Shown: in pieces, positions 1 to 64,000 of the stretch
How positions within the stretch are numbered: the first letter of the stretch is position 1
Layout: each line of letters starts with the position of its first letter
Source: a virus
Direction: 5' to 3' (one strand)
DNA length: 64,000 nt
Virus record (IMG/VR): IMGVR_UViG_3300032308_002246
Location: 1-64,000 of that record
Program-made: the position numbers and the translations under genes
The notes under the pieces: model-generated
Database searches by the model: none
Told to the model about the DNA's origin: nothing
Seen by the model: only the letters and a program-made list of their open reading frames with translations

Positions 1-1
1 G

Positions 2-74
2 AGCCCGCTCTCGGGATTGAACCGAGGACCACTGCATTACAAGTGCAGAGCTCTACCACTGAGCTAAACGGGCT
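2..74 (-). tRNA. tRNA-Thr (TGT)
   Basis: Read on the minus strand this folds into a complete 73-base cloverleaf. The acceptor stem is AGCCCGT/GCGGGCT, the D-arm contains AGCTCAGTGG, the anticodon loop is CTTGTAA with anticodon TGT, and the T-loop is TTCAATC. The 3' CCA is not encoded. It is the last gene of a minus-strand tRNA cluster and may continue to the left of the window. Confidence 0.93.
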
Positions 75-77
75 TGT

Positions 78-151
78 CACGCAGTCCGGGAGTCGAACCC
101 AGAGACCGTCCGTTAGATTCCACGGGTACTCTACCGCTGAGCTTCTGCGTG
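78..151 (-). tRNA. degenerate tRNA-like gene with abnormal anticodon loop
   Basis: A tRNA-like gene between tRNA-Thr and tRNA-Ser. It has a 7-bp acceptor stem (CACGCAG/CTGCGTG), a D-arm (AGCTCAGCGGTAGAG) and a T-arm with GTTCGACTC. The anticodon stem keeps only four pairs (CCGT/ACGG) around an 8-base loop, GGAATCTA, which has no normal U33, so no anticodon can be assigned. It is either decaying or an unusual, possibly frame-shifting, tRNA. The gene call is likely; its function is uncertain. Confidence 0.55.
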
Positions 152-317
152 CGTAAAACAATAACACAATTTGGTTATTGCACTGCGTCTACTCGTTGTC
201 AAGCTTCTTTTCGTAATCTACAAATAATTTGGCAGCTACAAGAACTAAGGCAGAAAGAATAAATAGCAAGTCCATCTAAGTGTTATATCTTATTTTGTCA
301 AGTGATGCAAGTATCGA

Positions 318-403
318 GGAATGGGAGGGATTTGAACCCCCGGTCCGCGCAAACGGACTCTTGTTTTCAGGACAAGTGCAATAAGCCTCTCTGCCACCAT
401 TCC
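318..403 (-). tRNA. tRNA-Ser (TGA)
   Basis: An 86-base class II tRNA on the minus strand. It has acceptor GGAATGG/CCATTCC, anticodon stem CTTGT/ACAAG around loop CCTGAAA (anticodon TGA), a long variable arm (AGTCCGTTTGCGCGGACC) and a T-loop TTCAAAT. The long variable arm and the anticodon both point to serine. No CCA is encoded. Confidence 0.92.
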
Positions 404-408
404 GGAGC

Positions 409-480
409 TGGCGAGGTAGGGCTCGAACCTACGACAAGCGGATTAACAGTCCGCTGCTCTGCCTACTGAGCTACTCGCCA
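409..480 (-). tRNA. tRNA-Asn (GTT)
   Basis: A 72-base cloverleaf on the minus strand. The acceptor is TGGCGAG/CTCGCCA, the anticodon stem GCGGA/TCCGC holds loop CTGTTAA (anticodon GTT), and the T-arm is GTAGG-TTCGAGC-CCTAC. It sits 5 bases from tRNA-Ser, so the two are probably processed from one transcript. Confidence 0.94.
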
Positions 481-546
481 CCGTGAGGGTAGACAGAGTC
501 AGTTTCAGCACCGCCTAAACGAATGCCCCCTCAGGAAGACCTTAGC

Positions 547-619
547 GCGTCGGGTAGGAATCGAACCTACAACCTACAGATTAGAAGTCTGTTGCTCTAT
601 CCGATTGAGCTACCGACGC
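547..619 (-). tRNA. tRNA-Arg (TCT)
   Basis: A 73-base cloverleaf on the minus strand. The acceptor is GCGTCGG/CCGACGC, the anticodon stem ACAGA/TCTGT holds loop CTTCTAA (anticodon TCT), and the T-arm is GTAGG-TTCGATT-CCTAC. It is the first tRNA of the cluster in transcription order and decodes AGA, a codon this AT-leaning genome uses. Confidence 0.94.
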
Positions 620-964
620 TCATCTGGTGCGAACACCACACGTGCTGCAAAATTCTAGACTACCGACGAGCTCCAGCTGGATATCGCAGCGGGACTTCCC
701 ACAAGGCATGATGAGCCGCTCGCCGGCCAAGTATGCCCGTATCTGTTCAATCGTCCCGGGAGGTGGAGCTACTGGTTCTGGAGCTGGGGGTAGTCCTAGG
801 CCGTCTCTTACGGCACCGTAGATGACTCCTAAGGCCCAGTTGTTAATAGATGTGTGGTTTGCTTCGCAGATATCAATTATCTGGTTCTTGAGCTTCCCAG
901 ACATTCTGATGACGAGGTTGTATTCCCCGTCTTCGTTACCTGCTCTTACTGGTAAATGGGGCAT
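620..964 (-). CDS. RHH-like protein with C-terminal zinc ribbon
   Basis: About 114 aa from the ATG at 964; a TTG at 973 is an alternative start. The N-terminal half (YNLVIRMSGKLKNQIIDIC) resembles a ribbon-helix-helix DNA-binding fold, in which a beta strand is followed by two helices. A proline-rich linker (PPAPEPVAPPPG) joins it to a C-terminal part with two cysteine pairs (CGKSRC and CSTCG) that probably bind zinc. It overlaps the RHH gene upstream and ends at the tRNA cluster. A DNA-binding accessory protein is inferred; no specific target is visible. Confidence 0.6.
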   Translation of the reverse strand: MPHLPVRAGNEDGEYNLVIRMSGKLKNQIIDICEANHTSINNWALGVIYGAVRDGLGLPPAPEPVAPPPGTIEQIRAYLAGERLIMPCGKSRCDIQLELVGSLEFCSTCGVRTR

Positions 965-1118
965 CGCGCTCAATCAAGCTTTTGATGTACTCAGTGATGG
1001 TCATGTCGTAGCCGTCAGATACTTCGATGATGTGGTTCTTGAATTCGGCCGGCACGCGCATCGTGACAGCGGCCCACTTGCCGGCAGTAGCTTTTGGTGG
1101 TCTTCCGTTCTTAGCCAT
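936..1118 (-). CDS. small ribbon-helix-helix protein
   Basis: 60 aa with the pattern of a MetJ/Arc-type ribbon-helix-helix protein: a basic N-terminus (MAKNGRPPKATAGKW), a strand AAVTMRVPAEFKNHI and a second helix TITEYIKSLIERDA. Such proteins bind DNA as dimers and often regulate transcription. The gene overlaps both neighbours by a few codons, so it is translated as part of the same minus operon. The function is inferred from fold pattern only. Confidence 0.65.
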   Translation of the reverse strand: MAKNGRPPKATAGKWAAVTMRVPAEFKNHIIEVSDGYDMTITEYIKSLIERDAPFTSKSR

Positions 1119-1587
1119 GAGTGCTGTAGTTCTCTTCCTCCCACCGAGAAGCTTCTTGCGTAAAAGCTTCGATGAAGAATTGTCGGTCCCCGTTGGTAGA
1201 GAGTGTAAACGCTTGACTGCCTCCCAGGCGGATGATTGTTTTCCGAAGGACCTCGTGGACTTCCCCCACCGACTGGATTGTCTGGGTTCCGCTGTTTACG
1301 CCCTCTCCCAGCTCTCGTAGCTTGACCCAAGCTTCCCAAGCTGCAGGAGGAGCGTCCAGACGCTTTGAGAGAGCCTCCCGGCGGATTGTCCCTGGTCTGG
1401 GCATATTTGCCCTGTCAAGAGCTATGAGGCTTCGTACGGCCCTGTTTACTTCCTCCACCGTCAAGTCACCAAGGATTTGCTCCCAGGTGCTGAGTAGCTC
1501 TTTGTAACGTTTCTCTACCTGGGGGACTTGGTTGTTCCACGCGTTGAAAACATGGATGAGGATTGCCGCCACATCGTTACGAGTCAT
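1111..1587 (-). CDS. putative replicative helicase loader/inhibitor-like protein
   Basis: About 158 aa. The start MTRNDVAAIL at 1587 has AGAGG five bases upstream; an ATG at 1611 lies eight codons earlier. The N-terminal region has the pattern of phage helicase-loader proteins (G39P-like and relatives): AWNNQVPQVEKRYKELLSTW, then LTVEEVNRAVRSLI, then a MPRPGTIRREAL segment. The C-terminal half (EVLRKTIIRLGGSQAF...QFFIEAFTQEASRW) is helical. A role in loading the replicative helicase is inferred from this resemblance and is not proven; it could equally be another small replication adaptor. Confidence 0.5.
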   Translation of the reverse strand: MTRNDVAAILIHVFNAWNNQVPQVEKRYKELLSTWEQILGDLTVEEVNRAVRSLIALDRANMPRPGTIRREALSKRLDAPPAAWEAWVKLRELGEGVNSGTQTIQSVGEVHEVLRKTIIRLGGSQAFTLSTNGDRQFFIEAFTQEASRWEEENYSTHG

Positions 1588-1609
1588 GATGTCCTCTCGC
1601 GTCGAGCTC

Positions 1610-1751
1610 ATACGCCACCGTCATCAAAAAAGACCTTGGCCGGCTGGTATGCAGTCCCGACAACCGCATACCAGCAGACTGTGCAGTCCCGACTTGAATC
1701 TGCACGTCATCTTTGGCCATCCGGTAATTTTAGCGGGGCTTAAAAGCTTTG
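1610..1751 (-). ncRNA. dispersed structured element, copy E1
   Basis: Non-coding interval flush with the genes on both sides. It carries the three blocks shared by five elements in 1.6-8.6 kb: CGCCACCGTCATC (1613), GCAGTCCCGAC (1651 and again 1683) and GCGGGGCT followed by AAAGCTTT (1733). The first AGTCCCG lies in the loop of a perfect 10-bp hairpin (GCTGGTATGC/GCATACCAGC, 1643-1675). AGTCCCG can pair with the distal CGGGGCT. The direction of transcription is uncertain; minus is chosen from the neighbours. Confidence 0.55.
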
Positions 1752-2138
1752 TCAATCGTTTTTAGCTTCTTCTGCAGCTGCCAGGCCGGCGAATCGCTCG
1801 ACGTGCTTTGCATCACGAAGGATTAACTCAATATCGTCGTACTTTGTTCCTGTGGGATTTTCTCCCATATGCCAAGAAGACAAGCTACATCCTTGAACTG
1901 CAAGTAAACAATCAGTGATTCCGTAATCATAAATCGCAGAGCCGATAATTATCATTCGTTCTTCTGAAAGCTTCGGCCGAACTCCCCGGCTGCTTGTCTT
2001 ACACCACCGTAACCATTCATCGAAAACTTGTTGAATCTCAGCGGGGCTTACAAGCTTTGACTTCGCACGTTTTGATTTCTTTGTTTTTGTTTCCCGGGCC
2101 GGTGCCGGCTCATCAAAACCAAACAAATTTTCATTCAT
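1752..2138 (-). CDS. putative phage replication-initiation accessory protein
   Basis: 128 aa from ATG at 2138, chosen because AGGA lies seven bases upstream; an in-frame extension to 2270 has no ribosome site. The N-terminus (MNENLFGFDEPAPARE) and a lysine-rich linker precede a conserved C-terminal domain, with a helix EIQQVFDEWLRWCK and then SWHMGENPTGTKYDDIELIL and RDAKHVERF. This last pattern is typical of a phage domain found in replication-protein C-termini. The linker DNA also contains GCGGGGCTTACAAGCTTTGA, matching the 3' block of element E1. Confidence 0.55.
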   Translation of the reverse strand: MNENLFGFDEPAPARETKTKKSKRAKSKLVSPAEIQQVFDEWLRWCKTSSRGVRPKLSEERMIIIGSAIYDYGITDCLLAVQGCSLSSWHMGENPTGTKYDDIELILRDAKHVERFAGLAAAEEAKND

Positions 2139-2536
2139 AAAAACATCCTGGCGCGACATTTGCAAAAAAGCAACTGCTTGTTCACAAACCCTTTGTAGTA
2201 CAAACGTTTTTACTGGTTTATCTACAGGAGCAACTAGGTCATCAACCACCGTGCCAAGTTTATTGAACATTGAATGAGCTACCGAAGGAGCAGCACGCGA
2301 GAGAAGAGCAACTTTTATCAGAGGAAGCTTTCTAACGTCTGAAGAAGTAAATCACTAGAACTACTTTTTAGCGGTGAACCGTAGCGCGTAAATCAAATCC
2401 GGTCAAGCACGGGACTGAAATCTTTTGCTGTATGATTTACGTCGGCCAGGGGCCCCCTCCTGGTAAGTCGAGCAGGGTTTTCTCCCATCGGAAGCTTCTT
2501 TTCGGTAGGTAATGGTTGAGGAAACCTGCTCGGCGA
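2139..2536. other. non-coding region with a stem-loop
   Basis: No convincing gene. An outer stem CGAGCAGG (2469-2476) pairs with CCTGCTCG (2525-2532) around a loop that contains a GAAGCTTC palindrome. A smaller GC-rich stem-loop (CCAGG/CCTGG) lies just before it near 2445-2462. ACGGGACTGAAATC near 2408 recalls the array motif on the opposite strand. It may be a leader or terminator for the minus-strand genes, but neither end is followed by a clear U-tract. Confidence 0.4.
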
Positions 2537-2617
2537 CTAACTACCAAAAAAAGACAACAGAAGCACCGAAACGATAATTAGAGCTCCAAAAAGCCGCCAT
2601 GCATCAATAACGCTCAT
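2537..2617 (-). CDS. 26-aa single-pass membrane peptide
   Basis: A short gene: MSVIDAWRLFGALII continuing with VSVLLLSFFGS and a TAG stop. AAGGG lies seven bases before the ATG, a good ribosome site. Almost the whole peptide is one hydrophobic segment, so it should insert in the membrane. Phages of this type often carry such peptides; function is unknown. The clear ribosome site and hydrophobic pattern are the only evidence. Confidence 0.55.
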   Translation of the reverse strand: MSVIDAWRLFGALIIVSVLLLSFFGS

Positions 2618-2778
2618 AATTAACCCTTCATCCGGTACCGTCAGAACACATCAATAGTACGGCAAAACGCGTAAGCGGGGCTGAAAAGTACGCTTAAAAC
2701 GCATAAAAGTATTTAAAAAGCGTAATTTTTGCTTAAAAGTACCCCAGGGTGACCCAAAAGTACTAAAAGAGATACTTT
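2618..2778. other. intergenic spacer with AT-rich repeats of GTAC
   Basis: No gene seen. The segment 2690-2775 repeats AAAAGTA/AAAAGTAC five times (near 2684, 2706, 2733, 2756 and 2771), three of them as AAAAGTAC. These may be regulatory boxes downstream of the 2779-2997 gene and upstream of the membrane-peptide gene. Confidence 0.35.
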
Positions 2779-2997
2779 TTAGCTTTTTACCTTCACTTTG
2801 TGGAATTCAACCCACTTCTCACCGTTGCCGATGAGCGGAGAAACCAAAACGTCGTAGTGGCCGTAGCGAAAACGCTCTTTGATGATTTTGATTCCAACAG
2901 AAAGCTCATCGATGAAGACAACGCCTTCTTTACCGATTGCGGAGTTCATGCTCGTCTGTTCGGTGCGTGAATATGTTCGTATTTCTTGCTTTTCCAT
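2779..2997 (-). CDS. hypothetical protein
   Basis: 72 aa, not recognised. It is predicted as mixed alpha/beta: VVFIDELSVGIKIIKERF and HYDVLVSPLIGNGEKWVEFHKVKVK look like beta strands flanking a short helix. Start and stop of adjacent genes touch at 2997, so it is translationally coupled to the gene upstream (2997-3224). Confidence 0.65.
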   Translation of the reverse strand: MEKQEIRTYSRTEQTSMNSAIGKEGVVFIDELSVGIKIIKERFRYGHYDVLVSPLIGNGEKWVEFHKVKVKS

Positions 2998-3224
2998 TAA
3001 ATGCCGCTTTCCTTTTCTAAACGAAACTTGTTGCTCGCCATTGTTGCCAAGTACTCATCAAAAGACATGTTAAAAGGGAAAATATCGCTGTTAACCATCT
3101 CAAGCTGATGCTCATCGAGCGTCTGCCAAGCATCCAGGAGCTTGTAGCCGGCAAGAACATACTCATTGAATGCAACTAAGAACTCTTGCGAAAGTTTGGG
3201 TGTTTTAATAACTGATTCTTTCAT
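2997..3224 (-). CDS. hypothetical protein
   Basis: 75 aa, not recognised. Mostly helical (KLSQEFLVAFNEYVLAGYKL) with an acidic C-terminal half. AGGA lies eight bases before the ATG. It is the first gene of a two-gene unit with 2779-2997. Confidence 0.65.
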   Translation of the reverse strand: MKESVIKTPKLSQEFLVAFNEYVLAGYKLLDAWQTLDEHQLEMVNSDIFPFNMSFDEYLATMASNKFRLEKESGI

Positions 3225-3325
3225 AATTTAAATCCTAACGACTTGCAAGGTCCAACACAACCAAAAAGTGGGTGCTCCTCATAAGAAGAGCACCCACAGA
3301 ATGAGTAAGACGACGGCTGCCTGCA

Positions 3326-3538
3326 TTAAACGCCGGCAAGCATGCTCTCTGGCTTTACTCCGAAAGCAACAGAGATGCGAAGCAACGTCTCAATATTTGG
3401 CGAGAAGTGTCCGTTCTCAATGCGGTTGATTGTCTTGCGGTCCACGCCGGCAAAATCTGCGAGCTGTTGCTGTGTAAGCCCAGCTTCGAGGCGATTCTGT
3501 TTGATGCGCGATGCAACTTTCTTGATGCGGGTTTGCAT
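3326..3538 (-). CDS. XRE-family helix-turn-helix regulator
   Basis: 70 aa, essentially a single Cro/C1-type HTH domain. SRIKQNRLEAGLTQQQLADF forms helices 1-2, GVDRKTINRIENGHFSPN holds the recognition helix and the conserved ENG, and ETLLRISVAFGVKPESML closes the fold. AAGGAG precedes the ATG. A small stand-alone XRE protein in a phage typically represses an operator. The target here is unknown, though the intergenic space on both sides (3225-3325 and 3539-3568) is a candidate. Confidence 0.88.
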   Translation of the reverse strand: MQTRIKKVASRIKQNRLEAGLTQQQLADFAGVDRKTINRIENGHFSPNIETLLRISVAFGVKPESMLAGV

Positions 3539-3568
3539 TTTTTTCTCCTTGTTTTATCCTGGCCAGGT

Positions 3569-3751
3569 TTAGCCAGAAACCTTGTTAACTTCTAAATCAA
3601 CTGTTGTTGTGTTGTAGTCTGCACGCTTTTCGTAATCAATTCCGCTCGGTTCATTTACCGCTGTGTAAATTGCAGTTTCAAGATGTGCAATTTCATCGTC
3701 GGTCATTTCACGATTGGTTGAAAAACTAATTTTAATTTTGTATTCGGCCAT
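3569..3751 (-). CDS. hypothetical protein
   Basis: 60 aa from ATG at 3751, which overlaps the stop of the upstream gene as TAATG; the in-frame ATG at 3763 would overlap it further. An alternating pattern (EYKIKISFSTN, then a helix DDEIAHLETAIYTAV, then TTTVDLEV) suggests a small beta-alpha-beta fold. Translationally coupled to 3751-4101; function unknown. Confidence 0.65.
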   Translation of the reverse strand: MAEYKIKISFSTNREMTDDEIAHLETAIYTAVNEPSGIDYEKRADYNTTTVDLEVNKVSG

Positions 3752-4101
3752 TAGATTTCCCACCGATTTCCTGCGTTGTATTCTGCAACGAAATATTCAG
3801 CGAAGTGACGAGCTGCGTAGATGCGTGTGAGCACATCAAAAACTTCGTACCACTTATCCGCTGACGAACCATGCTGGCGCATATATTCCTGCGCGCAAAG
3901 CCTCATGGTGTGCTGGAACAGTAATACGGTGAGGTCGATGTTGCTTTCTACTCCCTTTTCAAGATTCCGGTCGTAGTGACGTTGCTGGTTCTTGAATGCC
4001 GGCACTAAGTAGTTGTGATAACAACGACTATCGTTTTCAGCAAACAAGCAAAGCTCTACAGCTTCTTCTCGTGACTGCTCAACCGATTTAACTGATTTCA
4101 T
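3751..4101 (-). CDS. hypothetical helical protein
   Basis: 116 aa, not recognised. It is predicted all-helical with several cysteines and histidines (ELCLFAENDSRCYHNYL) but no clear metal motif. The ATG overlaps the stop of the membrane peptide upstream (ATGA), so it is translated by coupling. It is part of a five-gene minus operon running 5086 to 3569. Confidence 0.65.
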   Translation of the reverse strand: MKSVKSVEQSREEAVELCLFAENDSRCYHNYLVPAFKNQQRHYDRNLEKGVESNIDLTVLLFQHTMRLCAQEYMRQHGSSADKWYEVFDVLTRIYAARHFAEYFVAEYNAGNRWEI

Positions 4102-4271
4102 TTGAACTCCTTTAATAACTTGTTACCAGATACTACATGTGCCCCAGCAACAATGCAACTCCAGATAATTTCTTTTGCCGTAATCCGGGGAGCGGCCAAA
4201 GCCACCCAAACCATGATTACGGTTGAAAAGCTGGTGCCGGCAAAGATTGCCCTGTGAATCCGAATATCCAT
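4098..4271 (-). CDS. 57-aa membrane protein with two hydrophobic segments
   Basis: A gene in a different frame from the larger overlapping open frame. It begins MDIRIHRAIFAGTSFSTVIM, continues through VWVALAAP, and has a second hydrophobic stretch EIIWSCIVAGAHVV before a basic tail. Its ATG overlaps the upstream stop as TGATG, its stop overlaps the next start as ATGA, and AGGATG lies upstream. Both junctions fit exactly into the operon, which supports it strongly. A small phage membrane protein; holin-like or exclusion roles are possible but unproven. Confidence 0.68.
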   Translation of the reverse strand: MDIRIHRAIFAGTSFSTVIMVWVALAAPRITAKEIIWSCIVAGAHVVSGNKLLKEFK

Positions 4272-4510
4272 CACAGGTCATCCTGCATATGGTCACGGCC
4301 CACATAGATGGTGTCCTCTTCAATCTCTTCAAGCTCTAAATCGGAGAACGAGTCGCTGATGAAGTCGGAGTTCTCGTTGAGCCAGTAGCCCTGCTGGTCG
4401 ACGGTCCACTCTTCCCATTCAGCTGGAAGCTCCTTGTTCAAGCTGTAGACAATGTAGCGGTCCTGCGTCTGCAGGCGTGATTCCCGGTTTGTTACATGGT
4501 AAATAGTCAT
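4271..4510 (-). CDS. hypothetical acidic protein
   Basis: 79 aa, strongly acidic in its C-terminal half (FSDLELEEIEEDTIYVGRDH). The N-terminus MTIYHVTNRESRLQTQDRYI suggests a small beta-rich fold. No known family recognised. Very acidic small phage proteins often mimic DNA or bind host proteins, but that is speculation here. Confidence 0.65.
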   Translation of the reverse strand: MTIYHVTNRESRLQTQDRYIVYSLNKELPAEWEEWTVDQQGYWLNENSDFISDSFSDLELEEIEEDTIYVGRDHMQDDL

Positions 4511-4511
4511 T

Positions 4512-4802
4512 TCACACCTCTGCGAATTGTGGAATCAAGCTAATGAAACCATCATTTGGATTATCGTTATCTGTCCAGACAGCTGAGATGAAGCGGAGTC
4601 CGCATGAAACATCCCACCACTCCTGAATTTTCTCATACATCTCCCAAGGGGCGCCACGAAAAGAAACTGAATTGTTTTCTTCCGTGTAGTTCCTCTCAAA
4701 CCATGCAGCTTGTTCTGCGTCCATAGCGAGGTAAATCTTGTGACATGAATCCCAAGAGATGAGCAGTGCGCTCATTGTTGCTTTTTCAACGTCTTCCCAC
4801 AT
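4512..4802 (-). CDS. hypothetical protein
   Basis: 96 aa from the ATG at 4802, which has AGGAGG seven bases upstream; an in-frame extension to 4892 lacks a site and runs through the preceding gene. Sequence features: MWEDVEKATMSALLISW, an aromatic core PWEMYEKIQEWWDV, and a C-terminal beta strand GFISLIPQF. Not recognised. Confidence 0.68.
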   Translation of the reverse strand: MWEDVEKATMSALLISWDSCHKIYLAMDAEQAAWFERNYTEENNSVSFRGAPWEMYEKIQEWWDVSCGLRFISAVWTDNDNPNDGFISLIPQFAEV

Positions 4803-4804
4803 GA

Positions 4805-5086
4805 TTAGGCCTCCTGCATATGGTCGAGGAATGACCAGAGGTGGAATGTGTCCATGAGGGTTCCAGCCTTGACGGAGGTCTGATTGCGCCACATGACGCC
4901 AGCTGGGAGCTGTACGAGCTCATGGAGAGCTTCCTGCTCAGCGTGGAGGATTGCTTCCTTGCATGGCTTAACCATGACAGATGGAACACTTGGATAATGA
5001 TTCTGTGCGAGGTGAAGAGCAATCATTGAATCGAGGTCAAGCTTCCACCCCTCTTCAATAAGGTCTTCAATGAACTTACGGCCCAT
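4805..5086 (-). CDS. hypothetical protein
   Basis: 93 aa from the ATG at 5086 (MGRKFIEDLIEEGWKLDL), preceded by AAAGGAG; the longer frame to 5149 has no ribosome site. Mainly helical and rich in His and Leu. It is the first gene of the minus operon that reaches 3569. Not recognised. Confidence 0.68.
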   Translation of the reverse strand: MGRKFIEDLIEEGWKLDLDSMIALHLAQNHYPSVPSVMVKPCKEAILHAEQEALHELVQLPAGVMWRNQTSVKAGTLMDTFHLWSFLDHMQEA

Positions 5087-5247
5087 GGGCTCTCCTTTAA
5101 TAGATGTACTTGATGGGGTACATAGTAGCGGCTTACAACCAACAAGCAAACATTTTCAAACATTTTTTTTTGATTTTTTTTACCTGAAAAACTGGTCCAC
5201 GACATCGAGCGAAGCAGAATTATTCGCTGAGCTACCTGGGCCCGGCA

Positions 5248-5370
5248 TCATCCGCCACCGTCATTAAAAATTCCCAAACCTTGCAGTCCCGCTTGGTTTA
5301 AACCGTTTCAAGATGTCGGTCGAAGTCGCAGTTCGCACGCACGCGCGCGGGCGGGGCTACAAAGCTTTTG
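5248..5370 (-). ncRNA. dispersed structured element, copy E2
   Basis: Second copy of the element. It has CATCCGCCACCGTCAT (5249), GCAGTCCCGC (5283) in the loop of an AAACC/GGTTT stem, and GCGGGGCT followed by AAAGCTTTTG (5351-5370). The outer ATTCGCTG upstream (near 5223) is also shared with copy E3. No ORF of note. Confidence 0.55.
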
Positions 5371-5435
5371 ATTTGATTCGACTAGGGCCCGGGAAATCTT
5401 CTGCTCTGCAAGAACTGCAGCTGCCAGGAAAAAAG

Positions 5436-5483
5436 AGAATAAAAAAAGGGGGGTCGCTCACCCTTTCGGTAGAACGACCCCCC
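5436..5483 (-). terminator. Rho-independent terminator
   Basis: On the minus strand a perfect 9-bp stem GGGGGGTCG/CGACCCCCC (5448-5483) is followed directly by TTTTTTTATTC, a textbook intrinsic terminator. It would end transcripts coming from the 6175 side, between elements E3 and E2. Confidence 0.85.
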
Positions 5484-5612
5484 TGCTTATCTTCTATTCA
5501 TAGAAGCTCCTTAGGTAGGTAGGGACACATTAGCCACAGCTCAAATAAAAAGCAACCTCAGCGAAAAGATTTTTTTGAACATATTCGCTGCGTCGGCCGA
5601 GCTGTGCAGAAT

Positions 5613-5727
5613 CATCCGACACCGTCATCAAATTGCTCGAATAGCGCCTGGTAGTCCCGCACGGTGTTATTTGGAAGACTTTGACCAGATGGCAGCGCGC
5701 AAGTGCGTGCGGGGCTGAATAGCTCCA
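5613..5727 (-). ncRNA. dispersed structured element, copy E3
   Basis: Third copy: CATCCGACACCGTCAT (5613), GTAGTCCCGC (5651) in a loop flanked by AGCGCC/GGTGTT (with wobble pairs), and GCGGGGCT then AATAGCT (5709-5725). Copies E2, E3 and E4 lie in tandem in the 900-base gene-free interval 5087-5971. Confidence 0.52.
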
Positions 5728-5864
5728 AACTGGGTTTTGTTTGATTGTTTATAGCTCGTGCGGAAAAAAGTCAACGTGTTCTTATTTGCAAGAGTTGAAA
5801 ACTAGGACCTAAAGTTATTGGTGATTTAGCGCTAAATACAATTCTGGTTCCGTTTTTCCCGGGT

Positions 5865-5970
5865 CATCCGCCGCCGTCGACGTGTTGCAGAAGAAAACAG
5901 CGCAACGCGGTCCCGACTGTTGTTTGAGGGCTTGCGACACCCCAGAAGGGTGGAGCGGGGCTAAATAGCT
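5865..5970 (-). ncRNA. dispersed structured element, copy E4
   Basis: Fourth copy: CATCCGCCGCCGTCGA (5865), GGTCCCGAC (5909) in the loop of an AACAG/CTGTT stem, and GCGGGGCT then AAATAGCTTC (5955-5972). It abuts the stop codon of the gene at 5972. Confidence 0.52.
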
Positions 5971-5971
5971 T

Positions 5972-6175
5972 CTAGAACAAGCTTCGTGCGTATGGACCCC
6001 GCAACGCTGAGAGTTTTTTGCTTCGTTCGGGTTCAGGTAAAAGATTTATCTGCTCAAGGCGTTTCTGCCGCTTACGTTCCCGTTCGTATTCACGCCTACG
6101 AAGCTTTTTAGAGAATGTATTCTCCCTGTTCTCACGCTGCCAGGCTTTTTGTTTCTCTTTATCCTTGTAAGGCAT
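5972..6175 (-). CDS. small basic helical protein
   Basis: 67 aa from ATG 6175 (MPYKDKEKQKAWQRENRENT) with GGAGG four bases before the start; the frame to 6256 is not needed. Very rich in Lys, Arg and Glu, forming a charged helix (RRREYERERKRQKRLEQI). The MPYKD.EKQKA..RE opening is common in phage HNH-associated and small DNA-binding proteins, but no HNH motif is present. Probably nucleic-acid binding. Confidence 0.6.
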   Translation of the reverse strand: MPYKDKEKQKAWQRENRENTFSKKLRRREYERERKRQKRLEQINLLPEPERSKKLSALRGPYARSLF

Positions 6176-6443
6176 GCATCCTCCGATGTAGAGTGTTTGA
6201 ATGTCAGGTTTAGTCCCTTGTAACTTTTGTGGCAACCTTGTTGACACTACAAGCAAATCAACGATGCGTCTAGTGAGAGCATGGTTACCTTGCGGCAGTA
6301 TTTCCGGGGCAAAGAGTATTGATGAGCTTTTTCTATACGCACATAAAATTTGCGTAGAAGTAAAACATCATGAGATACCCATGGACAAACTGTTTTAGTT
6401 GAACACGCAGAAAATAATCAACAGTACGACGATTGCGTACAAC

Positions 6444-6944
6444 CTAAACCTCAGTCCGGACGAACGGGCAAGGAGCCTCGATGTTGAATACCTCTTCATA
6501 TAGCGCCCTCCCTGATGCCCATGTACCCCACGACAGTGGGTCTCCTGTCCATTCACCGTCAGAACTTACCTGCAGCAATTTGCCGTAGATTACTTTTGCT
6601 CGAATAAGGATAGCTGTAACTACCGCATCGTACGGTTTCTGCGCTGTCTTGCAAAAGTCAAAGTAGAACAAATCGTCTTTGCGCCACTCAGGTTGCACAG
6701 GATTTGCTTCCCACCGGAATGTCTCGTGCGACAAATCACCGTTAGGGCCGTCTTCACCATTGAAAGCAAAATATGCTTCGGTAAATTCAGGCGATGTGCC
6801 CACCTCTCCGAAAGGTCCTGCTAGGCGAATGCCGATGGACTGTGCGTGCTCACAAATAGCTTTTGCATCTAGTGCAAGCCGCCCAAACATTTCTGCTGTT
6901 CCATGATTTCCTACAGGCCTATCCGTGTAATGCGTGTAACCCAT
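6444..6944 (-). CDS. conserved phage protein (MGYTHY family)
   Basis: 166 aa beginning MGYTHYTDRPVGNHGTAEMF, a recognisable opening of a widespread phage family of unknown function. Aromatic-rich: ETFRWEANP and DDLFYFDFCKTAQKPYDAV, ending in a helix and a proline-rich tail. GGGAG lies in front of the ATG. Last gene of the four-gene operon 7968-6444. Confidence 0.72.
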   Translation of the reverse strand: MGYTHYTDRPVGNHGTAEMFGRLALDAKAICEHAQSIGIRLAGPFGEVGTSPEFTEAYFAFNGEDGPNGDLSHETFRWEANPVQPEWRKDDLFYFDFCKTAQKPYDAVVTAILIRAKVIYGKLLQVSSDGEWTGDPLSWGTWASGRALYEEVFNIEAPCPFVRTEV

Positions 6945-7229
6945 TTACTTCTCCCTCGTCATACTCATAATTCCCCATGAAGCAGAAAGCGGCAAGCCGT
7001 CCCTGCCGGCAACAAGCATCATTTTTGCTCGCCATGCCGGGTGATTGTACATACCTTCGCTCGTTGTGTCTTTCCCAACAACGACAACATGCTTATCGCC
7101 ACTGAGACGAACTCCGCTGTCTTTCCTGTAAGCCGAAGCTTCACCAGTCGAGCCAACAATAAGGACCTTCTCAAGAGGACAAGCTTCGCCCGTGTACTTG
7201 TTGACCACATATCCGATGTTTGTACTCAT
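6945..7229 (-). CDS. hypothetical protein
   Basis: 94 aa, not recognised. It has short beta-like segments (EKVLIVGSTGEASAYRK, KHVVVVGKDTTSEG) and a C-terminal AGRDGLPLSASWGIMSM. Overlaps its upstream neighbour by four bases and abuts the next, so it is co-translated. Confidence 0.65.
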   Translation of the reverse strand: MSTNIGYVVNKYTGEACPLEKVLIVGSTGEASAYRKDSGVRLSGDKHVVVVGKDTTSEGMYNHPAWRAKMMLVAGRDGLPLSASWGIMSMTREK

Positions 7230-7495
7230 GATGCGTTCTCCAAGACATGGATAGAAAGCTCACCAGAACGAAGCCAATCAAAAGCTTCGGTCCGAACCCA
7301 CTCATTGCACAACGCGGCGAAGATATCTGCAGTGCCTGGTTCTCCGATTTCTCCAATCATGCTTTTTGCCGTCTCGATGTCCCACATGCGAATTTGTGCA
7401 AATGGTTTCAGCGGAGCTTTGGTGTGCAAGATGTCGCAGTACGGACCCCCATTCCAGACGAACTTGAACATGCTTACCGTCAGTGTGAGCCTCAT
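7226..7495 (-). CDS. hypothetical protein
   Basis: 89 aa, not recognised. Starts MRLTLTVSMFKFVWNGGPYC and continues with a helix TAKSMIGEIGE and a C-terminal VRTEAFDWLRSGELSIHVL. It is coupled by 4-base overlaps to genes on both sides. Confidence 0.65.
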   Translation of the reverse strand: MRLTLTVSMFKFVWNGGPYCDILHTKAPLKPFAQIRMWDIETAKSMIGEIGEPGTADIFAALCNEWVRTEAFDWLRSGELSIHVLENAS

Positions 7496-7968
7496 TTTGT
7501 TACCTCAGCCGCAGCAATGCTTTCCGCTGCAAGGATGTTTGCCATCACAAGACGAATTGCATCAGCAAGACTTCCACGACCTGCAAGGTCGGTAAGAATT
7601 TCTCCGTCGTCGTCAAGGCTCATCACCGAAGCAATGCGGCATGTCCGGTCAATAACACTCAACATACGCACGCGACGGCGTTCTGGGTGCTGGCTAGGGG
7701 CAATTTCATCGTCGCCTTCTTCCCGAATAGGAGCTGCCCAACCAGAGGTTTCAACTCCAAGAAACTCAAAGTCGTGAAGTGTTTCTTCGTCAGTCTCTTT
7801 GGCGATGTTCTCCAGACCGACGTAAACGTCACCGTAGACACCAAGTGTCACCAGCTGCCCGTCACGGCTCTTGAAAATATGGCATGTTGACTTCGTAAGA
7901 CCCGGCCAGTTCGCCAAGTCATTGAAAATTTCTGTTGCAGCTTCTGTGAGCTCTAAATTGCTTTTCAT
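7492..7968 (-). CDS. hypothetical protein
   Basis: 158 aa, first gene of the operon, with AAAGGAAA upstream of its ATG. It has a helical start (ELTEAATEIFNDLANW), a beta region (QLVTLGVYGDVYVGLENI), an acidic middle and an alanine-rich C-terminal helix (DAIRLVMANILAAESIAAAE). No family recognised. Confidence 0.68.
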   Translation of the reverse strand: MKSNLELTEAATEIFNDLANWPGLTKSTCHIFKSRDGQLVTLGVYGDVYVGLENIAKETDEETLHDFEFLGVETSGWAAPIREEGDDEIAPSQHPERRRVRMLSVIDRTCRIASVMSLDDDGEILTDLAGRGSLADAIRLVMANILAAESIAAAEVTK

Positions 7969-8001
7969 GATGTTTCCTTTTTTTAGTGGGTGATTTTTAT
8001 T

Positions 8002-8172
8002 CTAGTCAATAAGTACGTAGTTATCACCGTTTCCCTCGGTGAGACCGGTGTAAATGATTACCTGACCCTCGTTGTCGTGCTCGATGTCTGCTGTAGGCAG
8101 AAACTCGTACAACGCCTTACGGAACTTCTTTCCTGAAATAACTGTTTTCTTATGAAGTGGTTTCTTAGCCAT
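8002..8172 (-). CDS. small hypothetical protein
   Basis: 56 aa: MAKKPLHKKTVISGKKFRKA leads into LYEFLPTADIEHDNEGQVII and a C-terminal YTGLTEGNGDNYVLID with a TAG stop. GGGG precedes the ATG by seven bases. It fills the gap between the 7492-7968 and 8175-8384 genes exactly. A basic N-terminus and acidic C-terminus; function unknown. Confidence 0.65.
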   Translation of the reverse strand: MAKKPLHKKTVISGKKFRKALYEFLPTADIEHDNEGQVIIYTGLTEGNGDNYVLID

Positions 8173-8174
8173 TG

Positions 8175-8384
8175 CTATTCCCCTTTGATGAATTCGCAGA
8201 TTGATTTTTTAGGCATTTTGCGGTCGAGAACTTCGGTGCCAGTTTCCAAGCCGATGTAGCTGAGCAGATAGGTGCTGCCGTTGATGCGTGTCGGAGCTTT
8301 GATTTCTGTTACCCGATAGTTCTCATGAAAAGCCCAAGTAAAAATGTCTCCTACTTTGAGCTGCTCAATCCGCTTTGTTTGCAT
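8175..8384 (-). CDS. small hypothetical protein
   Basis: About 69 aa from ATG 8384 (MQTKRIEQLKVGDIFTWAF); the longer frame to 8606 runs through element E5 and is rejected. The KVGDIFTW...YRVTEI...STYLLSYIGLETG pattern suggests a small SH3-like beta barrel. No strong ribosome site is visible. Function unknown. Confidence 0.6.
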   Translation of the reverse strand: MQTKRIEQLKVGDIFTWAFHENYRVTEIKAPTRINGSTYLLSYIGLETGTEVLDRKMPKKSICEFIKGE

Positions 8385-8443
8385 GCGTTGAACATTAGGG
8401 GAAATACTTGCGCCTTGCAACCCACAAGGGCTGTGACTTTTGT

Positions 8444-8566
8444 CATCCGCCACCGTCACTTTTTGTTTTCTTTCCTGGAGCCGGCCGTGCGAATTGCAGT
8501 CCCGACTGGGGTGCGTGAGGTTTCCCGGCAGAAGGGCAGGGGGAAGAAGAAGGCGGGGCTTACGAA
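8444..8566 (-). ncRNA. dispersed structured element, copy E5
   Basis: Fifth copy: CATCCGCCACCGTCAC (8444), GCAGTCCCGACTG (8496) and GGCGGGGCTTACG (8552). The element overlaps the last codons of the next gene upstream (8560). In all five copies the minus strand reads GGTGGCGGATGA or close to it at the 3' boundary. Confidence 0.52.
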
Positions 8567-8793
8567 CGCTGATGCAACTTGACGTTGCGACCATTGATGT
8601 CGTCATCCCAAAAAGAATGCACTAATTCCATCTCAACAGTGCTTGAAGTGTGCTTTTCTTTATTACTGCACGACGCTTGCATTGCAGGAACGCCAATAGT
8701 AACCTCATACCCACAGTTAGGGCAACGCCATAATTCCGTACGGGACTGTGGTTTACTTTTCTTGCGTGTCATAGTCATTTCATTTTGCATCAT
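8560..8793 (-). CDS. zinc-ribbon protein
   Basis: 77 aa from ATG 8793 with GGAG nearby. A basic N-terminus (TRKKSKPQSRTELWR) leads to CPNCGYEVTIGVPAMQASC, giving a CxxC pair and a distal cysteine followed by SNKEKH, probably a small zinc-binding domain. The C-terminal VEMELVHSFWDDDINGRN is acidic and aromatic. Leftmost gene before the hairpin array. Confidence 0.65.
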   Translation of the reverse strand: MMQNEMTMTRKKSKPQSRTELWRCPNCGYEVTIGVPAMQASCSNKEKHTSSTVEMELVHSFWDDDINGRNVKLHQRS

Positions 8794-9734
8794 TTTGCTC
8801 CATCCTGGCGAAAGAGATACTAATAGGCAGGACAACTCTTTTACTGCATGTCCTTTAGTCCCGCCAAATGGACTCTAATCACAATCCCCGCTCAATTGCA
8901 ACCTCGCTCTGGTTCCGCTTCGCAGCCCAGATTACGCCAGACTTCGTCGTGGCTTCACCTGGGTTCCTCGCTACACCAAGGCTCGGTCTTATCTCGCTTT
9001 TTCGACATTCACGCTCCACCTGCACCACCGCTACAAAACGCTTTCCGCTTCGCTACAAGCAGTTTTTCCGCTCAGGTGCTGGTTGCGCGATGAAATGTCT
9101 CAATACTCGAAACATTGATTGCCTGTAATTGCTTTTTAGTCCCGATGCCCCCATGACAACCTCCGTGCTCATTTGGTGACATCGCAAGGCTCCGCAGGCT
9201 CGTTTCGTATGCACTCAAATCCGCTGCCGACAAGCGGCGCGTCTTCAGTGCACCGATGCGTTATCACGCGTCGGCAAGTACTCCACTTGCCTTCTACGCC
9301 GTGCTCAGTAACCAATCGCACTACCAGCGACATTCATGAACTCACGACCGCCCGCTACAGTCCCCGGACTTCGTTCCTCGTCACGGGGAACTTCCGCTAT
9401 CGGTCGTTCCGTTCAATGAAGTGTCTTCCTTGCTTCATTTGATAATTAGTCCCGACTCTCATAACCAAGACCCGGCGATTTACTCATTAACGCATTCTCT
9501 CGGAAACACCGCTCGTGCTCCGCTCGTGTTCGCTTGAAGAGACTTCGGCGCTCCACGAAGCTACGTCACGAGCTCCGTTTCCTGCGCGAAATGCGCACGT
9601 TTATTAGTCCCGATTGATTATTGAATGACAATCCCCGCTTGTTCTTTTTCCCACAAACAGCCTCGCTACTCTCGCAATCCTGCCTCTCCGCCATAGCGAC
9701 GGACCACTTCAATCGCTTCAGTTTGTTTCCCGGG

Positions 9735-9786
9735 TTGGTGAGTTCTTCGAACCACCAAACTCCATATCGAATCCTGCTTCGATATG
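9735..9786. ncRNA. paired stem-loops in array unit d
   Basis: Two adjacent hairpins: TTGGTG/CACCAA around AGTTCTTCGAAC (9735-9758), then CATATCGAA/TTCGATATG (9763-9786), a perfect 9-bp stem. The same arrangement recurs in unit f at 10190-10235. Confidence 0.65.
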
Positions 9787-10189
9787 TAGTCAAGCCCGTA
9801 CAACAAACATCGCTCATTCGTGTTCCTAGCCATGGCTCCGATTCAGGAACTGCTCGCTCCGCAGGCTTCTTGTGTGAAAAGAGAAACATCGCTACTCACT
9901 AGTCCCGTAATAAGTAATAACACAACTCCGGTAGACGCACTTTCTGTTTCTATCCAACCGCCCGCTTCGCCCGTGCACGCAAGGGCATGCTGCCCACGCA
10001 CGCACGAGGCTACGCTTGGCTACTGGATAGCACCAGAAGAGTGCTCTTATTCAGACTCTTAAGCCCCGTAGATAATTGAATAACAATCACCGCTCGTGTT
10101 CCGAGTACTCCACATTCAACGCTACGTTCGCAATTCTGGCTCTCCGACATCACTGCGGACACTTCAGTCGTTTCAGTTTGCTTGTCGGG

Positions 10190-10235
10190 TTGGTGAGTTC
10201 TTCGAACCACCAAGCTCATACCAATGGATTGGTAT
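10190..10235. ncRNA. paired stem-loops in array unit f
   Basis: TTGGTG/CACCAA (10190-10213) is identical to unit d. The second stem is ATACCAAT/ATTGGTAT (10218-10235), different in sequence on both arms from CATATCGAA/TTCGATATG of unit d but equally paired. That is a compensatory change. Confidence 0.65.
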
Positions 10236-10555
10236 TTCGCCAAGCCCGAACGCAAACATCACTCCTTCGTGTACCTGGCGATGTCTCCAATCCAGAAAAT
10301 GCTTCACTACGCTTTTGAATGTTACGTACTCAGAAACTACATCGCTAAGTTGATAGTCCCGTAAAAAGTAACAAGACAACTACCGTTACTCTCCCTCACA
10401 CTGGTGATGCTCCGCTCGGTGCTCGGTTTCGGAGTAATCCGAATTCCTCACACCGAAACTACGCAGCACCCGTCGCTCGGTCGAGATAACTAACCACTAC
10501 TAATAAAACTTTATAGTCCCGTGCAGATTTATCTAACAACTTTGGCACCAGCGAA

Positions 10556-10622
10556 TTCCCACGGAGCGAGGCATCGAAATCACAAATGATTTCGTGCTCG
10601 CTGAGCGGGGGGCCGTGGGAAG
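10556..10622. ncRNA. long hairpin in array unit h
   Basis: TTCCCACGG (10556) pairs with CCGTGGGAA (10613), AGCGAG with CTCGCT, and ATCGAAATC with GATTTCG, giving one long interrupted hairpin that fills most of the unit. Confidence 0.65.
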
Positions 10623-11475
10623 TACGCTTCCTCATCCCGGATGACAGGTATAACTGTTTAGGTTTTTAGCCCCGTACGGACATTGAATGAATAGTTCCCG
10701 CTTATCCATATACGAAATCTTTACCGAGTTCAACGCTACGGATGTTTTCGTCCGCTGCGCAGCCTCAACAACCCTCCGCTTTTGAACCCGGTAACCGTCG
10801 ATTCATAGTTTCGCTGCGCTTCACTAGAATCGCCTAGATTTCTTATCTGTCTAAGCTGTTTGAAAGAAAACATTGATTCAAGCACTAGTTAGTCCCGAGA
10901 CTTCAATAGATGATTATCTTTGATTGCGACATCCCGGATATCCACCTCGTTAGAGCGCTACTCCTGCATTTCTCTGCTCCAGAAGTTCGGTCGCACGGTC
11001 GCTTCGCTTATGCTAGCGCCGAATTGCTGTCGCACTTCGTTGCTTCGCATTTCCCTACGCATACCGCACTCCTCCTTCTGGCTACGAGAAATGACAGTAT
11101 CCGCTTCCCTAACTCGTTGGACAATCCTGCCCGGTTGTTAGTCCCGTATAAAAATACTCACTCACCGCATACATTTTCTTTTCGACCTACGTTCGCTTTG
11201 CGTTTCCTTCGTACCTCGGAACAGCACGCTCACTCCGAGTCGAACGAAAATGCAATGCTTGCTCGCTCGCAAAAACTAGTCCCGTAAAGACAAACATAAA
11301 GCTTTACTTCGCCTCCTCGCTTGCCAGGCAGACGCCCGGCGTCGTTGTCTCATACTTCGCCAACGCACGCTGGGCGGCTGCTCTGGCTTCGTTCGGAATG
11401 CTCATTGTTGTTAGTTATTAGTCCCGTAATGATTTATCTAACAACTCCCGGCAGTGCCGTTTTTCATGGTTTATT

Positions 11476-11579
11476 AAAAAATACTCCCTCTCTTTTTTTC
11501 TTTTTACCGCTCCAAAAATCGTCGCTTTCGCTCGTGCCTCGCTCAAAAAAGACAAAAAAGAGCCTCTTCCGTATTTTTT
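11476..11579. ncRNA. long hairpin in array unit m
   Basis: AAAAAATAC pairs with GTATTTTTT at the outer ends (11476 and 11571), and the T-rich CTCTCTTTTTTTC pairs with the A-rich GACAAAAAAGAG. TACTCCCTC and CTTCCGTA flank the stem as in unit r. Confidence 0.6.
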
Positions 11580-12353
11580 AAAAACCAACAGTCGCTCCAC
11601 TCCTTTTCAAAACAGACACATGCCTAACCATGTGGTTATTAGTCCCGTTTTTTATTGTTGAATAAAAGTCCACGCCTACTCGCTTACCTGCGGATGCTTC
11701 CGGCTGTGTCCGCTCTCTTGAGCTACCACAAGCCTTCAGCAGCCGCCCGGTTGCGCTTCGTAAAGCTGTTTGTTGAACATTGCTTATAAAGCATTCTCTA
11801 TAGTCCCGCAAGCTTCGCTTGCTACAAACATCACAACTTTTGCTCGTACTTCTTTCCTCGCTCAGCGAACGCTCGAAATTCCAGAGTGCTCATTATTTCG
11901 CTCTTAAATCTTTTAAGTACACGCGCTCGTATCTCGCCTCGAAAGACTCACCGCTTGAATGGTCTCTAGTCCCGAAGTTTTACTATTTACATTCAAGCTT
12001 CTCGTCTTCCAACGCTCGCATTCTCACTTGTTCCCTTAAAATCTTTAATCGCAAAATAACTGCGCTTCTGGAACCTTCTCGCTCCCGCTCCGCTCAAAAA
12101 GAAAGTAACTTCGCTGTCTGCTCCCGGCAGTAATTAGTCCCGTGTAAATTTTCATCACAATTACCGCATTGCATACAGTCGAACTGTTGCTTCGCTGTTA
12201 GGGCTTTTGACGCTTCGCTTGCACGTGCGACGTGCACAACGCCCTAAACAGCTGCGCAGCATTCCGACTTCGTACGCAAATGCTTACCCGGTTTCTAGTC
12301 CCGAATATATTTAGATAAAAGTCCCCGGAGAAATTGCCTGCTCGTATTCCGCG

Positions 12354-12456
12354 AAAATACTCCCTCCATTTTTTCATTTCACGCTATCGCTCTCAGGCTT
12401 ACGGCCTTTGGCCTACAGCCATTCGGAAATAAAATAAATGGAACCTTCCGTATTCT
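12354..12456. ncRNA. long hairpin in array unit r
   Basis: GAAAATAC pairs with GTATTCTC and CCATTTTTTCATTTC pairs with GGAAATAAAATAAATGG. The layout (TACTCCCTC ... CTTCCGTA, then CAGTCGCT) matches unit m while the arm sequences differ. Confidence 0.6.
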
Positions 12457-12522
12457 CTTGGAATACCAGTCGCTGCGCTCCTTCTGCGCTCCAATTTACT
12501 CCTGGTAGTTGTTAGTCCCGTA

Positions 12523-12741
12523 TTAATTTTGTGGACTAAACGAACAAATCATCTTTCCATCTTTGAGCTCAATGACTTCACATCCAAGGTCATCAAGAAT
12601 CATCGCCGCAACATCTTTGTAGTCTGCAAGTTGTTGTGCAAGCTCTTTGTCCGATAGGCTCTCATCAAAAGCAATATCAAACAGCGAGTCGGCAATCGCA
12701 TTGGTTAACGAAAGCCTTATTTCAAAAGGGTTATTTGCCAT
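12523..12741 (-). CDS. hypothetical acidic protein
   Basis: 72 aa, helical and acidic (MANNPFEIRLSLTNAIADSL, then DESLSDKELAQQLADYKDVA), ending in a strand CEVIELKDGKMICSF. Transcribed divergently from SSB with 70 bases between them, which must hold both promoters; a TTGACA box lies at 12740. Its stop codon lies right after the last array boundary motif. Confidence 0.65.
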   Translation of the reverse strand: MANNPFEIRLSLTNAIADSLFDIAFDESLSDKELAQQLADYKDVAAMILDDLGCEVIELKDGKMICSFSPQN

Positions 12742-12811
12742 TGACAGAGCCTAGCATGGGTGATAAGCTGCTTTTGGCGATAAATCAACTGAACACAAGG
12801 AGAATACGAAC

Positions 12812-13291
12812 ATGTCATCAGCGCCAGTAACAATAACCGGAAACCTCACGGCGGACCCAGAAATCCGTTACTTTGACTCAGGAGCAGGAAAGCTTTCATT
12901 CTCTGTTGCGGTCAATAACTTCTGGACCGACGCAAAAGGTGAGAAGCAAGAAAAGACCTCTTACTTCAATGTCATCGCATGGCGCAATCTTGCAGAAGAT
13001 GCCGTGCGTGTTCTTGAAAAGGGAATTCGTGTAACAGTCACGGGTCGCCTTGAGCAAGAGACGTGGGACGACAAGGAATCAGGTAAGAAGCGCTCAGCTG
13101 TGAACATCCTCGCTGATGAAATTGGCGTATCTGTTCGCAACATTGAGACATTGCAGCGCAAGGCAAAGGCAGAGAATGCTTCTGGCAACCCTGTCAACGC
13201 TCGTCCTGCACAGAAAGCACCAGCACGAGCAGGCGCTCGTCCAGCTACAACCCGCAATGACTTTGATTCATTCGGGGAAGAGCCTTTCTGA
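12812..13291 (+). CDS. ssb: single-stranded DNA-binding protein
   Basis: 159 aa with the classic bacterial SSB layout. An OB-fold (VTITGNLTADPEIRYFDSGA through VTVTGRLEQETWDDKESGKK) covers residues 4-110, and a flexible Ala/Pro/Arg linker leads to an acidic tip DSFGEEPF that recruits partner proteins. AAGGAG lies before the ATG. It heads the plus-strand replication block beside the hairpin array and overlaps the methyltransferase downstream. Coats single-stranded DNA in phage replication. Confidence 0.95.
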   Translation: MSSAPVTITGNLTADPEIRYFDSGAGKLSFSVAVNNFWTDAKGEKQEKTSYFNVIAWRNLAEDAVRVLEKGIRVTVTGRLEQETWDDKESGKKRSAVNILADEIGVSVRNIETLQRKAKAENASGNPVNARPAQKAPARAGARPATTRNDFDSFGEEPF

Positions 13292-14679
13292 GCCTGACAT
13301 TTGGCAGCCTCTTCGCCGGAGTCGGCGGTTTCGACCTTGGGTTTGAAGCCGCCGACTGGCAATGCCGGTGGCAAGTTGAATGGGACCCTGCGTGCCAGCA
13401 AATACTTAAAAAGCATTGGCCTGACATCCCAAAATATCTTGATGTTAGAGATGTAAAAGGCAATGAAATAGAACCAGTTGACTGCATTAACTTTGGCAGC
13501 CCGTGCCAGGACCTATCCGTGGCCGGTGTCCGAAAAGGTCTCTCTGGTGAGCGCTCTGGTTTATTCCATGAAGCAATAAGAATTATCAAGGAGATGCGTG
13601 ATGCAACAAATGGACAATACCCACGACTCGCAATCTGGGAAAACGTTCCCGGAGCACTTACTTCCAACAAGGGTGCTGACTTTGGGGTCGTCCTCGATGA
13701 AATGGCCAAATCAGGGTGCGTGGCGCTTGACTGGGCAATCCTTGATGCTCAATACTACGGAATCGCCCAGCGACGGCGCCGCATCTTCGTGTGTGCTACA
13801 TACGATATTGGTGCCGCAGAGCGAAGTCCCCTCCCGTTACTACCTGTCCAAGAGGGCGTGCGAAGGCATTCTCAGAAGGGCCGACAGGAGAAACAAAAAG
13901 CTGCCGGAAAAGCTTCGTCAAGCACTGGAAGCAGTAGCGAACAGGGAGTCTTAGCATTTGAGAACAGTGGCTTTGCCAAATGGCAAGAAACAGACAAAGC
14001 TCTAACATTGCGAGCTCGTGACGCAAAAGGCCCTGGAACGATTGTCACAAACGAAGAAGTTTATTCTTTTGACACCCAATTCGGCTCAAATGCAAATGTG
14101 TTCACTGACCATTCACCAACACTCAAAGCTACACAGCAGTCACCAAGTGTTGCCTATGAGAACGATGATTCACCAATAGTGTTTCACCCGCATCGACAAG
14201 ATGGAGTTCGCTTACAAGGCGACACCATCAACACATTGACTGCTTTTATGGGAACCGGTGGACTAAACACACCAATGGTCGCACAAAACGAAGAACTCAA
14301 TGACGGAATAGCAATGACTCTCCGTAGTGGTGGTGACGGTGGAGTGCCATCAAGCAGGGGTGAAAACTTGGTCATTGATGCAATTGCTTACGATGAATAC
14401 AACGACAAGCTTGTTGAAGGTGGAATTCATCATGCAATTAGAGCTGGCACAAAACAGTCAACCGGGGTGTTGCAAAACATGGTGGTTAGACGCCTCTTGC
14501 CAAAAGAATGTGAGATTTTGATGGGATGGCCCGTGGACCACACCAGATGGCGTGCTGACGGAAAAGAACAGCCCGATACAGCGAGGTACAAGCAAACCGG
14601 AAACGGAGTAGCCGCACCTGTAGCTGAATGGCTTGGAAAAATATTCAAAGGACTATTGGATGATTCAGCAAGCAAGTAA
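13288..14679 (+). CDS. DNA cytosine-5 methyltransferase, probable CTG start
   Basis: 463 aa if started at CTG 13288, overlapping the SSB stop as CTGA; GGGGAAG lies eight bases upstream. All family motifs are present in order: FGSLFAGVGGFDLGF (SAM site), GSPCQDLS with the catalytic cysteine, ENVPGAL, QRRRRIF, a variable target-recognition region and RRLLPKECEILMGWP, then GNGVAAPVAEWLG. The first in-frame GTG (13519) would remove the SAM site and catalytic PCQ, so translation must begin upstream, where no ATG, GTG or TTG exists in frame. It methylates cytosine at C5 and probably protects phage DNA from host enzymes. Confidence 0.9.
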   Translation: MSLTFGSLFAGVGGFDLGFEAADWQCRWQVEWDPACQQILKKHWPDIPKYLDVRDVKGNEIEPVDCINFGSPCQDLSVAGVRKGLSGERSGLFHEAIRIIKEMRDATNGQYPRLAIWENVPGALTSNKGADFGVVLDEMAKSGCVALDWAILDAQYYGIAQRRRRIFVCATYDIGAAERSPLPLLPVQEGVRRHSQKGRQEKQKAAGKASSSTGSSSEQGVLAFENSGFAKWQETDKALTLRARDAKGPGTIVTNEEVYSFDTQFGSNANVFTDHSPTLKATQQSPSVAYENDDSPIVFHPHRQDGVRLQGDTINTLTAFMGTGGLNTPMVAQNEELNDGIAMTLRSGGDGGVPSSRGENLVIDAIAYDEYNDKLVEGGIHHAIRAGTKQSTGVLQNMVVRRLLPKECEILMGWPVDHTRWRADGKEQPDTARYKQTGNGVAAPVAEWLGKIFKGLLDDSASK

Positions 14680-15205
14680 AGAACTACCACGCACATGGAA
14701 TGCTGCTTCCGCAGTTGCATTGAGCAAAATACTTCCACCAGATAACGAACAAGTAGAAGTGTGGAGTGGGATATCTGACCTCATTGCAAACATGACTGGT
14801 TCAAGCGAGAACATCATCAAAATGCTCAGGACTCAGCTTGACTTGTTTATCAATGACATGTTTTACGATGATTCAAAAAACGCTTCAACTGAGTGGAGGT
14901 CAATTGGCAGACTCGCCAACATGCTTGCTCTTTCACTTGGCCACAATCTGAATCTTCAGTACGTGCACGAAGTCCTTTGTAAGAAACAACACGACTACGG
15001 ACACGAAAACATTCAACGGTTTGGTAGAGCCGGATTAATGGTTAGGGTCCATGACAAAGTTGCAAGGCTTGAAAATCTAATTGGTAATAGTTCAAAACCA
15101 AACAATGAATCAATCCAGGACAATGTCATGGATGTTATTGGCTATGCAGCTATCGGAATCATGTGGGAATCAGGAACATTCTTGCTAAACCTGGAGCAGG
15201 CATAA
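14660..15205 (+). CDS. DUF1599 (Nmad1-like) protein
   Basis: 181 aa from ATG 14660 (MIQQASKELPRTWNAASAVA), with AAGGA upstream and overlap with the methyltransferase. The C-terminal half has the DUF1599 signature: KKQHDYGHENIQRFGRAGLM, VRVHDKVARLENL and NVMDVIGYAAIGIMW. This family, also called nucleotide-modification-associated domain 1, is found in phages beside base-modification genes. Here it directly follows a DNA methyltransferase. Biochemical role unproven. Confidence 0.78.
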   Translation: MIQQASKELPRTWNAASAVALSKILPPDNEQVEVWSGISDLIANMTGSSENIIKMLRTQLDLFINDMFYDDSKNASTEWRSIGRLANMLALSLGHNLNLQYVHEVLCKKQHDYGHENIQRFGRAGLMVRVHDKVARLENLIGNSSKPNNESIQDNVMDVIGYAAIGIMWESGTFLLNLEQA

Positions 15206-15366
15206 CCGACAACAAAGAAGAGGAAATCGTTGTTCATAATGGCAACGGTTGGCACGGCCTTCCTTACTACTTGACATCATGCGGTCTTGAAGATGGCTCT
15301 TACCATGTCACTTACAACAAAAATTTAGTCACCTGCAAAGAATGTATTAAAGCTGTTAGCGGGTAA
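15163..15366 (+). CDS. small zinc-binding hypothetical protein
   Basis: 67 aa from a GTG at 15163; the true start may be later because the first codons overlap the DUF1599 gene. HNGNGWHGLPYYLTSCGL and LVTCKECIKAV give a histidine and three cysteines in the spacing common to small phage zinc proteins. Its stop overlaps the end of the convergent SNF2 helicase gene. Confidence 0.55.
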   Translation: MGIRNILAKPGAGITDNKEEEIVVHNGNGWHGLPYYLTSCGLEDGSYHVTYNKNLVTCKECIKAVSG

Positions 15367-17293
15367 GTCCTCGTTTTAGATAGTCAAGCACCAACTGGCT
15401 TGATGAATCATCCGATGAGTCGTCTGACCCCTCTACGGCTGCATTGACTATCGAGCGCTTTGACTGAATTAAGTCATAAATCTGCTCGTCAACAGTACCC
15501 GTGGCTATTGCGTACGTAACCATGACTGAACCCTTTTGGCCCAATCGATGGCATCTGCTGTAAAGCTGGTCAACATCTGCTGGAGTCCATGGAAGCTCCA
15601 CAAACAAGACTTTTTGAGCAGCTGTAAGTGTGTGTCCTGTTTTAGCTGCCTGCATTGAAAGAACTATTACAGGAGCTTCTTCTGTTGAAAGAGTTTGAAA
15701 TTCTTTTTTTGCTTTCTCAACATCCTGCACATCCATACCGCCTTGGATTTTTAAACCACCAAACTCGTTTGCCAAGAAATCAACAACATCTCGATGGTGT
15801 GCAGCAATTACAACTTTTTCACCAGCTTCAATTTGGGTCTTTACCCACTCTTTGATTGAGTCCATCTTACCCTTGGCTGCAAGACGGCGTAGAACCGACA
15901 GCTTTACAAGATGAATATTTGATTCAGCTTTTATTTTTGCAACAACGGCAGCTGAGTATGGTGACTTGCCTATTTCTATTGCAATTTCTTTTGCGCGCTG
16001 AACCAAGTACTCGACTATGTCGTCTTCTGCTTTTTTGTATTCTGCTTTGTGCTTTTCAGAAAGACTGACCACATGCCTGTCATGTATTACATCTGGCAGT
16101 TCCGGAAGAACCTGTTCCTTTGTTCTACGTATGTAGCAAAGAGAACGAAGTATTTCATTCAGCTCCTGAAGGTTTGTTGCACCAGATGTATTCCAATGAC
16201 CCCATTTGTCCTTAAATGCACCGCAGTAGCGCCTATAGAAGCCCCAGGTGCCACCTAGCTCGTTTAGACGGCCAATAATCTCAAGTTGGCTTGCGTACTC
16301 AGCCGGCCTGTTTGTTACAGGCGTACCCGTAAGACACAGAACAACTCCAGACTTGATTGTTTTAGAAATTTTTATAGCTGCCTTGGTGCGTTGAGCAGTT
16401 GGTGTCTTTAGGTAGTGAGATTCGTCGCATATTAATGACTTGTATCCCTTGAGGCTCTTTACCCAGTGATGAATATTTGCATAACCGATTACGATTATGT
16501 CGTGCTCTTCTTCTGGGAAAAAAGAACGGTCAGTAACAACAGTTGCTTTTCTAGATGGAATCCATTTCTCTACTTCGGCTTTCCAGTTGAGCACAAGGTT
16601 TGATGGACACATAACTATCGCCGGGTATACATCCTCACCAAGAGACGCACAGTACTCAAGAGTGGCTAAAGCCTGAAGTGTTTTACCAAGTCCCATGTCG
16701 TCAGCAATGAAGCACCTTCTTGCTTGATGTGCATAAGACACACCAGCCATTTGATATGGAAGTAGAGAGCCAGAAATGTTTGGTATTTTTATTTCTGCAC
16801 TACTAGCCCGTGATGCATCTGCTCGTTTTTTACTAACCTCAGCAAACTCTTCAGCGTCAAGATGCAGTTCTGCCGGTACATCTATCTTGAACATTGCGGC
16901 CCATTGAATTGCTTCACGAACAGCAGTCCTAGGTACCCTCCATGCTTTTGATTTTGAATCCCATGTAACGCCCGGAAGCTGTTTTACTGAGCGAACTTTT
17001 ACTTGGTCGTAATTAAAGCCAAGGTAAATCCAGCTATCGTCGCTCCACATGCCAAACGATTTATTCAGTCGTTTTGGTTCGTCAAATAGCATTATCGATG
17101 TATCAACTTCAAAGTCGTGAAGGATTGCAAAGTCTCTAATCTCCGAAAGAGATGTAGCAGGAGCACGCCAAACACGGGCGAGCTTGTCCCATTTAGCCCC
17201 AGGTATCTTATTAATCGCTGCGACCTCGTCTTGGTCGTATGGAAAGTCGATTATGAGATGGTCGTCATTTAGCCAGAGTCGTTTTTCGTTCAT
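15356..17293 (-). CDS. SNF2-family (HARP/SMARCAL1-like) DNA translocase
   Basis: 645 aa. Residues about 20-150 hold two HARP-like repeats (IPGAKWDKLARVWRAP and LPGVTWDSKSKAWRVP). The ATPase core follows: ADDMGLGKTLQALATLEY (Walker A), CDESHYLKTP (DESH box), LTGTPVTNRPAEYA. The C-terminal helicase lobe has VIAAHHRDVVDFL, SMQAAKTGHTLTAA and SRCHRLGQKG. SMARCAL1-type enzymes anneal strands and remodel stalled forks without true unwinding. Likely function in phage replication or repair. It overlaps the WhiB gene upstream by four bases. Confidence 0.93.
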   Translation of the reverse strand: MNEKRLWLNDDHLIIDFPYDQDEVAAINKIPGAKWDKLARVWRAPATSLSEIRDFAILHDFEVDTSIMLFDEPKRLNKSFGMWSDDSWIYLGFNYDQVKVRSVKQLPGVTWDSKSKAWRVPRTAVREAIQWAAMFKIDVPAELHLDAEEFAEVSKKRADASRASSAEIKIPNISGSLLPYQMAGVSYAHQARRCFIADDMGLGKTLQALATLEYCASLGEDVYPAIVMCPSNLVLNWKAEVEKWIPSRKATVVTDRSFFPEEEHDIIVIGYANIHHWVKSLKGYKSLICDESHYLKTPTAQRTKAAIKISKTIKSGVVLCLTGTPVTNRPAEYASQLEIIGRLNELGGTWGFYRRYCGAFKDKWGHWNTSGATNLQELNEILRSLCYIRRTKEQVLPELPDVIHDRHVVSLSEKHKAEYKKAEDDIVEYLVQRAKEIAIEIGKSPYSAAVVAKIKAESNIHLVKLSVLRRLAAKGKMDSIKEWVKTQIEAGEKVVIAAHHRDVVDFLANEFGGLKIQGGMDVQDVEKAKKEFQTLSTEEAPVIVLSMQAAKTGHTLTAAQKVLFVELPWTPADVDQLYSRCHRLGQKGSVMVTYAIATGTVDEQIYDLIQSKRSIVNAAVEGSDDSSDDSSSQLVLDYLKRGLTR

Positions 17294-17520
17294 CGCCTGC
17301 GACGCAACATGATTTTGCGTTCGTCTTCAGTCTTTCCCCCGTAGATGCCAAACTCAATTGAATTATCAAGAGCATACTTGAGGCACTCTCCACGGACAAG
17401 GCAAATTCCACAATACCCAAGAGCCTCTAAGCGCTGTTTGCGATTGCGCGGGAAGAATGTGAGCGTATTTGCACTAATGCACGCACGTGCCGAACGCCAG
17501 CTGTCGCCTGAGTAAATCAT
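17290..17520 (-). CDS. WhiB-like iron-sulfur protein 1
   Basis: 76 aa. The cysteine set of WhiB proteins is present: one in SARACISAN, two in GYCGICLVRGEC and a fourth there, followed by FGIYGGKTEDERK, the conserved G(V/I)(W/Y)GG turn. A basic tail (MLRRRR) fits DNA binding. WhiB proteins bind a [4Fe-4S] cluster and sigma factor to control transcription. Divergent from thioredoxin and coupled to the SNF2 gene. Confidence 0.88.
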   Translation of the reverse strand: MIYSGDSWRSARACISANTLTFFPRNRKQRLEALGYCGICLVRGECLKYALDNSIEFGIYGGKTEDERKIMLRRRR

Positions 17521-17626
17521 AAAGCTCCTTTAATATTGGGTGTTGAGTCAATATACACACCCCACTGGCCTGTTGCAACCCGTAAGGCATATTCATGGGT
17601 GGGGAAATAAGGAATACAATAGATAT

Positions 17627-17965
17627 ATGAGAGAAATTACACAGCAGGAGTTTGACTCCGTCCTTTTGGAGAGCCCGACACCAATGGTTCTTGATATCTG
17701 GGCTACATGGTGTGGACCGTGCCAATACATGGCTCCATTGCTTGATGAACTGAGCACCGCCTATGAAGGAGTAATAAGGTTCGTTAAATCTGATGTTGAT
17801 AAGAACCCAGACCTAGCAAAGCGCTTCAATGTTATGAGTATCCCAACACTCTTGATATTCGCTGACGGAGAGGTTGTCTCAACAATCGTAGGAGCTGCCG
17901 GACCAGACTTTATTGTTACCGAACTGGAGAAAGTCTTATCAGCTGAGTCATACGAAGATGAGTGA
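17627..17965 (+). CDS. thioredoxin
   Basis: 112 aa from ATG 17627; the longer frame to 17540 has no ribosome site. It is a full thioredoxin fold with ATWCGPCQYM (redox CGPC), DVDKNPDLAKRFNVMSIPTL containing the cis-proline, and FADGEVVSTIVGA. Its likely partner is the class II ribonucleotide reductase at 31.2 kb, which needs a dithiol reductant, or redox control of WhiB. Divergent from WhiB 1. Confidence 0.93.
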   Translation: MREITQQEFDSVLLESPTPMVLDIWATWCGPCQYMAPLLDELSTAYEGVIRFVKSDVDKNPDLAKRFNVMSIPTLLIFADGEVVSTIVGAAGPDFIVTELEKVLSAESYEDE

Positions 17966-18368
17966 CGCAATATCTCTTTACCCAGTCGTAATTAGAGAAT
18001 CACGCTATTCCGGTGTTTACGAAGGTGGCAAATGGTTTGCCATTGCAGAGTACACAGGCGAATCAGAAGCTCTTGAAAATTACATCCATGGAGATGATTG
18101 TGATGCTGTGGACTTCTGGGGTTCAGATGAAGCAAAAATGATTGGTATTGGCGATTCTCCAAACAGCGCACTGGCCGACCTTTATTTGAGACACGGAATC
18201 ATCGAGGATGAAAAGGTTCTCCTAGAAGAAGCAAACAGCGCATTTGATTTTTTGCCCAGAAACGACGAAACCCATCAAGAGTTCAGCTTCAGATGGAGGG
18301 AGTCTCTAAGCAACGACCTAGAAAATGGAGTCTACAAATTGAAGGGTGGAGGCTTCTCTGATGACTGA
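17958..18368 (+). CDS. hypothetical protein
   Basis: 136 aa from ATG 17958, overlapping the thioredoxin stop (MSDAISLYPVVIRESRYSGV). The N-terminal beta region GGKWFAIAEYTGESEALENY resembles small phage proteins with a split beta-alpha fold (DNA-mimic-like acidic content). Tail-to-tail overlap with the minus gene at 18332. Function not known. Confidence 0.66.
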   Translation: MSDAISLYPVVIRESRYSGVYEGGKWFAIAEYTGESEALENYIHGDDCDAVDFWGSDEAKMIGIGDSPNSALADLYLRHGIIEDEKVLLEEANSAFDFLPRNDETHQEFSFRWRESLSNDLENGVYKLKGGGFSDD

Positions 18369-18664
18369 AGCATGTCATAAAAACCCTCAACAACGCCAGA
18401 GATGCTTTTCTCTGCTTCGACCCGATTCTCTTCTTCTTCAATTTGTTCAATCTCTCCGAGTATTGAGTTAGCTTGCTGAAAAGCAATAATTAATTGAGAC
18501 ATTTCATTTTCGCTTAGCTTGCGACCATTTAGTGCAGTTTGAAGCACATCGTCTTCGTCTTTTGATACTGCCAATCGGTTTCCAGAATTAATCATTGCAA
18601 GTAGCGCTTCAGTAACAAGCTCTGCTTGAAGCTTTGACAGGTTGAATTCAAATGAAAATATCAT
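18332..18664 (-). CDS. hypothetical helical protein
   Basis: 110 aa, not recognised. N-terminal FEFNLSKLQAELVTEALLAM, then an acidic coiled-coil-like helix (NSILGEIEQIEEEENRVEAE). Coupled by overlap to 18661-18888 and to 18878-19537, forming a three-gene minus unit. Confidence 0.65.
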   Translation of the reverse strand: MIFSFEFNLSKLQAELVTEALLAMINSGNRLAVSKDEDDVLQTALNGRKLSENEMSQLIIAFQQANSILGEIEQIEEEENRVEAEKSISGVVEGFYDMLQSSEKPPPFNL

Positions 18665-18888
18665 TGTTTCCTCAGTGCTTTAAACCCGTCACACGAAGGT
18701 CCTAACGGGAATTCTGTTTCTTTTGTTTCATTCTCTGAAACTTGATTAATAAGGCTTAATGTTTGGTCCAACAAGATTGATGTTTCTGAGTCAAAAGTAA
18801 AACCGTAGTCTCGGATAACAGCAACACGCCGTAAAACATGTGCTGATTGCGCAAGAACTGACTGAATAAATGCTTCGTTATTTGACAT
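18661..18888 (-). CDS. hypothetical helical protein
   Basis: 75 aa, helical (EAFIQSVLAQSAHVLRRVAV and TSILLDQTLSLINQVSENE). Its layout resembles the neighbour at 18332 and it may be a paralogous partner. Not recognised. Confidence 0.62.
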   Translation of the reverse strand: MSNNEAFIQSVLAQSAHVLRRVAVIRDYGFTFDSETSILLDQTLSLINQVSENETKETEFPLGPSCDGFKALRKQ

Positions 18889-19537
18889 CTACCCGAGTGC
18901 TTTCTGTAATCTCTACTGCGATGATAAAAGCTTGGATTTGTGAAGTAATCAGTTGCTCTGAGTAAGACTCGGCGTCATCATCAAACATAGAACCAACAAA
19001 CAAACTTTTTTCAAAATCAAAAACTGGAGTTCCAGAATCCGAGTACTTGTATGCAGTGAAGTTTGTTGCAAAGTTCCCGTAGCTATCAAAAATGATTGCT
19101 GACAAGCCTTCCGTGAGAGTGTCTTCCAACGGGTTCTCCATGTAGATTTCTTGCAAGTTTTTACCTGGGTAACGATTTTTGATTTCGTGCATCTGCCTAG
19201 CAGTCTCTTCTTCACTTAGGCCGCCAACATGAGCTACAACATCAGAGATGATTCCTCCCCAAATTGGGGCAACGGAAACATCTTTGTACACATTGATAAG
19301 CCAATTAAAAATGTGTTCTCCGGGTTGACCGTCTTCTGGATTGATTTCAACAACGCCGACCTCTTCTTCAAGAGGGTTTTCCTTGCCTGGAACTGCATAG
19401 AAAAGCACTGCTGGGGTGTCTACTGGGCCCTTACTAATCTTGCTACCCATAAGCTTTGTCGCCATCATCATCTTGACAGCTTGGTCGGAGAAATTAGTGA
19501 GGAATTCTTGTGTTTTAGGGGGGTAAGTTGTGGTCAT
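18878..19537 (-). CDS. hypothetical protein
   Basis: 219 aa from the ATG at 19537 (MTTTYPPKTQEFLTNFSDQA); the longer frame to 19627 has no site and would overlap the DUF932 promoter. Mixed alpha/beta: VLFYAVPGKENPLEEEVGVV, HIFNWLINVYKD, LSAIIFDSYGNFATNFTAY, and a C-terminal helix IQAFIIAVEITES. Not recognised. First gene of the minus trio. Confidence 0.65.
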   Translation of the reverse strand: MTTTYPPKTQEFLTNFSDQAVKMMMATKLMGSKISKGPVDTPAVLFYAVPGKENPLEEEVGVVEINPEDGQPGEHIFNWLINVYKDVSVAPIWGGIISDVVAHVGGLSEEETARQMHEIKNRYPGKNLQEIYMENPLEDTLTEGLSAIIFDSYGNFATNFTAYKYSDSGTPVFDFEKSLFVGSMFDDDAESYSEQLITSQIQAFIIAVEITESTRVDVK

Positions 19538-19618
19538 GGCAAAAGAGTACAGCCGCTTTTCTGTAATTGCAAGTATTTTTACTAAAGTGTGGCTGTGGGA
19601 TAATTGGTTGGAGGAAAA

Positions 19619-20638
19619 ATGGCTCACGGATTAGATAAAACCAAAAACGGTCGGATTCGCATGGCCTATAACGACCGGCAGGTGCCCTGGCATCGGCTTG
19701 GAACGCCTATGAGGGGCCTCCAGACCATGGAGGCGATGCTCGAGGCAGCCAGCGCTAACTATGACGTTGTTCTCACCAAAGTGGCGGCTGTAGACGACTC
19801 AGGAGAGCTGATTAGGAACTCAGATGGCTCACCCATAGTCATCAATGACAGTAGGGCGACTCTTAAACAGGATTTTGACGGCTCATTTCACCCGTTGGCG
19901 ACTGTTGGAACAAGATATGAGGTAAGACAGAACAGCGAAGTCCTTGAAAGAGCCCTAGCTGTAGTTGGTGCTTCAAAAGGCGACGCAGTAGTTGATACTT
20001 GCGGAGTCCTCAAAGGCGGTTCAAGGTTTTTTGCAACCATAGACCTTGGCCCGCTAGTAATAGATGCAGCTGGAGTCAATGACAAGCTTGATAGATATTT
20101 GGTTATATCGGCAGGTCATGACGGAGTGTGGCCAATAAGATATTCAAATACAGAAATACGTGCTGTATGCAATAACACTGTTGTACTGGGTGAAAAAACT
20201 GCAAGAAGAGTCTTCACTGCTCGCCACACCAGAAACATGGATTCAATAATTGATGATGCTCAAGAGGTTTTGGAAATCTCAACTAAATGGGGAGACGAAT
20301 TCACCCGTAGCGCAGAGCAACTTCTTTCTATAAAGACACCCGTATCAGCCGTACCTGATGCAGTCTTAAAAATAATTGCACCTCATACAAAGTCTGAAAC
20401 AAAAAGACAAAGAGAGCATAGAACCTCGATAGAGGATGCAATAAATTCTATTTACAAGAACGAAAGAAATGCTGCGGGGTATGGATACAACGCATGGTCT
20501 GTATATAATGCTGTTTGTGAATACCTAGACCACTACAGATTTACAAGCCCAGAAGAACTTGCAATCGCTAGCATGGATGAAAACTCTTCTGCAACAAAAA
20601 AGAAATTGGCAGTGCAAAGAGCATTGCTTGGGACATAG
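19619..20638 (+). CDS. DUF932 phage/plasmid-like protein
   Basis: 339 aa from ATG 19619 with GGAGG five bases before it. It has the DUF932 layout: N-terminal MAHGLDKTKNGRIRMAYNDR QVPWHRLG, NDSRATLKQDFDGSF, VGTRYEVRQNSE, GGSRFFATIDLG, the core HDGVWPIRYSNTEIRAVCNN and the C-terminal helical region with AWSVYNAVCEYLDHY. The family occurs in phages and plasmids and is loosely linked to DNA replication or recombination; its activity is not established. Confidence 0.86.
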   Translation: MAHGLDKTKNGRIRMAYNDRQVPWHRLGTPMRGLQTMEAMLEAASANYDVVLTKVAAVDDSGELIRNSDGSPIVINDSRATLKQDFDGSFHPLATVGTRYEVRQNSEVLERALAVVGASKGDAVVDTCGVLKGGSRFFATIDLGPLVIDAAGVNDKLDRYLVISAGHDGVWPIRYSNTEIRAVCNNTVVLGEKTARRVFTARHTRNMDSIIDDAQEVLEISTKWGDEFTRSAEQLLSIKTPVSAVPDAVLKIIAPHTKSETKRQREHRTSIEDAINSIYKNERNAAGYGYNAWSVYNAVCEYLDHYRFTSPEELAIASMDENSSATKKKLAVQRALLGT

Positions 20639-20640
20639 AA

Positions 20641-21207
20641 ATGGAAGATTGGGAGCCAATGGACGAAGAATTTGAAGACTACGCAGACATTGACCCAATC
20701 GCAGCAGAGTCCGACTATCTTGACGCAATACAAGAAATGATTGAAGACGCTTCATTTGAAAACATAGAAGACAACCCGTTTATGTCTGAAGCAACAGATT
20801 ATTCAAACATGCTGGATGTTTACTGCCAGATGATTTCCGAGCGTAAGTTCAACCGGATGGTCCAAGAACTCAAGGATTCAGAAGGAGACCGTGGAGTAAT
20901 CCAGCTTTTATTTGCAATTGAAAAAGCAACCGGTTGGCACATGGAAATAATGGGCTCACGTGCGAATGTCGATGATGAGATGATTAGTAAGTACAACAAG
21001 TTTGACCCGTACGCTTGGGAAAAGGTAAAGAACAGCGATGAGTGGCAAGATGCAATTTATAAAGTTGCATATATATCCGGTAGAGCTATGGACTTGGCTG
21101 TGCAGCAGATAGCTCAACCCGTAGGCCGAGACGATAAGACCAAAGAATCAATTAGGAAATTCTTGTGGTCAGCATGGAAAGCACTTGACTTGAGGTTTAG
21201 TAAGTAA
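20641..21207 (+). CDS. hypothetical acidic protein
   Basis: 188 aa. The first 60 residues are very acidic (MEDWEPMDEEFEDYADIDPI), then a helical domain (RKFNRMVQELKDSEGD RGVIQLLFAIEKATGW). Starts 3 bases after the DUF932 stop, so co-translated. Unknown function. Confidence 0.66.
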   Translation: MEDWEPMDEEFEDYADIDPIAAESDYLDAIQEMIEDASFENIEDNPFMSEATDYSNMLDVYCQMISERKFNRMVQELKDSEGDRGVIQLLFAIEKATGWHMEIMGSRANVDDEMISKYNKFDPYAWEKVKNSDEWQDAIYKVAYISGRAMDLAVQQIAQPVGRDDKTKESIRKFLWSAWKALDLRFSK

Positions 21208-21221
21208 TACTCTTTTCGTCC

Positions 21222-21575
21222 ATGACAATGGAAGAAAAACAGAATCAGCAGTTCAATGGCAGACACGAGACGCTGAATCTTGAAGGTCCTCCAGATTTCC
21301 CAAAAGGTGGAGCTTGTGTCTCTTATCCGACTGATTGGTTTTTCCCTGAACCACCACTAGGCAGAGATGAGCTTGAAAAGATAAACAACGCAAAGAGCAT
21401 TTGCTCCAAGTGCTCCATACAGATGGAATGTCTCACTTACGCAATGGAATGGGAGCCATTTGGAATATGGGGAGGAATGACGGAGAGCCAGCGTAAATTC
21501 CTCCGCCAGAAGATGAATTTTAAAACCCGACGATATGATGAAACAATCCGACTACAACAGTTAATGAGTACATGA
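21222..21575 (+). CDS. WhiB-like iron-sulfur protein 2
   Basis: 117 aa. GGACVSYPTDWFFPEP holds the first cysteine, AKSICSKCSIQMEC the other three (CxxC and C after five), then FGIWGGMTESQRKFLRQ. This is a canonical Wbl domain with a DWFFP entry typical of actinobacterial WhiB. Overlaps the primase-helicase start by four bases. Likely a transcription regulator that binds the host sigma factor. Confidence 0.93.
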   Translation: MTMEEKQNQQFNGRHETLNLEGPPDFPKGGACVSYPTDWFFPEPPLGRDELEKINNAKSICSKCSIQMECLTYAMEWEPFGIWGGMTESQRKFLRQKMNFKTRRYDETIRLQQLMST

Positions 21576-23323
21576 TGACTTACACCGCCTCACTTACAGT
21601 TTCAAACTTCTTAAGCAAGCTACAAGGCGTCCGAGGTGGTGATGGACAGTGGCAAGCTAGGTGCCCGTGTCGGAATGACGACAACAATCCGTCGCTTTCT
21701 ATCAAAGACGACAATGGAAAGGTCGTTGTTTACTGCCATCGAGGCAAACCGTGTAGCGCATCAGAGATATGTGATGCTGTTGGCCTAACACAGAAAGACC
21801 TATTCCCCCCGTCTTCAACATTTGATAAGAACAGCAAACCAAAACAGAGGCTTGTAAAGACTTACAAATACATTGATGCAAACGGCGAGCTTGCGTACGA
21901 AAAACAGCGTTTCTTGCGTGAAGACGGAACTAAGTCTTTTCTTCAGCGCCGCCCAAACCCAGAGAAAAGTGGAGATTGGCTTTATTCTCTTTCTGGGATA
22001 AGCAAGATTCTCTACAATCTGCCCGCAGTCATTGAGGGAGTTAAAAACAACGAACCAATTTGGGTTGTTGAGGGAGAAAAAGATGCCGATGCCCTGATTG
22101 AGCTGGGAATCATTGCTACTACTGGCCCAGGTGGTGCTGGTAGGAACAAATGGGAGGACGGTTTTACAAAAACCTTGGCCGGAGCCCATGTTGAAATTGT
22201 TTCTGACAACGATGATGTTGGCAAATCATTTGCCATGGATGTTCGCGCAAAGCTAAATGAGGCTGGGTGTACAGGTGGTGTATGGCTTCCTGCTTCAGGC
22301 AAGGACACCTATGACCACTTTGCCGCTGGAAAGACTTTTGATGACTTCACACCTCTAACCGAGTATGTTGAAACACCCGTAGAGGAACAAAAAGAAGAGC
22401 CATCTCAGATGGACTCAATTCTTGTGAAGATTAATGACATCTTTGATTCAGAAAATCTCAGTGACTCACAGAAACTTAACCGGGCAAGCATTGCACTTAC
22501 ATCAATGACCATTAGTGAACGCACTGACACTGGTCGCTTGGTTAACTGGGAAAGTTTCATCTCTGAATCAGATAATGACAGTTTTGATTGGATTATTCCT
22601 GGACTCTTAGAGCGTAAAGAACGAGTAATCGTTGTTGCAGCTGAAGGCGTTGGTAAGACAATGCTTGCACGACAGGTTGCAATCCTCTCTGCTGCCGGTG
22701 TTAACCCGTTTACATATCAATCAATGCCCCCAATTAGGACATTGACCATTGACCTTGAGAACCCAGAGCGAATCATTCGGCGCACATCTCGTAGCATCAT
22801 GAATGCTGCAATCGCCCGTACGCAACTGATGAATGGCAAGCGTATTGAGCAGGTTGAAGCCCACCTGCTTATCAAGCCAGCTGGAATTGACTTGCTGAGT
22901 GTTTCGGACAGGCTTCTCGTTGAAGAGACTGTAGAGAAGATTAGGCCAGACCTACTTGTTATGGGCCCTTTGTATAAGTCGTTTATTGACTCAGGGAATA
23001 GGACAAGCGAAGCTGTTGCAGTTGAAGTGGCCCGCTTCCTTGACTACATTCGTGACCAGTTTGGGTGTGGCTTATGGCTTGAGCATCACGCACCCCTTGG
23101 CTCAAGTCTCACCACCCGTGAGCTTAGACCATTCGGTTCTGCTGTATGGTCTCGTTGGCCAGAGTTCGGTATCTCATTACAACCAGACCCAACATCAATG
23201 GAAGGCTATGTCTATGATGTGAGGCATTTTAGGGGTGGCCGCGATGAACGCCCGTGGCCGACTAAAATGAAACGTGGAAAGATTTTCCCATTTGAAGTCC
23301 TTGAGTATATGAAAGTTGGCTAA
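21572..23323 (+). CDS. primase-helicase (TOPRIM plus RepA-like ATPase)
   Basis: 583 aa in three modules. Residues 10-75: a zinc-binding CHC2-like motif (RCPCRNDDNNPSL ... VVYCHRGKPC). Residues 140-270: a TOPRIM domain (IWVVEGEKDADALIELGI, then IVSDNDDVGKSFA). Residues 330-580: a RecA-like ATPase with VVAAEGVGKTMLARQ (Walker A), TLTIDLENPERI and DLLVMGPLYKSF (Walker B region), then LWLEHHAPLGS. It both primes and unwinds DNA, and is the core of the phage replisome with SSB and the helicase-loader-like protein. Confidence 0.9.
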   Translation: MMTYTASLTVSNFLSKLQGVRGGDGQWQARCPCRNDDNNPSLSIKDDNGKVVVYCHRGKPCSASEICDAVGLTQKDLFPPSSTFDKNSKPKQRLVKTYKYIDANGELAYEKQRFLREDGTKSFLQRRPNPEKSGDWLYSLSGISKILYNLPAVIEGVKNNEPIWVVEGEKDADALIELGIIATTGPGGAGRNKWEDGFTKTLAGAHVEIVSDNDDVGKSFAMDVRAKLNEAGCTGGVWLPASGKDTYDHFAAGKTFDDFTPLTEYVETPVEEQKEEPSQMDSILVKINDIFDSENLSDSQKLNRASIALTSMTISERTDTGRLVNWESFISESDNDSFDWIIPGLLERKERVIVVAAEGVGKTMLARQVAILSAAGVNPFTYQSMPPIRTLTIDLENPERIIRRTSRSIMNAAIARTQLMNGKRIEQVEAHLLIKPAGIDLLSVSDRLLVEETVEKIRPDLLVMGPLYKSFIDSGNRTSEAVAVEVARFLDYIRDQFGCGLWLEHHAPLGSSLTTRELRPFGSAVWSRWPEFGISLQPDPTSMEGYVYDVRHFRGGRDERPWPTKMKRGKIFPFEVLEYMKVG

Positions 23324-23947
23324 GTGTCCAAAGGTGAAGGCGGTTTGACGAGAGAGTTTCTTGCAGAAAGAGACTTGCGTATATTCAAACTAAGACAAGC
23401 AGGTGTAACGCACGGCGAAATAGCCCGTAGGTTTGGCATGTCAAGTAGAGCTGTTGGAACCGCTATTAGAAGACAGCTTGAGAAGCTTAACTCGGAAGCA
23501 CTAGTTGCTTATCCAGAGCTTCTAAGGATGGAGCTTGAAAGACTTGACTCTCTCCAGTCGGCTATATGGCCGATGACTCAGCATCGCAAAATAGAGATGG
23601 ATGATGGAACAGAAGTAACAGCTGAACCGGACCTAAAAGCAATTCAACAGGTTCTTTCAATAATGGACCGACGTCAAAAGCTTCTTGGCATGGAACAAAC
23701 AAACTTGAACATCCAAATGGATGTCAATTCTCAGGTTAATGTTAGGTCTACGCTTTCTGGCGTAATAGATGTGAGTACTGTAAGCCAGTTCTCTCCTGAG
23801 TCAGAAGCCCGTAAGCTTTTGGAGATTATGGGACGAAGTGGCGTACTGCCTCCAGATGTAATTAATTCGATACTTGATGAACCAGCAATAGAAGACGGGG
23901 AAGTGATTGATGTTGAGGAAACCATATCCGATACCCAACAGATATAA
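23324..23947 (+). CDS. HTH protein, possible terminase small subunit
   Basis: 207 aa, GTG start overlapping the primase stop (TAAGTG). N-terminal homeodomain-like HTH: FKLRQAGVTHGEIARRFGMS then SRAVGTAIRRQLEKL. The middle helix LRMELERLDSLQSAIWPM and DRRQKLLGMEQTNLNIQ is the pattern seen in small terminases and HTH-type phage proteins. The C-terminus is acidic. No large terminase is nearby, so the terminase call is tentative; it could be a replication-site binder instead. Confidence 0.6.
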   Translation: MSKGEGGLTREFLAERDLRIFKLRQAGVTHGEIARRFGMSSRAVGTAIRRQLEKLNSEALVAYPELLRMELERLDSLQSAIWPMTQHRKIEMDDGTEVTAEPDLKAIQQVLSIMDRRQKLLGMEQTNLNIQMDVNSQVNVRSTLSGVIDVSTVSQFSPESEARKLLEIMGRSGVLPPDVINSILDEPAIEDGEVIDVEETISDTQQI

Positions 23948-24422
23948 GCCTGTAAAGCCCGTACAAACAGACCAGCCGGTCGTTAAAGGCTTGCTAAACA
24001 TCGGAAATAAGTTCAGGGGTATAAACAAGAATAAAGAACTGCCAGAACTTGATGTTCATGATGTAGTTTTGTTGTCTATGAATAACAATGAACCATTGAA
24101 AGATAACACTGAAGAGGTTCAAGACAACATTCAAGCTGCTGTTGATGGAGTCATGAAGGTTGAGGACCTTACCCGTAAGGCTAATACCGGCTCAAAGCCC
24201 GGGTTGCCAGCAAACAAGCAAGTTCTTATTAGAGCTACAGATGAAGACCACGAAAGATGGAAGACTGCGGCCGCAGAACTAGGTGTTTCTTTGGCTGAGT
24301 TTGTTAGAGACTCATGCAATAAGGCTGCAGGGTCTTTAGAGTGCCAGCACCTTCCGGAACATAGGAAAGTTTACCCGTGGATGCAAAAGTGCTTAAATTG
24401 CGGCAAGAGATTTAACAGTTAA
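23910..24422 (+). CDS. RHH-like protein with zinc motif
   Basis: 170 aa from ATG 23910, overlapping its neighbour. A charged linker N-terminus leads to KQVLIRATDEDHERWKTAAA then ELGVSLAEFVRDSCNKA, a ribbon-helix-helix-like segment. The C-terminus has CQHLPEHRKVYPWMQKCLNC with GKRF, a short zinc finger. Its stop overlaps the convergent oxygenase stop. Probably DNA-binding. Confidence 0.6.
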   Translation: MLRKPYPIPNRYKPVKPVQTDQPVVKGLLNIGNKFRGINKNKELPELDVHDVVLLSMNNNEPLKDNTEEVQDNIQAAVDGVMKVEDLTRKANTGSKPGLPANKQVLIRATDEDHERWKTAAAELGVSLAEFVRDSCNKAAGSLECQHLPEHRKVYPWMQKCLNCGKRFNS

Positions 24423-25192
24423 TAGAATTTAGTTGTAATCACACTGCCTTCGATATCTGATGAAGGCGTATTGCTGGTTCTGATGAGAACTCGTTTAAGC
24501 CATCTGTCAGTGCCGTCGTACCTAGCAACAAAAGGCTTGCGTCCATGTACTGCCATATTGTTATTGATGAGCATCAAGTCACCCGTATCAAGTATGTAGT
24601 CAACCACTGACTCTCGAATAGCTTTTTTTAGGTGAACCAAAGCATGCGTAGCTTCGTCTGTTGTGCCTGTTACGAGTGTTTCGTCGTACACGAGATGCCA
24701 CTGACTATCTGTATTGCTTAAAACCGTAATTGGTATTGAGGCATCCTGTTGTCCTTCAAGCATGAAACTTGGGTCCAACGATGTCAAGAAGTTCGGCTTG
24801 CACAGCTCATTGATTACATACCCATCAAGCTTTGAGACTACATCTGCAGCCTCAGAGATGGTCGTAATGCCCGTGGGGTCTCCACGAACACAAAGCAAAG
24901 CAACGATGTCCGGCTTGTATGGATGAAAAGCTGTTTCCGTATGCAAACCAAGCTCAACTTTGGAACTACTTGATATTTGCATTTCCTCAGTTTGTTTTAT
25001 TGGGAATATGTTCTGAACAAGCATTCCTTTTTGCTCTTGTGCATACCCAATTGGTTTACCTAGAGACTGCGCAAAGTCCAGAAGTTTCTCGTCGCAATCA
25101 GTGAAAAGCTCTGCGCTATCGTCGTGTGATATCGGAGTAGGCGGGATTGAACCCGTAATGAAGTTTTTGTATATCGAAACAGCTTTATTCAT
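24419..25192 (-). CDS. TauD/AsnO-like Fe(II)/2-oxoglutarate oxygenase
   Basis: 257 aa from ATG 25192 with AAGGAAA upstream. Resembles the clavaminate-synthase/asparagine-oxygenase branch: GLHTETAFHPYKPDIVALLC gives the HxE iron motif, then GDLMLINNNMAVHGRKPFVA gives the distal histidine and RWLKRVLIR the 2-oxoglutarate-binding arginine. Enzymes of this branch hydroxylate free amino acids or related small molecules. The first of five 2OG-type oxygenases in the window. Substrate unknown. Confidence 0.82.
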   Translation of the reverse strand: MNKAVSIYKNFITGSIPPTPISHDDSAELFTDCDEKLLDFAQSLGKPIGYAQEQKGMLVQNIFPIKQTEEMQISSSSKVELGLHTETAFHPYKPDIVALLCVRGDPTGITTISEAADVVSKLDGYVINELCKPNFLTSLDPSFMLEGQQDASIPITVLSNTDSQWHLVYDETLVTGTTDEATHALVHLKKAIRESVVDYILDTGDLMLINNNMAVHGRKPFVARYDGTDRWLKRVLIRTSNTPSSDIEGSVITTKFY

Positions 25193-25340
25193 TTTCCTTA
25201 ACCGCCGAAACACTCATCATCCCACCTTTTTGCAACAGTAGAGATATTAGCTCTTCATCAGAATGCATGGATGTAAGGATGTCGTCACTTAGGCGGTTCA
25301 CTTTGATGGTGAATGTCTTCGTCTTGCTGCTCTCCGTCAT
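25185..25340 (-). CDS. small hypothetical protein
   Basis: 51 aa from ATG 25340 (MTESSKTKTFTIKVNRLSDD) with GAGGAG ten bases upstream. Overlaps both the oxygenase start and the tail of the 25285-25425 gene, in a different frame from the latter. Function unknown. Confidence 0.5.
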   Translation of the reverse strand: MTESSKTKTFTIKVNRLSDDILTSMHSDEELISLLLQKGGMMSVSAVKENE

Positions 25341-25425
25341 AGTACCCAAGCTCCTCTTGTTGCATTTTGAAATCTTGGTACTGTGAATACCCGTAGTCTG
25401 CTTCTTCATTGCTTATGCTGCTCAT
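25285..25425 (-). CDS. small acidic hypothetical protein
   Basis: 46 aa: MSSISNEEADYGYSQYQDFK then MQQEELGYYDGEQQDEDI and HHQSEPPK. GGGAG lies six bases before the ATG and it starts right after the 25428 stop. Unusually rich in Gln, Glu, Asp and Tyr, with low complexity. Overlaps the next gene by 56 bases. Moderate support only. Confidence 0.5.
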   Translation of the reverse strand: MSSISNEEADYGYSQYQDFKMQQEELGYYDGEQQDEDIHHQSEPPK

Positions 25426-25427
25426 TT

Positions 25428-25850
25428 CTAGCTCCCTGCATCTTCTACTTGTTCCCATTCAAGGCCATCTGGGCCTGCGCGGAATAGCTTCCTAACTCCG
25501 TCAACCATACGCCAGGTCCATCCCCACCTACAACAAGGTAATTCACTATCTGGGTCAATTGCAAAGTGAAGTGGTTTTCCAAACCTGCTCATAGCTCGAG
25601 GCAATACTGACCACAAGCGAGCAGTGCAGTCATGGCACAAGCAGATGTACCCGTTAACCCATGTGTTAGTTAACCAATACTGAGATGTGTCATTGAACTC
25701 GGCATAGTCGCCACTTGCGTCAAAGCACATGCCCCCGATGATTTGCTTATAACCTTCCTCTTTGTAGCGTTCTGGCATAAACAAAAGGATTGGTCGATGG
25801 CATTCGTCGCAGACATGATTGTCGTACTGGTCTGTATTGATTGCTGACAT
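25428..25850 (-). CDS. zinc-finger hypothetical protein
   Basis: 140 aa. Two cysteine pairs bracket an insertion: CDECHRP near the N-terminus and GYICLCHDCTARLW in the middle, with GGMCFDASGDYAEFND between and a CCRW segment later. Likely a treble-clef or zinc-ribbon fold. No family recognised. In the minus block 26564-24419. Confidence 0.68.
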   Translation of the reverse strand: MSAINTDQYDNHVCDECHRPILLFMPERYKEEGYKQIIGGMCFDASGDYAEFNDTSQYWLTNTWVNGYICLCHDCTARLWSVLPRAMSRFGKPLHFAIDPDSELPCCRWGWTWRMVDGVRKLFRAGPDGLEWEQVEDAGS

Positions 25851-25851
25851 A

Positions 25852-26316
25852 TCAGCCTCCGGGCAGTTCGTCGTACTTAGGGTTAATCATCATGTCATTG
25901 ATGTGATGCGGCTTCAATACGAAGCCCATGGCCGGATTGTCACTCTTTGGTGCAAATGGCGTGAATGTGTTCTCATTGAAGTCTTTGGAATTCATGTTAA
26001 TGAAATTGCGAAGACGTTTAACCGAGACGATGATGAACGACTCACCAAGGGTGAACTGGTAGACCCACCATTTAGCAGTTGTGATGTTGAGTCCACTTGC
26101 AACCCAAACTTGATTCTGGTCTTGGTCAAGCTGTCGTCGTGGGTTCTGATACAGCTCAACAGCCATGTTCCCATTCCTGAACCTGTCAGTCTTTACTTCA
26201 AAGTCACCTTGCTCAAGCGATTCAAGAAAGTCTTTGATTACAGACTCACCCATGTGCCCGTAGGCCAAATCGTTTGTGAAGTTGAACTTCTTCGAAGGGA
26301 TGTCAGCATTACTCAT
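25852..26316 (-). CDS. PD-(D/E)XK nuclease-like protein
   Basis: 154 aa. MGESVIKDFLESLEQGDFEV runs into KTDRFRNGNMAVELYQ, which fits an E...D-X-EVK nuclease core followed by a strand ending in E. SGLNITTAKWWVYQF is a further typical block. Such phage enzymes act as resolvases or endonucleases on recombination intermediates or modified DNA. Catalytic residues are visible by pattern only. Confidence 0.65.
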   Translation of the reverse strand: MSNADIPSKKFNFTNDLAYGHMGESVIKDFLESLEQGDFEVKTDRFRNGNMAVELYQNPRRQLDQDQNQVWVASGLNITTAKWWVYQFTLGESFIIVSVKRLRNFINMNSKDFNENTFTPFAPKSDNPAMGFVLKPHHINDMMINPKYDELPGG

Positions 26317-26564
26317 TGCTTAGCCTTACTCTTTGGTGGCTTCGCTGGGTCATGGAGTGATACTCCATAGATTTTGCGGAACTGATTGAGGATTGGCTTT
26401 ACTGCCTGAGGTGTGCCATGTGTGTAGTACACAGGGCCATGGATGCTTGGAGGGGGTGTGATTTTGTATCCAGTACTTCCCTTGTGCTCAATCACAAATC
26501 CAAGTGCTGAGAGCTGCCTGAACAGCTCTTTGACTACTTTATTGCCATGGTTCCTTGATGCCAT
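26313..26564 (-). CDS. HicA-like small protein
   Basis: 83 aa from ATG 26564 with AAAGGAA upstream. KVVKELFRQLSALGFVIEHK, then GSTGYKITPP and VYYTHGTPQAVKPILNQFRK follow the double-stranded-RNA-binding-like pattern of HicA (YcfA) mRNA interferases: a G-F-hydrophobic strand, then a strand, then a helix. The catalytic histidine and glycine are not conserved clearly and no HicB lies beside it, so a toxin role is tentative. Confidence 0.5.
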   Translation of the reverse strand: MASRNHGNKVVKELFRQLSALGFVIEHKGSTGYKITPPPSIHGPVYYTHGTPQAVKPILNQFRKIYGVSLHDPAKPPKSKAKQ

Positions 26565-26712
26565 ATGATTCCTTTTCACGTAGCTTGATTTAATTGGGTT
26601 GTTGGAACTGTACAGGGAGGATTTTATTTTGTCAACATTATTTTGGGGTTGATTTATTGCCCGTGAGCATTTATATTGTTGGGACAGGAAATATCTGAAA
26701 GGGATAAAAACC

Positions 26713-26946
26713 ATGAGTGAATACGAGAATGTTGTCCAGGGGACAGCAAAGCGTGGCCGAAAGCCGTTGCCAGCAGAAGAGAAGCAACGCCGGGTCGAAC
26801 TGCAAAAAGAACAGAATCGTTTGCGACAAGAAGCACGCCGCCGAGCTGCTCTAGTCCTTCAGCACCGCTATTCAGAGGAATTCTCTGGACTGTGCTCGAT
26901 TGAACTTACTTCATTGAAGAATTCCAAGAACAAGATAAACAACTAA
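26713..26946 (+). CDS. basic coiled-coil-like protein
   Basis: 77 aa. The opening KRGRKPLPAEEKQRRVELQK followed by EQNRLRQEARRRAALVLQHR is a long charged helix with an AT-hook-like RGRKP. Probably binds DNA. Divergent from the HicA-like gene. Precedes the tRNA-like structure. Confidence 0.62.
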   Translation: MSEYENVVQGTAKRGRKPLPAEEKQRRVELQKEQNRLRQEARRRAALVLQHRYSEEFSGLCSIELTSLKNSKNKINN

Positions 26947-26951
26947 GGATT

Positions 26952-26998
26952 GAGTAGTCACCTGGCATTAGTGGGAACGATGTTACGGGTGGCTACTC
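26952..26998 (+). ncRNA. hairpin preceding tRNA-like structure
   Basis: GAGTAGTCACC pairs with GGTGGCTACTC (11 bp, one G-T wobble) around a 25-base loop. It lies five bases before the 5' end of the tRNA-like element and is not followed by a U-tract, so it is probably a leader structure rather than a terminator. Confidence 0.55.
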
Positions 26999-27003
26999 AT
27001 GTA

Positions 27004-27080
27004 GCCCTCGTATCGGCCCACTCTTATAAGGTGTAGAAACCGTAGTTGGTGACACGTTGGTTCAAATCCAACCGAGGGCA
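27004..27080 (+). tRNA. tRNA-like structure lacking a D-arm; anticodon TAT if tRNA
   Basis: 77 bases. The acceptor is a perfect 7 bp (GCCCTCG/CGAGGGC) and the T-arm is GTTGG-TTCAAAT-CCAAC. A canonical loop CTTATAA (anticodon TAT, Ile) sits on a short CACT/GGTG stem. No D-arm can be drawn, and the variable region is about 20 bases with an ACC/GGT stem. The acceptor strand CGAGGG also serves as the ribosome site for the ATG at 27083. It could be an armless tRNA, a tRNA mimic, or a cis-acting regulator. Confidence 0.5.
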
Positions 27081-27082
27081 CT

Positions 27083-27460
27083 ATGAACAAAAACAAAAAC
27101 CCAAATAACTACATGAAGTACGGCGGCAAGCCATATGTGATTCTTTGCTATGCGAAGATGAAGGATGGTTGGTTCACCCGTGAGCAGTATTTCAATTTTC
27201 AATTAAACCGTCGTGAATGGATGAAGGACATTGACCGGACGATGGAAACATTGGAGAGGAATGACTTTATTGAAAGTCGCATTCTTGATGGTGTGTCTTT
27301 ATATAAAATCACTGAATGGGGCAAGTATGCATTAGTTGCTCTTGGTGAGACACAGCGTAGGAAACATGTTGACCTAAAAGCTTCACACATGAGGGCTAAT
27401 GAGTTAAAGTCGCGTGTCGGAGCTACAGGAAGTGAATGGGATTATGAATCGTTGGATTGA
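27083..27460 (+). CDS. winged-helix-like protein
   Basis: 125 aa. KYGGKPYVILCYAKMKDGWF, then TREQYFNFQLNRREWMKD and MDIDRTMETLERNDFIESRI fit a winged helix: helix, recognition helix and wing. The start is 3 bases past the tRNA-like structure, whose GAGGG is the only ribosome site. Overlaps the paralog-like 27444-27755 gene. A regulator is inferred. Confidence 0.62.
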   Translation: MNKNKNPNNYMKYGGKPYVILCYAKMKDGWFTREQYFNFQLNRREWMKDIDRTMETLERNDFIESRILDGVSLYKITEWGKYALVALGETQRRKHVDLKASHMRANELKSRVGATGSEWDYESLD

Positions 27461-27755
27461 TGAGTCAAGTGCTGCAGAGAGCATCTACGAGAACAAGAAG
27501 ATGCGTATGTGTGTTTACTGCGGATTGATTTTCAAACAACGACGCATGAGTGCGTTCTCGGTTGACGATGTGATGATGCACAACTCTGTCATGTTTGACG
27601 ATGTAAATGAGTTAGCGACTTTGCTACTTGAACTAACCTCCCGTGGAGTGTTTGAGCAAGTAGACAAAGCCGGATTAACTAAATGGCGTCTCTCATCTTT
27701 TGGTATGCGTGTAGCTCCCTTTCTGGGTGCACACGAAATGGCTAACTTAAGTTAG
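27444..27755 (+). CDS. winged-helix-like protein, second copy
   Basis: 103 aa from ATG 27444 (MNRWIDESSAAESIYENKKM). MCVYCGLIFKQRRM has a CxxC pair. The following SAFSVDDVMMHNSVMFDDVN, ELATLLLELTSRGVFEQV and TKWRLSSFGMRVAPFLG repeat the helix-helix-wing layout of the gene before it, suggesting duplication. Its stop overlaps the convergent lysine-rich gene. Confidence 0.6.
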   Translation: MNRWIDESSAAESIYENKKMRMCVYCGLIFKQRRMSAFSVDDVMMHNSVMFDDVNELATLLLELTSRGVFEQVDKAGLTKWRLSSFGMRVAPFLGAHEMANLS

Positions 27756-27988
27756 CTTCTAAACCACTTTGTGAGTCTGCCGAAGAACGAAGTCTTCGTA
27801 ATTGCATTGCGTACGTCCTTGAGCTCTTCAACAACAGCCTGGAATTCCTTCAAGTCTGCTTGTGTTGGAGTTGGGATTTCTGCAAGCTTCTCTTGAACTG
27901 GCTTCTTCTTAGGAGCGGCCTTCTTCGGAGCAGCTTTCTTTGCAGCTACTGGCTTCTTCTTACTTGGTGCTTTCTTTTTCTGTGTCAT
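27752..27988 (-). CDS. lysine-rich histone-H1-like protein
   Basis: 78 aa. The first half is a KKxPxAA repeat (KKKAPSKKKPVAAKKAAPKK then AAPKKKPVQEK), like the tail of bacterial histone-H1-like (HU-associated) proteins. The second half is a short helix ending FFGRLTKWFRS, which may associate with membranes or DNA. Likely compacts or coats DNA; convergent with the upstream plus gene. Confidence 0.65.
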   Translation of the reverse strand: MTQKKKAPSKKKPVAAKKAAPKKAAPKKKPVQEKLAEIPTPTQADLKEFQAVVEELKDVRNAITKTSFFGRLTKWFRS

Positions 27989-28066
27989 GGGGAAATCTTA
28001 GTCAAGGGATATTGGTCTGTAGGGGAACTGCTACCCGTGTCGGTTTCTAGGCTCTAGCATTGGTTC

Positions 28067-28708
28067 GTGGATAACGATTACGACAGCAGAATGCTCAAAT
28101 TGGCCATGGTCCTAGCCACTGCTGTAGAAGCCAAGAACGAAATGGTATCTGAGGGTGGCATAGGCGAGGACATAAACCAAGTCCTCTATGGCTGGCGTGG
28201 GAGCTCTCTAAGCGTTGTATCGCAGATGACAGACGCAGTACAGCGTAAGACGCCATATGAGCGCTTTATGGCTGTCTCAGACGCAGTAGCCATACTTAGG
28301 CAGGGCTGGGGCGTAGATGCTATCTCAATGGTCGCTGAGGGCTATGTCAGTTCTAGTCCGGCAGATACAGACGGTAAGAGCCTCGCCACAGAGTTCGCTA
28401 TAGGTAATAGGGCAGTGAACGAGTGCATAACAGTCACCCATGTCGTAAAAGACGAAGTCTCATTTGTCAGTAAGGGATACTCCTATGATGTGCCAAGAAA
28501 AGTCATATGGCACGAGGAAGTGTTCGTACCAGGCAGAATGATGGTGCGCAACGAGGAGAGTATGTATCCACTCCTATTTCATACTGCGCTGAAGTTGCCT
28601 TATGACCAACCAGATGATGAGGTGATGTGGCTTGCTTCAGATGACTACTACGGCGCACTTGTATTCGGACTGCTCGCTAATGGCTTTTCGACTAGGTCCT
28701 TCGTCTAG
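28067..28708 (+). CDS. hypothetical protein
   Basis: 213 aa, GTG start, not recognised. It has a helical N-terminus (RMLKLAMVLATAVEAKNEMV, DAVQRKTPYERFMAVSDAVA) and mixed alpha/beta remainder. Codon and base use changes around here: TAG/CTA-type steps become common, a feature that extends to about 29.9 kb. Possibly recently acquired. Confidence 0.6.
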   Translation: MDNDYDSRMLKLAMVLATAVEAKNEMVSEGGIGEDINQVLYGWRGSSLSVVSQMTDAVQRKTPYERFMAVSDAVAILRQGWGVDAISMVAEGYVSSSPADTDGKSLATEFAIGNRAVNECITVTHVVKDEVSFVSKGYSYDVPRKVIWHEEVFVPGRMMVRNEESMYPLLFHTALKLPYDQPDDEVMWLASDDYYGALVFGLLANGFSTRSFV

Positions 28709-28826
28709 CCCATAGCACTTACACAAGAACGCTAAGCCATTTGATATTGTGACTTTGTTGGCAAGGTTTTCATTTCCTTTTCTCCTTGCCAATGCTTCGT
28801 GTGGCGCTTTATAGTGACAACCAAGC

Positions 28827-28860
28827 GACGGCAGGCGTTCGGGGTGGTGCGCCTGCCGTC
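28827..28860 (+). terminator. strong hairpin, possible terminator
   Basis: GACGGCAGGCG and CGCCTGCCGTC form a perfect 11-bp stem around 12 bases, about 120 bases after the 28067-28708 stop. It is followed by AAGGTTTTGC, a weak U-tract, so termination is only likely. Confidence 0.5.
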
Positions 28861-28917
28861 AAGGTTTTGCTACTGCTATGGCCATAGTGGTAGCGAATTT
28901 CTAACCCGTAAGCATTT

Positions 28918-28949
28918 TAGAGAGAGTGCCACCTATGACACTCTCTCTA
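28918..28949. terminator. perfect hairpin at the end of the LysM gene
   Basis: TAGAGAGAGTG and CACTCTCTCTA form a perfect 11-bp stem with a 10-base loop. It lies just past the stop of the minus gene at 28957 and between convergent transcripts, but neither strand continues into a U-run. Confidence 0.5.
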
Positions 28950-28956
28950 ATTGCTA

Positions 28957-29199
28957 CTACTTGCTACTAGGCAGGTATATCTGTTGGCTAGGCATAATCA
29001 GACTGCCATAAGTCTCATAGGTATCGTCTATGGCTCGGCGTGTATTGCCTTCGCATAGGGCGTGTACGAGGCTTGTAATCGTGTCACCTTGCGAAACTAT
29101 TATGCCTTGACTAGGGCAAGTGTATCCACTCTCTCTAGTAAAGGAATAGATACCTAGTCCTAATCCTATTGCTATGAATACTGCCATTACTCTTTTCAT
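28957..29199 (-). CDS. secreted LysM-like protein
   Basis: 80 aa. MKRVMAVFIAIGLGLGIYSF is a signal peptide or membrane anchor. The remainder has the LysM pattern: a serine-glutamine-glycine-aspartate entry (VSQGDTITSLVHALCEGN) and IMPSQQIYLP. LysM binds peptidoglycan. The protein is just one LysM unit, so it may tether something to the cell wall or block it. Preceded by AGGAGA. Confidence 0.62.
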   Translation of the reverse strand: MKRVMAVFIAIGLGLGIYSFTRESGYTCPSQGIIVSQGDTITSLVHALCEGNTRRAIDDTYETYGSLIMPSQQIYLPSSK

Positions 29200-29299
29200 T
29201 GTGTATCTCCTTGTTGGTTGCTTATGAATAGACCTTAGGGCATAGGTGGCACAAAGTCAAGCATTGTCTCTCTGTCTGTGTCTTTGTCTGTCAAGGGTG

Positions 29300-29380
29300 G
29301 ATAGGTAGCCCATAGCGATATGGCAAGGCATAGGGCGAGGCACAAGGCAAGGCATAGGGCAAGGCATAGGGCAAGGCATA
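29300..29380 (+). repeat. GCAAGGCATAGG tandem repeat
   Basis: Purine-rich units of about 12-13 bases (GGCAAGGCATAGGG and variants) occur four to five times in a row, just before the terminator of the 29438 gene. Related RACAAGG units continue at 29780-29890. Confidence 0.7.
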
Positions 29381-29383
29381 CGA

Positions 29384-29427
29384 TACAAAAAAAATAGCCA
29401 CCTAGCGAGGGGTGCTAGGTGGCTATT
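29384..29427 (-). terminator. Rho-independent terminator
   Basis: AATAGCCACCTAGC and GCTAGGTGGCTATT form a perfect 14-bp stem, and on the minus strand TTTTTTTT follows directly. It is the strongest terminator in the window, ending the transcript of 29438-29638; on the plus strand only a short TTT follows. Confidence 0.9.
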
Positions 29428-29437
29428 TACTACTTGA

Positions 29438-29638
29438 CTACTTGCTAAGCAGACGGCTCCACTCTGTCGCTACTTGCTCGGCTTGTGTCTCGCTAAGGCA
29501 AGGAATTGAGTATTGTAAACTGTCTGAACTGTCACCAGTTGGGCTTGCTATCCAAATATGGACTTCGTTGCCAGTTGCGTAAACTGCCGTTGGTAGTCCT
29601 TTTACTCTTACCTTTGTTTCTGCCATTTTGTAATTCAT
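29438..29638 (-). CDS. hypothetical protein
   Basis: 66 aa from ATG 29638 (MNYKMAETKVRVKGLPTAVY), with AAAGGAA upstream. Beta-rich N-terminal half (EVHIWIASPTGD) and a C-terminal helix (ETQAEQVATEWSRLL). Unknown function. Confidence 0.6.
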   Translation of the reverse strand: MNYKMAETKVRVKGLPTAVYATGNEVHIWIASPTGDSSDSLQYSIPCLSETQAEQVATEWSRLLSK

Positions 29639-29779
29639 ATCTATTCCTTTGTTTTGGTAGGGCTTGTGCCTTACAAATATCAGTATAGGGGTACTTGTGG
29701 GATATGTCAAATCATATCTAAAAATTCTTTAGATATATCACAAGGGGTATTTGTGGCACTAGATACCTATATATAGAGA

Positions 29780-29890
29780 CAAGTCAAGCGACAAGGTGAC
29801 AAGCGATTAGAGAGACAAGGCGAGACACAAGGCGAGGGGCTAGGTGACAAGTGATTAGGTGGCAAGGCAAGCGACAAGGTGACAAGGCAA
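29780..29890 (+). repeat. degenerate ACAAGG-rich repeats
   Basis: Many irregular copies of (G/A)ACAAGGCGA and TAGGTGACAAG, purine-rich on the plus strand, in the gene-free stretch between the 29438 and 29979 genes. No gene seen in 29711-29978. The same words occur in the tandem repeat at 29300. Confidence 0.55.
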
Positions 29891-29978
29891 CTGCCTATGC
29901 CATAAATAGTGACTATCGCTCGAACTTTTTGAGAAACGCAGAAGTGTGTGTGTAGCTATACGACAGTGTTTGAAGCCG

Positions 29979-30107
29979 CTATTCCCACATAGATTTATCT
30001 GAACGTGGGCGCAGTTCGATGTTCCGGGTAATCCTCATGCCGGCTATCAAAATTCCTAGAATAGTTGCGGCCAATAGAGCTACATCAATGAATTTACTTC
30101 GGTTCAC
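29979..30107 (-). CDS. 42-aa membrane protein, GTG start
   Basis: The GTG overlaps the upstream stop as GTGA, with GGAGAA nine bases ahead. It reads MNRSKFIDVALLAATILGIL, IAGMRITRNIELRPRSDKS and MWE. One hydrophobic segment is followed by a basic tail, so it is a single-pass membrane peptide. Coupled to the upstream 30104-30538 gene. Confidence 0.55.
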   Translation of the reverse strand: MNRSKFIDVALLAATILGILIAGMRITRNIELRPRSDKSMWE

Positions 30108-30538
30108 TTTACGAACTTCTCCTGTATACCTGGAATGCGCTTATCTTTTACAGAGACGATTGCTTTGTTGATGATGTTCTCTGCTTTTATTAGGGGGGAG
30201 TCTGTTGTAACGATGTATGCAGGTACATCAAACATCTCTGTTTCATTAACAGTTGCAATACCTTCTTCTACAAGCTTGTTGACATCTACTTCAACACAAA
30301 TAGCTTCTGTGAATGTCACATATACCGGCATCTCGTATTTACGTCCGTTGACATCTGCTTCCTGGAATCCAACTAATCTCTTGCCATCAAAAACAGCAAC
30401 CATCACAGCTGCGTCATATTCGTTCCCAAACATCGTCAAGAAGTATTTGCCGTTGTCTTCGTTGAACTCTGTTATCCCATCCTGCTCGATTCCCTCGATT
30501 AGGTCCGGGTAAGTTGCTAGCCAGTACTGATTTGTCAT
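30104..30538 (-). CDS. hypothetical protein
   Basis: 144 aa, not recognised. N-terminal helix and acidic part (DLIEGIEQDGITEFNEDNGK) then a beta region (AVMVAVFDGKRLVGFQEADV) and two more strand-helix units. Possibly a two-domain beta-alpha fold. First gene of the 30538-29979 pair; transcribed away from the RNR gene. Confidence 0.65.
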   Translation of the reverse strand: MTNQYWLATYPDLIEGIEQDGITEFNEDNGKYFLTMFGNEYDAAVMVAVFDGKRLVGFQEADVNGRKYEMPVYVTFTEAICVEVDVNKLVEEGIATVNETEMFDVPAYIVTTDSPLIKAENIINKAIVSVKDKRIPGIQEKFVK

Positions 30539-30798
30539 AGCCCTAATATATAGCAGGCTTCAACCTATTTGAAATAGATTTATCTGAAAAACAGGGGCCT
30601 AGAAAAAATTTTTGCGAAGGACAGTTCCCTTTTTCTATATAGGTATGCCGTATGGCTAGTTCCGACTTTTGGGGCTCCCCGTATTTTGAGCAGTCTGGCA
30701 AACCCGGATTAATTTATCTGACATTGATTTGGGTGGGGCCGCCGTTTTTCCGGCTAGTGATTTTTGGGCTATTCCGAAGCTGGTGGTAGTATCTTTAT
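30539..30798. other. gene-free spacer with array-like sequence
   Basis: No gene. AACCCGGATTAATTTATCTGACA (split over 30699-30721) resembles the array boundary, where CCCGT is followed by ATTTATCTAACA (10521 and 11427). A second ATAGATTTATCTGA occurs at 30574 and a third at 29989. GC-rich segments (GGGGCCGCCG) suggest more stem-loops. Confidence 0.35.
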
Positions 30799-31131
30799 GT
30801 GAGCGATTCCTTTTATTCATCAAACTTCAGTATTTTTTCTAAGACTGATGAAACTGCTGACGGAATCCAAATCCTAAGAGCTGACAGGTCTCCTTGTATT
30901 GTCTGTGGCCATCCAACTGGCGACTGTTCTCCTGGGTCTCATGAGAAGATTGAAATTGCATTTGCAACTCAGACTCTTGAGTCTTTTAAAGACATTCAGA
31001 AAATACTAGTCGAAGAAACAGTTTACGAAAACCGGCAAATAACACCGTTCACAACCGCACGTGTGATTATTGCAAAAAAAGGTTCTTATATCACAGTTGA
31101 GCGTGCAAAAGAACTTGGAATTATTCCATAA
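30799..31131 (+). CDS. hypothetical protein
   Basis: 110 aa from GTG 30799. A short CIVCGHPTGDCS motif is probably zinc-binding. The second half (QKILVEETVYENRQITPFTT, ARVIIAKKGSYITVERAKEL) is strand-helix-like. Immediately upstream of the RNR gene. Not recognised. Confidence 0.6.
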   Translation: MSDSFYSSNFSIFSKTDETADGIQILRADRSPCIVCGHPTGDCSPGSHEKIEIAFATQTLESFKDIQKILVEETVYENRQITPFTTARVIIAKKGSYITVERAKELGIIP

Positions 31132-31195
31132 ATTGACAACTGCTTCTGCCTGAGTCGGTGTATCATCGTTCCCCTAACAACCAGAGGGGCACCTA

Positions 31196-33124
31196 ATGTC
31201 AATTTTTTCCGAAGAATTTCTTTTGTCGTACAAGACCAAAACACCACCATGGGGTTTTGGCGGACTTGGTGAGGTTGTTTACCTCCGAACATATAGTCGC
31301 ACGATTGAGGAGCTCGGACGAAACGAGACTTGGGTAGAGACAGTCACACGCGTGATTGATGGAGCGATTGAAATTGGCGTTCCGTACACCAAGGCGGAAG
31401 CCGAAGAGCTCTTTGACCACATGTTCAATCTTCGCTGCTCATTTTCCGGTCGTGCTTTATGGCAACTCGGAACACCACTCGTCAAGAAGTTCAGTGGCTC
31501 GTCTCTTAACAACTGCTACTTCACCAACATTGAAAAGATTGAAGACTTTGAGCTTCTTTTTGAATACTTGATGCTCGGTGGTGGCGTTGGCTTCTCGGTA
31601 GAGCGCTCAAAGATTCACGACTTGCCAAAGGTTAAGGCTGGCGTTTCTATCGTTCATGAACGCTCAAATGATGCAGACATCATCGTCCCTGACTCACGCC
31701 AGGGCTGGAAGCGTCTACTCCATGCAGTGTTGAAGTCATACTTTGACACTGGCAAGTCTTTTTCTTACTCAACAATCCTTATTCGTGAGTATGGCGCACC
31801 TCTTAAGACATTCGGTGGAACGGCATCAGGACCAGGCGCACTCATCGAAGGAATTACAGACATTTGCAAGGTGATGCAGAATCGCGAGGGCAAGAAGCTT
31901 CGCTCAATTGATGTGCTTGATATTTGCAACATCATTGGCCGAATTGTTGTTTCTGGTTCGTCGCGTCGCTCAGCACAGATTGCAATCGGAGACCCAGACG
32001 ATGTTCTTTTCATTCGTGCAAAGAATTGGGCTTCAGGAAATGTTCCTGCATGGCGCGCTAACTCAAACAACTCTATCTACGCAGATGCTTACGAAGAAAT
32101 CATGTCAGAACTTTGGAAAGGCTATGACGGAACGGGTGAGCCTTACGGTTTGGTAAACCGAAAGCTTGCACGCCAATATGGTCGTCTTGGTGAGAAGCGT
32201 CCAGACCCAACAATCGAGGGCTTTAATCCATGTGCTGAAATTGCACTTGGCGACGGCGAGTCTTGCAACCTTTCAACAATCTTCCTTCCAAACATTGAGT
32301 CAGAAGAACAGCTTCACTCCGTGTCAAAGCTTCTCTACATGACACAGAAGCACATTACGCGAATGAACTATCCGTACGAGAAGACGGTAACCATGGTTAC
32401 AAAGAACGCACGTCTCGGACAGAGTGTCACCGGAGTTCTTCAGTGTTCAGAAGAACAAATTAGCTGGTTGTCTGGTGGTTACGATTACCTGCGTTCCGTG
32501 GACGCAGCCTATTCGTCCGAGCATGATTTTCCTGAGTCGGTGCGTTTGACAACGGTTCAGCCATCAGGAACTCTCTCGTTGCTCCCAGGTGTTACCCCTG
32601 GAATCCATCCAGCATTCGCTCCGTACTACATCCGCCGTGTGCGCTTTGGCTCATCCGACCCACTAGTTGACGCTTGTCGCAAGCGTGGCTACAAGGTTGT
32701 TTGGGATATCGGTATTGACGGTCGTGAAGACCATACCCGATATGTGGTTGAGTTCCCTTGCAAGTCGCCAGAAACAGCTGTCCTTGCCTCTGCTATGACC
32801 GCAATCGAGCAACTTGAGTGGGTAAAGAAAATGCAGACAATTTGGGCAGACAACGCTGTTTCAGTCACGGTTTACTACCGCAAAGAAGAGCTTGAATCAA
32901 TCAAGGATTGGCTCTCAAAGAACTACGACAAGGGCGTAAAGTCCGTTTCATTCCTTCTCCACACGGACCACAACTTCCCGTTGCCTCCGTATGAAGAGGT
33001 GTCCAAAGAGGCTTACGAGAAGCTCATTTCAAAAATTGACTTCTTAGTACCCCTCCAAGACGCAGCTTTTGGAGATGCGTTGGCCCTGGATGACTGCTCA
33101 ACAGGTGCCTGCCCAATCAAGTAG
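31196..33124 (+). CDS. class II (B12-dependent) ribonucleotide reductase
   Basis: 642 aa, monomeric RTPR type. N-terminal LSYKTKTPPWGFGGLGEVVY and TYSRTIEELGRNETW; the core has SGRALWQLGT and SLNNCYFTNIEKIEDF, GGGVGFSVERSKIH, FNPCAEIALGDGESCNLSTI (active-site Cys and Glu), and a C-terminal pair CSTGACPIK used for re-reduction. It makes deoxyribonucleotides using adenosylcobalamin without oxygen. GAGGGG lies before the ATG. Needs thioredoxin (17.6 kb) or another dithiol. Confidence 0.93.
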   Translation: MSIFSEEFLLSYKTKTPPWGFGGLGEVVYLRTYSRTIEELGRNETWVETVTRVIDGAIEIGVPYTKAEAEELFDHMFNLRCSFSGRALWQLGTPLVKKFSGSSLNNCYFTNIEKIEDFELLFEYLMLGGGVGFSVERSKIHDLPKVKAGVSIVHERSNDADIIVPDSRQGWKRLLHAVLKSYFDTGKSFSYSTILIREYGAPLKTFGGTASGPGALIEGITDICKVMQNREGKKLRSIDVLDICNIIGRIVVSGSSRRSAQIAIGDPDDVLFIRAKNWASGNVPAWRANSNNSIYADAYEEIMSELWKGYDGTGEPYGLVNRKLARQYGRLGEKRPDPTIEGFNPCAEIALGDGESCNLSTIFLPNIESEEQLHSVSKLLYMTQKHITRMNYPYEKTVTMVTKNARLGQSVTGVLQCSEEQISWLSGGYDYLRSVDAAYSSEHDFPESVRLTTVQPSGTLSLLPGVTPGIHPAFAPYYIRRVRFGSSDPLVDACRKRGYKVVWDIGIDGREDHTRYVVEFPCKSPETAVLASAMTAIEQLEWVKKMQTIWADNAVSVTVYYRKEELESIKDWLSKNYDKGVKSVSFLLHTDHNFPLPPYEEVSKEAYEKLISKIDFLVPLQDAAFGDALALDDCSTGACPIK

Positions 33125-33173
33125 CTCTTGAATTTTTGAATATTTGCGCCTAGTGTTTAGGCATGGGGCACAA

Positions 33174-33296
33174 ATGAAAAAACTGGTTAAAAAGACTGTA
33201 CAGATTGAGCGTACGCCCCTGCACGGACAAGAGGATATTTCGTATTGGGAAGAAGTTGAAGAAGACGAACCAAAAGACGAAGAAGAGACTTCTTAA
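33174..33296 (+). CDS. 40-aa charged hypothetical protein
   Basis: MKKLVKKTVQIERTPLHGQE then DISYWEEVEEDEPKDEEETS: basic first half, highly acidic second half. GGGG is five bases before the ATG. It lies between RNR and an oxygenase. Real but unassigned. Confidence 0.5.
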   Translation: MKKLVKKTVQIERTPLHGQEDISYWEEVEEDEPKDEEETS

Positions 33297-33333
33297 ATAC
33301 GTTGGTGTAGTATTCCAATAGGAGGAAAAGCTG

Positions 33334-34215
33334 ATGGACTTTGAATACGAAGAAATTTACGACTTTATATTCGTTTATAAAAAGCTACTCCCAAATCATC
33401 AAGAGATATATCGCTCACTCAGAGAGAGCAAGGATAGAAACTCTGATAAAAACTTTTATGCCAATTGGACACCTTGGTACACATTTGGCTTTATGGCTTT
33501 GATTCAAGAGGGCAACGGTGACCCAGAGATTTCAAACTTTGAAAGACAGTGTTACCGTGAAACAACACATGCCATCCATGAGGCAATGCGGCACTACCAG
33601 AGAGTAAACGGGATATCAGACCCAAACACGGGTAATGAGCTTCCACTTCTTACAATGCCTGGTCCATGTACATACAAAGAACACTCATCTGACGGCAATA
33701 GCAATGACCCAAAAGCCATGAGTTATCACGTTGACTTCATTCCGGAAACAGTAAATTTTCCAGGAGAAAAGTTCATGATTACATCATGCACCTACCCAAA
33801 TGATGACTACGAGGGTGGCGAGATAGAGTTTTGGGCTGATGGTAAGGCAATAAGGTACAAGCCAAAAGCTGGCGAAATACTCGTTTTCCCTTCTGGTAAC
33901 CCATTATTCCCCGGAGACGGTCGACCATACTTTCACTCGGTATGCGCAACAGGCAGTGGTGAAAAATATCTATTTAGAGCATTTGGCAAATACGAGGACC
34001 CAGTCACACCAGAATGGGAATCTGGTGTTGAAAAACACGGTGAAGAACAATGGAAAAAAATGGTTTGCGGAAATGATAAAAATGCAAAAGATGTTTATTC
34101 AAAAGCCGGACCTGCATTGATGATGTTTGATAAAGGCGTTCCTTCTATTTCACAAGAGCTATTCAAGGCATATAACAGCAATATGGCCGGCGAATACAAA
34201 GTCAGGGGTGCATGA
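33334..34215 (+). CDS. 2-oxoglutarate/Fe(II) oxygenase (P4H-like)
   Basis: 293 aa, ATG after AGGAGG. MSYHVDFIPETVNFPGEKFM gives HxD, then CTYPNDDYEGGEIEFWADGK (a typical double-stranded beta-helix turn), AGEILVFPSGNPLFPGDGRP and YFHSVCATG with the second histidine. The prolyl-4-hydroxylase/PiuC-like pattern is clear. Substrate unknown; in the block following RNR. Confidence 0.8.
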   Translation: MDFEYEEIYDFIFVYKKLLPNHQEIYRSLRESKDRNSDKNFYANWTPWYTFGFMALIQEGNGDPEISNFERQCYRETTHAIHEAMRHYQRVNGISDPNTGNELPLLTMPGPCTYKEHSSDGNSNDPKAMSYHVDFIPETVNFPGEKFMITSCTYPNDDYEGGEIEFWADGKAIRYKPKAGEILVFPSGNPLFPGDGRPYFHSVCATGSGEKYLFRAFGKYEDPVTPEWESGVEKHGEEQWKKMVCGNDKNAKDVYSKAGPALMMFDKGVPSISQELFKAYNSNMAGEYKVRGA

Positions 34216-34793
34216 TGAGCTTGTACAAGGGCAAAAGCGAGCAAGAAAAATTCGCTCTAGCTATGAGCGGCCATAAAAAAGAAGGCTTCTATGTTGAACT
34301 TGGCGCATACCATTCAACAGAAGGAAGCAATACTTATCACATGGAACAAGACTATGAGTGGTCTGGTGTTTCATTTGAAATAGTTGAAGAACGAAGAAAA
34401 GAATTTGAAAAAAACAGAAAAAACCCATGCTTTGGCGATGCACTTGAATTTGATTATTTATCTTATTTCAAAGAAAACAACTTTCCTAAACAAATAGATT
34501 ATCTGCAAGTTGATATTGATGCTGGTTACGACACGAACATCAAGCCTCTAACACCATTTACAACGCTTCTTGGTTTAATCACTCTTCCTCTTACTCAGTA
34601 CAGATTTAATGTAATCGTATTTGAGCACGATGCAAATATGTACTGGAGGATGGAATCCTCTAGAGACGCACAACGAGAGATTCTAGATGGTCTTGGATAC
34701 ACACTGATTTGGAAAGAAGAGCACGAAGACTGGTGGATTGACTGTGGCGCAATTGACCACCAGCTTGCTCGAAAATACTTTTACGAAAACTGA
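34212..34793 (+). CDS. FkbM-like methyltransferase
   Basis: 193 aa, overlapping the upstream stop as ATGATGA. EGFYVELGAYHSTEGSNTYH holds the SAM-binding VELGAYHS, and SFEIVEERRKEFEKNR the second strand with an acidic residue; DYLQVDIDAGYDTN follows. FkbM-type methyltransferases modify hydroxyl groups of sugars or natural products. Likely acts with the neighbouring oxygenases. Confidence 0.72.
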   Translation: MMSLYKGKSEQEKFALAMSGHKKEGFYVELGAYHSTEGSNTYHMEQDYEWSGVSFEIVEERRKEFEKNRKNPCFGDALEFDYLSYFKENNFPKQIDYLQVDIDAGYDTNIKPLTPFTTLLGLITLPLTQYRFNVIVFEHDANMYWRMESSRDAQREILDGLGYTLIWKEEHEDWWIDCGAIDHQLARKYFYEN

Positions 34794-34797
34794 TTAC

Positions 34798-35430
34798 ATG
34801 TTTGACACTCTGATAAGAACCGAGTTAGTTGACGCAGACACTCTTCTTGTTCTCAAAAAACATTGCGCTAAGTCGGATTTCTACATAAACGAATCTTACG
34901 GAGGCTTGCCAGCAGAATCAGATGTGAACAGAAATGGATTTACTGATAGGCAGATTAAAGAGCTTGGTCTACCGGCTGTCCCAAATGAGGTTTTACGTGC
35001 ACATCGTTTTATTGATATGAGCGAAGAGGTTAAATTAATTGCATCTGACATAAACAGAAAATGCAAAGAGTTAATTCTTGATGTATACGGCAAAAAACAA
35101 ACCTACATGCAGGGTGGCGATTTTGTCAGATACGGAGTTGGTCAGTCTCTTCCATATCACCAGGATTGGACATTGTCTGAATGGGTGATGAAGCACAATC
35201 TCCCAATCGTTCACTTGTCGTCTGTTTTTTACATAAATGACGACTACGAGGGAGGAGAGCTTCTGTTTTCATCTAAAAAAATGGATGGCTACGACCATGA
35301 TGTTTTATCGTTAAAGCCAAAAGCTGGAACCATCGTGTTTTTTGATGCCCTTCAGTGGCATGCGTCTTCACCAGTTGAAAACGGCTTCAAGTATGCAAGC
35401 ACCAATTTCTACACCCTAGAAGACAAGTAA
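34798..35430 (+). CDS. 2-oxoglutarate/Fe(II) oxygenase
   Basis: 210 aa from ATG 34798. SLPYHQDWTLSEWVMKHNLP gives HxD, VFYINDDYEGGELLFSSKKM the shared turn, and IVFFDALQWHASSPVENGF the distal histidine. Its NDDYEGGE block matches the oxygenase at 33334, suggesting a paralogous pair. Only 4 bases follow the methyltransferase stop. Confidence 0.78.
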   Translation: MFDTLIRTELVDADTLLVLKKHCAKSDFYINESYGGLPAESDVNRNGFTDRQIKELGLPAVPNEVLRAHRFIDMSEEVKLIASDINRKCKELILDVYGKKQTYMQGGDFVRYGVGQSLPYHQDWTLSEWVMKHNLPIVHLSSVFYINDDYEGGELLFSSKKMDGYDHDVLSLKPKAGTIVFFDALQWHASSPVENGFKYASTNFYTLEDK

Positions 35431-35452
35431 ATACTGTTACCATTATTAGACT

Positions 35453-36562
35453 ATGACAGTCACACGCGAAACATACAAAGAGTTTATTGGCCGAGTCAGC
35501 TATGGTGATATTGACCCGATTATCAACGCCCCAGAAACAGATTTTGAAGCCATTGACCACATAGTTAAGAACGATAGCGATGTGATATTCACTTGGGACT
35601 ATTCGTTGGTCCGGCCGCAACTCCGAAAACTCTATGAAAAAGCAAAGAATAATCAGTGGAATGGAGAAACCGCACTTGACTGGTCAACAGAAGTTGATGT
35701 TGAGCGTTCTGTTGTTGAGGACTATGCGAACTTTGGCTCAAGTCGTGAGATGTCAATTTATGACGGTAGCCCAGTTGAGAAGTGGGGAGATAAGGAATGG
35801 CTTGAATTTGGTGTCAACAGCAGACGCTGGTTGGTCTCACAGTTCATCCATGGCGAGCAAGCTGCTCTTATGTGTTCCGCAAAGCTCACACAAACGTGTC
35901 CGTGGTACGACGGGAAGCTGTATGCATCGACCCAGGTAATGGATGAAGCCAGACACGTAGAAGTGTTCGCAAAATACGCAAAAGAGAAGCTCGGTGGAAC
36001 TCTGCCATTCAACTGGCACATTCAAAGCCTTGTTGACGACACTATTGCAGATAACCGATGGGATATGACATACCTTGGAATGCAAATAATGGTTGAAGGC
36101 CTTGGCCTCGCTTCAATGGCTTATATGAGAGAACTAACCAATGAGCCACTACTCAAGCAGTTACTGAGAAATGTTATGGCTGACGAAGCACGTCATATCT
36201 CGTTTGGAATTATTTCGCTAAAAGAGATTTACGCAGAAATGAGTGACTCTGAAATCATGGAGCGCCAGCAATTTGCCTACGAAGCAAGCGTAAAACTTGG
36301 TGAGCGAATGCTTCAACAGGAAGTTTACGAGAAAATGGGAGTTAAGACGAAAGACATTGCTCCATACTTATTGAAAGACCCAGCACAAGCTTGGATTCGT
36401 AAAATGTTGGCCGCAAAGATAGTCCCAAATGTAAGCAAACTTGGGTTACTTGACCGAAATGGCGCTTGGCTGCGAAAAAAGTTTGAAGAAATGGGAACCA
36501 TAGAATTTGAAACACTTGGGGATTCAGAAGAAGAGTTTGCAGCTTTCGTACACAGCTACTAA
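35453..36562 (+). CDS. ferritin-like diiron protein
   Basis: 369 aa. Four helices carry the diiron ligands: FIHGEQAALM, QVMDEARHVEVF, QIMVEGLGLASMAY and ADEARHISFGIISL, with two ExxH pairs (EARH twice). The fold resembles aminobenzoate N-oxygenase/AurF-like and class I RNR beta proteins, but the tyrosyl-radical context is missing and there is no large subunit, so an oxygenase is likelier. Its stop overlaps the next start. Confidence 0.78.
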   Translation: MTVTRETYKEFIGRVSYGDIDPIINAPETDFEAIDHIVKNDSDVIFTWDYSLVRPQLRKLYEKAKNNQWNGETALDWSTEVDVERSVVEDYANFGSSREMSIYDGSPVEKWGDKEWLEFGVNSRRWLVSQFIHGEQAALMCSAKLTQTCPWYDGKLYASTQVMDEARHVEVFAKYAKEKLGGTLPFNWHIQSLVDDTIADNRWDMTYLGMQIMVEGLGLASMAYMRELTNEPLLKQLLRNVMADEARHISFGIISLKEIYAEMSDSEIMERQQFAYEASVKLGERMLQQEVYEKMGVKTKDIAPYLLKDPAQAWIRKMLAAKIVPNVSKLGLLDRNGAWLRKKFEEMGTIEFETLGDSEEEFAAFVHSY

Positions 36563-37209
36563 TGAAAACCCCAGAAGATTTTTCAATAAATCTTGCTTAT
36601 TCTTATGAAAAGCCAGAAGACCTAGCTCGTTACTACGACGATTCTGCTAGCCAGTATGACGATTATGTAAATCAAGTCAAATACATTCTGCACCTAAAGG
36701 TTGCGGCTGAATATGTTATGAATGTTTCAAGCTGGGGAAGAATTCTTGATATTGGCTGTGGAACCGGGTTGCTTGGACAAGCGATTTCAAACATACTTCC
36801 TTCAATGCAAATTGATGGTGTTGATATTTCTACAGAGATGCTTGGGATTGCAAAAGAAAAACAGAATCAAGTACTTAATAGGCCAAGCTATAAAAATTTA
36901 TTTTTGCACGACGTATCAAAAGATTGGTCATTTACCGACACTAGGTATGATGCACTAGTTAGCTCAGGCGTATTCACTAGCGGTCACCTTATGCCAGAGG
37001 ATATTGTTTCTTCATTGAAATTGTTGCTTGGGCGAGGTCTATTCTTATCAAGCATTAAAAAAAATCACTATGAAAAATATGGTTTTGAACAAGTTATTCA
37101 GCAGTTATTTGATGATGGACACATACTAGAGCCCTCTTTTAAAGTTGTAAATTCATATGATTCCGAGTACGATGCTGAATCGGTGATTGTTGCATTTAGA
37201 AAGATATAA
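36562..37209 (+). CDS. class I SAM-dependent methyltransferase
   Basis: 215 aa. SWGRILDIGCGTGLLGQAIS is motif I; IDGVDISTEMLGIAKEKQNQ is motif II; RYDALVSSGVFTSGHLMPED, then LLLGRGLFLSS follow. A Methyltransf_11/25-type fold. Starts within the ferritin stop (TAATG), so translated together. Substrate unknown. Confidence 0.83.
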   Translation: MKTPEDFSINLAYSYEKPEDLARYYDDSASQYDDYVNQVKYILHLKVAAEYVMNVSSWGRILDIGCGTGLLGQAISNILPSMQIDGVDISTEMLGIAKEKQNQVLNRPSYKNLFLHDVSKDWSFTDTRYDALVSSGVFTSGHLMPEDIVSSLKLLLGRGLFLSSIKKNHYEKYGFEQVIQQLFDDGHILEPSFKVVNSYDSEYDAESVIVAFRKI

Positions 37210-37211
37210 AA

Positions 37212-37284
<73 letters not shown>

Positions 37285-37363
37285 CTAAAAATGGAATAGA
37301 TTTATATTTCTCCTATATGTATTTTGTGTATTTTTTAGTGACTGTATTGTAGTTTTATGGGCT

Positions 37364-37441
37364 ATGAAGACCTATATAACAGTTTGTTCGCTTGTAGTCA
37401 TAATTGGATTTTTATCAAGCTGTATGAAAATGCGGGATTAA
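37364..37441 (+). CDS. 25-aa lipoprotein-like peptide
   Basis: MKTYITVCSLVVIIGFLSSC then MKMRD. A lysine start, hydrophobic stretch and FLSSC look like a short lipoprotein signal with a lipobox-like cysteine. Ribosome site is weak (GGG nearby), so confidence is low. Confidence 0.35.
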   Translation: MKTYITVCSLVVIIGFLSSCMKMRD

Positions 37442-37477
37442 TTTGTAATCTCTTGCTGCCGTTGGTAATCTTTTGTT

Positions 37478-38023
37478 ATGCCCAAGAGTCCAGATATTCA
37501 AAAACTTGTTGATTCTTTGCGGAGATTCACCAAGAACAATTTTGCAATGAGTCTTGTTGAATTTTATGACAAAAATAACTATTTGTCAGAAAAACAATTT
37601 TATGCGGGTAAAAATTTAGTTCGCAAGATGACTGTCAACGAACATGCTTACAGTTGGTCAATTCTTGCCGATGGTGTTTATATTGATTCTGACGAGGATG
37701 AGTCTTTTGTCCAGCTATATAAAGTTTTTTCTTTAAATGGCAAGCGCGTGATTCGCCGTCGAGGCGTAAATTCGCCTTATTGGTCTTCACTTGCGGATAA
37801 CGGGTTTGCCCATCAGCGTATTTTGAAGCTTTTGGGCGATGGTGAGATTCGCATTCTGACATTTGACGAGATGGTGGAGATTGGCCGCAAAACAGGACTT
37901 TGCTGTATTTGCGGGCGTTCTCTGGACGACGAAAAGAGTGTTGAAGCCGGTATTGGCCCTGTTTGCGCAAAGAAGATGCTGAGTGGGGCTGTTCCTGGTC
38001 CTGAGGACGAGAAGAATGTATAA
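37478..38023 (+). CDS. DUF6011 zinc-finger protein
   Basis: 181 aa. Helical N-terminal part (QKLVDSLRRFTKNNFAMSLV), a middle VFSLNGKRVIRRRGVNSPYW, and a C-terminal zinc finger CCICGRSLDDEKSVEAGIGP plus VCAKKM, which is the DUF6011 signature in actinophages. Function unknown; nucleic-acid binding is plausible. Confidence 0.72.
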   Translation: MPKSPDIQKLVDSLRRFTKNNFAMSLVEFYDKNNYLSEKQFYAGKNLVRKMTVNEHAYSWSILADGVYIDSDEDESFVQLYKVFSLNGKRVIRRRGVNSPYWSSLADNGFAHQRILKLLGDGEIRILTFDEMVEIGRKTGLCCICGRSLDDEKSVEAGIGPVCAKKMLSGAVPGPEDEKNV

Positions 38024-38048
38024 TTCTTAACAAGCATTGGAGATTCAC

Positions 38049-38336
38049 GTGGATATTCGTCATCAAATACAGGCAATTAACGATACAAACCCAGTACTGG
38101 TTCTTCCAGACTTTGGCTTAGAAGTTAATTATTCTGTAAATTTTACAGTTCAGAACATAAGTGCATCAGCGACCGTTTATATTGGTGGCGATGCTGTTCA
38201 AAGCAATGACTATGGAATCAAACTAGAAGCTGGTGTTATTGCGTCTTTTGACGGGTTCCAACGTAATGCGCAATTGTTTGCAATCACTGACACGGGCTCT
38301 AGTGCAAGCGTCGCCGTTCTTAGAGTCAGCCAGTAG
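38049..38336 (+). CDS. small putative virion protein
   Basis: 95 aa from GTG 38049, chosen because GGAG lies six bases upstream; the in-frame TTG at 38037 is too close to it. Beta-rich: VNYSVNFTVQNISASATVYI, VIASFDGFQRNAQLFAITDT. The pattern resembles small head-fiber or decoration-type proteins. The stop overlaps the next start (TAGTG). Confidence 0.58.
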   Translation: MDIRHQIQAINDTNPVLVLPDFGLEVNYSVNFTVQNISASATVYIGGDAVQSNDYGIKLEAGVIASFDGFQRNAQLFAITDTGSSASVAVLRVSQ

Positions 38337-39157
38337 TGCCATCAATTTCTATAGGCAATTCCCAGGAAATAAGTATTCTTGGGGGGCGGCATAAGCAACA
38401 TCCGTTTAATGTAAGTATTACATCTCCTTCTGCTCCGGCAGGCCCGCCTCCTCCCCCGCCTCCTCCACCACCTCCTGGAGAGTTTCTTGGAGATGGAACA
38501 TACACAATCTTGACAGGGCCAACGACTTGTGGCTCAATGCTCATTGGCGGCCAATTTAACGGAGCCGTCCTCCAGGTCACCCAAAACAATGCGCTCAACC
38601 TTGGCACTGGCTCATTTACCGTTGAGTGGTGGCAAAACCAGAATAATGTAAACAATCCTTTTGTTCGCCCATTTAGCTTTGGTACCTATCCAACTGCAAC
38701 ACTCGCAGTTTCTTACGAAGGTCCAAACTTTTTTGGATGGTTCCCAAGCGCAACTCCAGTTGGCTCACTTGGAACATACAGGAACCAATGGGTGCACTTT
38801 GCAATTACAAGACTTAATGGTGTAATTAAGGTGTTTAAAAACGGACAACAGATTGGTGGTGATATAGCAAATACCTCTAACATCGTTCATAGCACAGGTT
38901 TGACTATTGCAAACGAGACCACGCCAACTATTGCCGCTCAGTTCGGTGGTTATATAACAAACTTCCACATTATGAAGGCTTCCAAGTATTTAACAAGCTT
39001 CACCCCAGACACGAGCAAGCCAATCCCTCCAACGAGCCAGACCGTGTTACTGCTTGACTGTGACGACCCATCAAATGTGTCCAAAGACTATGTTGGACTT
39101 AACTCAACAAGCACTAGCGATAACTTCTACAACGCAGCAAATCCGTTTGGTTTCTAG
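38336..39157 (+). CDS. LamG/ConA-like fiber or adhesion protein
   Basis: 273 aa, GTG start. After an N-terminal segment a polyproline run of 11 prolines forms a rigid linker. The C-terminal 200 residues fit a LamG (concanavalin-like) jelly-roll: GSFTVEWWQNQNNVN, WVHFAITRLNGVIKVFKNG, GYITNFHIMKASKYLT. Probably binds host surface polysaccharide. Follows the small putative virion gene; together they may be a fiber pair. Confidence 0.72.
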   Translation: MPSISIGNSQEISILGGRHKQHPFNVSITSPSAPAGPPPPPPPPPPPGEFLGDGTYTILTGPTTCGSMLIGGQFNGAVLQVTQNNALNLGTGSFTVEWWQNQNNVNNPFVRPFSFGTYPTATLAVSYEGPNFFGWFPSATPVGSLGTYRNQWVHFAITRLNGVIKVFKNGQQIGGDIANTSNIVHSTGLTIANETTPTIAAQFGGYITNFHIMKASKYLTSFTPDTSKPIPPTSQTVLLLDCDDPSNVSKDYVGLNSTSTSDNFYNAANPFGF

Positions 39158-39202
39158 GTTAAACATTTGACATTTTTCTGAAAGAATGACAGTATCTAAG
39201 CA

Positions 39203-39454
39203 ATGAGCTTTTACACTGGTGATGACATCGTAAATCGTTTGGAAAATAGACTGTTTTGGTCTGACGCTCAAGAAGCCGCCACCGAGATTCAGTTGTTGCG
39301 AAAGATTGCCAATGATTGGAAGCAAACAGCAAAAACTCTTGCGCTAGATTTGGGTCATGCTGAATATGCTCAAGAGGTATACGAAGATATAGCTAGTGGC
39401 CTATACGACAAAGTTCGTGGCCGCATAAGTGAAACAAAGGAAAAAGATGCATGA
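39203..39454 (+). CDS. hypothetical coiled-coil protein
   Basis: 83 aa. DIVNRLENRLFWSDAQEAAT, EIQLLRKIANDWKQTAKTLA and EYAQEVYEDIASGLYDKVRG are helical with heptad-like spacing. Overlaps the third WhiB gene. Unknown function. Confidence 0.62.
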   Translation: MSFYTGDDIVNRLENRLFWSDAQEAATEIQLLRKIANDWKQTAKTLALDLGHAEYAQEVYEDIASGLYDKVRGRISETKEKDA

Positions 39455-39743
39455 CATTGACCTGTTAAGCGCAAACACTGAGGTCCCTAGCTTTGATGGT
39501 GCATGCCGGGGAATGCCTACCGACTGGTGGTTCCCAGAAAAAGGCGCAGGCGGAGAAGACAAGTTGAACAACGAAAAAGCTGTTCAGATTTGTAAATCAT
39601 GCAGCTCGCAAACAGAGTGCCTTGACTTCTCGTTAACATTTATGAATCTACAGGGGATTTGGGGTGGGCTCTCACACAGGCAGAGGCAACGTGAGAGGAC
39701 AAAACGTGGGGTAAAGGTAATCCAGGATAGGGTCAAACATTGA
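39447..39743 (+). CDS. WhiB-like iron-sulfur protein 3
   Basis: 98 aa from ATG 39447 with AAGGAAA upstream. FDGACRGMPTDWWFPEKG, AVQICKSCSSQTECLDFSLT and GIWGGLSHRQRQRERTKRG match the Wbl domain: four cysteines and the GIWGG turn. A basic C-terminus suits DNA binding. It is the third Wbl in the window, which is a high number. Confidence 0.93.
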   Translation: MHDIDLLSANTEVPSFDGACRGMPTDWWFPEKGAGGEDKLNNEKAVQICKSCSSQTECLDFSLTFMNLQGIWGGLSHRQRQRERTKRGVKVIQDRVKH

Positions 39744-39744
39744 T

Positions 39745-40137
39745 ATGAACGAACTATCCACAGCTATACAGCAACTTGCAAAAAAGATAAAGCCTCCTTA
39801 TTATTCGGCCATAGAAGTCGATGAGGGCTGGTATCAGTTGGTTATTGACTGCGATAAAGAGCTTTCAGAGATTGACCCTAAATACGACCTATTCCAGGTG
39901 AAGGAAAAATTTGGTGGTCTTAGATACTATTTTCAATCATCAAATCCTGATGTTAGAGACAAAATGGATTCTGTTGTTGCAAAGTATGAAGAACTTGCAA
40001 GTATTACATGCGAGGCAACCGGTAGACCAGGTGTTTTAATGAAGTCGGTCGGAAACTGGTACAAAACGCTTAGCCCGGATTACGCCGAGAACAGTCTTCA
40101 TTACGCAAAATATACCGAAGTAAAAAAAACTGATTAG
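39745..40137 (+). CDS. conserved phage protein
   Basis: 130 aa. GWYQLVIDCDKELSEIDPKY, QVKEKFGGLRYYFQ and a GNWYKTLSPDYA segment match a common phage family with a W-x-L-V, QVKEKFGGLRYY signature. Four-base overlap with the convergent 40134 gene. Role unknown. Confidence 0.66.
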   Translation: MNELSTAIQQLAKKIKPPYYSAIEVDEGWYQLVIDCDKELSEIDPKYDLFQVKEKFGGLRYYFQSSNPDVRDKMDSVVAKYEELASITCEATGRPGVLMKSVGNWYKTLSPDYAENSLHYAKYTEVKKTD

Positions 40138-40778
40138 TTCTCTATAGAACCAATTCGTTTATCTATCCGTACGCTACCGCCAGGGAATACGTTTCGCAGC
40201 ATTTCGCCATCTGCCGTAGTGACCTCCCCACCGTGGATAACTTTTCCTGGACTAAATCCATAACATGAATTAACTACGTCACATACACCAAACATCATGA
40301 TAGAAATTCTCTTGCGTCGCCATTTTGGAGCAGTGATAATCTGCTGAATCATTGGGTCTCCTGCGCGCCAGTTAATCATTCCAGCCCATGTGGAAATGTA
40401 TTCCTTTTCAAGAACTTGAGATGCTTCTGAGCCATCTACAACCGTCCCCCAGGGGTATCTGTCGTCGGCAAACCCAAGGAGAACTAGATGAGCAGGTTGG
40501 GTGTGTCGATTGTCAAGAAGAACATACCAAAGTTTGGTTAGTTCGTTTTCTGGTCCAAAAATTTCCTCGCGGTAATACCTAACAACCAAATGGCCTTCGG
40601 AATCAACCTCTCCCCATCCCCATTCGACCGTGTCTGCAGTGGGCAGTTCTTCACCAGCGCTGTACCAACGTTTTGGTGGCTGCTTATCTAGTCTGTACGA
40701 AAGCCAGCGAACATCAAAGAAGCGGTCGCTAAGTTTATTGCCTGTATCTAAGGCAAATGTTGATGGGAATTTAGCCAT
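40134..40778 (-). CDS. hypothetical protein
   Basis: 214 aa. Aromatic-rich (FFDVRWLSYRLDKQPPKRWY, VVRYYREEIFGPENELTKLW). A segment APKWRRKRISIMMFGVCDVV is superficially like a GNAT acetyltransferase motif A, but the spacing is not convincing. Paired on the minus strand with 40788. Confidence 0.6.
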   Translation of the reverse strand: MAKFPSTFALDTGNKLSDRFFDVRWLSYRLDKQPPKRWYSAGEELPTADTVEWGWGEVDSEGHLVVRYYREEIFGPENELTKLWYVLLDNRHTQPAHLVLLGFADDRYPWGTVVDGSEASQVLEKEYISTWAGMINWRAGDPMIQQIITAPKWRRKRISIMMFGVCDVVNSCYGFSPGKVIHGGEVTTADGEMLRNVFPGGSVRIDKRIGSIEN

Positions 40779-40787
40779 CCGGCTATA

Positions 40788-41480
40788 TTAGTCGTTCCAC
40801 CATTCAACCCATGGCTTTTGTGTGGCCGAGGCTGCATCTTCTTTGTCTATGCCAGTGTAGGCAATTGAGATGGTGACCTTTGCGTCATTCTCGTAGTAGC
40901 TCCAGTCGCCACCCACGTTGTAGACAAACAACTGAAGGAATTCGTCTGTGTTCATAACTGCAGCATCCGCGAGGTATGTTCGTTCATTCCACTCTTGTTC
41001 GCTCCAGCTTGAGTTCAGAGCGCGTGATTTTTCAATAGGTGATACAGCAGTGCTTCTAAGGTTCATTACATTGGACCCGAAACCGCCACCCTCTGTGGAG
41101 AATGCACCAATTCTTCCAGCGGCATCGTCTGGATTGCCAAGCCACATTGTGGGCTTAAGGTCCTCGTCCACACTTGCTTGGTATTCAAGGTCTTCAAACG
41201 GGTACACAATGTCACTTGGGTTGTCGTAAATGCTGTGTTGAGTCTTAGAGTTCTTTGTCTTAAAAGCCGCAAGAGCCAAAACTCTGTCAGTTGTCTCAAT
41301 GTCCAAAGTTTCCTCATCACCCTGCCAGAAACCAGCTGTGTCACCGTAAATCGCTTGTGTGGTGAACCACATTGACACAATCTTTACTCTAAATGGGAAT
41401 GACACATTCAAAAAAGATGGGCTGTTGACTTTTACGGTCCAATCGTAGTTAACGATTGATGGTGGGATTATTCCAGACAT
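40788..41480 (-). CDS. putative structural protein
   Basis: 230 aa. Beta-rich with aromatic ends (SMWFTTQAIYGDTAGFWQGD, WSYYENDAKVTISIAYTG) and a C-terminal PWVEWWND. The pattern fits a phage minor structural protein such as a tail or head component, but nothing specific is recognised. Divergent from the secreted protein at 41615. Confidence 0.52.
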   Translation of the reverse strand: MSGIIPPSIVNYDWTVKVNSPSFLNVSFPFRVKIVSMWFTTQAIYGDTAGFWQGDEETLDIETTDRVLALAAFKTKNSKTQHSIYDNPSDIVYPFEDLEYQASVDEDLKPTMWLGNPDDAAGRIGAFSTEGGGFGSNVMNLRSTAVSPIEKSRALNSSWSEQEWNERTYLADAAVMNTDEFLQLFVYNVGGDWSYYENDAKVTISIAYTGIDKEDAASATQKPWVEWWND

Positions 41481-41614
41481 TATTGCTCCTTGGCTTAAGT
41501 TTTATTAATTATACAGCTTTATTTTTACAAGAATTGGAACTTTTTTAGCGCTAGGTTGCATTAATTGTCTAGTGTGGTTACGCTTGCCTCAATCACCAGG
41601 CTAGTGGAGGACAA

Positions 41615-42400
41615 ATGTTGAATGTCAATAAAAAAATTGTTTTTACATTAATAATCTCGCTTATCACACTTCCGGTTGCCAGCTCCGTAAAAGCAGATGG
41701 GTGCACAAATTACACAGAAGCGCCATCTTCTAATTCTGCAACAACTCTTACAATCATCGACACCGATGTTGGAACAGAGGCTTACCAACGCCTTCTTGCG
41801 TATTCTTCAGGAGGACATAAGGCGCTTGGCATGGCAATAGCAAGCGAGTATGACTACTTCGGTTTGTGTCAATATGTTGGAGTTGGGATTATGGATGGAA
41901 GTGGGGGGAACGGTTTTAGGCCAAACTACACTCTGGCCATTTGGCATGGCGAAGTTGACTTGCAAATCGCCCGAACTGCAATTTATGCATTAATTGGTGC
42001 AAGTCCAGACCCAGTTGTAACAAACGGTGACTGCAATATTTCATGTGACGGCACAAATGGAAGGCAGTTTGACGGAACGGTAATCAATGAACCTACAACG
42101 ACGACTACAACCACTCCGCAAGTGGTAATCGAGCAGCCAGAAACCCAACCTTTGACATCAAATGAAATTCATTTTGATTCATCTGAAAACCCTATAAACA
42201 TTAACGAAACCAACAACATTGAAGCAGTGATTGCAGACACAATCCAGAGTTCACTTGTCGTCCAAGATTTGCCAGTAACTGTTCCCTCTATTGTCTTGGC
42301 GGATTCTTTTATTTCTTCAAAACAAACTACTGGCACAAAAAATAACTCTGTGCATGGGAAGAAAAAATCAAAGAAGCGAATTGCAAAACGCCTCCGATAG
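41615..42400 (+). CDS. secreted protein with Thr-rich linker and basic tail
   Basis: 261 aa, GGAGG upstream. A signal peptide (KKIVFTLIISLITLPVASSV KADG) precedes a folded domain of about 130 residues (YQRLLAYSSGGHKALGMAIA, GVGIMDGSGGNGFRPNYTLA). A Thr-rich linker (EPTTTTTTTPQVV) follows, then an acidic-polar segment, ending in a lysine-rich tail (KKKSKKRIAKRLR). Possibly cell-wall anchored or binding. Unknown function. Confidence 0.66.
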   Translation: MLNVNKKIVFTLIISLITLPVASSVKADGCTNYTEAPSSNSATTLTIIDTDVGTEAYQRLLAYSSGGHKALGMAIASEYDYFGLCQYVGVGIMDGSGGNGFRPNYTLAIWHGEVDLQIARTAIYALIGASPDPVVTNGDCNISCDGTNGRQFDGTVINEPTTTTTTTPQVVIEQPETQPLTSNEIHFDSSENPININETNNIEAVIADTIQSSLVVQDLPVTVPSIVLADSFISSKQTTGTKNNSVHGKKKSKKRIAKRLR

Positions 42401-42470
42401 AGATAATGATTTTTTGCAAAAATCAACTGTAAAATCCATGAATTGATATATTTTTTAAGAAATCAAGTTA

Positions 42471-42498
42471 AAACCCTTTGTCAGTAAGGGTTTAATTT
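42471..42498. terminator. possible terminator
   Basis: AAACCCTT and AAGGGTTT form an 8-bp stem with a 7-base loop, 70 bases after the 41615-42400 stop. Followed by AATTTCC, so the U-tract is short. Confidence 0.45.
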
Positions 42499-42517
42499 CC
42501 TCAAAACTACAGGAAAA

Positions 42518-42547
42518 TTGTGCAAAAGTAATCAAAAAGGCTATAAT
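42518..42547 (+). promoter_or_regulatory. sigma-70-like promoter for lysozyme-like gene
   Basis: -35 TTGTGC (42518) and -10 TATAAT (42542) with an 18-base spacer, about 100 bases before the TTG start of the 42646 gene. The -10 is perfect, the -35 weak. Confidence 0.5.
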
Positions 42548-42645
42548 TGATGTATGGATACACGAAGGGTTTTCTCAAACTGAGCTAGGTCCCCTTAAGG
42601 GTTGAATCTGCTCGCTGTCCTATACACCTAAACAAGGAGTGCAAC

Positions 42646-43227
42646 TTGAACATCAAAACTGGTATTTACGCTATTTTTTTTATGGTTATCGCCCAGGTAG
42701 GGGTCTCGGTGGTAAATGCAATGGAGGCAAAAGCCCCAGCTGCAAGCATCAGCCGTGAATCTGCAGCGCTGATTCAGTACGAAAAGAGTAACGAAATCAG
42801 CAGTTTTGATGCAATCAAGTTCACTCATGGCGATGTTTCATGGCTTGACGAAATGGCGCTAAGCGTAGGCTGGCCAGCAAAGCAGATACCAAAGCTCAAG
42901 AAAATCGTCCTTCGCGAGTCTGGTGGATGCCCAAACCGCATCGGCAGCTCCATTGTTGATAAGAATTGCAATATCACCGGGTATACCAAAGCAACAAATA
43001 AGTCCGATTCAGGCCTCCTGCAAATCAACGGAGTCAACTGGGACCCAAGCCGAAACAAGAACGCTGTTGCGTGCGTCCAATTTGGATTCTGCACTCAAGA
43101 GGACCTGCTTGACCCTGTGAACAACCTAAAGGTTGGACGAGAGCTATTTAGGCTTGCTGGATGGGACCCATGGGACCCATGCGCATGGGGTCCAGAATAC
43201 GCTCACAGGTGCAAAAAGGGCAAGTAG
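42646..43227 (+). CDS. secreted lysozyme/transglycosylase-like protein
   Basis: 193 aa from TTG 42646, with AAGGAG six bases upstream. A signal peptide (YAIFFMVIAQVGVSVVNAME) precedes the catalytic domain: KIVLRESGGCPNRIG places the catalytic Glu, and SDSGLLQINGVNW is the SLT motif; four cysteines probably form disulfides. It cleaves peptidoglycan. A signal-bearing lysozyme may act as an export-type lysin or a virion-associated enzyme. Confidence 0.8.
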   Translation: MNIKTGIYAIFFMVIAQVGVSVVNAMEAKAPAASISRESAALIQYEKSNEISSFDAIKFTHGDVSWLDEMALSVGWPAKQIPKLKKIVLRESGGCPNRIGSSIVDKNCNITGYTKATNKSDSGLLQINGVNWDPSRNKNAVACVQFGFCTQEDLLDPVNNLKVGRELFRLAGWDPWDPCAWGPEYAHRCKKGK

Positions 43228-43263
43228 CGACCAGCCCTAGTTGTATTGGGTTATTATTCATTT

Positions 43264-43461
43264 GTGGCAAATAACAATTCAAAATCAGCAGGCAGAACAA
43301 GAATTAACCCAATAACCAAAGAAGTCGAAACCGTTGCTGGTACAAAAGCCGGCAAAAAAAGGCTTAGGCTTCCAGTGGGTCATCCGCAGAGAACGCATGA
43401 CCTATATGGTCCAGTCGGAAAGAAAAAAAAGAAGAGTATTCTTTCAGATGATGAAGATTAA
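43264..43461 (+). CDS. small basic protein with GPVGK motif
   Basis: 65 aa from GTG 43264 (MANNNSKSAGRTRINPITKE). A strongly basic middle (GTKAGKKRLRLPVGHPQRTH) leads to DLYGPVGKKKKKSILSDDED. GPVGK recalls the GPVGKM motif of the giant ORF at 50-64 kb. It may be a DNA-binding or virion-packaged protein. Ribosome site not clear, and an earlier TTG at 43246 is possible. Confidence 0.5.
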   Translation: MANNNSKSAGRTRINPITKEVETVAGTKAGKKRLRLPVGHPQRTHDLYGPVGKKKKKSILSDDED

Positions 43462-43901
43462 TTTTCTTCTATAATTTTAAACAAGGAGTCTCTGTCAAGA
43501 AAGATTGAGCCTCCACTTATGTTCGGCCCTTCATCGGACTCTTCAATGTAAATCGTAATGTCGTCTGGGGAAACCTTTAGCTTCTTTGCAATATAGACAG
43601 TCATTCTTGAGACTTCATCCTGTAGGGAAGATAGTGCAATTTCAGATTCATTTTCTTGAATCTCTATATCCTCATAACCTTCGTATCCAACGCCGGTTCT
43701 AACAAACTCGGCTGACATTTTTGTAAACGTTGATGCCTTGACGCACATCGAGCACGCTATTTTGTCGGTTTTTGCCGGTCTCTTACGCGGCTCCATGTGC
43801 CCGCATGAGAGCTTATGGAAATAAACCACATCCCCCCATTGACCCTTTCTAATTATGTCAACTACTGTATTTTGCGGGGCGGTTTTTTTATTTATTTCCA
43901 T
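43458..43901 (-). CDS. zinc-binding hypothetical protein
   Basis: 147 aa. HKLSCGHMEPRKRPAKTDKI followed by ACSMCVKAS gives a CxH...CxxC set, probably zinc. The C-terminal half is beta-rich and acidic (DITIYIEESDEGPNISGGSI). Divergent from the DNA-glycosylase-like gene. Start could be 15 bases upstream. Confidence 0.58.
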   Translation of the reverse strand: MEINKKTAPQNTVVDIIRKGQWGDVVYFHKLSCGHMEPRKRPAKTDKIACSMCVKASTFTKMSAEFVRTGVGYEGYEDIEIQENESEIALSSLQDEVSRMTVYIAKKLKVSPDDITIYIEESDEGPNISGGSIFLDRDSLFKIIEEN

Positions 43902-43921
43902 AAAAATCCATTGCATTATTC

Positions 43922-44356
43922 ATGGGTAAAGGGTACTATGAATTTATGCAAACATTTTTACCATATGCAAGTTTTAGCGATTCGGCATCAGTACTGGATT
44001 ACAGGAGGCTCGGCAAGCAACGTGTTGAGACGCTTCAAATCTTAAAAAGTTTACTTGACCCAGATTATGGGTGGAAAAGTCACCCGGCTGTAAAAATGTG
44101 GGTAGGTTTTGAGCCGGCATTGTCAGCTTATGGGGTTGAAGTGTGCAAAGCATGGCTGGCTAGGGGCTATAAAGACACATGTTTAGACAAAATCGTTTCA
44201 CTTGTAAAGCCGAGTACCGAAAATCTTCCGCCATGGATTGGGGATGAGCGTCTGCATGAAAGCCACAAATCAAACCTTCTTCGCAAGATGCCAGAATTTT
44301 ACTCTCCATTTTTTAGCGAGGTGAGTCCAGATATTCCTTACTTTTGGCCTAGTTGA
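43922..44356 (+). CDS. pyrimidine-dimer DNA-glycosylase-like (MSMEG_6728-type) protein
   Basis: 144 aa; the ATG at 43946 (MQTFLPYASFSDSASVLDYR) may be the real start. The family signature is complete: RRLGKQRVETLQILKSL, GWKSHPAVKMWVGFEPALSA, YGVEVCKAWLARGYKDTC. Members are annotated as pyrimidine-dimer DNA glycosylases by homology to T4 DenV. Likely in repair of UV damage, which suits surface-water phages. Confidence 0.72.
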   Translation: MGKGYYEFMQTFLPYASFSDSASVLDYRRLGKQRVETLQILKSLLDPDYGWKSHPAVKMWVGFEPALSAYGVEVCKAWLARGYKDTCLDKIVSLVKPSTENLPPWIGDERLHESHKSNLLRKMPEFYSPFFSEVSPDIPYFWPS

Positions 44357-44391
44357 TTTTCGTCAAATCAATATGCGCTAGTATCTATTTG

Positions 44392-45489
44392 ATGTCTGAA
44401 GAATCCAAAAAACTAACGGCAGCTTTTTTGACTACAGACTGGTCTTTTGGTCTGAAACCAATTCAGCCAAATGGTTGCGCCTATTATCGATGCAAGCTAC
44501 CGATGGACGAATTGCAAAAAGAATACAACTGGGTTTGTGGGTTGGGTCTACCAGGTCTAAATCAGACAAAAGGTATTGGCATGCTGGTTGAAGGTGATAA
44601 GGCAATCCATGGATGGGATTTGATAATCCTTAAACTGATTATGCATAAAACTTTTTCTGACTTTATGCCTGTGGCTAAACAGTTGGGTCAAAAGGTAATA
44701 GTTGACATAGACGACTGGTTTGATGGCCTAGAAAAAACAAACAGAGCATTTGAGACAACTGACCCTAAAAAAAATCCTGAAGTAAATAGAGAGCACTATG
44801 CAAACATAATAAAACAAGCTGATGCCCTTATTGTATCTACTCCATTCTTGCTGGATTACTATAAAAAATTCCACAAAAATGTTTTTCTTGTTAGAAACGG
44901 AATAGATTTAGATAGATGGGAAAAAAGAAAAGTTAAAAAAACCTGGAATCCAACAATCGGTTGGGTTGGAGCTACGCCGTGGAGGTCAAGCGACTTAGAA
45001 GTTTTGGGTCCTAAATTTGGTAAATACATCCAAAAAAATAAGTTAATGTTTCATCATTCTGGTTACACGGCAAATGCTCCACTTGCACATGAACTTGCTG
45101 GGGTGAGTCTTACAAATTCAACAGTTTCCCACATGGTCCCAATAAGCGATTATCCTAAGCTTTTCAAACATATTGATATTGGAATTGTCCCTTTGAACAA
45201 TGTTAAGTTCAATGATGCAAAGTCATATATAAAAGGCCTTGAGTATGCAGCTGCTGGGGTGCCCTTTATTGCTTCCCCATCACCCGAGTATCTTGAGCTT
45301 GCAAAAGCAGGGATAGGCAGAATTGCACATAACTGGGATGACTGGGAGTACCACTTTGATGAACTCCGGGACCCACAAAAAAGAGCTGATGATGCTGAAG
45401 TGAACCTGGAAAATCTCAAGAATTTTACGGTTAAAGCTAGGGGTTCCGAATGGAACTCAACATTGAGGTACATAATGGAGAATATATGA
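44392..45489 (+). CDS. glycosyltransferase, GT4-like
   Basis: 365 aa from ATG 44392 (MSEESKKLTAAFLTTDWSFG). The N-terminal lobe has CAYYRCKLPMDEL and KQLGQKVIVDIDDW; the C-terminal lobe has NPTIGWVGATPWRSSDLEVL, then IDIGIVPLNNVKFNDAKSYI with KGLEYAAAGVPFIAS (the acceptor/nucleotide-sugar glutamate region). Adds a sugar, possibly to phage DNA, virion or host surface. Overlaps the next start. Confidence 0.78.
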   Translation: MSEESKKLTAAFLTTDWSFGLKPIQPNGCAYYRCKLPMDELQKEYNWVCGLGLPGLNQTKGIGMLVEGDKAIHGWDLIILKLIMHKTFSDFMPVAKQLGQKVIVDIDDWFDGLEKTNRAFETTDPKKNPEVNREHYANIIKQADALIVSTPFLLDYYKKFHKNVFLVRNGIDLDRWEKRKVKKTWNPTIGWVGATPWRSSDLEVLGPKFGKYIQKNKLMFHHSGYTANAPLAHELAGVSLTNSTVSHMVPISDYPKLFKHIDIGIVPLNNVKFNDAKSYIKGLEYAAAGVPFIASPSPEYLELAKAGIGRIAHNWDDWEYHFDELRDPQKRADDAEVNLENLKNFTVKARGSEWNSTLRYIMENI

Positions 45490-46271
45490 TTCCGGACCTA
45501 GACCAACAATACGAACTGCTTTCGATTCCAGCACCTTTGCCGAGCCCGGCAGACTGGAATGACGATGGATTTGTAGTTAAGAAAAAACTATTGCCAGAAG
45601 AGCTAATGGTCAACTACGAAAGCTGTTGGATTGAGAATAACTCGGAGCGACCAGGCGGTTGGCCCGACTGCACTCCTTACCGTCGGCATCCAGAAGTTAT
45701 GGAGATACTCACATGCCGTGAAATAAACGACACTATGTTTGACCTAATTGGAGAGCCTGCAGGATTGCATCTAAACCTAACTGGCTGGAGAACAACAACC
45801 AGAAACTGGCACCAAGACACATACTTAAATCCACCGCATGTTGGTGATTATTATGTTGCTGTCTGGATTGCTCTAGAAACAATTCACCCAGACTCGGGCC
45901 CGTTTCAGCTCATTCCAGGCTCCCACAGATGGAGAACTGTAACCCAGGAGAAAATCCTAGATGCTCTTACACCTGCAGAACGAGACCACAGGTGGCCGAC
46001 TTATAGCGAAAGACTACTTACACCAATATTTGAGCATCAAATTGAAAAACGCAAACCGGAAATAGTTACATACCTGCCTGAGCGAGGCGACGTTCTTTTC
46101 TGGCACGGCAGACTGCTCCATAGGGGTTCTCTTGCAAATAATCCAGACATGCCAAGGAAGGCTTTAATTGCTCATTATTCAGGGATAAGGCACAGAGAGG
46201 ATATGCCACCAGCACAGCGACATAAGCTTGGTTGGTACTTTCCAGTAGATGGAGGAAACACAGGACAATGA
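45486..46271 (+). CDS. PhyH-like 2-oxoglutarate/Fe(II) oxygenase
   Basis: 261 aa from ATG 45486. The PhyH pattern is WHQDTYLNPPHVGDYYVAVW, then LETIHPDSGPFQLIPGSHRW, then GDVLFWHGRLLHRGSLANNP: HxD, an arginine for 2-oxoglutarate, and the distal histidine. Acts on an unknown substrate, perhaps a glycan or lipid made by its glycosyltransferase neighbour. Confidence 0.8.
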   Translation: MIPDLDQQYELLSIPAPLPSPADWNDDGFVVKKKLLPEELMVNYESCWIENNSERPGGWPDCTPYRRHPEVMEILTCREINDTMFDLIGEPAGLHLNLTGWRTTTRNWHQDTYLNPPHVGDYYVAVWIALETIHPDSGPFQLIPGSHRWRTVTQEKILDALTPAERDHRWPTYSERLLTPIFEHQIEKRKPEIVTYLPERGDVLFWHGRLLHRGSLANNPDMPRKALIAHYSGIRHREDMPPAQRHKLGWYFPVDGGNTGQ

Positions 46272-46837
46272 GTAATATTGACGAACCATACCCAACTAAT
46301 GGTGGAGTGGAAAAAAACTTTCGGAATGAACTTGATAAGTTAAATGCTCCAAGAGTTTTGGAGCTTGGAACACTTCAATGGAAACCTGGAGTCTCAACAC
46401 ATCATGGAGAGTGGCTACCTAATGGAGCAACTCACATAAAGTCCGACATTGAAGCAGGTGGAGATGTCGATGTTGTGGCAGATGCGCACGACCTAGCTGC
46501 ATTTAAAGACAATGAATTTGATGTCTTTATAGCAATTAGTGTTTGGGAGCATTTACGTCATCCGTGGATTGCGGCAGAGCAAGCAGCTCGCATTTTAAAG
46601 CCGGGTGGCTTGCTTTATGTAGCAACACATCATACATTCCCAGTTCACGGATATCCATCGGATTACTGCAGATGGACAGACAAAGGGTTAGAGGGTTTAT
46701 TTGATGCTCCAACTTGGCGGAACCAGGTTAGCGCGCTATCTTATCCATGCAAAATAATCCCTAATGACAAAATCACCAACTGGAATACAGCTGCTCATGC
46801 GTTTTTGAATGTTGATATTTTTGCTGTAAAAAATTAA
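46268..46837 (+). CDS. SAM-dependent methyltransferase (type 11)
   Basis: 189 aa from ATG 46268, four-base overlap. PRVLELGTLQWKPGVSTHHG is a variant motif I; HIKSDIEAGGDVDVVADAHD is motif II; FDVFIAISVWEHLRHPWIAA and RILKPGGLLYVATHHTFP are motifs IV-V. Last of the plus block; probably modifies the same product as its neighbours. Confidence 0.78.
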   Translation: MSNIDEPYPTNGGVEKNFRNELDKLNAPRVLELGTLQWKPGVSTHHGEWLPNGATHIKSDIEAGGDVDVVADAHDLAAFKDNEFDVFIAISVWEHLRHPWIAAEQAARILKPGGLLYVATHHTFPVHGYPSDYCRWTDKGLEGLFDAPTWRNQVSALSYPCKIIPNDKITNWNTAAHAFLNVDIFAVKN

Positions 46838-46851
46838 CTTTTAAACTAGTT

Positions 46852-47127
46852 TTATTTTTTTATATCCTTGGTTTCTATTTCTGAAGCCAGTGTTCCGCCA
46901 AATATTTTTGAAATAGATGGGAGCCCCATGTCGGAGATTCGTTTTGAAACTGGTTTCACCAACTCCGTGAGGCTGTCAGTTGAGTTTGGAGTAATTGTAA
47001 CTGTATAGGGCTTGGCAAGATTCTGCTGGTTCATAACCGAGCGCATGTAATCAACTTCCGATTTCAAAGCTTCTATCTTTTGATTCAAATCGGCAATTGA
47101 ATCCTGTGTTTCTCTGTTGTTGTCCAT
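46852..47127 (-). CDS. coiled-coil hypothetical protein
   Basis: 91 aa. DNNRETQDSIADLNQKIEAL KSEVDYMRSVMNQQNLA is a coiled coil; the rest is polar and ends TKDIKK. May be a small scaffold or regulator. Confidence 0.6.
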   Translation of the reverse strand: MDNNRETQDSIADLNQKIEALKSEVDYMRSVMNQQNLAKPYTVTITPNSTDSLTELVKPVSKRISDMGLPSISKIFGGTLASEIETKDIKK

Positions 47128-47141
47128 TGCAAAATACTATC

Positions 47142-47543
47142 CTATTTTGCTTTGAACTCAGCCCAGGTTTTGTCTCCTACGCCAAAGTACTCACGAGCAT
47201 AGCCAGCCTGGATGATGTCTTTGTTTAGACACGCTGTAGATGGGTCATCAATTTTGTCCGAGCTGTATATTCGTGCAAGGATTCGACCATATTTGTCATT
47301 CTTGTCAGGAATTGTATTAACAAACACCCACTTATGATTTGTTAGCCAATCCTGAGTAAATGATTTTGCTTTTAGCCCTAATTCTTTTTCTGCTAGGTCT
47401 TTAGTTCTTGATTCAGGAGTGTTAACGCCGTAAAGCCTAACTCTCATCTTGTGGTGGATATCAAAACCAAGGTCAACCATCAGCTCTATGGTGTCGCCAT
47501 CTATTACTTTTAGAACTGTAGCCCCATACCAAAATCTCTCCAT
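47142..47543 (-). CDS. thermonuclease (SNase-like)
   Basis: 133 aa. ATVLKVIDGDTIELMVDLGF, MRVRLYGVNTPES, KELGLKAKSFTQDWL and DKYGRILARIYSS match the staphylococcal-nuclease fold: Asp of the DGD region, Arg of RLYGVNTPE and the KYGR arginine. Degrades DNA or RNA with calcium. Overlaps the next gene by one base. Confidence 0.85.
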   Translation of the reverse strand: MERFWYGATVLKVIDGDTIELMVDLGFDIHHKMRVRLYGVNTPESRTKDLAEKELGLKAKSFTQDWLTNHKWVFVNTIPDKNDKYGRILARIYSSDKIDDPSTACLNKDIIQAGYAREYFGVGDKTWAEFKAK

Positions 47544-47926
47544 TATTTTTTAACCTTCTTAATCATCCCATCAACAATTCCGCTGACAACCCCGTCTGGT
47601 ATGACCGCAAATCTGCACTTACCGTTTGGTTCAACGTTTTGTTGAATGATTTTGCATGAGCCATTGCCTTCATATAGCACGCAGTTTGAACATTTTACGC
47701 CTATTTGGGCTACTTCGTTTTCTCGAGCTCCAACATATCCAGCCCATATGCCAGTTTCGTCTTCGTTAAACTTGCCATATTTTTGAGCAATTGTAATTAA
47801 CGAATTAGCTAATTCTGCTTCTTCCGCAGCCAACTTTGGTTTTACCTGCGTCTTGTCAACCTCAACAAGAATAGAGTTGTCCCCGTTCACAAGGCTTTGT
47901 ATTAGTTTTAAGATTGGATTGTCCAT
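47543..47926 (-). CDS. Cys-rich hypothetical protein
   Basis: 127 aa from ATG 47926; a GTG at 47944 is an alternative start. GARENEVAQIGVKCSNCVLY, EGNGSCKIIQQNVEPNGKCR, FAVIPDGVVSG hold four cysteines in a C-x2-C, C, C pattern seen in actinophage proteins near head genes. Metal or Fe-S binding is likely, role unknown. Confidence 0.62.
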   Translation of the reverse strand: MDNPILKLIQSLVNGDNSILVEVDKTQVKPKLAAEEAELANSLITIAQKYGKFNEDETGIWAGYVGARENEVAQIGVKCSNCVLYEGNGSCKIIQQNVEPNGKCRFAVIPDGVVSGIVDGMIKKVKK

Positions 47927-47943
47927 GTTGCAATTATCCCACA

Positions 47944-48477
47944 CTATATTGCGTCTATTATTAGATGAACTCGGTCGCTATTACCCGTGTTTTCAACACC
48001 ATGATATCTGTTGACATTATCTATCAGCCAAATCTGCCCTGGCTTCAGGTTCATTAACTCATTTCCTACGCTAAAAATGCATCCTTCATTCGTCAAAACC
48101 GGAACGTGTATCCTGTGGGTTTTAGCTGTCAACGGGCCTTTATCCATATGTGTTGGTATAACAGTGCCGGCTTTTAGCTTCGCTAGCATTGCTTGTCGCG
48201 TATAGACCTCTCCAAGGTGCTTTGAAGCAGCCAAAACAATTTCTTCTATATACGCACTAAATACATCGTAGTTTTCATGGAGGATTTTAGAATTAAGACG
48301 ATGTTTTTTATCGTACATTAAGGGAATCGTATGGGTATTTTTTGAAGCTATTCCACCAGTTTTTTTACGTTCTGTATATCTAGTCCAGTCTTCTGTTGTC
48401 AGATTCAATACCTCATTAAGCAATCCTGCAAATGAAGGCATATCTCCAATAAAGAAGAACGCATTGTTTTCCTTCAT
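47944..48477 (-). CDS. Asp/Asn beta-hydroxylase-like 2OG oxygenase
   Basis: 177 aa from ATG 48477, chosen since GGAGAG lies seven bases before it. IPTHMDKGPLTAKTHRIHVP has an HxD and following histidines, ECIFS-like strand GCIFSVGNELMNLKPGQIWL and NVNRYHGVENTGNSDRVHLI gives the distal His and Arg. Resembles AspH/asparaginyl hydroxylases. The fifth 2OG-type enzyme of the window, located next to the capsid gene. Confidence 0.68.
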   Translation of the reverse strand: MKENNAFFFIGDMPSFAGLLNEVLNLTTEDWTRYTERKKTGGIASKNTHTIPLMYDKKHRLNSKILHENYDVFSAYIEEIVLAASKHLGEVYTRQAMLAKLKAGTVIPTHMDKGPLTAKTHRIHVPVLTNEGCIFSVGNELMNLKPGQIWLIDNVNRYHGVENTGNSDRVHLIIDAI

Positions 48478-48498
48478 ACACAATCTCTCCATATATAG

Positions 48499-48538
48499 CA
48501 AAAACCCCGCCCACCCCAAAGGAGCGAGCGGGGTTTTT
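48499..48538. terminator. Rho-independent terminator downstream of capsid gene
   Basis: AAAACCCCGC and GCGGGGTTTT form a strong stem with TTTTT following on the plus strand and TTTTTGC on the minus. It sits 11 bases after the capsid stop, so it separates the high-level capsid transcript from the 47944 gene. Confidence 0.88.
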
Positions 48539-48549
48539 ACCAGTGCTTA

Positions 48550-49872
48550 TTAGGCTTCTGGAGCTCCGTCGAAGGTTACCTTCACGAATGACTCTGGACG
48601 CTTGACAGCAAGGGCGAGTCTCTGCTCGGCCAAGATGACAACTGCGTTTCTTACGAAGAAGTCCGAGTGCTGTTCGCTGATGCGAATCGATGCCTGCTCA
48701 CGGTCATACAACTGTGCGCCTGTACCGAATGCTCCAACAAGTGCTGTGCCTTCTTCGATTGCTGGGCTCTCCACGACTGGGATTCTCCATACTCTTGGCT
48801 CACCGCCGAGAGCAACGGAAACAGCGACCAAGTACTGGCCGTTCTGGTCCTTTGTCGTTTCAATCTTTTCCCAGTCAAGTGGGTTAAGAACAACGCCAGT
48901 TGGCTCGTAGTAAGCCAAGAATGACAAGGTTGCAGCGCGACGAATCGCATCTGCCATCGTGTCTGGAACTGGACTCACAACGCCGTCTGACCAGTCGTAG
49001 GTTTGGATTCCAGATGTCTGAAGAACACCGGTAAGGTTTTCGCCAATACCGTCGCCGTTCAAAATCTGGTCATCTTCCTGCAAACGGAGGCCGTACATCA
49101 ATTCGTTGTCGATGATTGAGCGTAGTTGTGGCTCATCAGCGAGAACGTTTCTGTGTGCTGCTTCCCAGTGAGCAAGCGTGCGTACTGGAGCCTGTTGGCC
49201 AACGAATACGAAGCTTGACTGTGGCTTTGGACCAAAGTTGTTGCCTGAACGCTCTGCAACAGACGATGCACTGTTTGTACCGCCACCAGTTGACGTAAAG
49301 CCAAGGTGCTGGAAGTATTCAATGACAGCTGCTGAAGTTGTGCGGACTGGGAACAAGTCACGAACACGCTTGGTACGCATTGGAGGCGTAACAATTGCAT
49401 CGCGCTGAATGGTTCCGAACGAGCCAGGAGTGCCTGATGGCAATGCTGAGTAAACGTCCTTAACATTGAAGCCGGTAAGCGAAGCGTTCATCTGGAAAGG
49501 TGATGGCATGTTTGCGCCATTCTTTCCACCCTGAAGCGACTTAAACTCAGCTGAGTTAACGAATGCGTCTCCAACGCTCATACGGCGCTCTGACTGTTGT
49601 GCAGATGCGCCTGCTGCTGCAGCTGCTGCTACAGAGTCTGATGATTGCTGTGAGCCCCATTCCGAGACACCCTTCATTGACTCAAGGCCCTCAATGAGGC
49701 TCTTGATTTCGCGGATGTCGCCCATGTTCTTATCAAAGGCTGACTTCTGCTCTGCGGACACAACAACCGTACCGTTGTCAACTCTGAATGAGTCAGCAAT
49801 TGTCTTGTTGTCGGCCATTTTTTCTCTGAGAGCTCCTTGGAGTTCTCTTAAACGTGAATCGTCGAATGACAT
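48550..49872 (-). CDS. major capsid protein (HK97 fold)
   Basis: 440 aa. Residues 1-100 are a coiled-coil delta domain (DSRLRELQGALREKMADNKT) that may act as internal scaffold, and may be removed in maturation. Residues 130-440 follow the Phage_capsid HK97 pattern: TIQRDAIVTPPMRTKRVRDL (N-arm), FVGQQAPVRTLAHWEAAHRN and the spine-helix region, QILNGDGIGENLTGVL, AYYEPTGVVLNPLDW, RVWRIPVVES, and FFVRNAVVILAEQRLALAVK. ATG preceded by GGAG. A maturation protease is expected nearby; none is recognised in the window. Confidence 0.92.
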   Translation of the reverse strand: MSFDDSRLRELQGALREKMADNKTIADSFRVDNGTVVVSAEQKSAFDKNMGDIREIKSLIEGLESMKGVSEWGSQQSSDSVAAAAAAGASAQQSERRMSVGDAFVNSAEFKSLQGGKNGANMPSPFQMNASLTGFNVKDVYSALPSGTPGSFGTIQRDAIVTPPMRTKRVRDLFPVRTTSAAVIEYFQHLGFTSTGGGTNSASSVAERSGNNFGPKPQSSFVFVGQQAPVRTLAHWEAAHRNVLADEPQLRSIIDNELMYGLRLQEDDQILNGDGIGENLTGVLQTSGIQTYDWSDGVVSPVPDTMADAIRRAATLSFLAYYEPTGVVLNPLDWEKIETTKDQNGQYLVAVSVALGGEPRVWRIPVVESPAIEEGTALVGAFGTGAQLYDREQASIRISEQHSDFFVRNAVVILAEQRLALAVKRPESFVKVTFDGAPEA

Positions 49873-50000
49873 TTTTTTCTCCTGTTTGGAAGTTTGGTTT
49901 TGAAATTGTTTGCGTCGACACTGCTCAGGTAAGCACCCAGCGTCTTATGCCTTAGTTACAAATTTAACACGCCAAAAAGTTATGTAGGGAATGTATATTA
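49873..50000 (-). promoter_or_regulatory. leader of the capsid gene
   Basis: A 128-base gap before the capsid gene with a good ribosome site (AGGAG, 49880). No hairpin with U-tract is seen, so capsid transcription probably reads through from upstream or starts here. Confidence 0.35.
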
Positions 50001-50207
50001 CTAAGAGGGTATGTCAATTATTGCGCCAATTTTCTTGGCTTCAGCAACGCTCAAATTAGCCATTTTCAGCATTTCTCTATTTTCTTCTGTGTCAGAAAGA
50101 CCGGCCTCTTCAAGAGAGTAACCGTTCATTGCGGCCATGAGTAAAGCCTCAATTGGGCTTATCCCTTGACGGGCCAAAGGGTTGCCGAAACTGTTCATTT
50201 CCGTCAT
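50001..50207 (-). CDS. small protein between giant ORF and capsid
   Basis: 68 aa. MTEMNSFGNPLARQGISPIE then ALLMAAMNGYSLEEAGLSDT, ending IGAIIDIPS. Helical, possibly a capsid-associated or scaffold peptide. Lies 9 bases after the giant ORF stop. Not recognised. Confidence 0.6.
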   Translation of the reverse strand: MTEMNSFGNPLARQGISPIEALLMAAMNGYSLEEAGLSDTEENREMLKMANLSVAEAKKIGAIIDIPS

Positions 50208-50216
50208 GGTTAAATC

Positions 50217-53200
50217 CTATCTTCCTCTATCAAAATTTGCAAAGTCAAAGAGTTTAGGGTCCATTACTTCCAGCTGCTCATTAATTGCTCTTCTAGCAAT
50301 CATGATTGGGTTCATTGGGTCATTGGTAGTGTCGTAAACAAATAGCTCATCAAAGAATGGGTCTAGGTTTGGCAACTGGAAGTAAAGCGTCCTGTTTATA
50401 GCTGGAGGAATCCAGTCAGGAACCATTCTTCCGGTTCTTTCAAATCTTTCTGCATTTCTTTCCAGAATTACATCATCTGGCGAGAAGAAGTAGTGAGCAA
50501 CAACTTTATATCCAGCATTTTTCCAGTTGATGAGGTCTCTATTGCCGTCATTAAACTGACCGCTTGTATCATAAGTCATATCTACGCCCTCTGAAGCAGC
50601 CCTCCTCATTAGTGAGGCGGCCAATGCACGAGACTCTGTGTGGGTAAGGTTGGCAGCATCAGGTAGACGCTTTTCAAACCAGTAACGTGCTTCAGGCATA
50701 ATCATTTTTGCATCATCTGGGTCAACAACTACTGCATCTTCGTATGAAGGTATTCCTGCAAAGTTTGTATTTCTAGCATTTGTTTTGCCGGTTCCAGAAG
50801 CTCCGCCAAGCACATAAACAGTTGGCTGTTCATTGCCACTATCAAACTCAGGTTTTGACACTCTTGCAATGCTGTTTTCTATGTAAGGAACCCAGAGGCC
50901 GTTGTATCTGTCATCAGAAACTCTGTTGCCATTAAGTCTATATTTTTGCGATGTAGAAATTGGGTCTGATGAATTCAGTTCATCAATTGAATATCCAGAC
51001 TGGTATCCAAGCAGGTCGAGGTCTTCTGCAAGAGACTTATCAACTATTGGTCGTGATGGTTTTGCAACCTTTCCAACAGGACCATCTGGATTCCAGGAGT
51101 CACTCTTGAAATCAACGCCCCAAGGCATCAAAGGATGCGGCATCTTGTCATTTGGCAAGAATCTTTCAGCATCTTTTTCAGCTCGTATTTTATTTATTCT
51201 TGCAATTATTCTCTGGTTTCTTATTCTTTGTGCTTTTGCAAGTATGTTCAGTCTCATTGCTAATGACATTCTCAGGTCGCTAAATGGGTCAGCAGAATTT
51301 GAGCCTTCATAATCCTTGCCCATTTTTGCTACAGCTCTTCTCAACCATTCTGCATGTCCAAATGCGATTGGGTACTTGCCTCTTGCTATATCTTCAAGTG
51401 GAACCCAATTTGCAGCTTTCGCATCTGAAGCAGCCGTTACATTTGAATCCCATGGAACAACAAACAAGCCGGCACCAACTCGTGCGCCCTTAACAAATCG
51501 TGGGTCCCAGTCTGGTGATGTAATAATTCCAAGTGGTTTGGCTTCAATTGATGACTCAAGGTCAATTCCAACCTCTTCCAAACCCTCTCTTGTAGCAGTG
51601 GTCATGTAGTCTTCGTTTCCGTCTCGCAATCCTCCAACAAGGGCTTTTGCGTTTGTAAACGGTCCACTCTTTCTGTCAATCATAAGCACTTCAGCTGAGC
51701 GCAAGTCGTTATTGTTCATTCTTATGATTACAGCATCTGAAGCTTGTGTCAATTTGTTTTTAGCAAGAGACCAGTTGTTAGTAGACCATGTAACATCCTC
51801 ATCATCTCCAGATGTGAGGTTTTTACTAATGTCCAGCGGTGAGTAGTTTGACTGTAGATAAGCCGCTCTCCTCAAGTTGTCCGAAGCTATGTCTCGAGGT
51901 CCGTAAACAGTTTCGTAGTACTCGTCCTGTGGTTGCATCTCAGGCATTCCATAGATACCTTCAAATGACTTAATCAAACCATCAAATGTCGACATACTTC
52001 CGGTTGGGGAATCATCGTTGAACAGTTCAATGTGCTTGTCGTTGTTGAATATTGATTTTGCTTTGGCTACCAGGTCTGTGTAATTCTTATAGTCTTTACC
52101 AGAGCGGTCAACCATTGCCTCTATGAGATTTGAACGATAGGCAATCGCCCCAACTATGTCCGATGGCTCTTCTCCTATTTCTCCGTAAATGAATGAAGAG
52201 TTGGTAGGGAGGATTGAGTCTGACGCAAAAGGGGATGCGCCTTCACGGAAGTCGTACGCTGGAATACTCCTGTTAGCCACACCAGATACATACAGGTCCA
52301 TCAACCTTTGTAGTTCTTGTACTTGCTCTGAGTCGGAAGCGGTGTTGTTCCTGATTGCTGGGTTTCTATCTCTGTTGAACCACAGGTTGGATGAGTTGTT
52401 TTCAGCTCTTAGTGCTTCAAGCTCTCTATCTTTTTGCAAAATTGCGTCCCTAGCAATACCCATTTTCCCAACTGGTCCACTCTCATTTGGGAAACGACCC
52501 ATTGAGAATCTCTTTAGAGTAGAAATGCTCTCAGCAAGAAGCTCTGCTTTGCTAGTTCCAAGAGATTGAAGAATATTGGAAAGACCATCATCTCGTCCGT
52601 CTTCTGTTTTTGCAATAGCTGCAATTAAATGCTCTGTGTCAATGATGTTTTCACCACGATTGAGTGCCTCACGAACTGAGTTAATCATTGTTTTTCTAGC
52701 ACCAAAACTTAATGAAATTACTTTTTCTGCGTTTTCATCTAGGTTTTGGGTTGTTGCGTTATTGACTGCATTACGCAAGTCGTTTACATCGATTCCAAGT
52801 CTGTTAAGAACTCTTCCGGCGATGCTTTGATTTACAGATTTCTTGCCAATGTTTTCTCTAGCAAGACCCAAAAGAAGATGCGGTATGGTTACCTCGCTGG
52901 ACTTGCCAAGTTTGGCTTCTTCGTGTGCGTGCACAACCGAAAGGATATTTGGCTTTGTGTATCTGTTTAGAGCCATTTTCCCTATAGGTCCATCATTAGG
53001 TGGAACAATTCTATTGTCACCAAGCTCTGATGATTCGGTAAAGAAGTTCTTTGGTATTTCATCCTCTGATGAATAGTATTCGTATGTTAAATCTTCATAT
53101 CCATTGTCATTCAACCAAGAATCAAATGTTTTTAGATTTTTAAACTTTCGTGGAGATGAAAATGTTGAATCTGGAGCCGCATCAATTACTTCACGCTTGT

Positions 53201-56200
53201 ATCGAGGCATCAAGGAGTTTCTTTGTGTTCTCTTGTCTTCTGCTTTTATGAACTGTGCAATTTTGTCAAAAGCATCACCAACACTAATTGTTGAATCAAA
53301 AAAGTTTAAGTATTCGCCAAATTTTTCAGCTATTGCAGACGATGCAAAATCTCGGATGAATGAAAAAGCCTGATTTTCGTCGTTTGTATTCAACGCATCA
53401 ATAACTTTCATTGTGAGACCATCAATTGTGTCAGCTATTTCTTCTGCACCAATTTCCTGCGCAAAACCATTCAAAGCACCAAGAATTTCTATGGCTCTTA
53501 TTGAGTCATTGCGATTTGCTCTTAGTTGCTCTATTTGTTCAAAAACTGAATCCATTGGCGTCATTACTTCATTTAATGCACCCTGCGTTCTTCTTAGATT
53601 ATTTATTGCAGTTGTATTTTTTTGTGATTCTACGTATCTCTGATATGTTGCTCTGGCGTCTTCATCAAGAGAATTTATTTTTTCTTCTGTGAAAGCATTA
53701 ATTTTTTCAAATCTTTCTGCTTGTCGCGGCGTAAGCATTGAAGCTATATCACCTGACATCACAGGGTATGCATCTGAGGAATTAGACCAATTTACCCATG
53801 GGAAGTATGAGGACATTGTCATATTTTCTGACACTCGTGTTTGATTTTCTTTAAGAGCATCAACTTCCGACCGCAAGAAACCGCTTAACTGAGAATAAGC
53901 CTTTGCAAGAGCAAGTTCATCTTTATTTAGAGATACTCCATCCGAAAGAGTAATTCCGAAAAGCTGTCTTAGCATTGCCGAAGCATTTTCGTCCGGGGAA
54001 TCAGAAAGAGATTCAGTAAGAGCTTTTACATACTCAGAGAACTCGGCTCCTGAATCCATTGCAAGAATATCTTTTGTTGTAATTGGACTATCTGTAGATA
54101 TCTGGCCGTTTTCGTCCTGCCACCAATAAACATCTGGAGATGTCTCGTATTGTTCATACAGAGAATCAACTTCTGCTTCAGTCCCTGGTCTGGCAAACCA
54201 TTTAACATTTTTGTTATATGGTCTTGAGTCTTCAAATCCACTGTAAACAATGTCTGGGCCATATATTGTGAACTTGCCATCAGCTGCTCTTCTAGGAGCA
54301 ACAGAAAGCATGTCAAAAGAGTCATCTGACATCTTTGAGTTAGCAGAAGAAAACTCTATTGCGTCTGCAAAAAGAGCACCCATCGTGTCAGCGAGGTCTT
54401 TTACAGAGTCATACCATCTTTCGGTTTGCTCAGGATTGAGCTGTACAAATTTATCGCCTTTTTCTCTAGCTATATCCTGAAGAACAAATGGTGAACCAAC
54501 TTCATCGTATATTGATTTGAATATTCTGTCCAAATACCACCCAAGCATTTGGTCGTCTGCAACCGTTCTGCCCATGAAGTCAGAAATTGGATACATTGCG
54601 CGGTTGACATCGTTTACCGCGTCAAGCATCATGGAGTGAACGGCAGACATTACCTGTGCGGCTTTGAATTCACGTGTTGTGGCTGTTCTCATCCACTCTT
54701 TTATTCTATTTCTTGAATCCTCGTTTAGTCCAATTCGTTCAAGCTCTGAGTCTCTCGACATCAAACGAACTGCGTCATTAATCCAGTTTGAGTCTCCAGG
54801 TACAAAACCAGCAGTGGTTCTGCCAAGAGCTCTGTAAATCATCATTATGTCTTTAGCAATTGGACTATCAAGCGATGTAATTGATTCGGCATCAATAAAG
54901 CCTGATTCATACTCTATTGCGTCATCTTCGCTTTCAGAATATCCATCTACTCCAAAAGCTTCTGTTATTTCTTGCTCCAAAAGCATTTGGTTATATGATT
55001 CACTCATTATTTTTCGCATTGACCTAATTAGTCCAGGGAATTGACCCTCTTGAATCATGTCAGATACGGATTTGGTTTTGTCATTTTCCAACTCGGGGAA
55101 TACGCTTGGCGCATCCTCATCTGGACCACCTGCAGCTTCGTAAAGCTGTCCACCGAAAGCATGGTATTTGAGCAAATCACCAAGACCGGAGAACCATTTA
55201 ACAAGTGCTTCTTGGTCTTTTGGTTCTCCATCAGAGAACTTACGTGCTTCAACTGGTCCGTAGAACGGGTTTCCAACTATAACTGGCGGTGAATCTGGGA
55301 GGAAAACAGTAACTTCTGGATTGTCTGAGTCCCATTCTGGTGTTGGGCCATTTGACTGAGAAACATCACTTGGTATTCTGCGACTAGCCATTGCCCCTGC
55401 AGGACCAGAAGCCATTGCCTCATATGCATTTCTAAACGATTGTCTTGGCTGTGCGTTTTCTTCCGATGGCTGAATTATTGAGTTCAAAGCAGCCGCGCCT
55501 ATTCCATACTTGCGCATCGCCTGTCTCTTTGACATTCCTGATGCAATGTCATCAACAATTGCTTTTCTGTTTTTCGCAATCCATTCTTGTGAGCCAACAG
55601 AAGATGGAGCTACACCTGACTTCCTAAGCTCGTGAAGCAGATTTCTTACAGTATTTGGGTTAAATCCAGTAGTGTCAACAATATCTGATTCGTTATATCC
55701 TGCCTTAGCAAAGGATGCAACAACATCTCTTCTTGACTCCGGCATTATTGAAGACATAAACTTTGATGCTTCATCAATGCTTGGGTTCTTTTTCCCAACC
55801 TGCTTGTAGAATTCTTCGAGCTTGCCATTTCTTGCAAGGTCTCTAGCAGTTGCCATTTTAGGGTTAATCGTTCGGCCAAGAGCGCTTGATATTTCAGAAT
55901 CAGTTTGTCCAGATTCAATTGATTCAAATACTGGTTTCATTTCCGACCAGTTGCCAGCAATCCAGAGCAGGTCTCCGTCTGGTCCAACTTCTTGTTCTGA
56001 AGCAGCGTAAGCAGGCCATATATTTTCGGGATTTTTACCTATTGAATGGGCGAGCTTCCTAGCTGCATTTACAGAAAGATTAAACTTTCCACTTCTAAGC
56101 TTCTTTGCTGTAGCCGGTGATGTATTTAAAAATACAGCAAAGTTTTCATCGCTTATATTTTGTGAATTTGGAATAGCCTCAATAAATTTTGATGTTGGCA

Positions 56201-59200
56201 AGAATCCGGTTCTTATTAGGTCTGAATCCTTTACACCTCTCCAAGCAAATATTGGGCTCACGCCATTTTCATCGCTTGAATTTGTTCCATAGATGTTTTT
56301 ATCCAAGTCTGCTTTTTTCAAAGCTGCAGCCATAGCTCCATAAGGACCATCCATTGACCCAGATGACTCTATGTCTTCTGCGTTTTGTCGCAAAGCAAAG
56401 TTTCTGGCTTGTTCACCCATTCTCTGCTTGGCTTCATCTGAATTGAGCCAATCTTGTCTTTCACCGTAAGTCATGTAATCCCAGTCATTGGGGAGAGCAG
56501 AGTAGTTCTGGGGGGCTCGCCGTGCTGGTCTTGAAGGCCTATCCCCATCGTTAACTAAAGCCATGTATATGGACTTGGCCGAATCCTGATGAATCCCTGT
56601 TAGGCCAGCGGCGACACGAGGACTCATGTTTGGAAAATCAGCGAACAACCTCATAGCCCGGGCCATTCTTTCCTTAACCGAGCCGAGAGTTTCGTCGTTA
56701 AGTGCAACCAGCTTATAAGCAGAACCCATTCCTCTTGTTTTTGTTATTTCGGGGAATTCTTCATTCAATATTGAATAAGCTGAAGCAAGGGTGTTTGTTG
56801 GTATTAGCTCGTTAAATCTTTGTTGCATTTTTGCATATGATTTTCTAAACTTGTCAGCGTTTTTATAGGCGTTTACTGCATTTGTAAGTCTTGTCTTATC
56901 AAAACCATATTTATCAGCAACTTGACCCAGAGTTAATTTTTGGACATCGTATTTAACACTTGCCAAAAGCGACTCTCTAATCGCAGCAATTGAGAATATT
57001 TCCGTGACTGGAATGTTATTTTTTCTAGCCAAAGAGTATACATCTGCACCGTTATCTATTTCATTGAGAATCTGTGATGTTCTTGATGGCATGCCTTCAG
57101 AAGAATATGTAGCATTAATTAGATTTCTAATATCGTTTTCTTTTTCGGATGCAATCATCTTGCCGACTGAACGATTGTATTCATTCTGTAATACATTTTT
57201 GAGCGTTGTTGGCATGTCTGTTAGTTCATTTGAAAGAGTTCTAACCGCTCCAACAGGAGAAGACTGAATATTCTGTCTAAACGATTCAATTCTTTGTCTT
57301 GCTGTAACATCCCTATTGTCAACTAGGTCAATAGTTTGTATTCCATTAACAGAACGCAATTGTGACAACATCACACTGCTTAATGCTTTTTCTTTTTTGG
57401 TCATTGATATATTAAATGGAGTATAAAGATTTGAAGAATTATCAGCATATTCGTCAAAACCATTTATTGCTCCAGAATCGCCGAACAGGTAGCCAATTTT
57501 TTTCATATTCCCAACAGGGCCTGAGCCGATTACTCCGTCTCCATTGTTGTCGGCAAGATTCTTCATTGATTCGTTTACCGCTCTTTGAGCCATTAGTACA
57601 TTCATGTACTGAGCTGAGTCGGCAACCATATCCTTAAGTTCTGCGGCCCTGCTCATCAACTCGTTCTTTTGCTCAATAATGTCCTGTCTTGCACGCGAGC
57701 TAGCTTCTGCTTTGGTAGAAAATGATTGTATTTCAGCTTGCATTTGCAAAATCTGTGGACCATATTCGGAGTCCCACTGTTGTATCGAAATTAAATAATC
57801 TCTTGGGTTTATTGCTCCTGCACGAAGTTTTTCTTTTTGGCCAACGATAAACATTTCTCTAGCTTTTATTATTGATGAAGTTGCGCTAACTCTTGATAGA
57901 ATTTGTGCACGTATTCTTTCTTGATACTGGCGTGATGTTCTTTCTTCTGCATCGTCAAGTTCATTTATCGCATTGTCAATACTGTAAATTTCGCTAATCA
58001 AATCACCTGAGTTTTGTGTAATTTCAAGAACTTTTGCTAAAGCTTTTACCCTTGATTCTGCCTGTGAACGTGCGTTGGCTGCATTTCTTGCAGCTATCAG
58101 AACTGAATCAAGATTGTCTATTTGGTCATTCTCGCGTAGAGCTGTTTTTATGCCGGCAATAACTGCATCTGGGTAATAGCCATCACGCAAACCAATTTCT
58201 GATTCATCAAGCATTAAACCGCTTGTCATGTCCTTAAGCCATCCATCTCGGAGTGCTTTGCTTGATTTTGCTTTTGAGCGAGCTATTTTTTTCTGTTTAT
58301 CAAGCTCCATTTTCTCAGTAGCGCTAAGTCTTCTTTGCGAAGAGAATGAGCTCATTCCATATCTAGCTCCATTGCCGCTTGAACGATAACGCTGAGGGAC
58401 CACTGGAACTCTTATTGACTCAGCTGCCTTTATTGATTCTTCAAGGTCTTCGCCTTCAAGCCAACCACTTTGGTTCTGCACATAAATCAAAACCTTGTCC
58501 ATGTCAACTAGGCCTGGCTCATCGTTAATTGAACGGAGAAGAGCTTCAGCCTCTGTTCCGTATCTCCCATTTTCGTGGAACCAATCTCTTGTGAAGTAGT
58601 TGTTATTACCACCTATAAAAGACTCGTATCTGTCGTTAAGAGCAGAAGCTATTGGGTGTCTGTCTGGGTTGAAGTTTGATGGACGGAGCGACTCATCCTC
58701 ATCCATTTCTGGGTTATATACTCCAGAATCTTGTTCGTTGGACTCGTCTGCGCCAATGCCCTGTACGGAAACAGCGTCGTATCCGGTTAATCTCTGTGGT
58801 GCGTAAATGAGTTGACCATTTTTGAGTTTTCTGAACTCAGTGTTTTCAAAAGACTCATCGACTAGTCCATTTATTTCATTTACTAGTGTTTCTTCAATCT
58901 GTGGGTCAATTGCAATTTCATCAGGGCTTGTGTAGAAAAATCCATCAGGTGTATTAATTCCACGAACACCAAGTGCATCAATTGCGGCTTGCTCTATGTA
59001 CCCAAACTCATTTTTAGCCTGCTCATCATGCTTTCTGTGAGGATTAAGCGCAGCCTCTAGGAGTGCTTGTGCTTTTTGAGTTAATCCAGATGGCTTTCTT
59101 GCCATTGACCCAACTGGGGAATCGGAGAATTCATCATCGTCCCAGTCGTCTGGAGCATCAGCAAAGTCATCTTCTGGAGATATTCTACCAGCTCTGATAT

Positions 59201-62200
59201 CTCGTATTCTTCTTTGGTTTGCTTCAAACTCTTCTTCTGCTTTGCGAACTGTCTCAATTTCTTCAGGTGACATGTTTCTGTACTGGCTCAACAAGTCCGA
59301 AACTGCATCGTCCATCTTGTCACCAGCATCGCTTACTATCGCAGAAATTTCATCATCAATTCTTTGGATTCTTCTGCGTTGTACAGCCTTAGGGGTTTTT
59401 TCTGAATTTAGTTTTCTCAAAGCCTCGGTGTACTCACCTTTCCCAAGCAATGACCTACCACCGGACAGGAAGTAGTCAACAAGGGAGACATATTCTCGTC
59501 TATCTTCTGGTGTCAGGTTTTCAAGTGAAGATACTCCAAAAGATTCTGAAATTGCGTCCGAGATGAGCATATTCACATCATCGGCAGAATATCCTTCTGA
59601 GTCAACAAAACCACCCAAACCATAAATTGATTTCTTGAATTTCTCGCCAAGCCTATTCAGAGCTTGCTGTGTTCTTTCGGCTGCAGCTTTTTGGCTCCTC
59701 TTTCTTATCAATGAGCCTGGACCAGTTCCACCGATTCTATAGAGACTTGGGAATATGTATTTAGCCCAAAGCTTTCTAATCTGTTCGTCGGTTAGTGAAT
59801 CTATTATTTCTTTTGCAGACTCAGAAGTGCCATCGTATTTTGAGATTAGTTCGGATTGTTTTTTCTCAAGTGCACTTTGTGTTGTGCCTGCTGGAGTTGA
59901 TGCAACATAAACCTCTCTGGTTCCTATTCCATCAACTGGGTTTGATTCTACAAACCGCTGTAGTTGATTCTTGACTTTTTCAGGAGATTCTTCGGAAAGC
60001 GCTATTTCAGCAAATAATCTATTTACTCTATCCTTCTTGTCGTTTTCCGAAGCCTTCAACAAAGCTGATGTTTCATTGTTCGCAGAGAACAATGGCGCTG
60101 CTGCATTGAACCATAGTCTTGAGATTGGCTGAGTAGAAGATGCGTCCTCAACATATCTTGAAAGAGATTCGTAGGCGTCATCTTCTTCAATTTCGCTGTT
60201 CTGTATCTTTCTAAGCAATTCATTTGCACCGTCAGTGAGTGTGTCGGCAACTTCACCTACATATTGCCTAATCTTGTTTCTTCCTTCCTCAGTTTGTGAA
60301 AGCTTTGCTATAGCTACAGAAGTTTGTCTTATTAGCGAAGCTCTTTGCATTTGAAGGTTTTGATTATCAAATGAATTCTTTGTGTAATCTGAAACACTGA
60401 ATGATTTTCTTAAAGCATCAAGTTGTTGCTCGGACATTGAGTCAACTAGCTCTTTTGCAGAAGATGGACTTCCGTCAAATGCTTCTATTAGAATGTCTTG
60501 ACTCATTTGCTCAGGCGTTTTAATCAAATCACGTGAGCTTGGACTTGCCGGCACTGTTACTTTTGGAAGCGATTCAACAATTCTAAGTATTTCTTGTCTT
60601 GTTTCATCTTTGTCACCCAATTCTCCACCAAGCATTGAAACAAGAGTTTCTCTGTCTAGTTGGTCTTCAACCTGTGCAACAACAGCCATCTCTTTTGGTG
60701 AAAGTATTTCATTTAAGTCTGAATCAAGCATTTCAGGTGGCCATGATTCAGGATAGCGAGGAGTAATTTCATCTCCTCTAGCAGCTTTTGACAACGCAGT
60801 TCTTATTCTTGATTCAAAGTTCTTTACTGATTCTTCATTTGAAGCATCAGGGAATTTTGAAGATATTTCTTCAAACATTTCCATAACCGCTCTGTCGCCG
60901 AGCGATTTGATATGAAAAGAAAGACTGCCGGATTGTTTTTCTGCAATAGGCCGATATGCATTTGTAAGGTCAAATGGGCCAAATCTTACCCAGTCTTCTT
61001 CAACTATGTTCTCAAGTTGCTGGCGGGCCCACTGTGCTCTTCTGAATGCGTTTTCTTGCTCTGGGGTCATGTCTTTTGCTCTTTGTATTGAGCGTAGAGT
61101 TCTGGCAGCTTCAAATTCGTCTCGCAGATTTTCGCTTGGCCTGCCTGTATTGGAGCTCATACTTCCAACTGCGCTGGTTTCAATGAACTGCGAGCCACCA
61201 GATTCTGCTGTGTAGTTGTTTACAGTGTTAATAACTTCGTCAACGGCATCATTGCTCCAAATCTCATAGCCATTTTCTTTGGTGCTAAGCAGTTCTTTTA
61301 TTTCTCCAAATTTAAGAACTCTTGTTCCATCGTTAAGCATTGAAACAATTTCTACTGCTTCTGACACCTCATTATCTGTTATTCCATCAAGCTTTGATGC
61401 TTCTGGCTTAAGGCTCTTAAGAACTTCGGGGAAGTTTTCTCGCAGGAATTTACCGATTTGTTCTCTGTTTAATGTTTCTGGCAATGCCAGTTCTTCGGCG
61501 TTTTGATTAAAAACATTAGAAAGAGATTCAAGTGAATGGCCTCTATTGGCAATTGACGGCTGAATTCTTCTGAAGAAGTCATTTGCAAGACCCTTCATTG
61601 TTGCTGGGAACTCAATTTCCGCAGTTTCTCCACTTTCTGTTTCTAGAGGGTATTGACTCTTGGGCACCTTCCCGCCTGTTGAACGTGATACAAAATCATA
61701 AATGTCACGAACACGTTTTCTTAATTCATTTCTCATTTTCGTGTCATCGTTATCTAGACCAAATCTAACTCCAACTTCATTACCGTTAGATGAACTTATG
61801 GTCATGTATGGATTTCTAATCCACGATTGATAAACTGTCTCAAATGTTTCAGGGTTAAGTTCTGGATGAATCGCCCCAAGTATTTGTTTCATAGAATTTG
61901 CATCTGCGTTTATATCGCTTGGCGTGCCGGCAAATTTAACCAATTTGTCGCCATGAAAGGTTACGAAAAATGGATGTTTTTCAAGTTTGGTTGGATACAA
62001 GCCAATTTTTTCCAGTAATCCGGAATCGTTTAGTTCTTTAACTTTTTGGAAGCTCGAAGATATTCCAAAGCTAGACGGAAGCCCTACATAGCCCTTTCCT
62101 AATTTCCTTTTGTTTGCTGTTTGCAAATATTTAAGTCTTGAATTTTCATCTTTCCAATAGAATGCGAGATTGTTCCCGTCAAACATTGTGAGACTTGGAT

Positions 62201-64000
62201 TTTTTGAGTTTAATATTTCATTTGCAGTTATATTGCTTTCGTCAATATCGGCCCATCGTTTCTTAAATTCTTCTGTTAGATGAGAGTCTTTATTGTTTTC
62301 GGCAAGTTGAAGTCTTTGTGGCGAGTAACCAGCACCCATTCTGCCGACAGGAGACGAATCTGATACTTCTTGTGCGCTTCTGGCGGCTATCCTACGACGC
62401 TTTCTCTGGATTGCATCCAGATTTATCATCCCAAAAGCTTCTGCGTAATCTTTGTCGTACTTTGCTCTCATTGCGTTGGCAAATCCGTCAAATATTGGAC
62501 GCATGCGATTTCTGGTTCTTTCAGAAATGCCCTCTTCAAAAGCGTCATCCATATGACCTGAAATGGTTTCAAAAAGGCCAGCTAGAACCCTATTGTTCAT
62601 CCATCCCTCTGAAACGATTTCATCAAGTTCGGATTCAAGCTCTCTCAGTTTTGATGCTGGATTTCTATCTGCAATAGAGTCAAAAACAATTGTTTGTGAT
62701 TTATTTTCAAAATCACGCAGTCTGCCTTTTAAGGTTTTGTGTTTTTTATTCTCTATTGCCGCATATGCCTGCTCAATGCCAATTTTCCCAATTGGCCCAT
62801 TTTCAAGCATGTCGGATAGTGCCTTATCGTTTCTTGGCCTTATTTTTGAATACTCAGGTAGATAGAGTTCGGCCCAATCAAGCAACTCATTGAGAATTTC
62901 CCTTGCCTGCGAGCGCTCTCTGTTGTTTCTTGCATTTGCTGCGGCAACAGCAAGAAGCATCGTTATCGACTTTATTAGTCCAGGGCTATCACCAAGCGCT
63001 GAAGTTGGTTTTCGCGGATTGTAGAAGTCAAGCGAAAGAACGCCTGTTTTTTGGTCGTATGATTTTGCATAATCAGAAAGTTTTAGAGTGTTATTGCTAA
63101 CTCTTTCTCTTAGCGTAAGCATCAACTCTGAGATTTCCTCAAATACTTCGTTCTGATTTGCATCAACAGAATTTGCTATATCAAGATTCCTTCTATTTTT
63201 TCTATTTTTATAATCAAGATACATGCTTGATTGTGCGTAATTTGCAAGCGGGCTCCATGAGCCAGATTGTCTTCTTTCTCTTGGATATTCAAAACCAGAA
63301 CGGTTTGCCATTGCTCCACTAGGGCCCCAAGCAAATGGGGCTGCGTCCATATAGTTGTCAACAAGCTCAGAAAATGATTCACCATTTTCTTCCAAAATTT
63401 CAGATGCAACCGAGTTTTTAATCTGCTTTACATTGGTTGCTATTGTGTTGATTTCATCACCATATGCACCAAGAGTTCTAATGGCTGTTCCTATTATTCC
63501 AAGAGAGTTTATGAGGTGTTCGTGTCTTTCAAGAACTGTTTGCTTGCCAGAGTTGTCTTGTGCGTCCGCTACTATGGCGAGGTCAATGAACGAACGACCC
63601 TTTTGGTCGTATCTGTTAAGTTTGAGTCTGCGCGAAGCTATTACACCTGCGTCGTTAATTCCAAATGCATCTTCTCTTTCGCCAATTTGTGAAACTCTTG
63701 TTTCCGGCAATAAAAGAGAAGCGATTTTGAACGCAGTATTCTTTGCCCCTTCCGTGCTGTCACCGAGAAGACCATCAATAGCAAGCTTTGTTGAATTTGT
63801 ATGCGTGTTTTCCCATATTTCTTCAAGTTGCATGTCTCTGAGGTTTAAGGCAGAAATGAATTGCTCAATTGGGTGGGAAACTGCTTTTGTGATTGAGTTT
63901 CCAAATTGCATTGCATGATTCTGGTGTGGAGTCGAATTTTTGCTATCAGATTCAAACTCTGTGTCCTTCAAAAGCATATTCATGTCTTTGAGAGTTTGCA
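50217..64000 (-). CDS. giant multi-domain polyprotein, 5' end beyond window
   Basis: At least 4,588 codons; the frame remains open past the first ATG at 63983 to the window edge, so it is partial. Thirteen short motifs of the form [GS]P[VIASTY]G[KSRNA][MIV] occur near residues 225, 401, 549, 942, 1627, 2160, 2247, 2551, 2865, 3670, 3841, 3997 and 4306. They divide it into 14 parts. Recognisable parts: several helix-turn-helix stretches (2300-2860), two Clp-N repeats (3670-3840), a Nudix hydrolase with full GX5EX7REUXEEXGU box (near 4117-4139), and a zeta-toxin-like kinase with GGASGTGKT (4393-4401). It lies upstream of the capsid gene where portal, protease or scaffold genes are usual. Confidence 0.85.
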   Translation of the reverse strand, partial: QTLKDMNMLLKDTEFESDSKNSTPHQNHAMQFGNSITKAVSHPIEQFISALNLRDMQLEEIWENTHTNSTKLAIDGLLGDSTEGAKNTAFKIASLLLPETRVSQIGEREDAFGINDAGVIASRRLKLNRYDQKGRSFIDLAIVADAQDNSGKQTVLERHEHLINSLGIIGTAIRTLGAYGDEINTIATNVKQIKNSVASEILEENGESFSELVDNYMDAAPFAWGPSGAMANRSGFEYPRERRQSGSWSPLANYAQSSMYLDYKNRKNRRNLDIANSVDANQNEVFEEISELMLTLRERVSNNTLKLSDYAKSYDQKTGVLSLDFYNPRKPTSALGDSPGLIKSITMLLAVAAANARNNRERSQAREILNELLDWAELYLPEYSKIRPRNDKALSDMLENGPIGKIGIEQAYAAIENKKHKTLKGRLRDFENKSQTIVFDSIADRNPASKLRELESELDEIVSEGWMNNRVLAGLFETISGHMDDAFEEGISERTRNRMRPIFDGFANAMRAKYDKDYAEAFGMINLDAIQRKRRRIAARSAQEVSDSSPVGRMGAGYSPQRLQLAENNKDSHLTEEFKKRWADIDESNITANEILNSKNPSLTMFDGNNLAFYWKDENSRLKYLQTANKRKLGKGYVGLPSSFGISSSFQKVKELNDSGLLEKIGLYPTKLEKHPFFVTFHGDKLVKFAGTPSDINADANSMKQILGAIHPELNPETFETVYQSWIRNPYMTISSSNGNEVGVRFGLDNDDTKMRNELRKRVRDIYDFVSRSTGGKVPKSQYPLETESGETAEIEFPATMKGLANDFFRRIQPSIANRGHSLESLSNVFNQNAEELALPETLNREQIGKFLRENFPEVLKSLKPEASKLDGITDNEVSEAVEIVSMLNDGTRVLKFGEIKELLSTKENGYEIWSNDAVDEVINTVNNYTAESGGSQFIETSAVGSMSSNTGRPSENLRDEFEAARTLRSIQRAKDMTPEQENAFRRAQWARQQLENIVEEDWVRFGPFDLTNAYRPIAEKQSGSLSFHIKSLGDRAVMEMFEEISSKFPDASNEESVKNFESRIRTALSKAARGDEITPRYPESWPPEMLDSDLNEILSPKEMAVVAQVEDQLDRETLVSMLGGELGDKDETRQEILRIVESLPKVTVPASPSSRDLIKTPEQMSQDILIEAFDGSPSSAKELVDSMSEQQLDALRKSFSVSDYTKNSFDNQNLQMQRASLIRQTSVAIAKLSQTEEGRNKIRQYVGEVADTLTDGANELLRKIQNSEIEEDDAYESLSRYVEDASSTQPISRLWFNAAAPLFSANNETSALLKASENDKKDRVNRLFAEIALSEESPEKVKNQLQRFVESNPVDGIGTREVYVASTPAGTTQSALEKKQSELISKYDGTSESAKEIIDSLTDEQIRKLWAKYIFPSLYRIGGTGPGSLIRKRSQKAAAERTQQALNRLGEKFKKSIYGLGGFVDSEGYSADDVNMLISDAISESFGVSSLENLTPEDRREYVSLVDYFLSGGRSLLGKGEYTEALRKLNSEKTPKAVQRRRIQRIDDEISAIVSDAGDKMDDAVSDLLSQYRNMSPEEIETVRKAEEEFEANQRRIRDIRAGRISPEDDFADAPDDWDDDEFSDSPVGSMARKPSGLTQKAQALLEAALNPHRKHDEQAKNEFGYIEQAAIDALGVRGINTPDGFFYTSPDEIAIDPQIEETLVNEINGLVDESFENTEFRKLKNGQLIYAPQRLTGYDAVSVQGIGADESNEQDSGVYNPEMDEDESLRPSNFNPDRHPIASALNDRYESFIGGNNNYFTRDWFHENGRYGTEAEALLRSINDEPGLVDMDKVLIYVQNQSGWLEGEDLEESIKAAESIRVPVVPQRYRSSGNGARYGMSSFSSQRRLSATEKMELDKQKKIARSKAKSSKALRDGWLKDMTSGLMLDESEIGLRDGYYPDAVIAGIKTALRENDQIDNLDSVLIAARNAANARSQAESRVKALAKVLEITQNSGDLISEIYSIDNAINELDDAEERTSRQYQERIRAQILSRVSATSSIIKAREMFIVGQKEKLRAGAINPRDYLISIQQWDSEYGPQILQMQAEIQSFSTKAEASSRARQDIIEQKNELMSRAAELKDMVADSAQYMNVLMAQRAVNESMKNLADNNGDGVIGSGPVGNMKKIGYLFGDSGAINGFDEYADNSSNLYTPFNISMTKKEKALSSVMLSQLRSVNGIQTIDLVDNRDVTARQRIESFRQNIQSSPVGAVRTLSNELTDMPTTLKNVLQNEYNRSVGKMIASEKENDIRNLINATYSSEGMPSRTSQILNEIDNGADVYSLARKNNIPVTEIFSIAAIRESLLASVKYDVQKLTLGQVADKYGFDKTRLTNAVNAYKNADKFRKSYAKMQQRFNELIPTNTLASAYSILNEEFPEITKTRGMGSAYKLVALNDETLGSVKERMARAMRLFADFPNMSPRVAAGLTGIHQDSAKSIYMALVNDGDRPSRPARRAPQNYSALPNDWDYMTYGERQDWLNSDEAKQRMGEQARNFALRQNAEDIESSGSMDGPYGAMAAALKKADLDKNIYGTNSSDENGVSPIFAWRGVKDSDLIRTGFLPTSKFIEAIPNSQNISDENFAVFLNTSPATAKKLRSGKFNLSVNAARKLAHSIGKNPENIWPAYAASEQEVGPDGDLLWIAGNWSEMKPVFESIESGQTDSEISSALGRTINPKMATARDLARNGKLEEFYKQVGKKNPSIDEASKFMSSIMPESRRDVVASFAKAGYNESDIVDTTGFNPNTVRNLLHELRKSGVAPSSVGSQEWIAKNRKAIVDDIASGMSKRQAMRKYGIGAAALNSIIQPSEENAQPRQSFRNAYEAMASGPAGAMASRRIPSDVSQSNGPTPEWDSDNPEVTVFLPDSPPVIVGNPFYGPVEARKFSDGEPKDQEALVKWFSGLGDLLKYHAFGGQLYEAAGGPDEDAPSVFPELENDKTKSVSDMIQEGQFPGLIRSMRKIMSESYNQMLLEQEITEAFGVDGYSESEDDAIEYESGFIDAESITSLDSPIAKDIMMIYRALGRTTAGFVPGDSNWINDAVRLMSRDSELERIGLNEDSRNRIKEWMRTATTREFKAAQVMSAVHSMMLDAVNDVNRAMYPISDFMGRTVADDQMLGWYLDRIFKSIYDEVGSPFVLQDIAREKGDKFVQLNPEQTERWYDSVKDLADTMGALFADAIEFSSANSKMSDDSFDMLSVAPRRAADGKFTIYGPDIVYSGFEDSRPYNKNVKWFARPGTEAEVDSLYEQYETSPDVYWWQDENGQISTDSPITTKDILAMDSGAEFSEYVKALTESLSDSPDENASAMLRQLFGITLSDGVSLNKDELALAKAYSQLSGFLRSEVDALKENQTRVSENMTMSSYFPWVNWSNSSDAYPVMSGDIASMLTPRQAERFEKINAFTEEKINSLDEDARATYQRYVESQKNTTAINNLRRTQGALNEVMTPMDSVFEQIEQLRANRNDSIRAIEILGALNGFAQEIGAEEIADTIDGLTMKVIDALNTNDENQAFSFIRDFASSAIAEKFGEYLNFFDSTISVGDAFDKIAQFIKAEDKRTQRNSLMPRYKREVIDAAPDSTFSSPRKFKNLKTFDSWLNDNGYEDLTYEYYSSEDEIPKNFFTESSELGDNRIVPPNDGPIGKMALNRYTKPNILSVVHAHEEAKLGKSSEVTIPHLLLGLARENIGKKSVNQSIAGRVLNRLGIDVNDLRNAVNNATTQNLDENAEKVISLSFGARKTMINSVREALNRGENIIDTEHLIAAIAKTEDGRDDGLSNILQSLGTSKAELLAESISTLKRFSMGRFPNESGPVGKMGIARDAILQKDRELEALRAENNSSNLWFNRDRNPAIRNNTASDSEQVQELQRLMDLYVSGVANRSIPAYDFREGASPFASDSILPTNSSFIYGEIGEEPSDIVGAIAYRSNLIEAMVDRSGKDYKNYTDLVAKAKSIFNNDKHIELFNDDSPTGSMSTFDGLIKSFEGIYGMPEMQPQDEYYETVYGPRDIASDNLRRAAYLQSNYSPLDISKNLTSGDDEDVTWSTNNWSLAKNKLTQASDAVIIRMNNNDLRSAEVLMIDRKSGPFTNAKALVGGLRDGNEDYMTTATREGLEEVGIDLESSIEAKPLGIITSPDWDPRFVKGARVGAGLFVVPWDSNVTAASDAKAANWVPLEDIARGKYPIAFGHAEWLRRAVAKMGKDYEGSNSADPFSDLRMSLAMRLNILAKAQRIRNQRIIARINKIRAEKDAERFLPNDKMPHPLMPWGVDFKSDSWNPDGPVGKVAKPSRPIVDKSLAEDLDLLGYQSGYSIDELNSSDPISTSQKYRLNGNRVSDDRYNGLWVPYIENSIARVSKPEFDSGNEQPTVYVLGGASGTGKTNARNTNFAGIPSYEDAVVVDPDDAKMIMPEARYWFEKRLPDAANLTHTESRALAASLMRRAASEGVDMTYDTSGQFNDGNRDLINWKNAGYKVVAHYFFSPDDVILERNAERFERTGRMVPDWIPPAINRTLYFQLPNLDPFFDELFVYDTTNDPMNPIMIARRAINEQLEVMDPKLFDFANFDRGR

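What the first reader, a model, noticed from the sequence alone, without database searches (positions are those of the whole stretch)
1610..8566. Five dispersed non-coding elements with AGTCCCG loop and CGGGGCT tail
Seen: E1-E5 (1610, 5248, 5613, 5865, 8444) share CATCCGCCACCGTCAT, then AGTCCCG inside a hairpin loop in most copies, then GCGGGGCT followed by an AGCT-containing tail. AGTCCCG is complementary to CGGGGCT with one wobble, so a pseudoknot or loop-tail pairing is possible. AGTCCCG is the core of the array boundary too. Inference: one family of elements, with the array as its expansion.
Basis: partly seen in the sequence, partly recalled or inferred. Interest (0 to 1): 0.72.

Follow-up and report, generated by a model that had tools for sequence, protein, structure and literature searches.

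The report
Phage cassette-boundary DNA repeat family
The five repeats are real and belong to a previously unrecognised family of short DNA elements that mark the joints between swappable one-gene cassettes in uncultivated bacterial viruses, but the evidence does not support reading them as pseudoknotted RNAs.

Summary
The five elements exist at the stated places and are far beyond chance. A short sixth copy (2628-2692) and a probable seventh (1997-2057) lack the middle block. Three blocks, TCATCCGCCRCCGTC, AGYCCCG and (G)CGGGRCT, stay nearly invariant between relatives while the rest diverges. The family is widespread in IMG/VR phage contigs (about 170 non-redundant copies, at least 34 records). 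I found none in isolate phages and none beyond chance in bacterial genomes. All copies in a record point the same way, with two single exceptions. In cassette-type phages a copy sits between one gene's terminator and the next gene's promoter, about every 700 bp. Homology between phages switches at the first block: whole cassettes are shared with unrelated flanks. Best reading: a DNA-level cassette-boundary site; a phage operator is the main rival. The proposed loop-tail pairing fails: the one variable pair does not covary, and many copies lack one partner. A stem around AGYCCCG is real in about a fifth of copies only. The 8.9-12.5 kb array shares the AGYCCCG core and gains and loses whole units at it, but folds on the opposite strand with GNA/GNA loops that these elements lack, so "expansion" is not shown.

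The parts
1608..1752 (+). E1: block 1 TCATACGCCACCGTC (1608-1622), AGTCCCG twice (1653-1659, 1685-1691), GCGGGGCT (1733-1740), AGCT tail
   Evidence: on the minus strand its tail lies inside a TTGACA-17-TAAAAT promoter match
1997..2057 (+). probable short copy E7: TCTTACACCACCGTA (1997-2011) then AGCGGGGCTTACAAGCTT (2040-2057), inside ORF 1752-2270 (-)
   Evidence: sequence; tail matches that of E1 in 17 of 18. May be chance within coding sequence
2628..2692 (+). short copy E6: block 1 TCATCCGGTACCGTC and GCGGGGCT (2675-2682), no AGTCCCG
   Evidence: conserved in L073, L074, L075
5248..5370 (+). E2: block 1 5248-5262, AGTCCCG 5285-5291 in an AAACC/GGTTT hairpin, GCGGGGCT 5351-5358, AGCT tail
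5612..5730 (+). E3: block 1 5612-5626, AGTCCCG 5653-5659 in the loop of a long hairpin with G-T pairs, GCGGGGCT 5709-5716, AGCT tail
5864..5976 (+). E4: block 1 5864-5878, GGTCCCG, GCGGGGCT 5955-5962, AGCT tail
8443..8572 (+). E5: block 1 8443-8457, AGTCCCG 8498-8504, GCGGGGCT 8553-8560, no AGCT
8857..12520 (-). neighbouring array of 18 units bounded by AG[TC]CCCG (+ strand); each unit is a hairpin, best formed by the minus strand, many with GNA/GNA internal loops; shares the AGYCCCG core with E1-E5, relation otherwise unproven

Best explanation
The elements are DNA sites that mark the joints between exchangeable transcription cassettes (moron-like units of promoter, gene and terminator) in a large group of uncultivated phages. 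Shown: they are intergenic (except the doubtful seventh copy), nearly all point one way within a genome, in cassette-type phages lie between one cassette's terminator and the next promoter, and are points where homology between phages switches, at the 15-base block 1. Inferred: block 1 (with AGYCCCG and, where present, CGGGRCT) is the sequence at which cassettes recombine, by an unknown recombinase or by annealing of the short shared sequence, and the hairpin that presents AGYCCCG in some copies helps in a single-stranded or cruciform step. In this window the elements have the reverse orientation to the neighbouring genes, so the site does not depend on the direction of transcription.
For: Three blocks nearly invariant in 18 copies from four relatives while the sequence between them diverges. 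Strict orientation: about 280 copies in 34 records, one strand each except one copy in each of two records; reversed-pattern control about 2. Position: sigma70 promoter downstream on the same strand 50 vs 5 on the other, clustered 120-160 nt after block 1; terminator T-run often just upstream. Cassette exchange: L132:680-1361 = L179:10389-11068 at 81% over 691 bp with both flanks unrelated (identity 0.38 to 0.93 across the left block 1, 0.93 to 0.47 across the right one); L122:6024/L183:8932 0.96 to 0.55; L153:1053/L200:6694 0.83 to 0.45; L126 and L169 differ by one cassette at this boundary. Of cassette pairs shared between phage groups with both neighbours scorable, 105 have neither neighbour shared and 20 have both (pairs are not independent events). 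The AGYCCCG core marks breakpoints in the neighbouring array: 19 of 48 alignment ends lie within 4 nt of it in both sequences, 0.0014 expected per end.
Against: No recombinase was found: no Phage_integrase, Resolvase or Y1 transposase family in the records searched, though most are fragments. Any repeated intergenic sequence would become a homology switch point, so exchange at block 1 does not prove that exchange is its function. The AGYCCCG block and the hairpins are not needed for that reading. In the window itself I compared only a few relatives; there E1 is a homology limit, but a full cassette exchange was not shown.
Confidence: 0.48

Rival explanations
1. Block 1 is an operator: an asymmetric binding site for a phage regulator, one per transcription unit, like the stoperators of cluster A mycobacteriophages or SPBRE of SPbeta. 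Cassette exchange at it is a by-product of the shared sequence.
For: Short, asymmetric, intergenic, one per transcription unit, mostly 120-160 nt from the -35 box. SPBRE is also a 15-bp intergenic motif, bound by the repressor MrpR (PMC10516654). The phage encodes a WhiB-like regulator.
Against: In this window the orientation to the genes is the reverse of that in cassette-type phages. AGYCCCG hairpins with compensating stems are not needed for duplex binding. The site lies well upstream of the promoter and downstream of the terminator.
Confidence: 0.33
2. Polar genome-maintenance site (replication, recombination start or packaging), comparable to Chi or single-strand initiation sites: orientation follows the genome, not the genes.
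For: Strict one-strand orientation; hairpins with a conserved loop in a subset; close to the SSB or helicase genes in several phages.
Against: In this genome the copies are confined to one region, and in others to one per cassette, not spread evenly. Orientation towards SSB is not constant.
Confidence: 0.09
3. One reading: structured non-coding RNAs on the + strand with loop-tail (pseudoknot) pairing.
For: AGTCCCG is complementary to CGGGGCT in the window copies; E1 and E3 fold better than shuffles.
Against: No covariation at the variable pair; one partner block missing in many copies. No promoter between terminator and element. No Rfam match. E2, E4, E5 fold like shuffles.
Confidence: 0.08

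Closest known systems
Integron gene-cassette arrays and attC clusters (CALINs), including those in phages (PMC9892861)
   Same: Tandem cassettes of one or a few genes, one boundary site per cassette in one orientation, hairpin potential, cassettes shared between genomes with unrelated neighbours
   Different: No RYYYAAC...GTTRRRY cores (2 of 171, 2.05 expected), no tyrosine integrase in 34 records, cassettes carry their own promoter and terminator
SPBRE of phage SPbeta (PMC10516654) and stoperators of cluster A mycobacteriophages (stoperators from general knowledge)
   Same: Short, conserved, dispersed intergenic phage sites of 13-15 bp
   Different: Extra AGYCCCG and CGGGRCT blocks and hairpins; between terminator and promoter; no binding protein known; different sequence
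Dispersed repeats of cluster O mycobacteriophages (17-bp palindrome, PMC4351075) and of Microbacterium phage clusters EC, EG and EI (PMC7302621)
   Same: Many intergenic copies of unknown function in actinophages; the cluster O paper reports a gene gained or lost between 17-bp direct repeats
   Different: Those are palindromes or single motifs within one cluster; here a three-block asymmetric element crosses diverse phages and bounds cassettes
Phage morons and boundary sequences of modular phage evolution (general knowledge)
   Same: Promoter-gene-terminator units inserted between phage genes; short shared sequence at module joints
   Different: Here the joint is one defined, conserved family found at many successive cassettes

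Membership tests
Integron attC | 7-bp cores RYYYAAC and GTTRRRY bounding the site | tested here: not met
   2 of 171 copies, shuffles 2.05
Integron attC | integron-integrase (tyrosine recombinase) in the array's genome | tested here: not met
   PF00589 absent in 34 records, control positive in 14 genomes; most records are fragments
Integron attC | tandem gene cassettes, each with one site in the same orientation | tested here: met
Phage operator / stoperator / SPBRE | short conserved site in many intergenic regions | tested here: met
Phage operator / stoperator / SPBRE | bound by the phage repressor | not testable with these tools
   no protein known
Phage operator / stoperator / SPBRE | fixed orientation relative to transcription (stoperators) | tested here: inconclusive
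   same direction as the promoters in cassette-type phages, opposite in the window
Structured non-coding RNA with loop-tail pseudoknot | covariation between loop and tail blocks | tested here: not met
   T-G 24, C-G 9, T-A 6, C-A 6
Structured non-coding RNA with loop-tail pseudoknot | match to a known RNA family | tested here: not met
   only tRNAs in the window; no match in nine related loci
IS200/IS605-REP type (Y1) hairpin element | Y1 transposase present | tested here: not met
   PF01797 absent in 25 records, control positive in 5 genomes; a helper elsewhere is not excluded
Phage-type single-subunit RNA polymerase promoter | phage RNA polymerase gene in carriers | tested here: inconclusive
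   PF00940 absent in 25 records, but the control found none either

The most novel reading that the evidence does not exclude
An integron-like cassette system of phages that is not an integron: a dedicated, still unknown recombinase acts on block 1 and the AGYCCCG core, folded from single-stranded DNA, to shuffle promoter-gene-terminator cassettes and, at the same core, the neighbouring array of minus-strand hairpins with GNA/GNA loops.
Probability: 0.22. Interest if true: 0.92.

Novelty: new variant of a known kind. Interest (0 to 1): 0.68.

Why it matters
How phage genomes stay modular, and whether defined boundary sequences promote module exchange, is a long-standing question. Here a single conserved element sits at successive joints of a cassette region in many diverse phages, so the idea becomes directly testable: whether the site is recombined on purpose or merely used as shared sequence. 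If a recombinase exists, it would be a second natural cassette system beside integrons.

Tried and rejected
Loop-tail pairing: first looked covarying in three relatives (W U-G, L032 U-A, L029 C-G), rejected on 45 copies. Crossover inside the AGYCCCG loop of the elements: a few chimeric-looking pairs (L179 6902/7553), but the clear switches lie at block 1. Coding reading of block 1 (DGGG-stop on the minus strand): dropped because the stop is not conserved. attC: no cores. T7-like RNA polymerase promoter: no gene found, but the control was silent, so inconclusive. N4-type virion polymerase as the giant ORF: no such match. GNA loops in the elements: no clear enrichment. Bacterial genomes: 14 hits, all look like chance matches. 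Isolate phages: no convincing match. Literature searches found no description of this element, but the library holds open-licence papers only.

Full report
Observation. The five copies are there and the three motifs exceed dinucleotide shuffles many-fold. In the 174 kb record the AGTCCCG and GCGGGGCT clusters are confined to 1.6-12.5 kb, the element copies all on the + strand, while the likely genes of 0.6-8.6 kb lie on the minus strand. A short copy without AGTCCCG lies at 2628-2692, and a further probable one at 1997-2057 inside an ORF. E4 reads GGTCCCG. The AGCT tail holds for E1-E4 only.

Conservation. The SSB gene next to the array and the ORF at 1752-2270 brought in close relatives. In 18 copies from the window and three relatives, block 1, AGTCCCG and GCGGGGCT are almost invariant while mean column identity is 47% overall, and the sequence between the blocks differs even between orthologous copies.

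A wide family. About 171 non-redundant copies passed a simple filter. Block 1 is TC[AT]T[CA]CGCC[AG]CCGTC, followed by an A-rich stretch (often AAGAAGA), then AGYCCCG about 25 nt on, and in some copies CGGGRCT, often 18 nt after it. A similar pattern in 257 Gb of bacterial and archaeal genomes gave 14 hits, all apparently chance, and isolate phages gave nothing convincing. The carrier of the window encodes a WhiB-like regulator, which points to an actinobacterial host.

Structure. A stem flanking AGYCCCG is real in part of the family: 24 of 121 copies reach a stem score of 7, 2.4 expected from swapped flanks; 14 reach 10, 0.1 expected; the stems have unrelated sequences. Most copies have none. 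G-T against A-C mismatches in stems show no strand preference (12 vs 8). The AGYCCCG/CGGGRCT pair was tested at its one variable position: T-G 24, C-G 9, T-A 6, C-A 6, i.e. independent. The window copies fold better than shuffles only for E1 and E3. So the proposed loop-tail pairing is not supported.

Position and orientation. In 34 records about 280 copies lie on one strand per record, with two single exceptions. In cassette-type phages (example L179:7300-8430) a copy follows the terminator of one gene and precedes the sigma70 promoter of the next, about every 700 bp; promoters downstream on the same strand number 50 against 5 on the other, mostly at 120-160 nt. In the window the elements have the opposite orientation to the genes.

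Cassettes. Tandem cassettes of a median 777 bp are shared between phage groups mostly without their neighbours: 105 pairs with neither neighbour homologous, 20 with both. Alignments show sharp switches at block 1: L132/L179 at both ends of one cassette, L122/L183, L153/L200, and a one-cassette difference between L126 and L169. These pairs include related contigs and are not independent, and fast divergence of the spacer contributes to some weaker cases, but the two-sided L132/L179 case is clear. In L126/L169 the two candidate cassettes are paralogues (83% alike), so that case could also be ordinary recombination between them. The cassette region abuts an SNF2-type helicase gene in three phages, a homologue of which lies at 15356-17293 in the window.

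The neighbouring array. Units bounded by AG[TC]CCCG at 8857-12520 are gained, lost, duplicated and apparently moved as whole units among relatives, with alignment ends at the core in 19 of 48 cases. Pairs covary (140 double changes in the minus-strand folds); wobbles favour the minus strand, 59 columns against 17. On the minus strand 3x3 internal loops are mostly GNA/GNA: 18 in W, 22 in L020, 15 in L032, against at most 2 in shuffles; L032 has 20 C(GNA)G triloops. Such motifs are known, from general knowledge, for their stability in DNA; whether RNA or single-stranded DNA is folded is not shown. Similar 143-nt units lie in L200 and L153. The E elements show no clear excess of such loops, so the array shares the core, not the architecture. 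Replication slippage between short direct repeats that flank palindromes could explain unit loss without an enzyme.

Judgement. Best reading: DNA-level cassette boundary, probably recombined at block 1 (0.48); operator with exchange as by-product (0.33); polar maintenance site (0.09); RNA (0.08). No recombinase was identified.

Noticed in passing
window 8857-12520: Array of 18 minus-strand hairpin units with GNA/GNA internal loops and C(GNA)G triloops, gained and lost as whole units; an array with other unit lengths and the same structural grammar lies in L032, and single units in L200 and L153.
   Followed up: partly
window 5440-5760 (-): Possible tiny transcription unit on the minus strand: TTGACT...TATAAA, then E3, a ribosome-binding site with ATGAATAGAAGATAA (MNRR), then a strong terminator (GGGGGGTCG...CGACCCCCC TTTTTTT).
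   Followed up: no
window 1727-1755 (-): TTGACA-17-TAAAAT promoter match whose spacer contains the AGCCCCGC complement of the E1 tail.
   Followed up: no
L200 and L153, about 250 nt after each element: A second AGYCCCG-N18-CGGGRCT site in several cassettes at near-constant distance.
   Followed up: partly
window 50217-63983 (-): ORF of 4588 aa with a weak NUDIX-hydrolase-like stretch at residues 4084-4218 and no other clear family.
   Followed up: no
L183:8932-9260 against L122:6024: Looks like one extra 328-bp cassette; left junction clear, right junction weak at DNA level but supported by tblastx homology of the following cassettes.
   Followed up: partly

What the first reader, a model, noticed from the sequence alone, without database searches (positions are those of the whole stretch)
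8836..12522. 3.7 kb gene-free array of 19 hairpin units with a TAGTCCCG boundary
Seen: 19 plus-strand copies of TAGTCCCG (or AGCCCCG) at intervals of 140-310 bases, each followed at 9-16 bases by ACAA(C/T)..CCG in most units, with interiors made of long inverted repeats. No ORF with a ribosome site fits. Inference: either a cluster of structured RNAs, or folded single-stranded DNA elements such as an origin, since it sits by SSB at the switch from minus to plus genes. It is not a CRISPR or ordinary integron array by structure.
Basis: partly seen in the sequence, partly recalled or inferred. Interest (0 to 1): 0.9.

Follow-up and report, generated by a model that had tools for sequence, protein, structure and literature searches.

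The report
Phage array of modular folding hairpins
A 174-kb virus, probably infecting actinobacteria, carries a conserved protein-free string of 18 large hairpin modules whose loops resemble those of folded single-stranded DNA more than ordinary RNA; it matches no known repeat system and its job is not yet known.

Summary
The array is real and conserved. Between 8856 and 12520 there are 19 copies of AGYCCCG, all on the + strand, against 0.4 expected. They cut a non-coding tract into 18 units of 138-310 nt. Relatives from several metagenomes carry 23-28 orthologous units in the same order. Whole units are gained, lost or moved exactly at the motif.

The minus strand is the one that folds, shown by alignment energies, wobble asymmetry and covariation. 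Helices are broken by 3x3 GNA/GNA loops (107, against 2 in shuffles) and end in GNA triloops. GNRA loops are nearly absent (2/80, against 15/29 in E. coli rRNA). GNA/GNNA loops are the known ultra-stable DNA mini-hairpin loops (PMC4686876).

A second lineage with no sequence similarity has the same kind of array between the same two genes. AGYCCCG is almost absent from the other 161 kb.

Best reading: cassettes that fold as single-stranded DNA in the replication region and are read at CGGGACT by an unknown protein. A structured-RNA array is nearly as likely. Rfam, integron, CRISPR and known-phage comparisons are negative.

The parts
8856..12520 (-). hairpin array: 18 units bounded by 19 copies of CGGGRCT (AGYCCCG on the + strand)
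   Evidence: motif positions, unit list and chance level; conserved minus-strand folding
9605..9899 (-). unit E, paralogue of unit H; best-supported structure
   Evidence: alignment A3: 71 pairs, 98.4% of cells paired, 23 pairs with changes on both sides, no shuffle reaches the covariation score
10061..10353 (-). unit H, paralogue of unit E
   Evidence: 79% identity over 191 nt to unit E; same structure
10890..11138 (-). unit O, paralogue of unit S in relatives
   Evidence: alignment A5: 70 pairs, 97.1% of cells paired, 20 pairs with changes on both sides
12135..12295 (-). unit Y, with two conserved 3x3 GNA/GNA internal loops
   Evidence: compensatory replacement of a whole helix between relatives
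12513..12520 (-). first unit boundary on the minus strand (CGGGACTA), 9 nt after the stop codon of the upstream gene
8856..8863 (-). last unit boundary on the minus strand (CGGGACTA), about 60 nt before the start of the zinc-ribbon gene
12529..12741 (-). conserved 70-aa gene upstream of the array (with stop codon)
   Evidence: homologues next to the array in all close relatives, in L172/L173 (52%) and in array-less L207 (31%)
8560..8793 (-). conserved 77-aa zinc-ribbon gene downstream of the array
   Evidence: homologue at the same place in L173 (33-34%)
12812..13291 (+). single-stranded DNA-binding protein gene (neighbour)
   Evidence: PHROG 44, E = 2.6e-34
8440..8560 (-). nearest intergenic inverted repeat that shares the motif: AGCCCCG ... 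CGGGACTGC ... TGACGGTGGCGGATGA

Best explanation
The tract is a modular array of 18 hairpin cassettes that act as folded single strands of the minus-strand sequence, most probably as single-stranded DNA. Each cassette is a long imperfect hairpin, helically continuous through GNA/GNA mismatch loops, capped by compact GNA or GNNA loops, and set off by the recognition sequence CGGGACTANNNARY. The proposed mechanism is this. When replication or strand displacement next to SSB exposes the minus strand, the cassettes fold, exclude SSB, and present 19-29 copies of CGGGACT to a phage or host protein (primase, initiator or organiser), so the array serves as a multi-copy single-strand landing platform. 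Shown here: the array, the folding strand, the conserved pairing, the loop types, whole-unit turnover, synteny, and avoidance of the motif elsewhere in the genome. Inferred: that the strand is DNA rather than RNA, that a protein reads CGGGACT, and that the role lies in replication.
For: Minus-strand alignment folds are better in 21 of 22 unit families, with G-U cells 719 against 299. On pairs predicted on both strands, wobbles favour minus 54:14 columns. Covariation in two families is reached by 0 of 500 shuffles. GNA/GNA 3x3 loops: 107 against 2 in shuffles, with outer G and A conserved and the middle base free (12%, 32%, 11% difference; background 18%). GNA triloops: 40 of 68, closed C-G 24 times and G-C twice; GNRA 2 of 80; E. 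coli rRNA in the same pipeline gives GNRA 15 of 29 and GNA 1 of 10. GNA and GNNA are the loops of extraordinarily stable DNA mini-hairpins (PMC4686876). The same loop signature occurs in the unrelated array of L173. Units are lost cleanly between 7-bp direct repeats that flank hairpins, as expected if hairpins form in single-stranded DNA and the polymerase slips. The array lies beside SSB, and 34 of 35 AGYCCCG sites in the genome are in the first 12.5 kb.
Against: The tract lies between two co-directional minus-strand genes, so it is probably transcribed and could act as RNA. The 10% G-U content and the G-U over A-C preference fit RNA as well. Triloop positions, unlike internal loops, do not show an overall GNA conservation pattern across orthologues. 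No recognising protein, nick site or origin was identified. GC skew gives no independent origin signal. Loop counts come from minimum-energy predictions with RNA parameters; with DNA parameters the GNA/GNA excess is still present (37 of 53).
Confidence: 0.4

Rival explanations
1. A cluster of structured non-coding RNAs, or one 3.7-6 kb structured RNA, transcribed on the minus strand in an operon: 70-aa gene, array, zinc-ribbon gene. CGGGACU segments are single-stranded linkers or processing and protein-binding sites. The RNA works as a scaffold, sponge or decoy during early infection.
For: The folding strand is the likely transcribed strand (genes on both sides). Covariation passes through G-U pairs. 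GNA/GNA 3x3 loops are also stable in RNA (established knowledge). The tract is purine-rich on the coding-sense strand, like genes in this genome.
Against: GNRA tetraloops are below chance (2 of 80) and UNCG absent, while DNA-type GNA and GNNA loops are enriched; rRNA in the same pipeline shows the reverse. No sigma-70-like promoter match on the minus strand and no more terminator-like sites than chance. No Rfam family matches.
Confidence: 0.37
2. The units are selfish or recombining cassettes of an unknown element, integron-like or MITE-like, with CGGGACT as the exchange point and no benefit to the phage.
For: Whole units are inserted, lost and moved exactly at CGGGACT, always in one orientation. 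Paralogous units exist (E/H, O/S, U/U' and Z).
Against: No tyrosine recombinase (PF00589) or reverse transcriptase (PF00078) matches in the 174-kb record. attC boxes are at chance level. The array is confined to one locus between the same two genes in two lineages. Pairing is under selection within units. Clean loss also follows from slippage between direct repeats or from selection for intact hairpins.
Confidence: 0.12
3. A DNA-level operator or organiser array in duplex form. CGGGACT is the half-site of the ESAS-like intergenic inverted repeats, and the array is a high-copy binding domain that titrates a regulator or organises the early region. Hairpins matter only as extruded cruciforms.
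For: The same 7-mer forms both arms of intergenic inverted repeats upstream of minus-strand genes in the window and throughout one 28-kb segment in array-less relatives. It is depleted elsewhere.
Against: It does not explain the strand-specific GNA loops, the G-U asymmetry or conserved pairing over 60-70 pairs per unit.
Confidence: 0.09
4. Assembly artefact, or a degenerate tract with no function.
For: None beyond absence of genes.
Against: Independent contigs from different samples share the unit order; covariation.
Confidence: 0.02

Closest known systems
Integron cassette arrays (attC sites)
   Same: Single-orientation array of modules, structure conserved more than sequence, one strand folds, whole modules gained or lost at a short conserved core.
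   Different: No RYYYAAC/GTTRRRY boxes above chance, no tyrosine recombinase in the record, modules carry no genes, hairpins are longer and are the module itself.
Bacteriophage N4 virion-RNA-polymerase hairpin promoters
   Same: Functional single-stranded DNA hairpins in a double-stranded DNA phage; compact loops; use depends on SSB leaving the hairpin intact (PMC4496689).
   Different: N4 promoters are short hairpins in a few copies; here there are 18 or more hairpins of 100-300 nt, and no virion or T7-like RNA polymerase was recognised (the Pfam control did not ring, so absence is not shown).
[quoted passage not shown]
   Same: The window's intergenic elements combine imperfect inverted repeats with a conserved sequence at the start codon, outside the structural genes (PMC3203893, PMC7302621).
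   Different: Different sequences; the array holds only one half of the inverted repeat, in direct orientation, with no start codons and large hairpins between copies.
GOLLD, ROOL and OLE large structured RNAs
   Same: Large structured non-coding elements, two of them found in phages or lake samples (PMC12286853).
   Different: No Rfam match; many unlike modules instead of one conserved RNA; GNRA loops nearly absent.

Membership tests
Integron cassette array | attC R boxes (RYYYAAC ... GTTRRRY) flanking each module | tested here: not met
   3 and 6 boxes on the + strand against shuffled means 2.4 and 5.1; one spaced pair
Integron cassette array | integron integrase (tyrosine recombinase) | tested here: not met
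   PF00589 has no match in the 174-kb record; control rings in 14 of 14 genomes; the record may be incomplete
Integron cassette array | exact gain and loss of whole modules at a core site, one orientation | tested here: met
CRISPR array | near-identical direct repeats of about 20-45 nt with spacers of uniform length | tested here: not met
   only 7-8 nt are constant; units vary from 138 to 310 nt
Known structured RNA families (Rfam 15) | covariance-model match at the gathering score | tested here: not met
   only five tRNAs match in the window
Structured RNA in general | covarying base pairs with G-U wobble on the functional strand | tested here: met
   single-stranded DNA would also meet this
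Structured RNA in general | RNA-type terminal loops (GNRA, UNCG) | tested here: not met
   2 and 0 of 80 tetraloops against 15 and 2 of 29 in E. coli rRNA
Structured RNA in general | a transcript | not testable with these tools
   no RNA data; no minus-strand sigma-70-like match in 8400-12900
Folded single-stranded DNA element | GNA and GNNA loops with C-G closing pair | tested here: met
   40 of 68 triloops are GNA, 24 closed C-G and 2 G-C; GNNA 19 of 80; rule in PMC4686876
Folded single-stranded DNA element | existence of single-stranded minus-strand DNA in infected cells | not testable with these tools
   needs strand-specific chemical probing
Replication origin | skew minimum independent of gene direction | tested here: inconclusive
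   minimum at 12.5-13 kb, but skew follows coding direction in sampled stretches
SAS/ESAS regulatory elements | conserved sequence at start codons plus upstream inverted repeat | tested here: met
   for the window's 1-8.6 kb elements; not met by the array itself, which has no start codon or partner arm

The most novel reading that the evidence does not exclude
A double-stranded DNA phage keeps a modular array of single-stranded DNA nanostructures: dozens of cassettes selected to fold with DNA-specific loop chemistry, exchanged as whole units, and serving as a programmable landing platform at its replication region.
Probability: 0.38. Interest if true: 0.95.

Novelty: categorically new. Interest (0 to 1): 0.83.

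Why it matters
Folded single-stranded DNA with a selected, conserved tertiary-like architecture is very rare in cells; integron attC sites, N4 promoters and replication origins are the usual examples. An array of 18-28 such modules, preserved by compensatory mutation and rebuilt from unrelated sequence in a sister lineage, would be a new kind of genomic element and a natural library of DNA hairpins. If it proves to be RNA instead, it would be one of the largest modular non-coding RNAs in a phage, with an unusual loop code. Either outcome can be decided by one strand-specific experiment. The shared 7-mer, avoided in the rest of the genome, offers a handle for finding the partner protein.

Tried and rejected
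Plus-strand RNA folding: weaker energies and far fewer wobbles. Protein coding or alternative frames: open frames at chance level. CRISPR. Integron attC. Retron or other reverse-transcribed DNA: no RVT_1 match. T7-like RNA polymerase partner: no match, but the control did not ring. The 4588-aa protein as a virion RNA polymerase: matches Clp_N, NUDIX and zeta-toxin instead. Known phages: no nucleotide match to the array in 50,697 records. First pattern scan of viral contigs gave mostly chance single matches, but brought in L111, another copy of the array. A stricter boundary pattern found nothing. Bacterial genomes: only distant SSBs, nothing resembling the phage locus. GC skew as proof of an origin: dropped, since skew follows gene direction. 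A first unbiased G-U against A-C test on all predicted pairs was noisy (1.7:1; 2.2:1); the intersection test gives 3.9:1.

Full report
Setting. The window is bases 1-64000 of a 173,962-base virus record. Its major head protein is nearest to Gordonia and Brevibacterium phages at about 48% identity, and it carries WhiB-like and sigma-factor-like genes, so the host is probably an actinobacterium (inference). The array lies between two minus-strand genes, a conserved 70-aa gene (12529-12741) and a zinc-ribbon gene (8560-8793), with SSB starting at 12812 on the other strand.

Observation. There are 19 AGYCCCG sites in 8857-12520, all on the + strand, spaced 138-310 nt, against a shuffled mean of 0.37. 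In the 174-kb record the motif occurs 35 times: 34 in the first 12.5 kb and one in the other 161 kb; the reversed control pattern occurs 11 times in the record. The array is thus the densest part of a motif-bearing segment, and the motif appears to be avoided elsewhere. The tract is not coding.

Relatives. SSB-based searches gave 59 viral loci. Close relatives (87-100% SSB identity range in this list: 95-100%) have the same array in the same place with 23-28 complete units. Unit families can be followed by order. The fullest array reads A to Z with a second U. The window lacks A, G, J, K, L, S, T and the second U; L181 and the independent contig behind L247 have unit G moved to second place. 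At the junctions that could be compared, the change of neighbour falls at CGGGACT. A more distant lineage, L172/L173 (72% SSB identity), has an array between homologues of the same two flanking genes, with no detectable nucleotide similarity to the window's array.

Folding strand. In 21 of 22 unit alignments the minus strand has the better consensus energy, for example -75.7 against -30.5 kcal/mol for unit L. On 710 pairs predicted independently on both strands, minus-strand G-U appears in 54 columns and A-C in 14. Two families were tested with controls: E/H, 98.4% of cells paired, 23 pairs with two-sided changes, covariation score 0.336 against 0.170 shuffled; O/S, 97.1%, 20 pairs, 0.296 against 0.161; no shuffle reached the scores and slid controls fell to 33-45% paired. 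These families include paralogues, and related sequences can inflate such scores, but the slid controls are unambiguous.

Loop chemistry. On the minus strand the helices are interrupted by symmetric 3x3 loops of the form GNA/GNA: 107 of 158, against 2 of 25 in Markov shuffles. Across orthologues the G and A differ in 12% and 11% of comparisons, the middle base in 32%, background 18%. Terminal triloops are GNA in 40 of 68 cases; tetraloops are GNRA in 2 of 80 and GNNA in 19 of 80. E. coli rRNA through the same pipeline gives GNRA 15 of 29, GNA triloops 1 of 10 and GNA/GNA 1 of 8. The closing pair of GNA triloops is C-G 24 times and G-C twice. A paper of the group that discovered them states that GNA and GNNA loops on at least two G-C pairs make extraordinarily stable DNA mini-hairpins (PMC4686876). 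The unrelated L173 array repeats the pattern: GNA triloops 12 of 23 against 1.8 expected, GNA/GNA 16 against 0.6, GNRA 0 of 10. This is the main reason for preferring single-stranded DNA. It is suggestive, not proof: GNA/GNA loops are stable in RNA too, and triloop conservation across orthologues was not clear.

Motif context. In the window's 1-8.6 kb, minus-strand genes are preceded by AGCCCCGC ... GCGGGACTGC ... TGACGGTGGCGGATGA, with the ATG inside the last block, often opening a very short reading frame. This resembles the SAS/ESAS elements of actinobacteriophages in layout (PMC3203893, PMC7302621), not in sequence. In array-less relatives (about 60% SSB identity) 45-49 AGYCCCG sites per record, mostly as inverted pairs 17-27 nt apart, are confined to one segment of about 28 kb in the two records whose matches were fully listed. 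The array units carry only one arm, CGGGRCT, on the minus strand.

Mechanism. Shown: modular units, minus-strand folding under selection, DNA-type loops in predictions, whole-unit turnover, synteny, motif avoidance elsewhere. Inferred: when the minus strand becomes single-stranded, units fold, leave SSB-free hairpins and display CGGGACT to a protein. Clean unit loss is the classical outcome of slippage between short direct repeats that flank hairpins (established knowledge), which would also fit DNA folding. The RNA reading shares most of the evidence and cannot be excluded.

Comparison. Integron, CRISPR and Rfam membership fail. N4 promoter hairpins are the nearest working analogy: single-stranded DNA hairpins in a double-stranded DNA phage whose use depends on SSB (PMC4496689). 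I found no described family with ORF-free hairpin modules of this kind, within the open-access library and the databases at hand.

Noticed in passing
Records behind L192, L191, L195 (G001 20-59 kb, G002 30-40 kb, G003 1-12.5 kb and L195): Abrupt switches of strand composition (A+C 0.75 to about 0.3) about 1 kb before the first motif cluster, and again at the last AGYCCCG site (0.59 to 0.24 in G003), decaying over a few kb and affecting genes of both directions: looks like two origin-like points that bracket the motif segment.
   Followed up: partly
window 1609-1745, 2629-2690, 5249-5360, 5613-5720, 5865-5965, 8444-8560: SAS/ESAS-like elements: inverted repeat AGCCCCG ... CGGGACT plus TGACGGTGGCGGATGA at the start codon of short leader-like frames, on the minus strand.
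   Followed up: partly
window 50217-63983 (-): A 4588-aa protein with Clp_N, NUDIX and zeta-toxin-like matches near its C-terminus, possibly a 'polyvalent' protein.
   Followed up: no
window 13270-14679 (+): A DNA methyltransferase gene directly after SSB, conserved with it in the array lineages.
   Followed up: no
window 35453-36562 and 33334-34215: AurF-like oxygenase (just below Pfam's cut-off) and a 2OG-Fe(II) oxygenase match near the ribonucleotide reductase gene: possible auxiliary metabolic genes.
   Followed up: no
window 1-619 and 37212-37285: Four tRNA genes (Thr, Ser, Asn, Arg) on the minus strand and one tRNA-Met on the plus strand.
   Followed up: no
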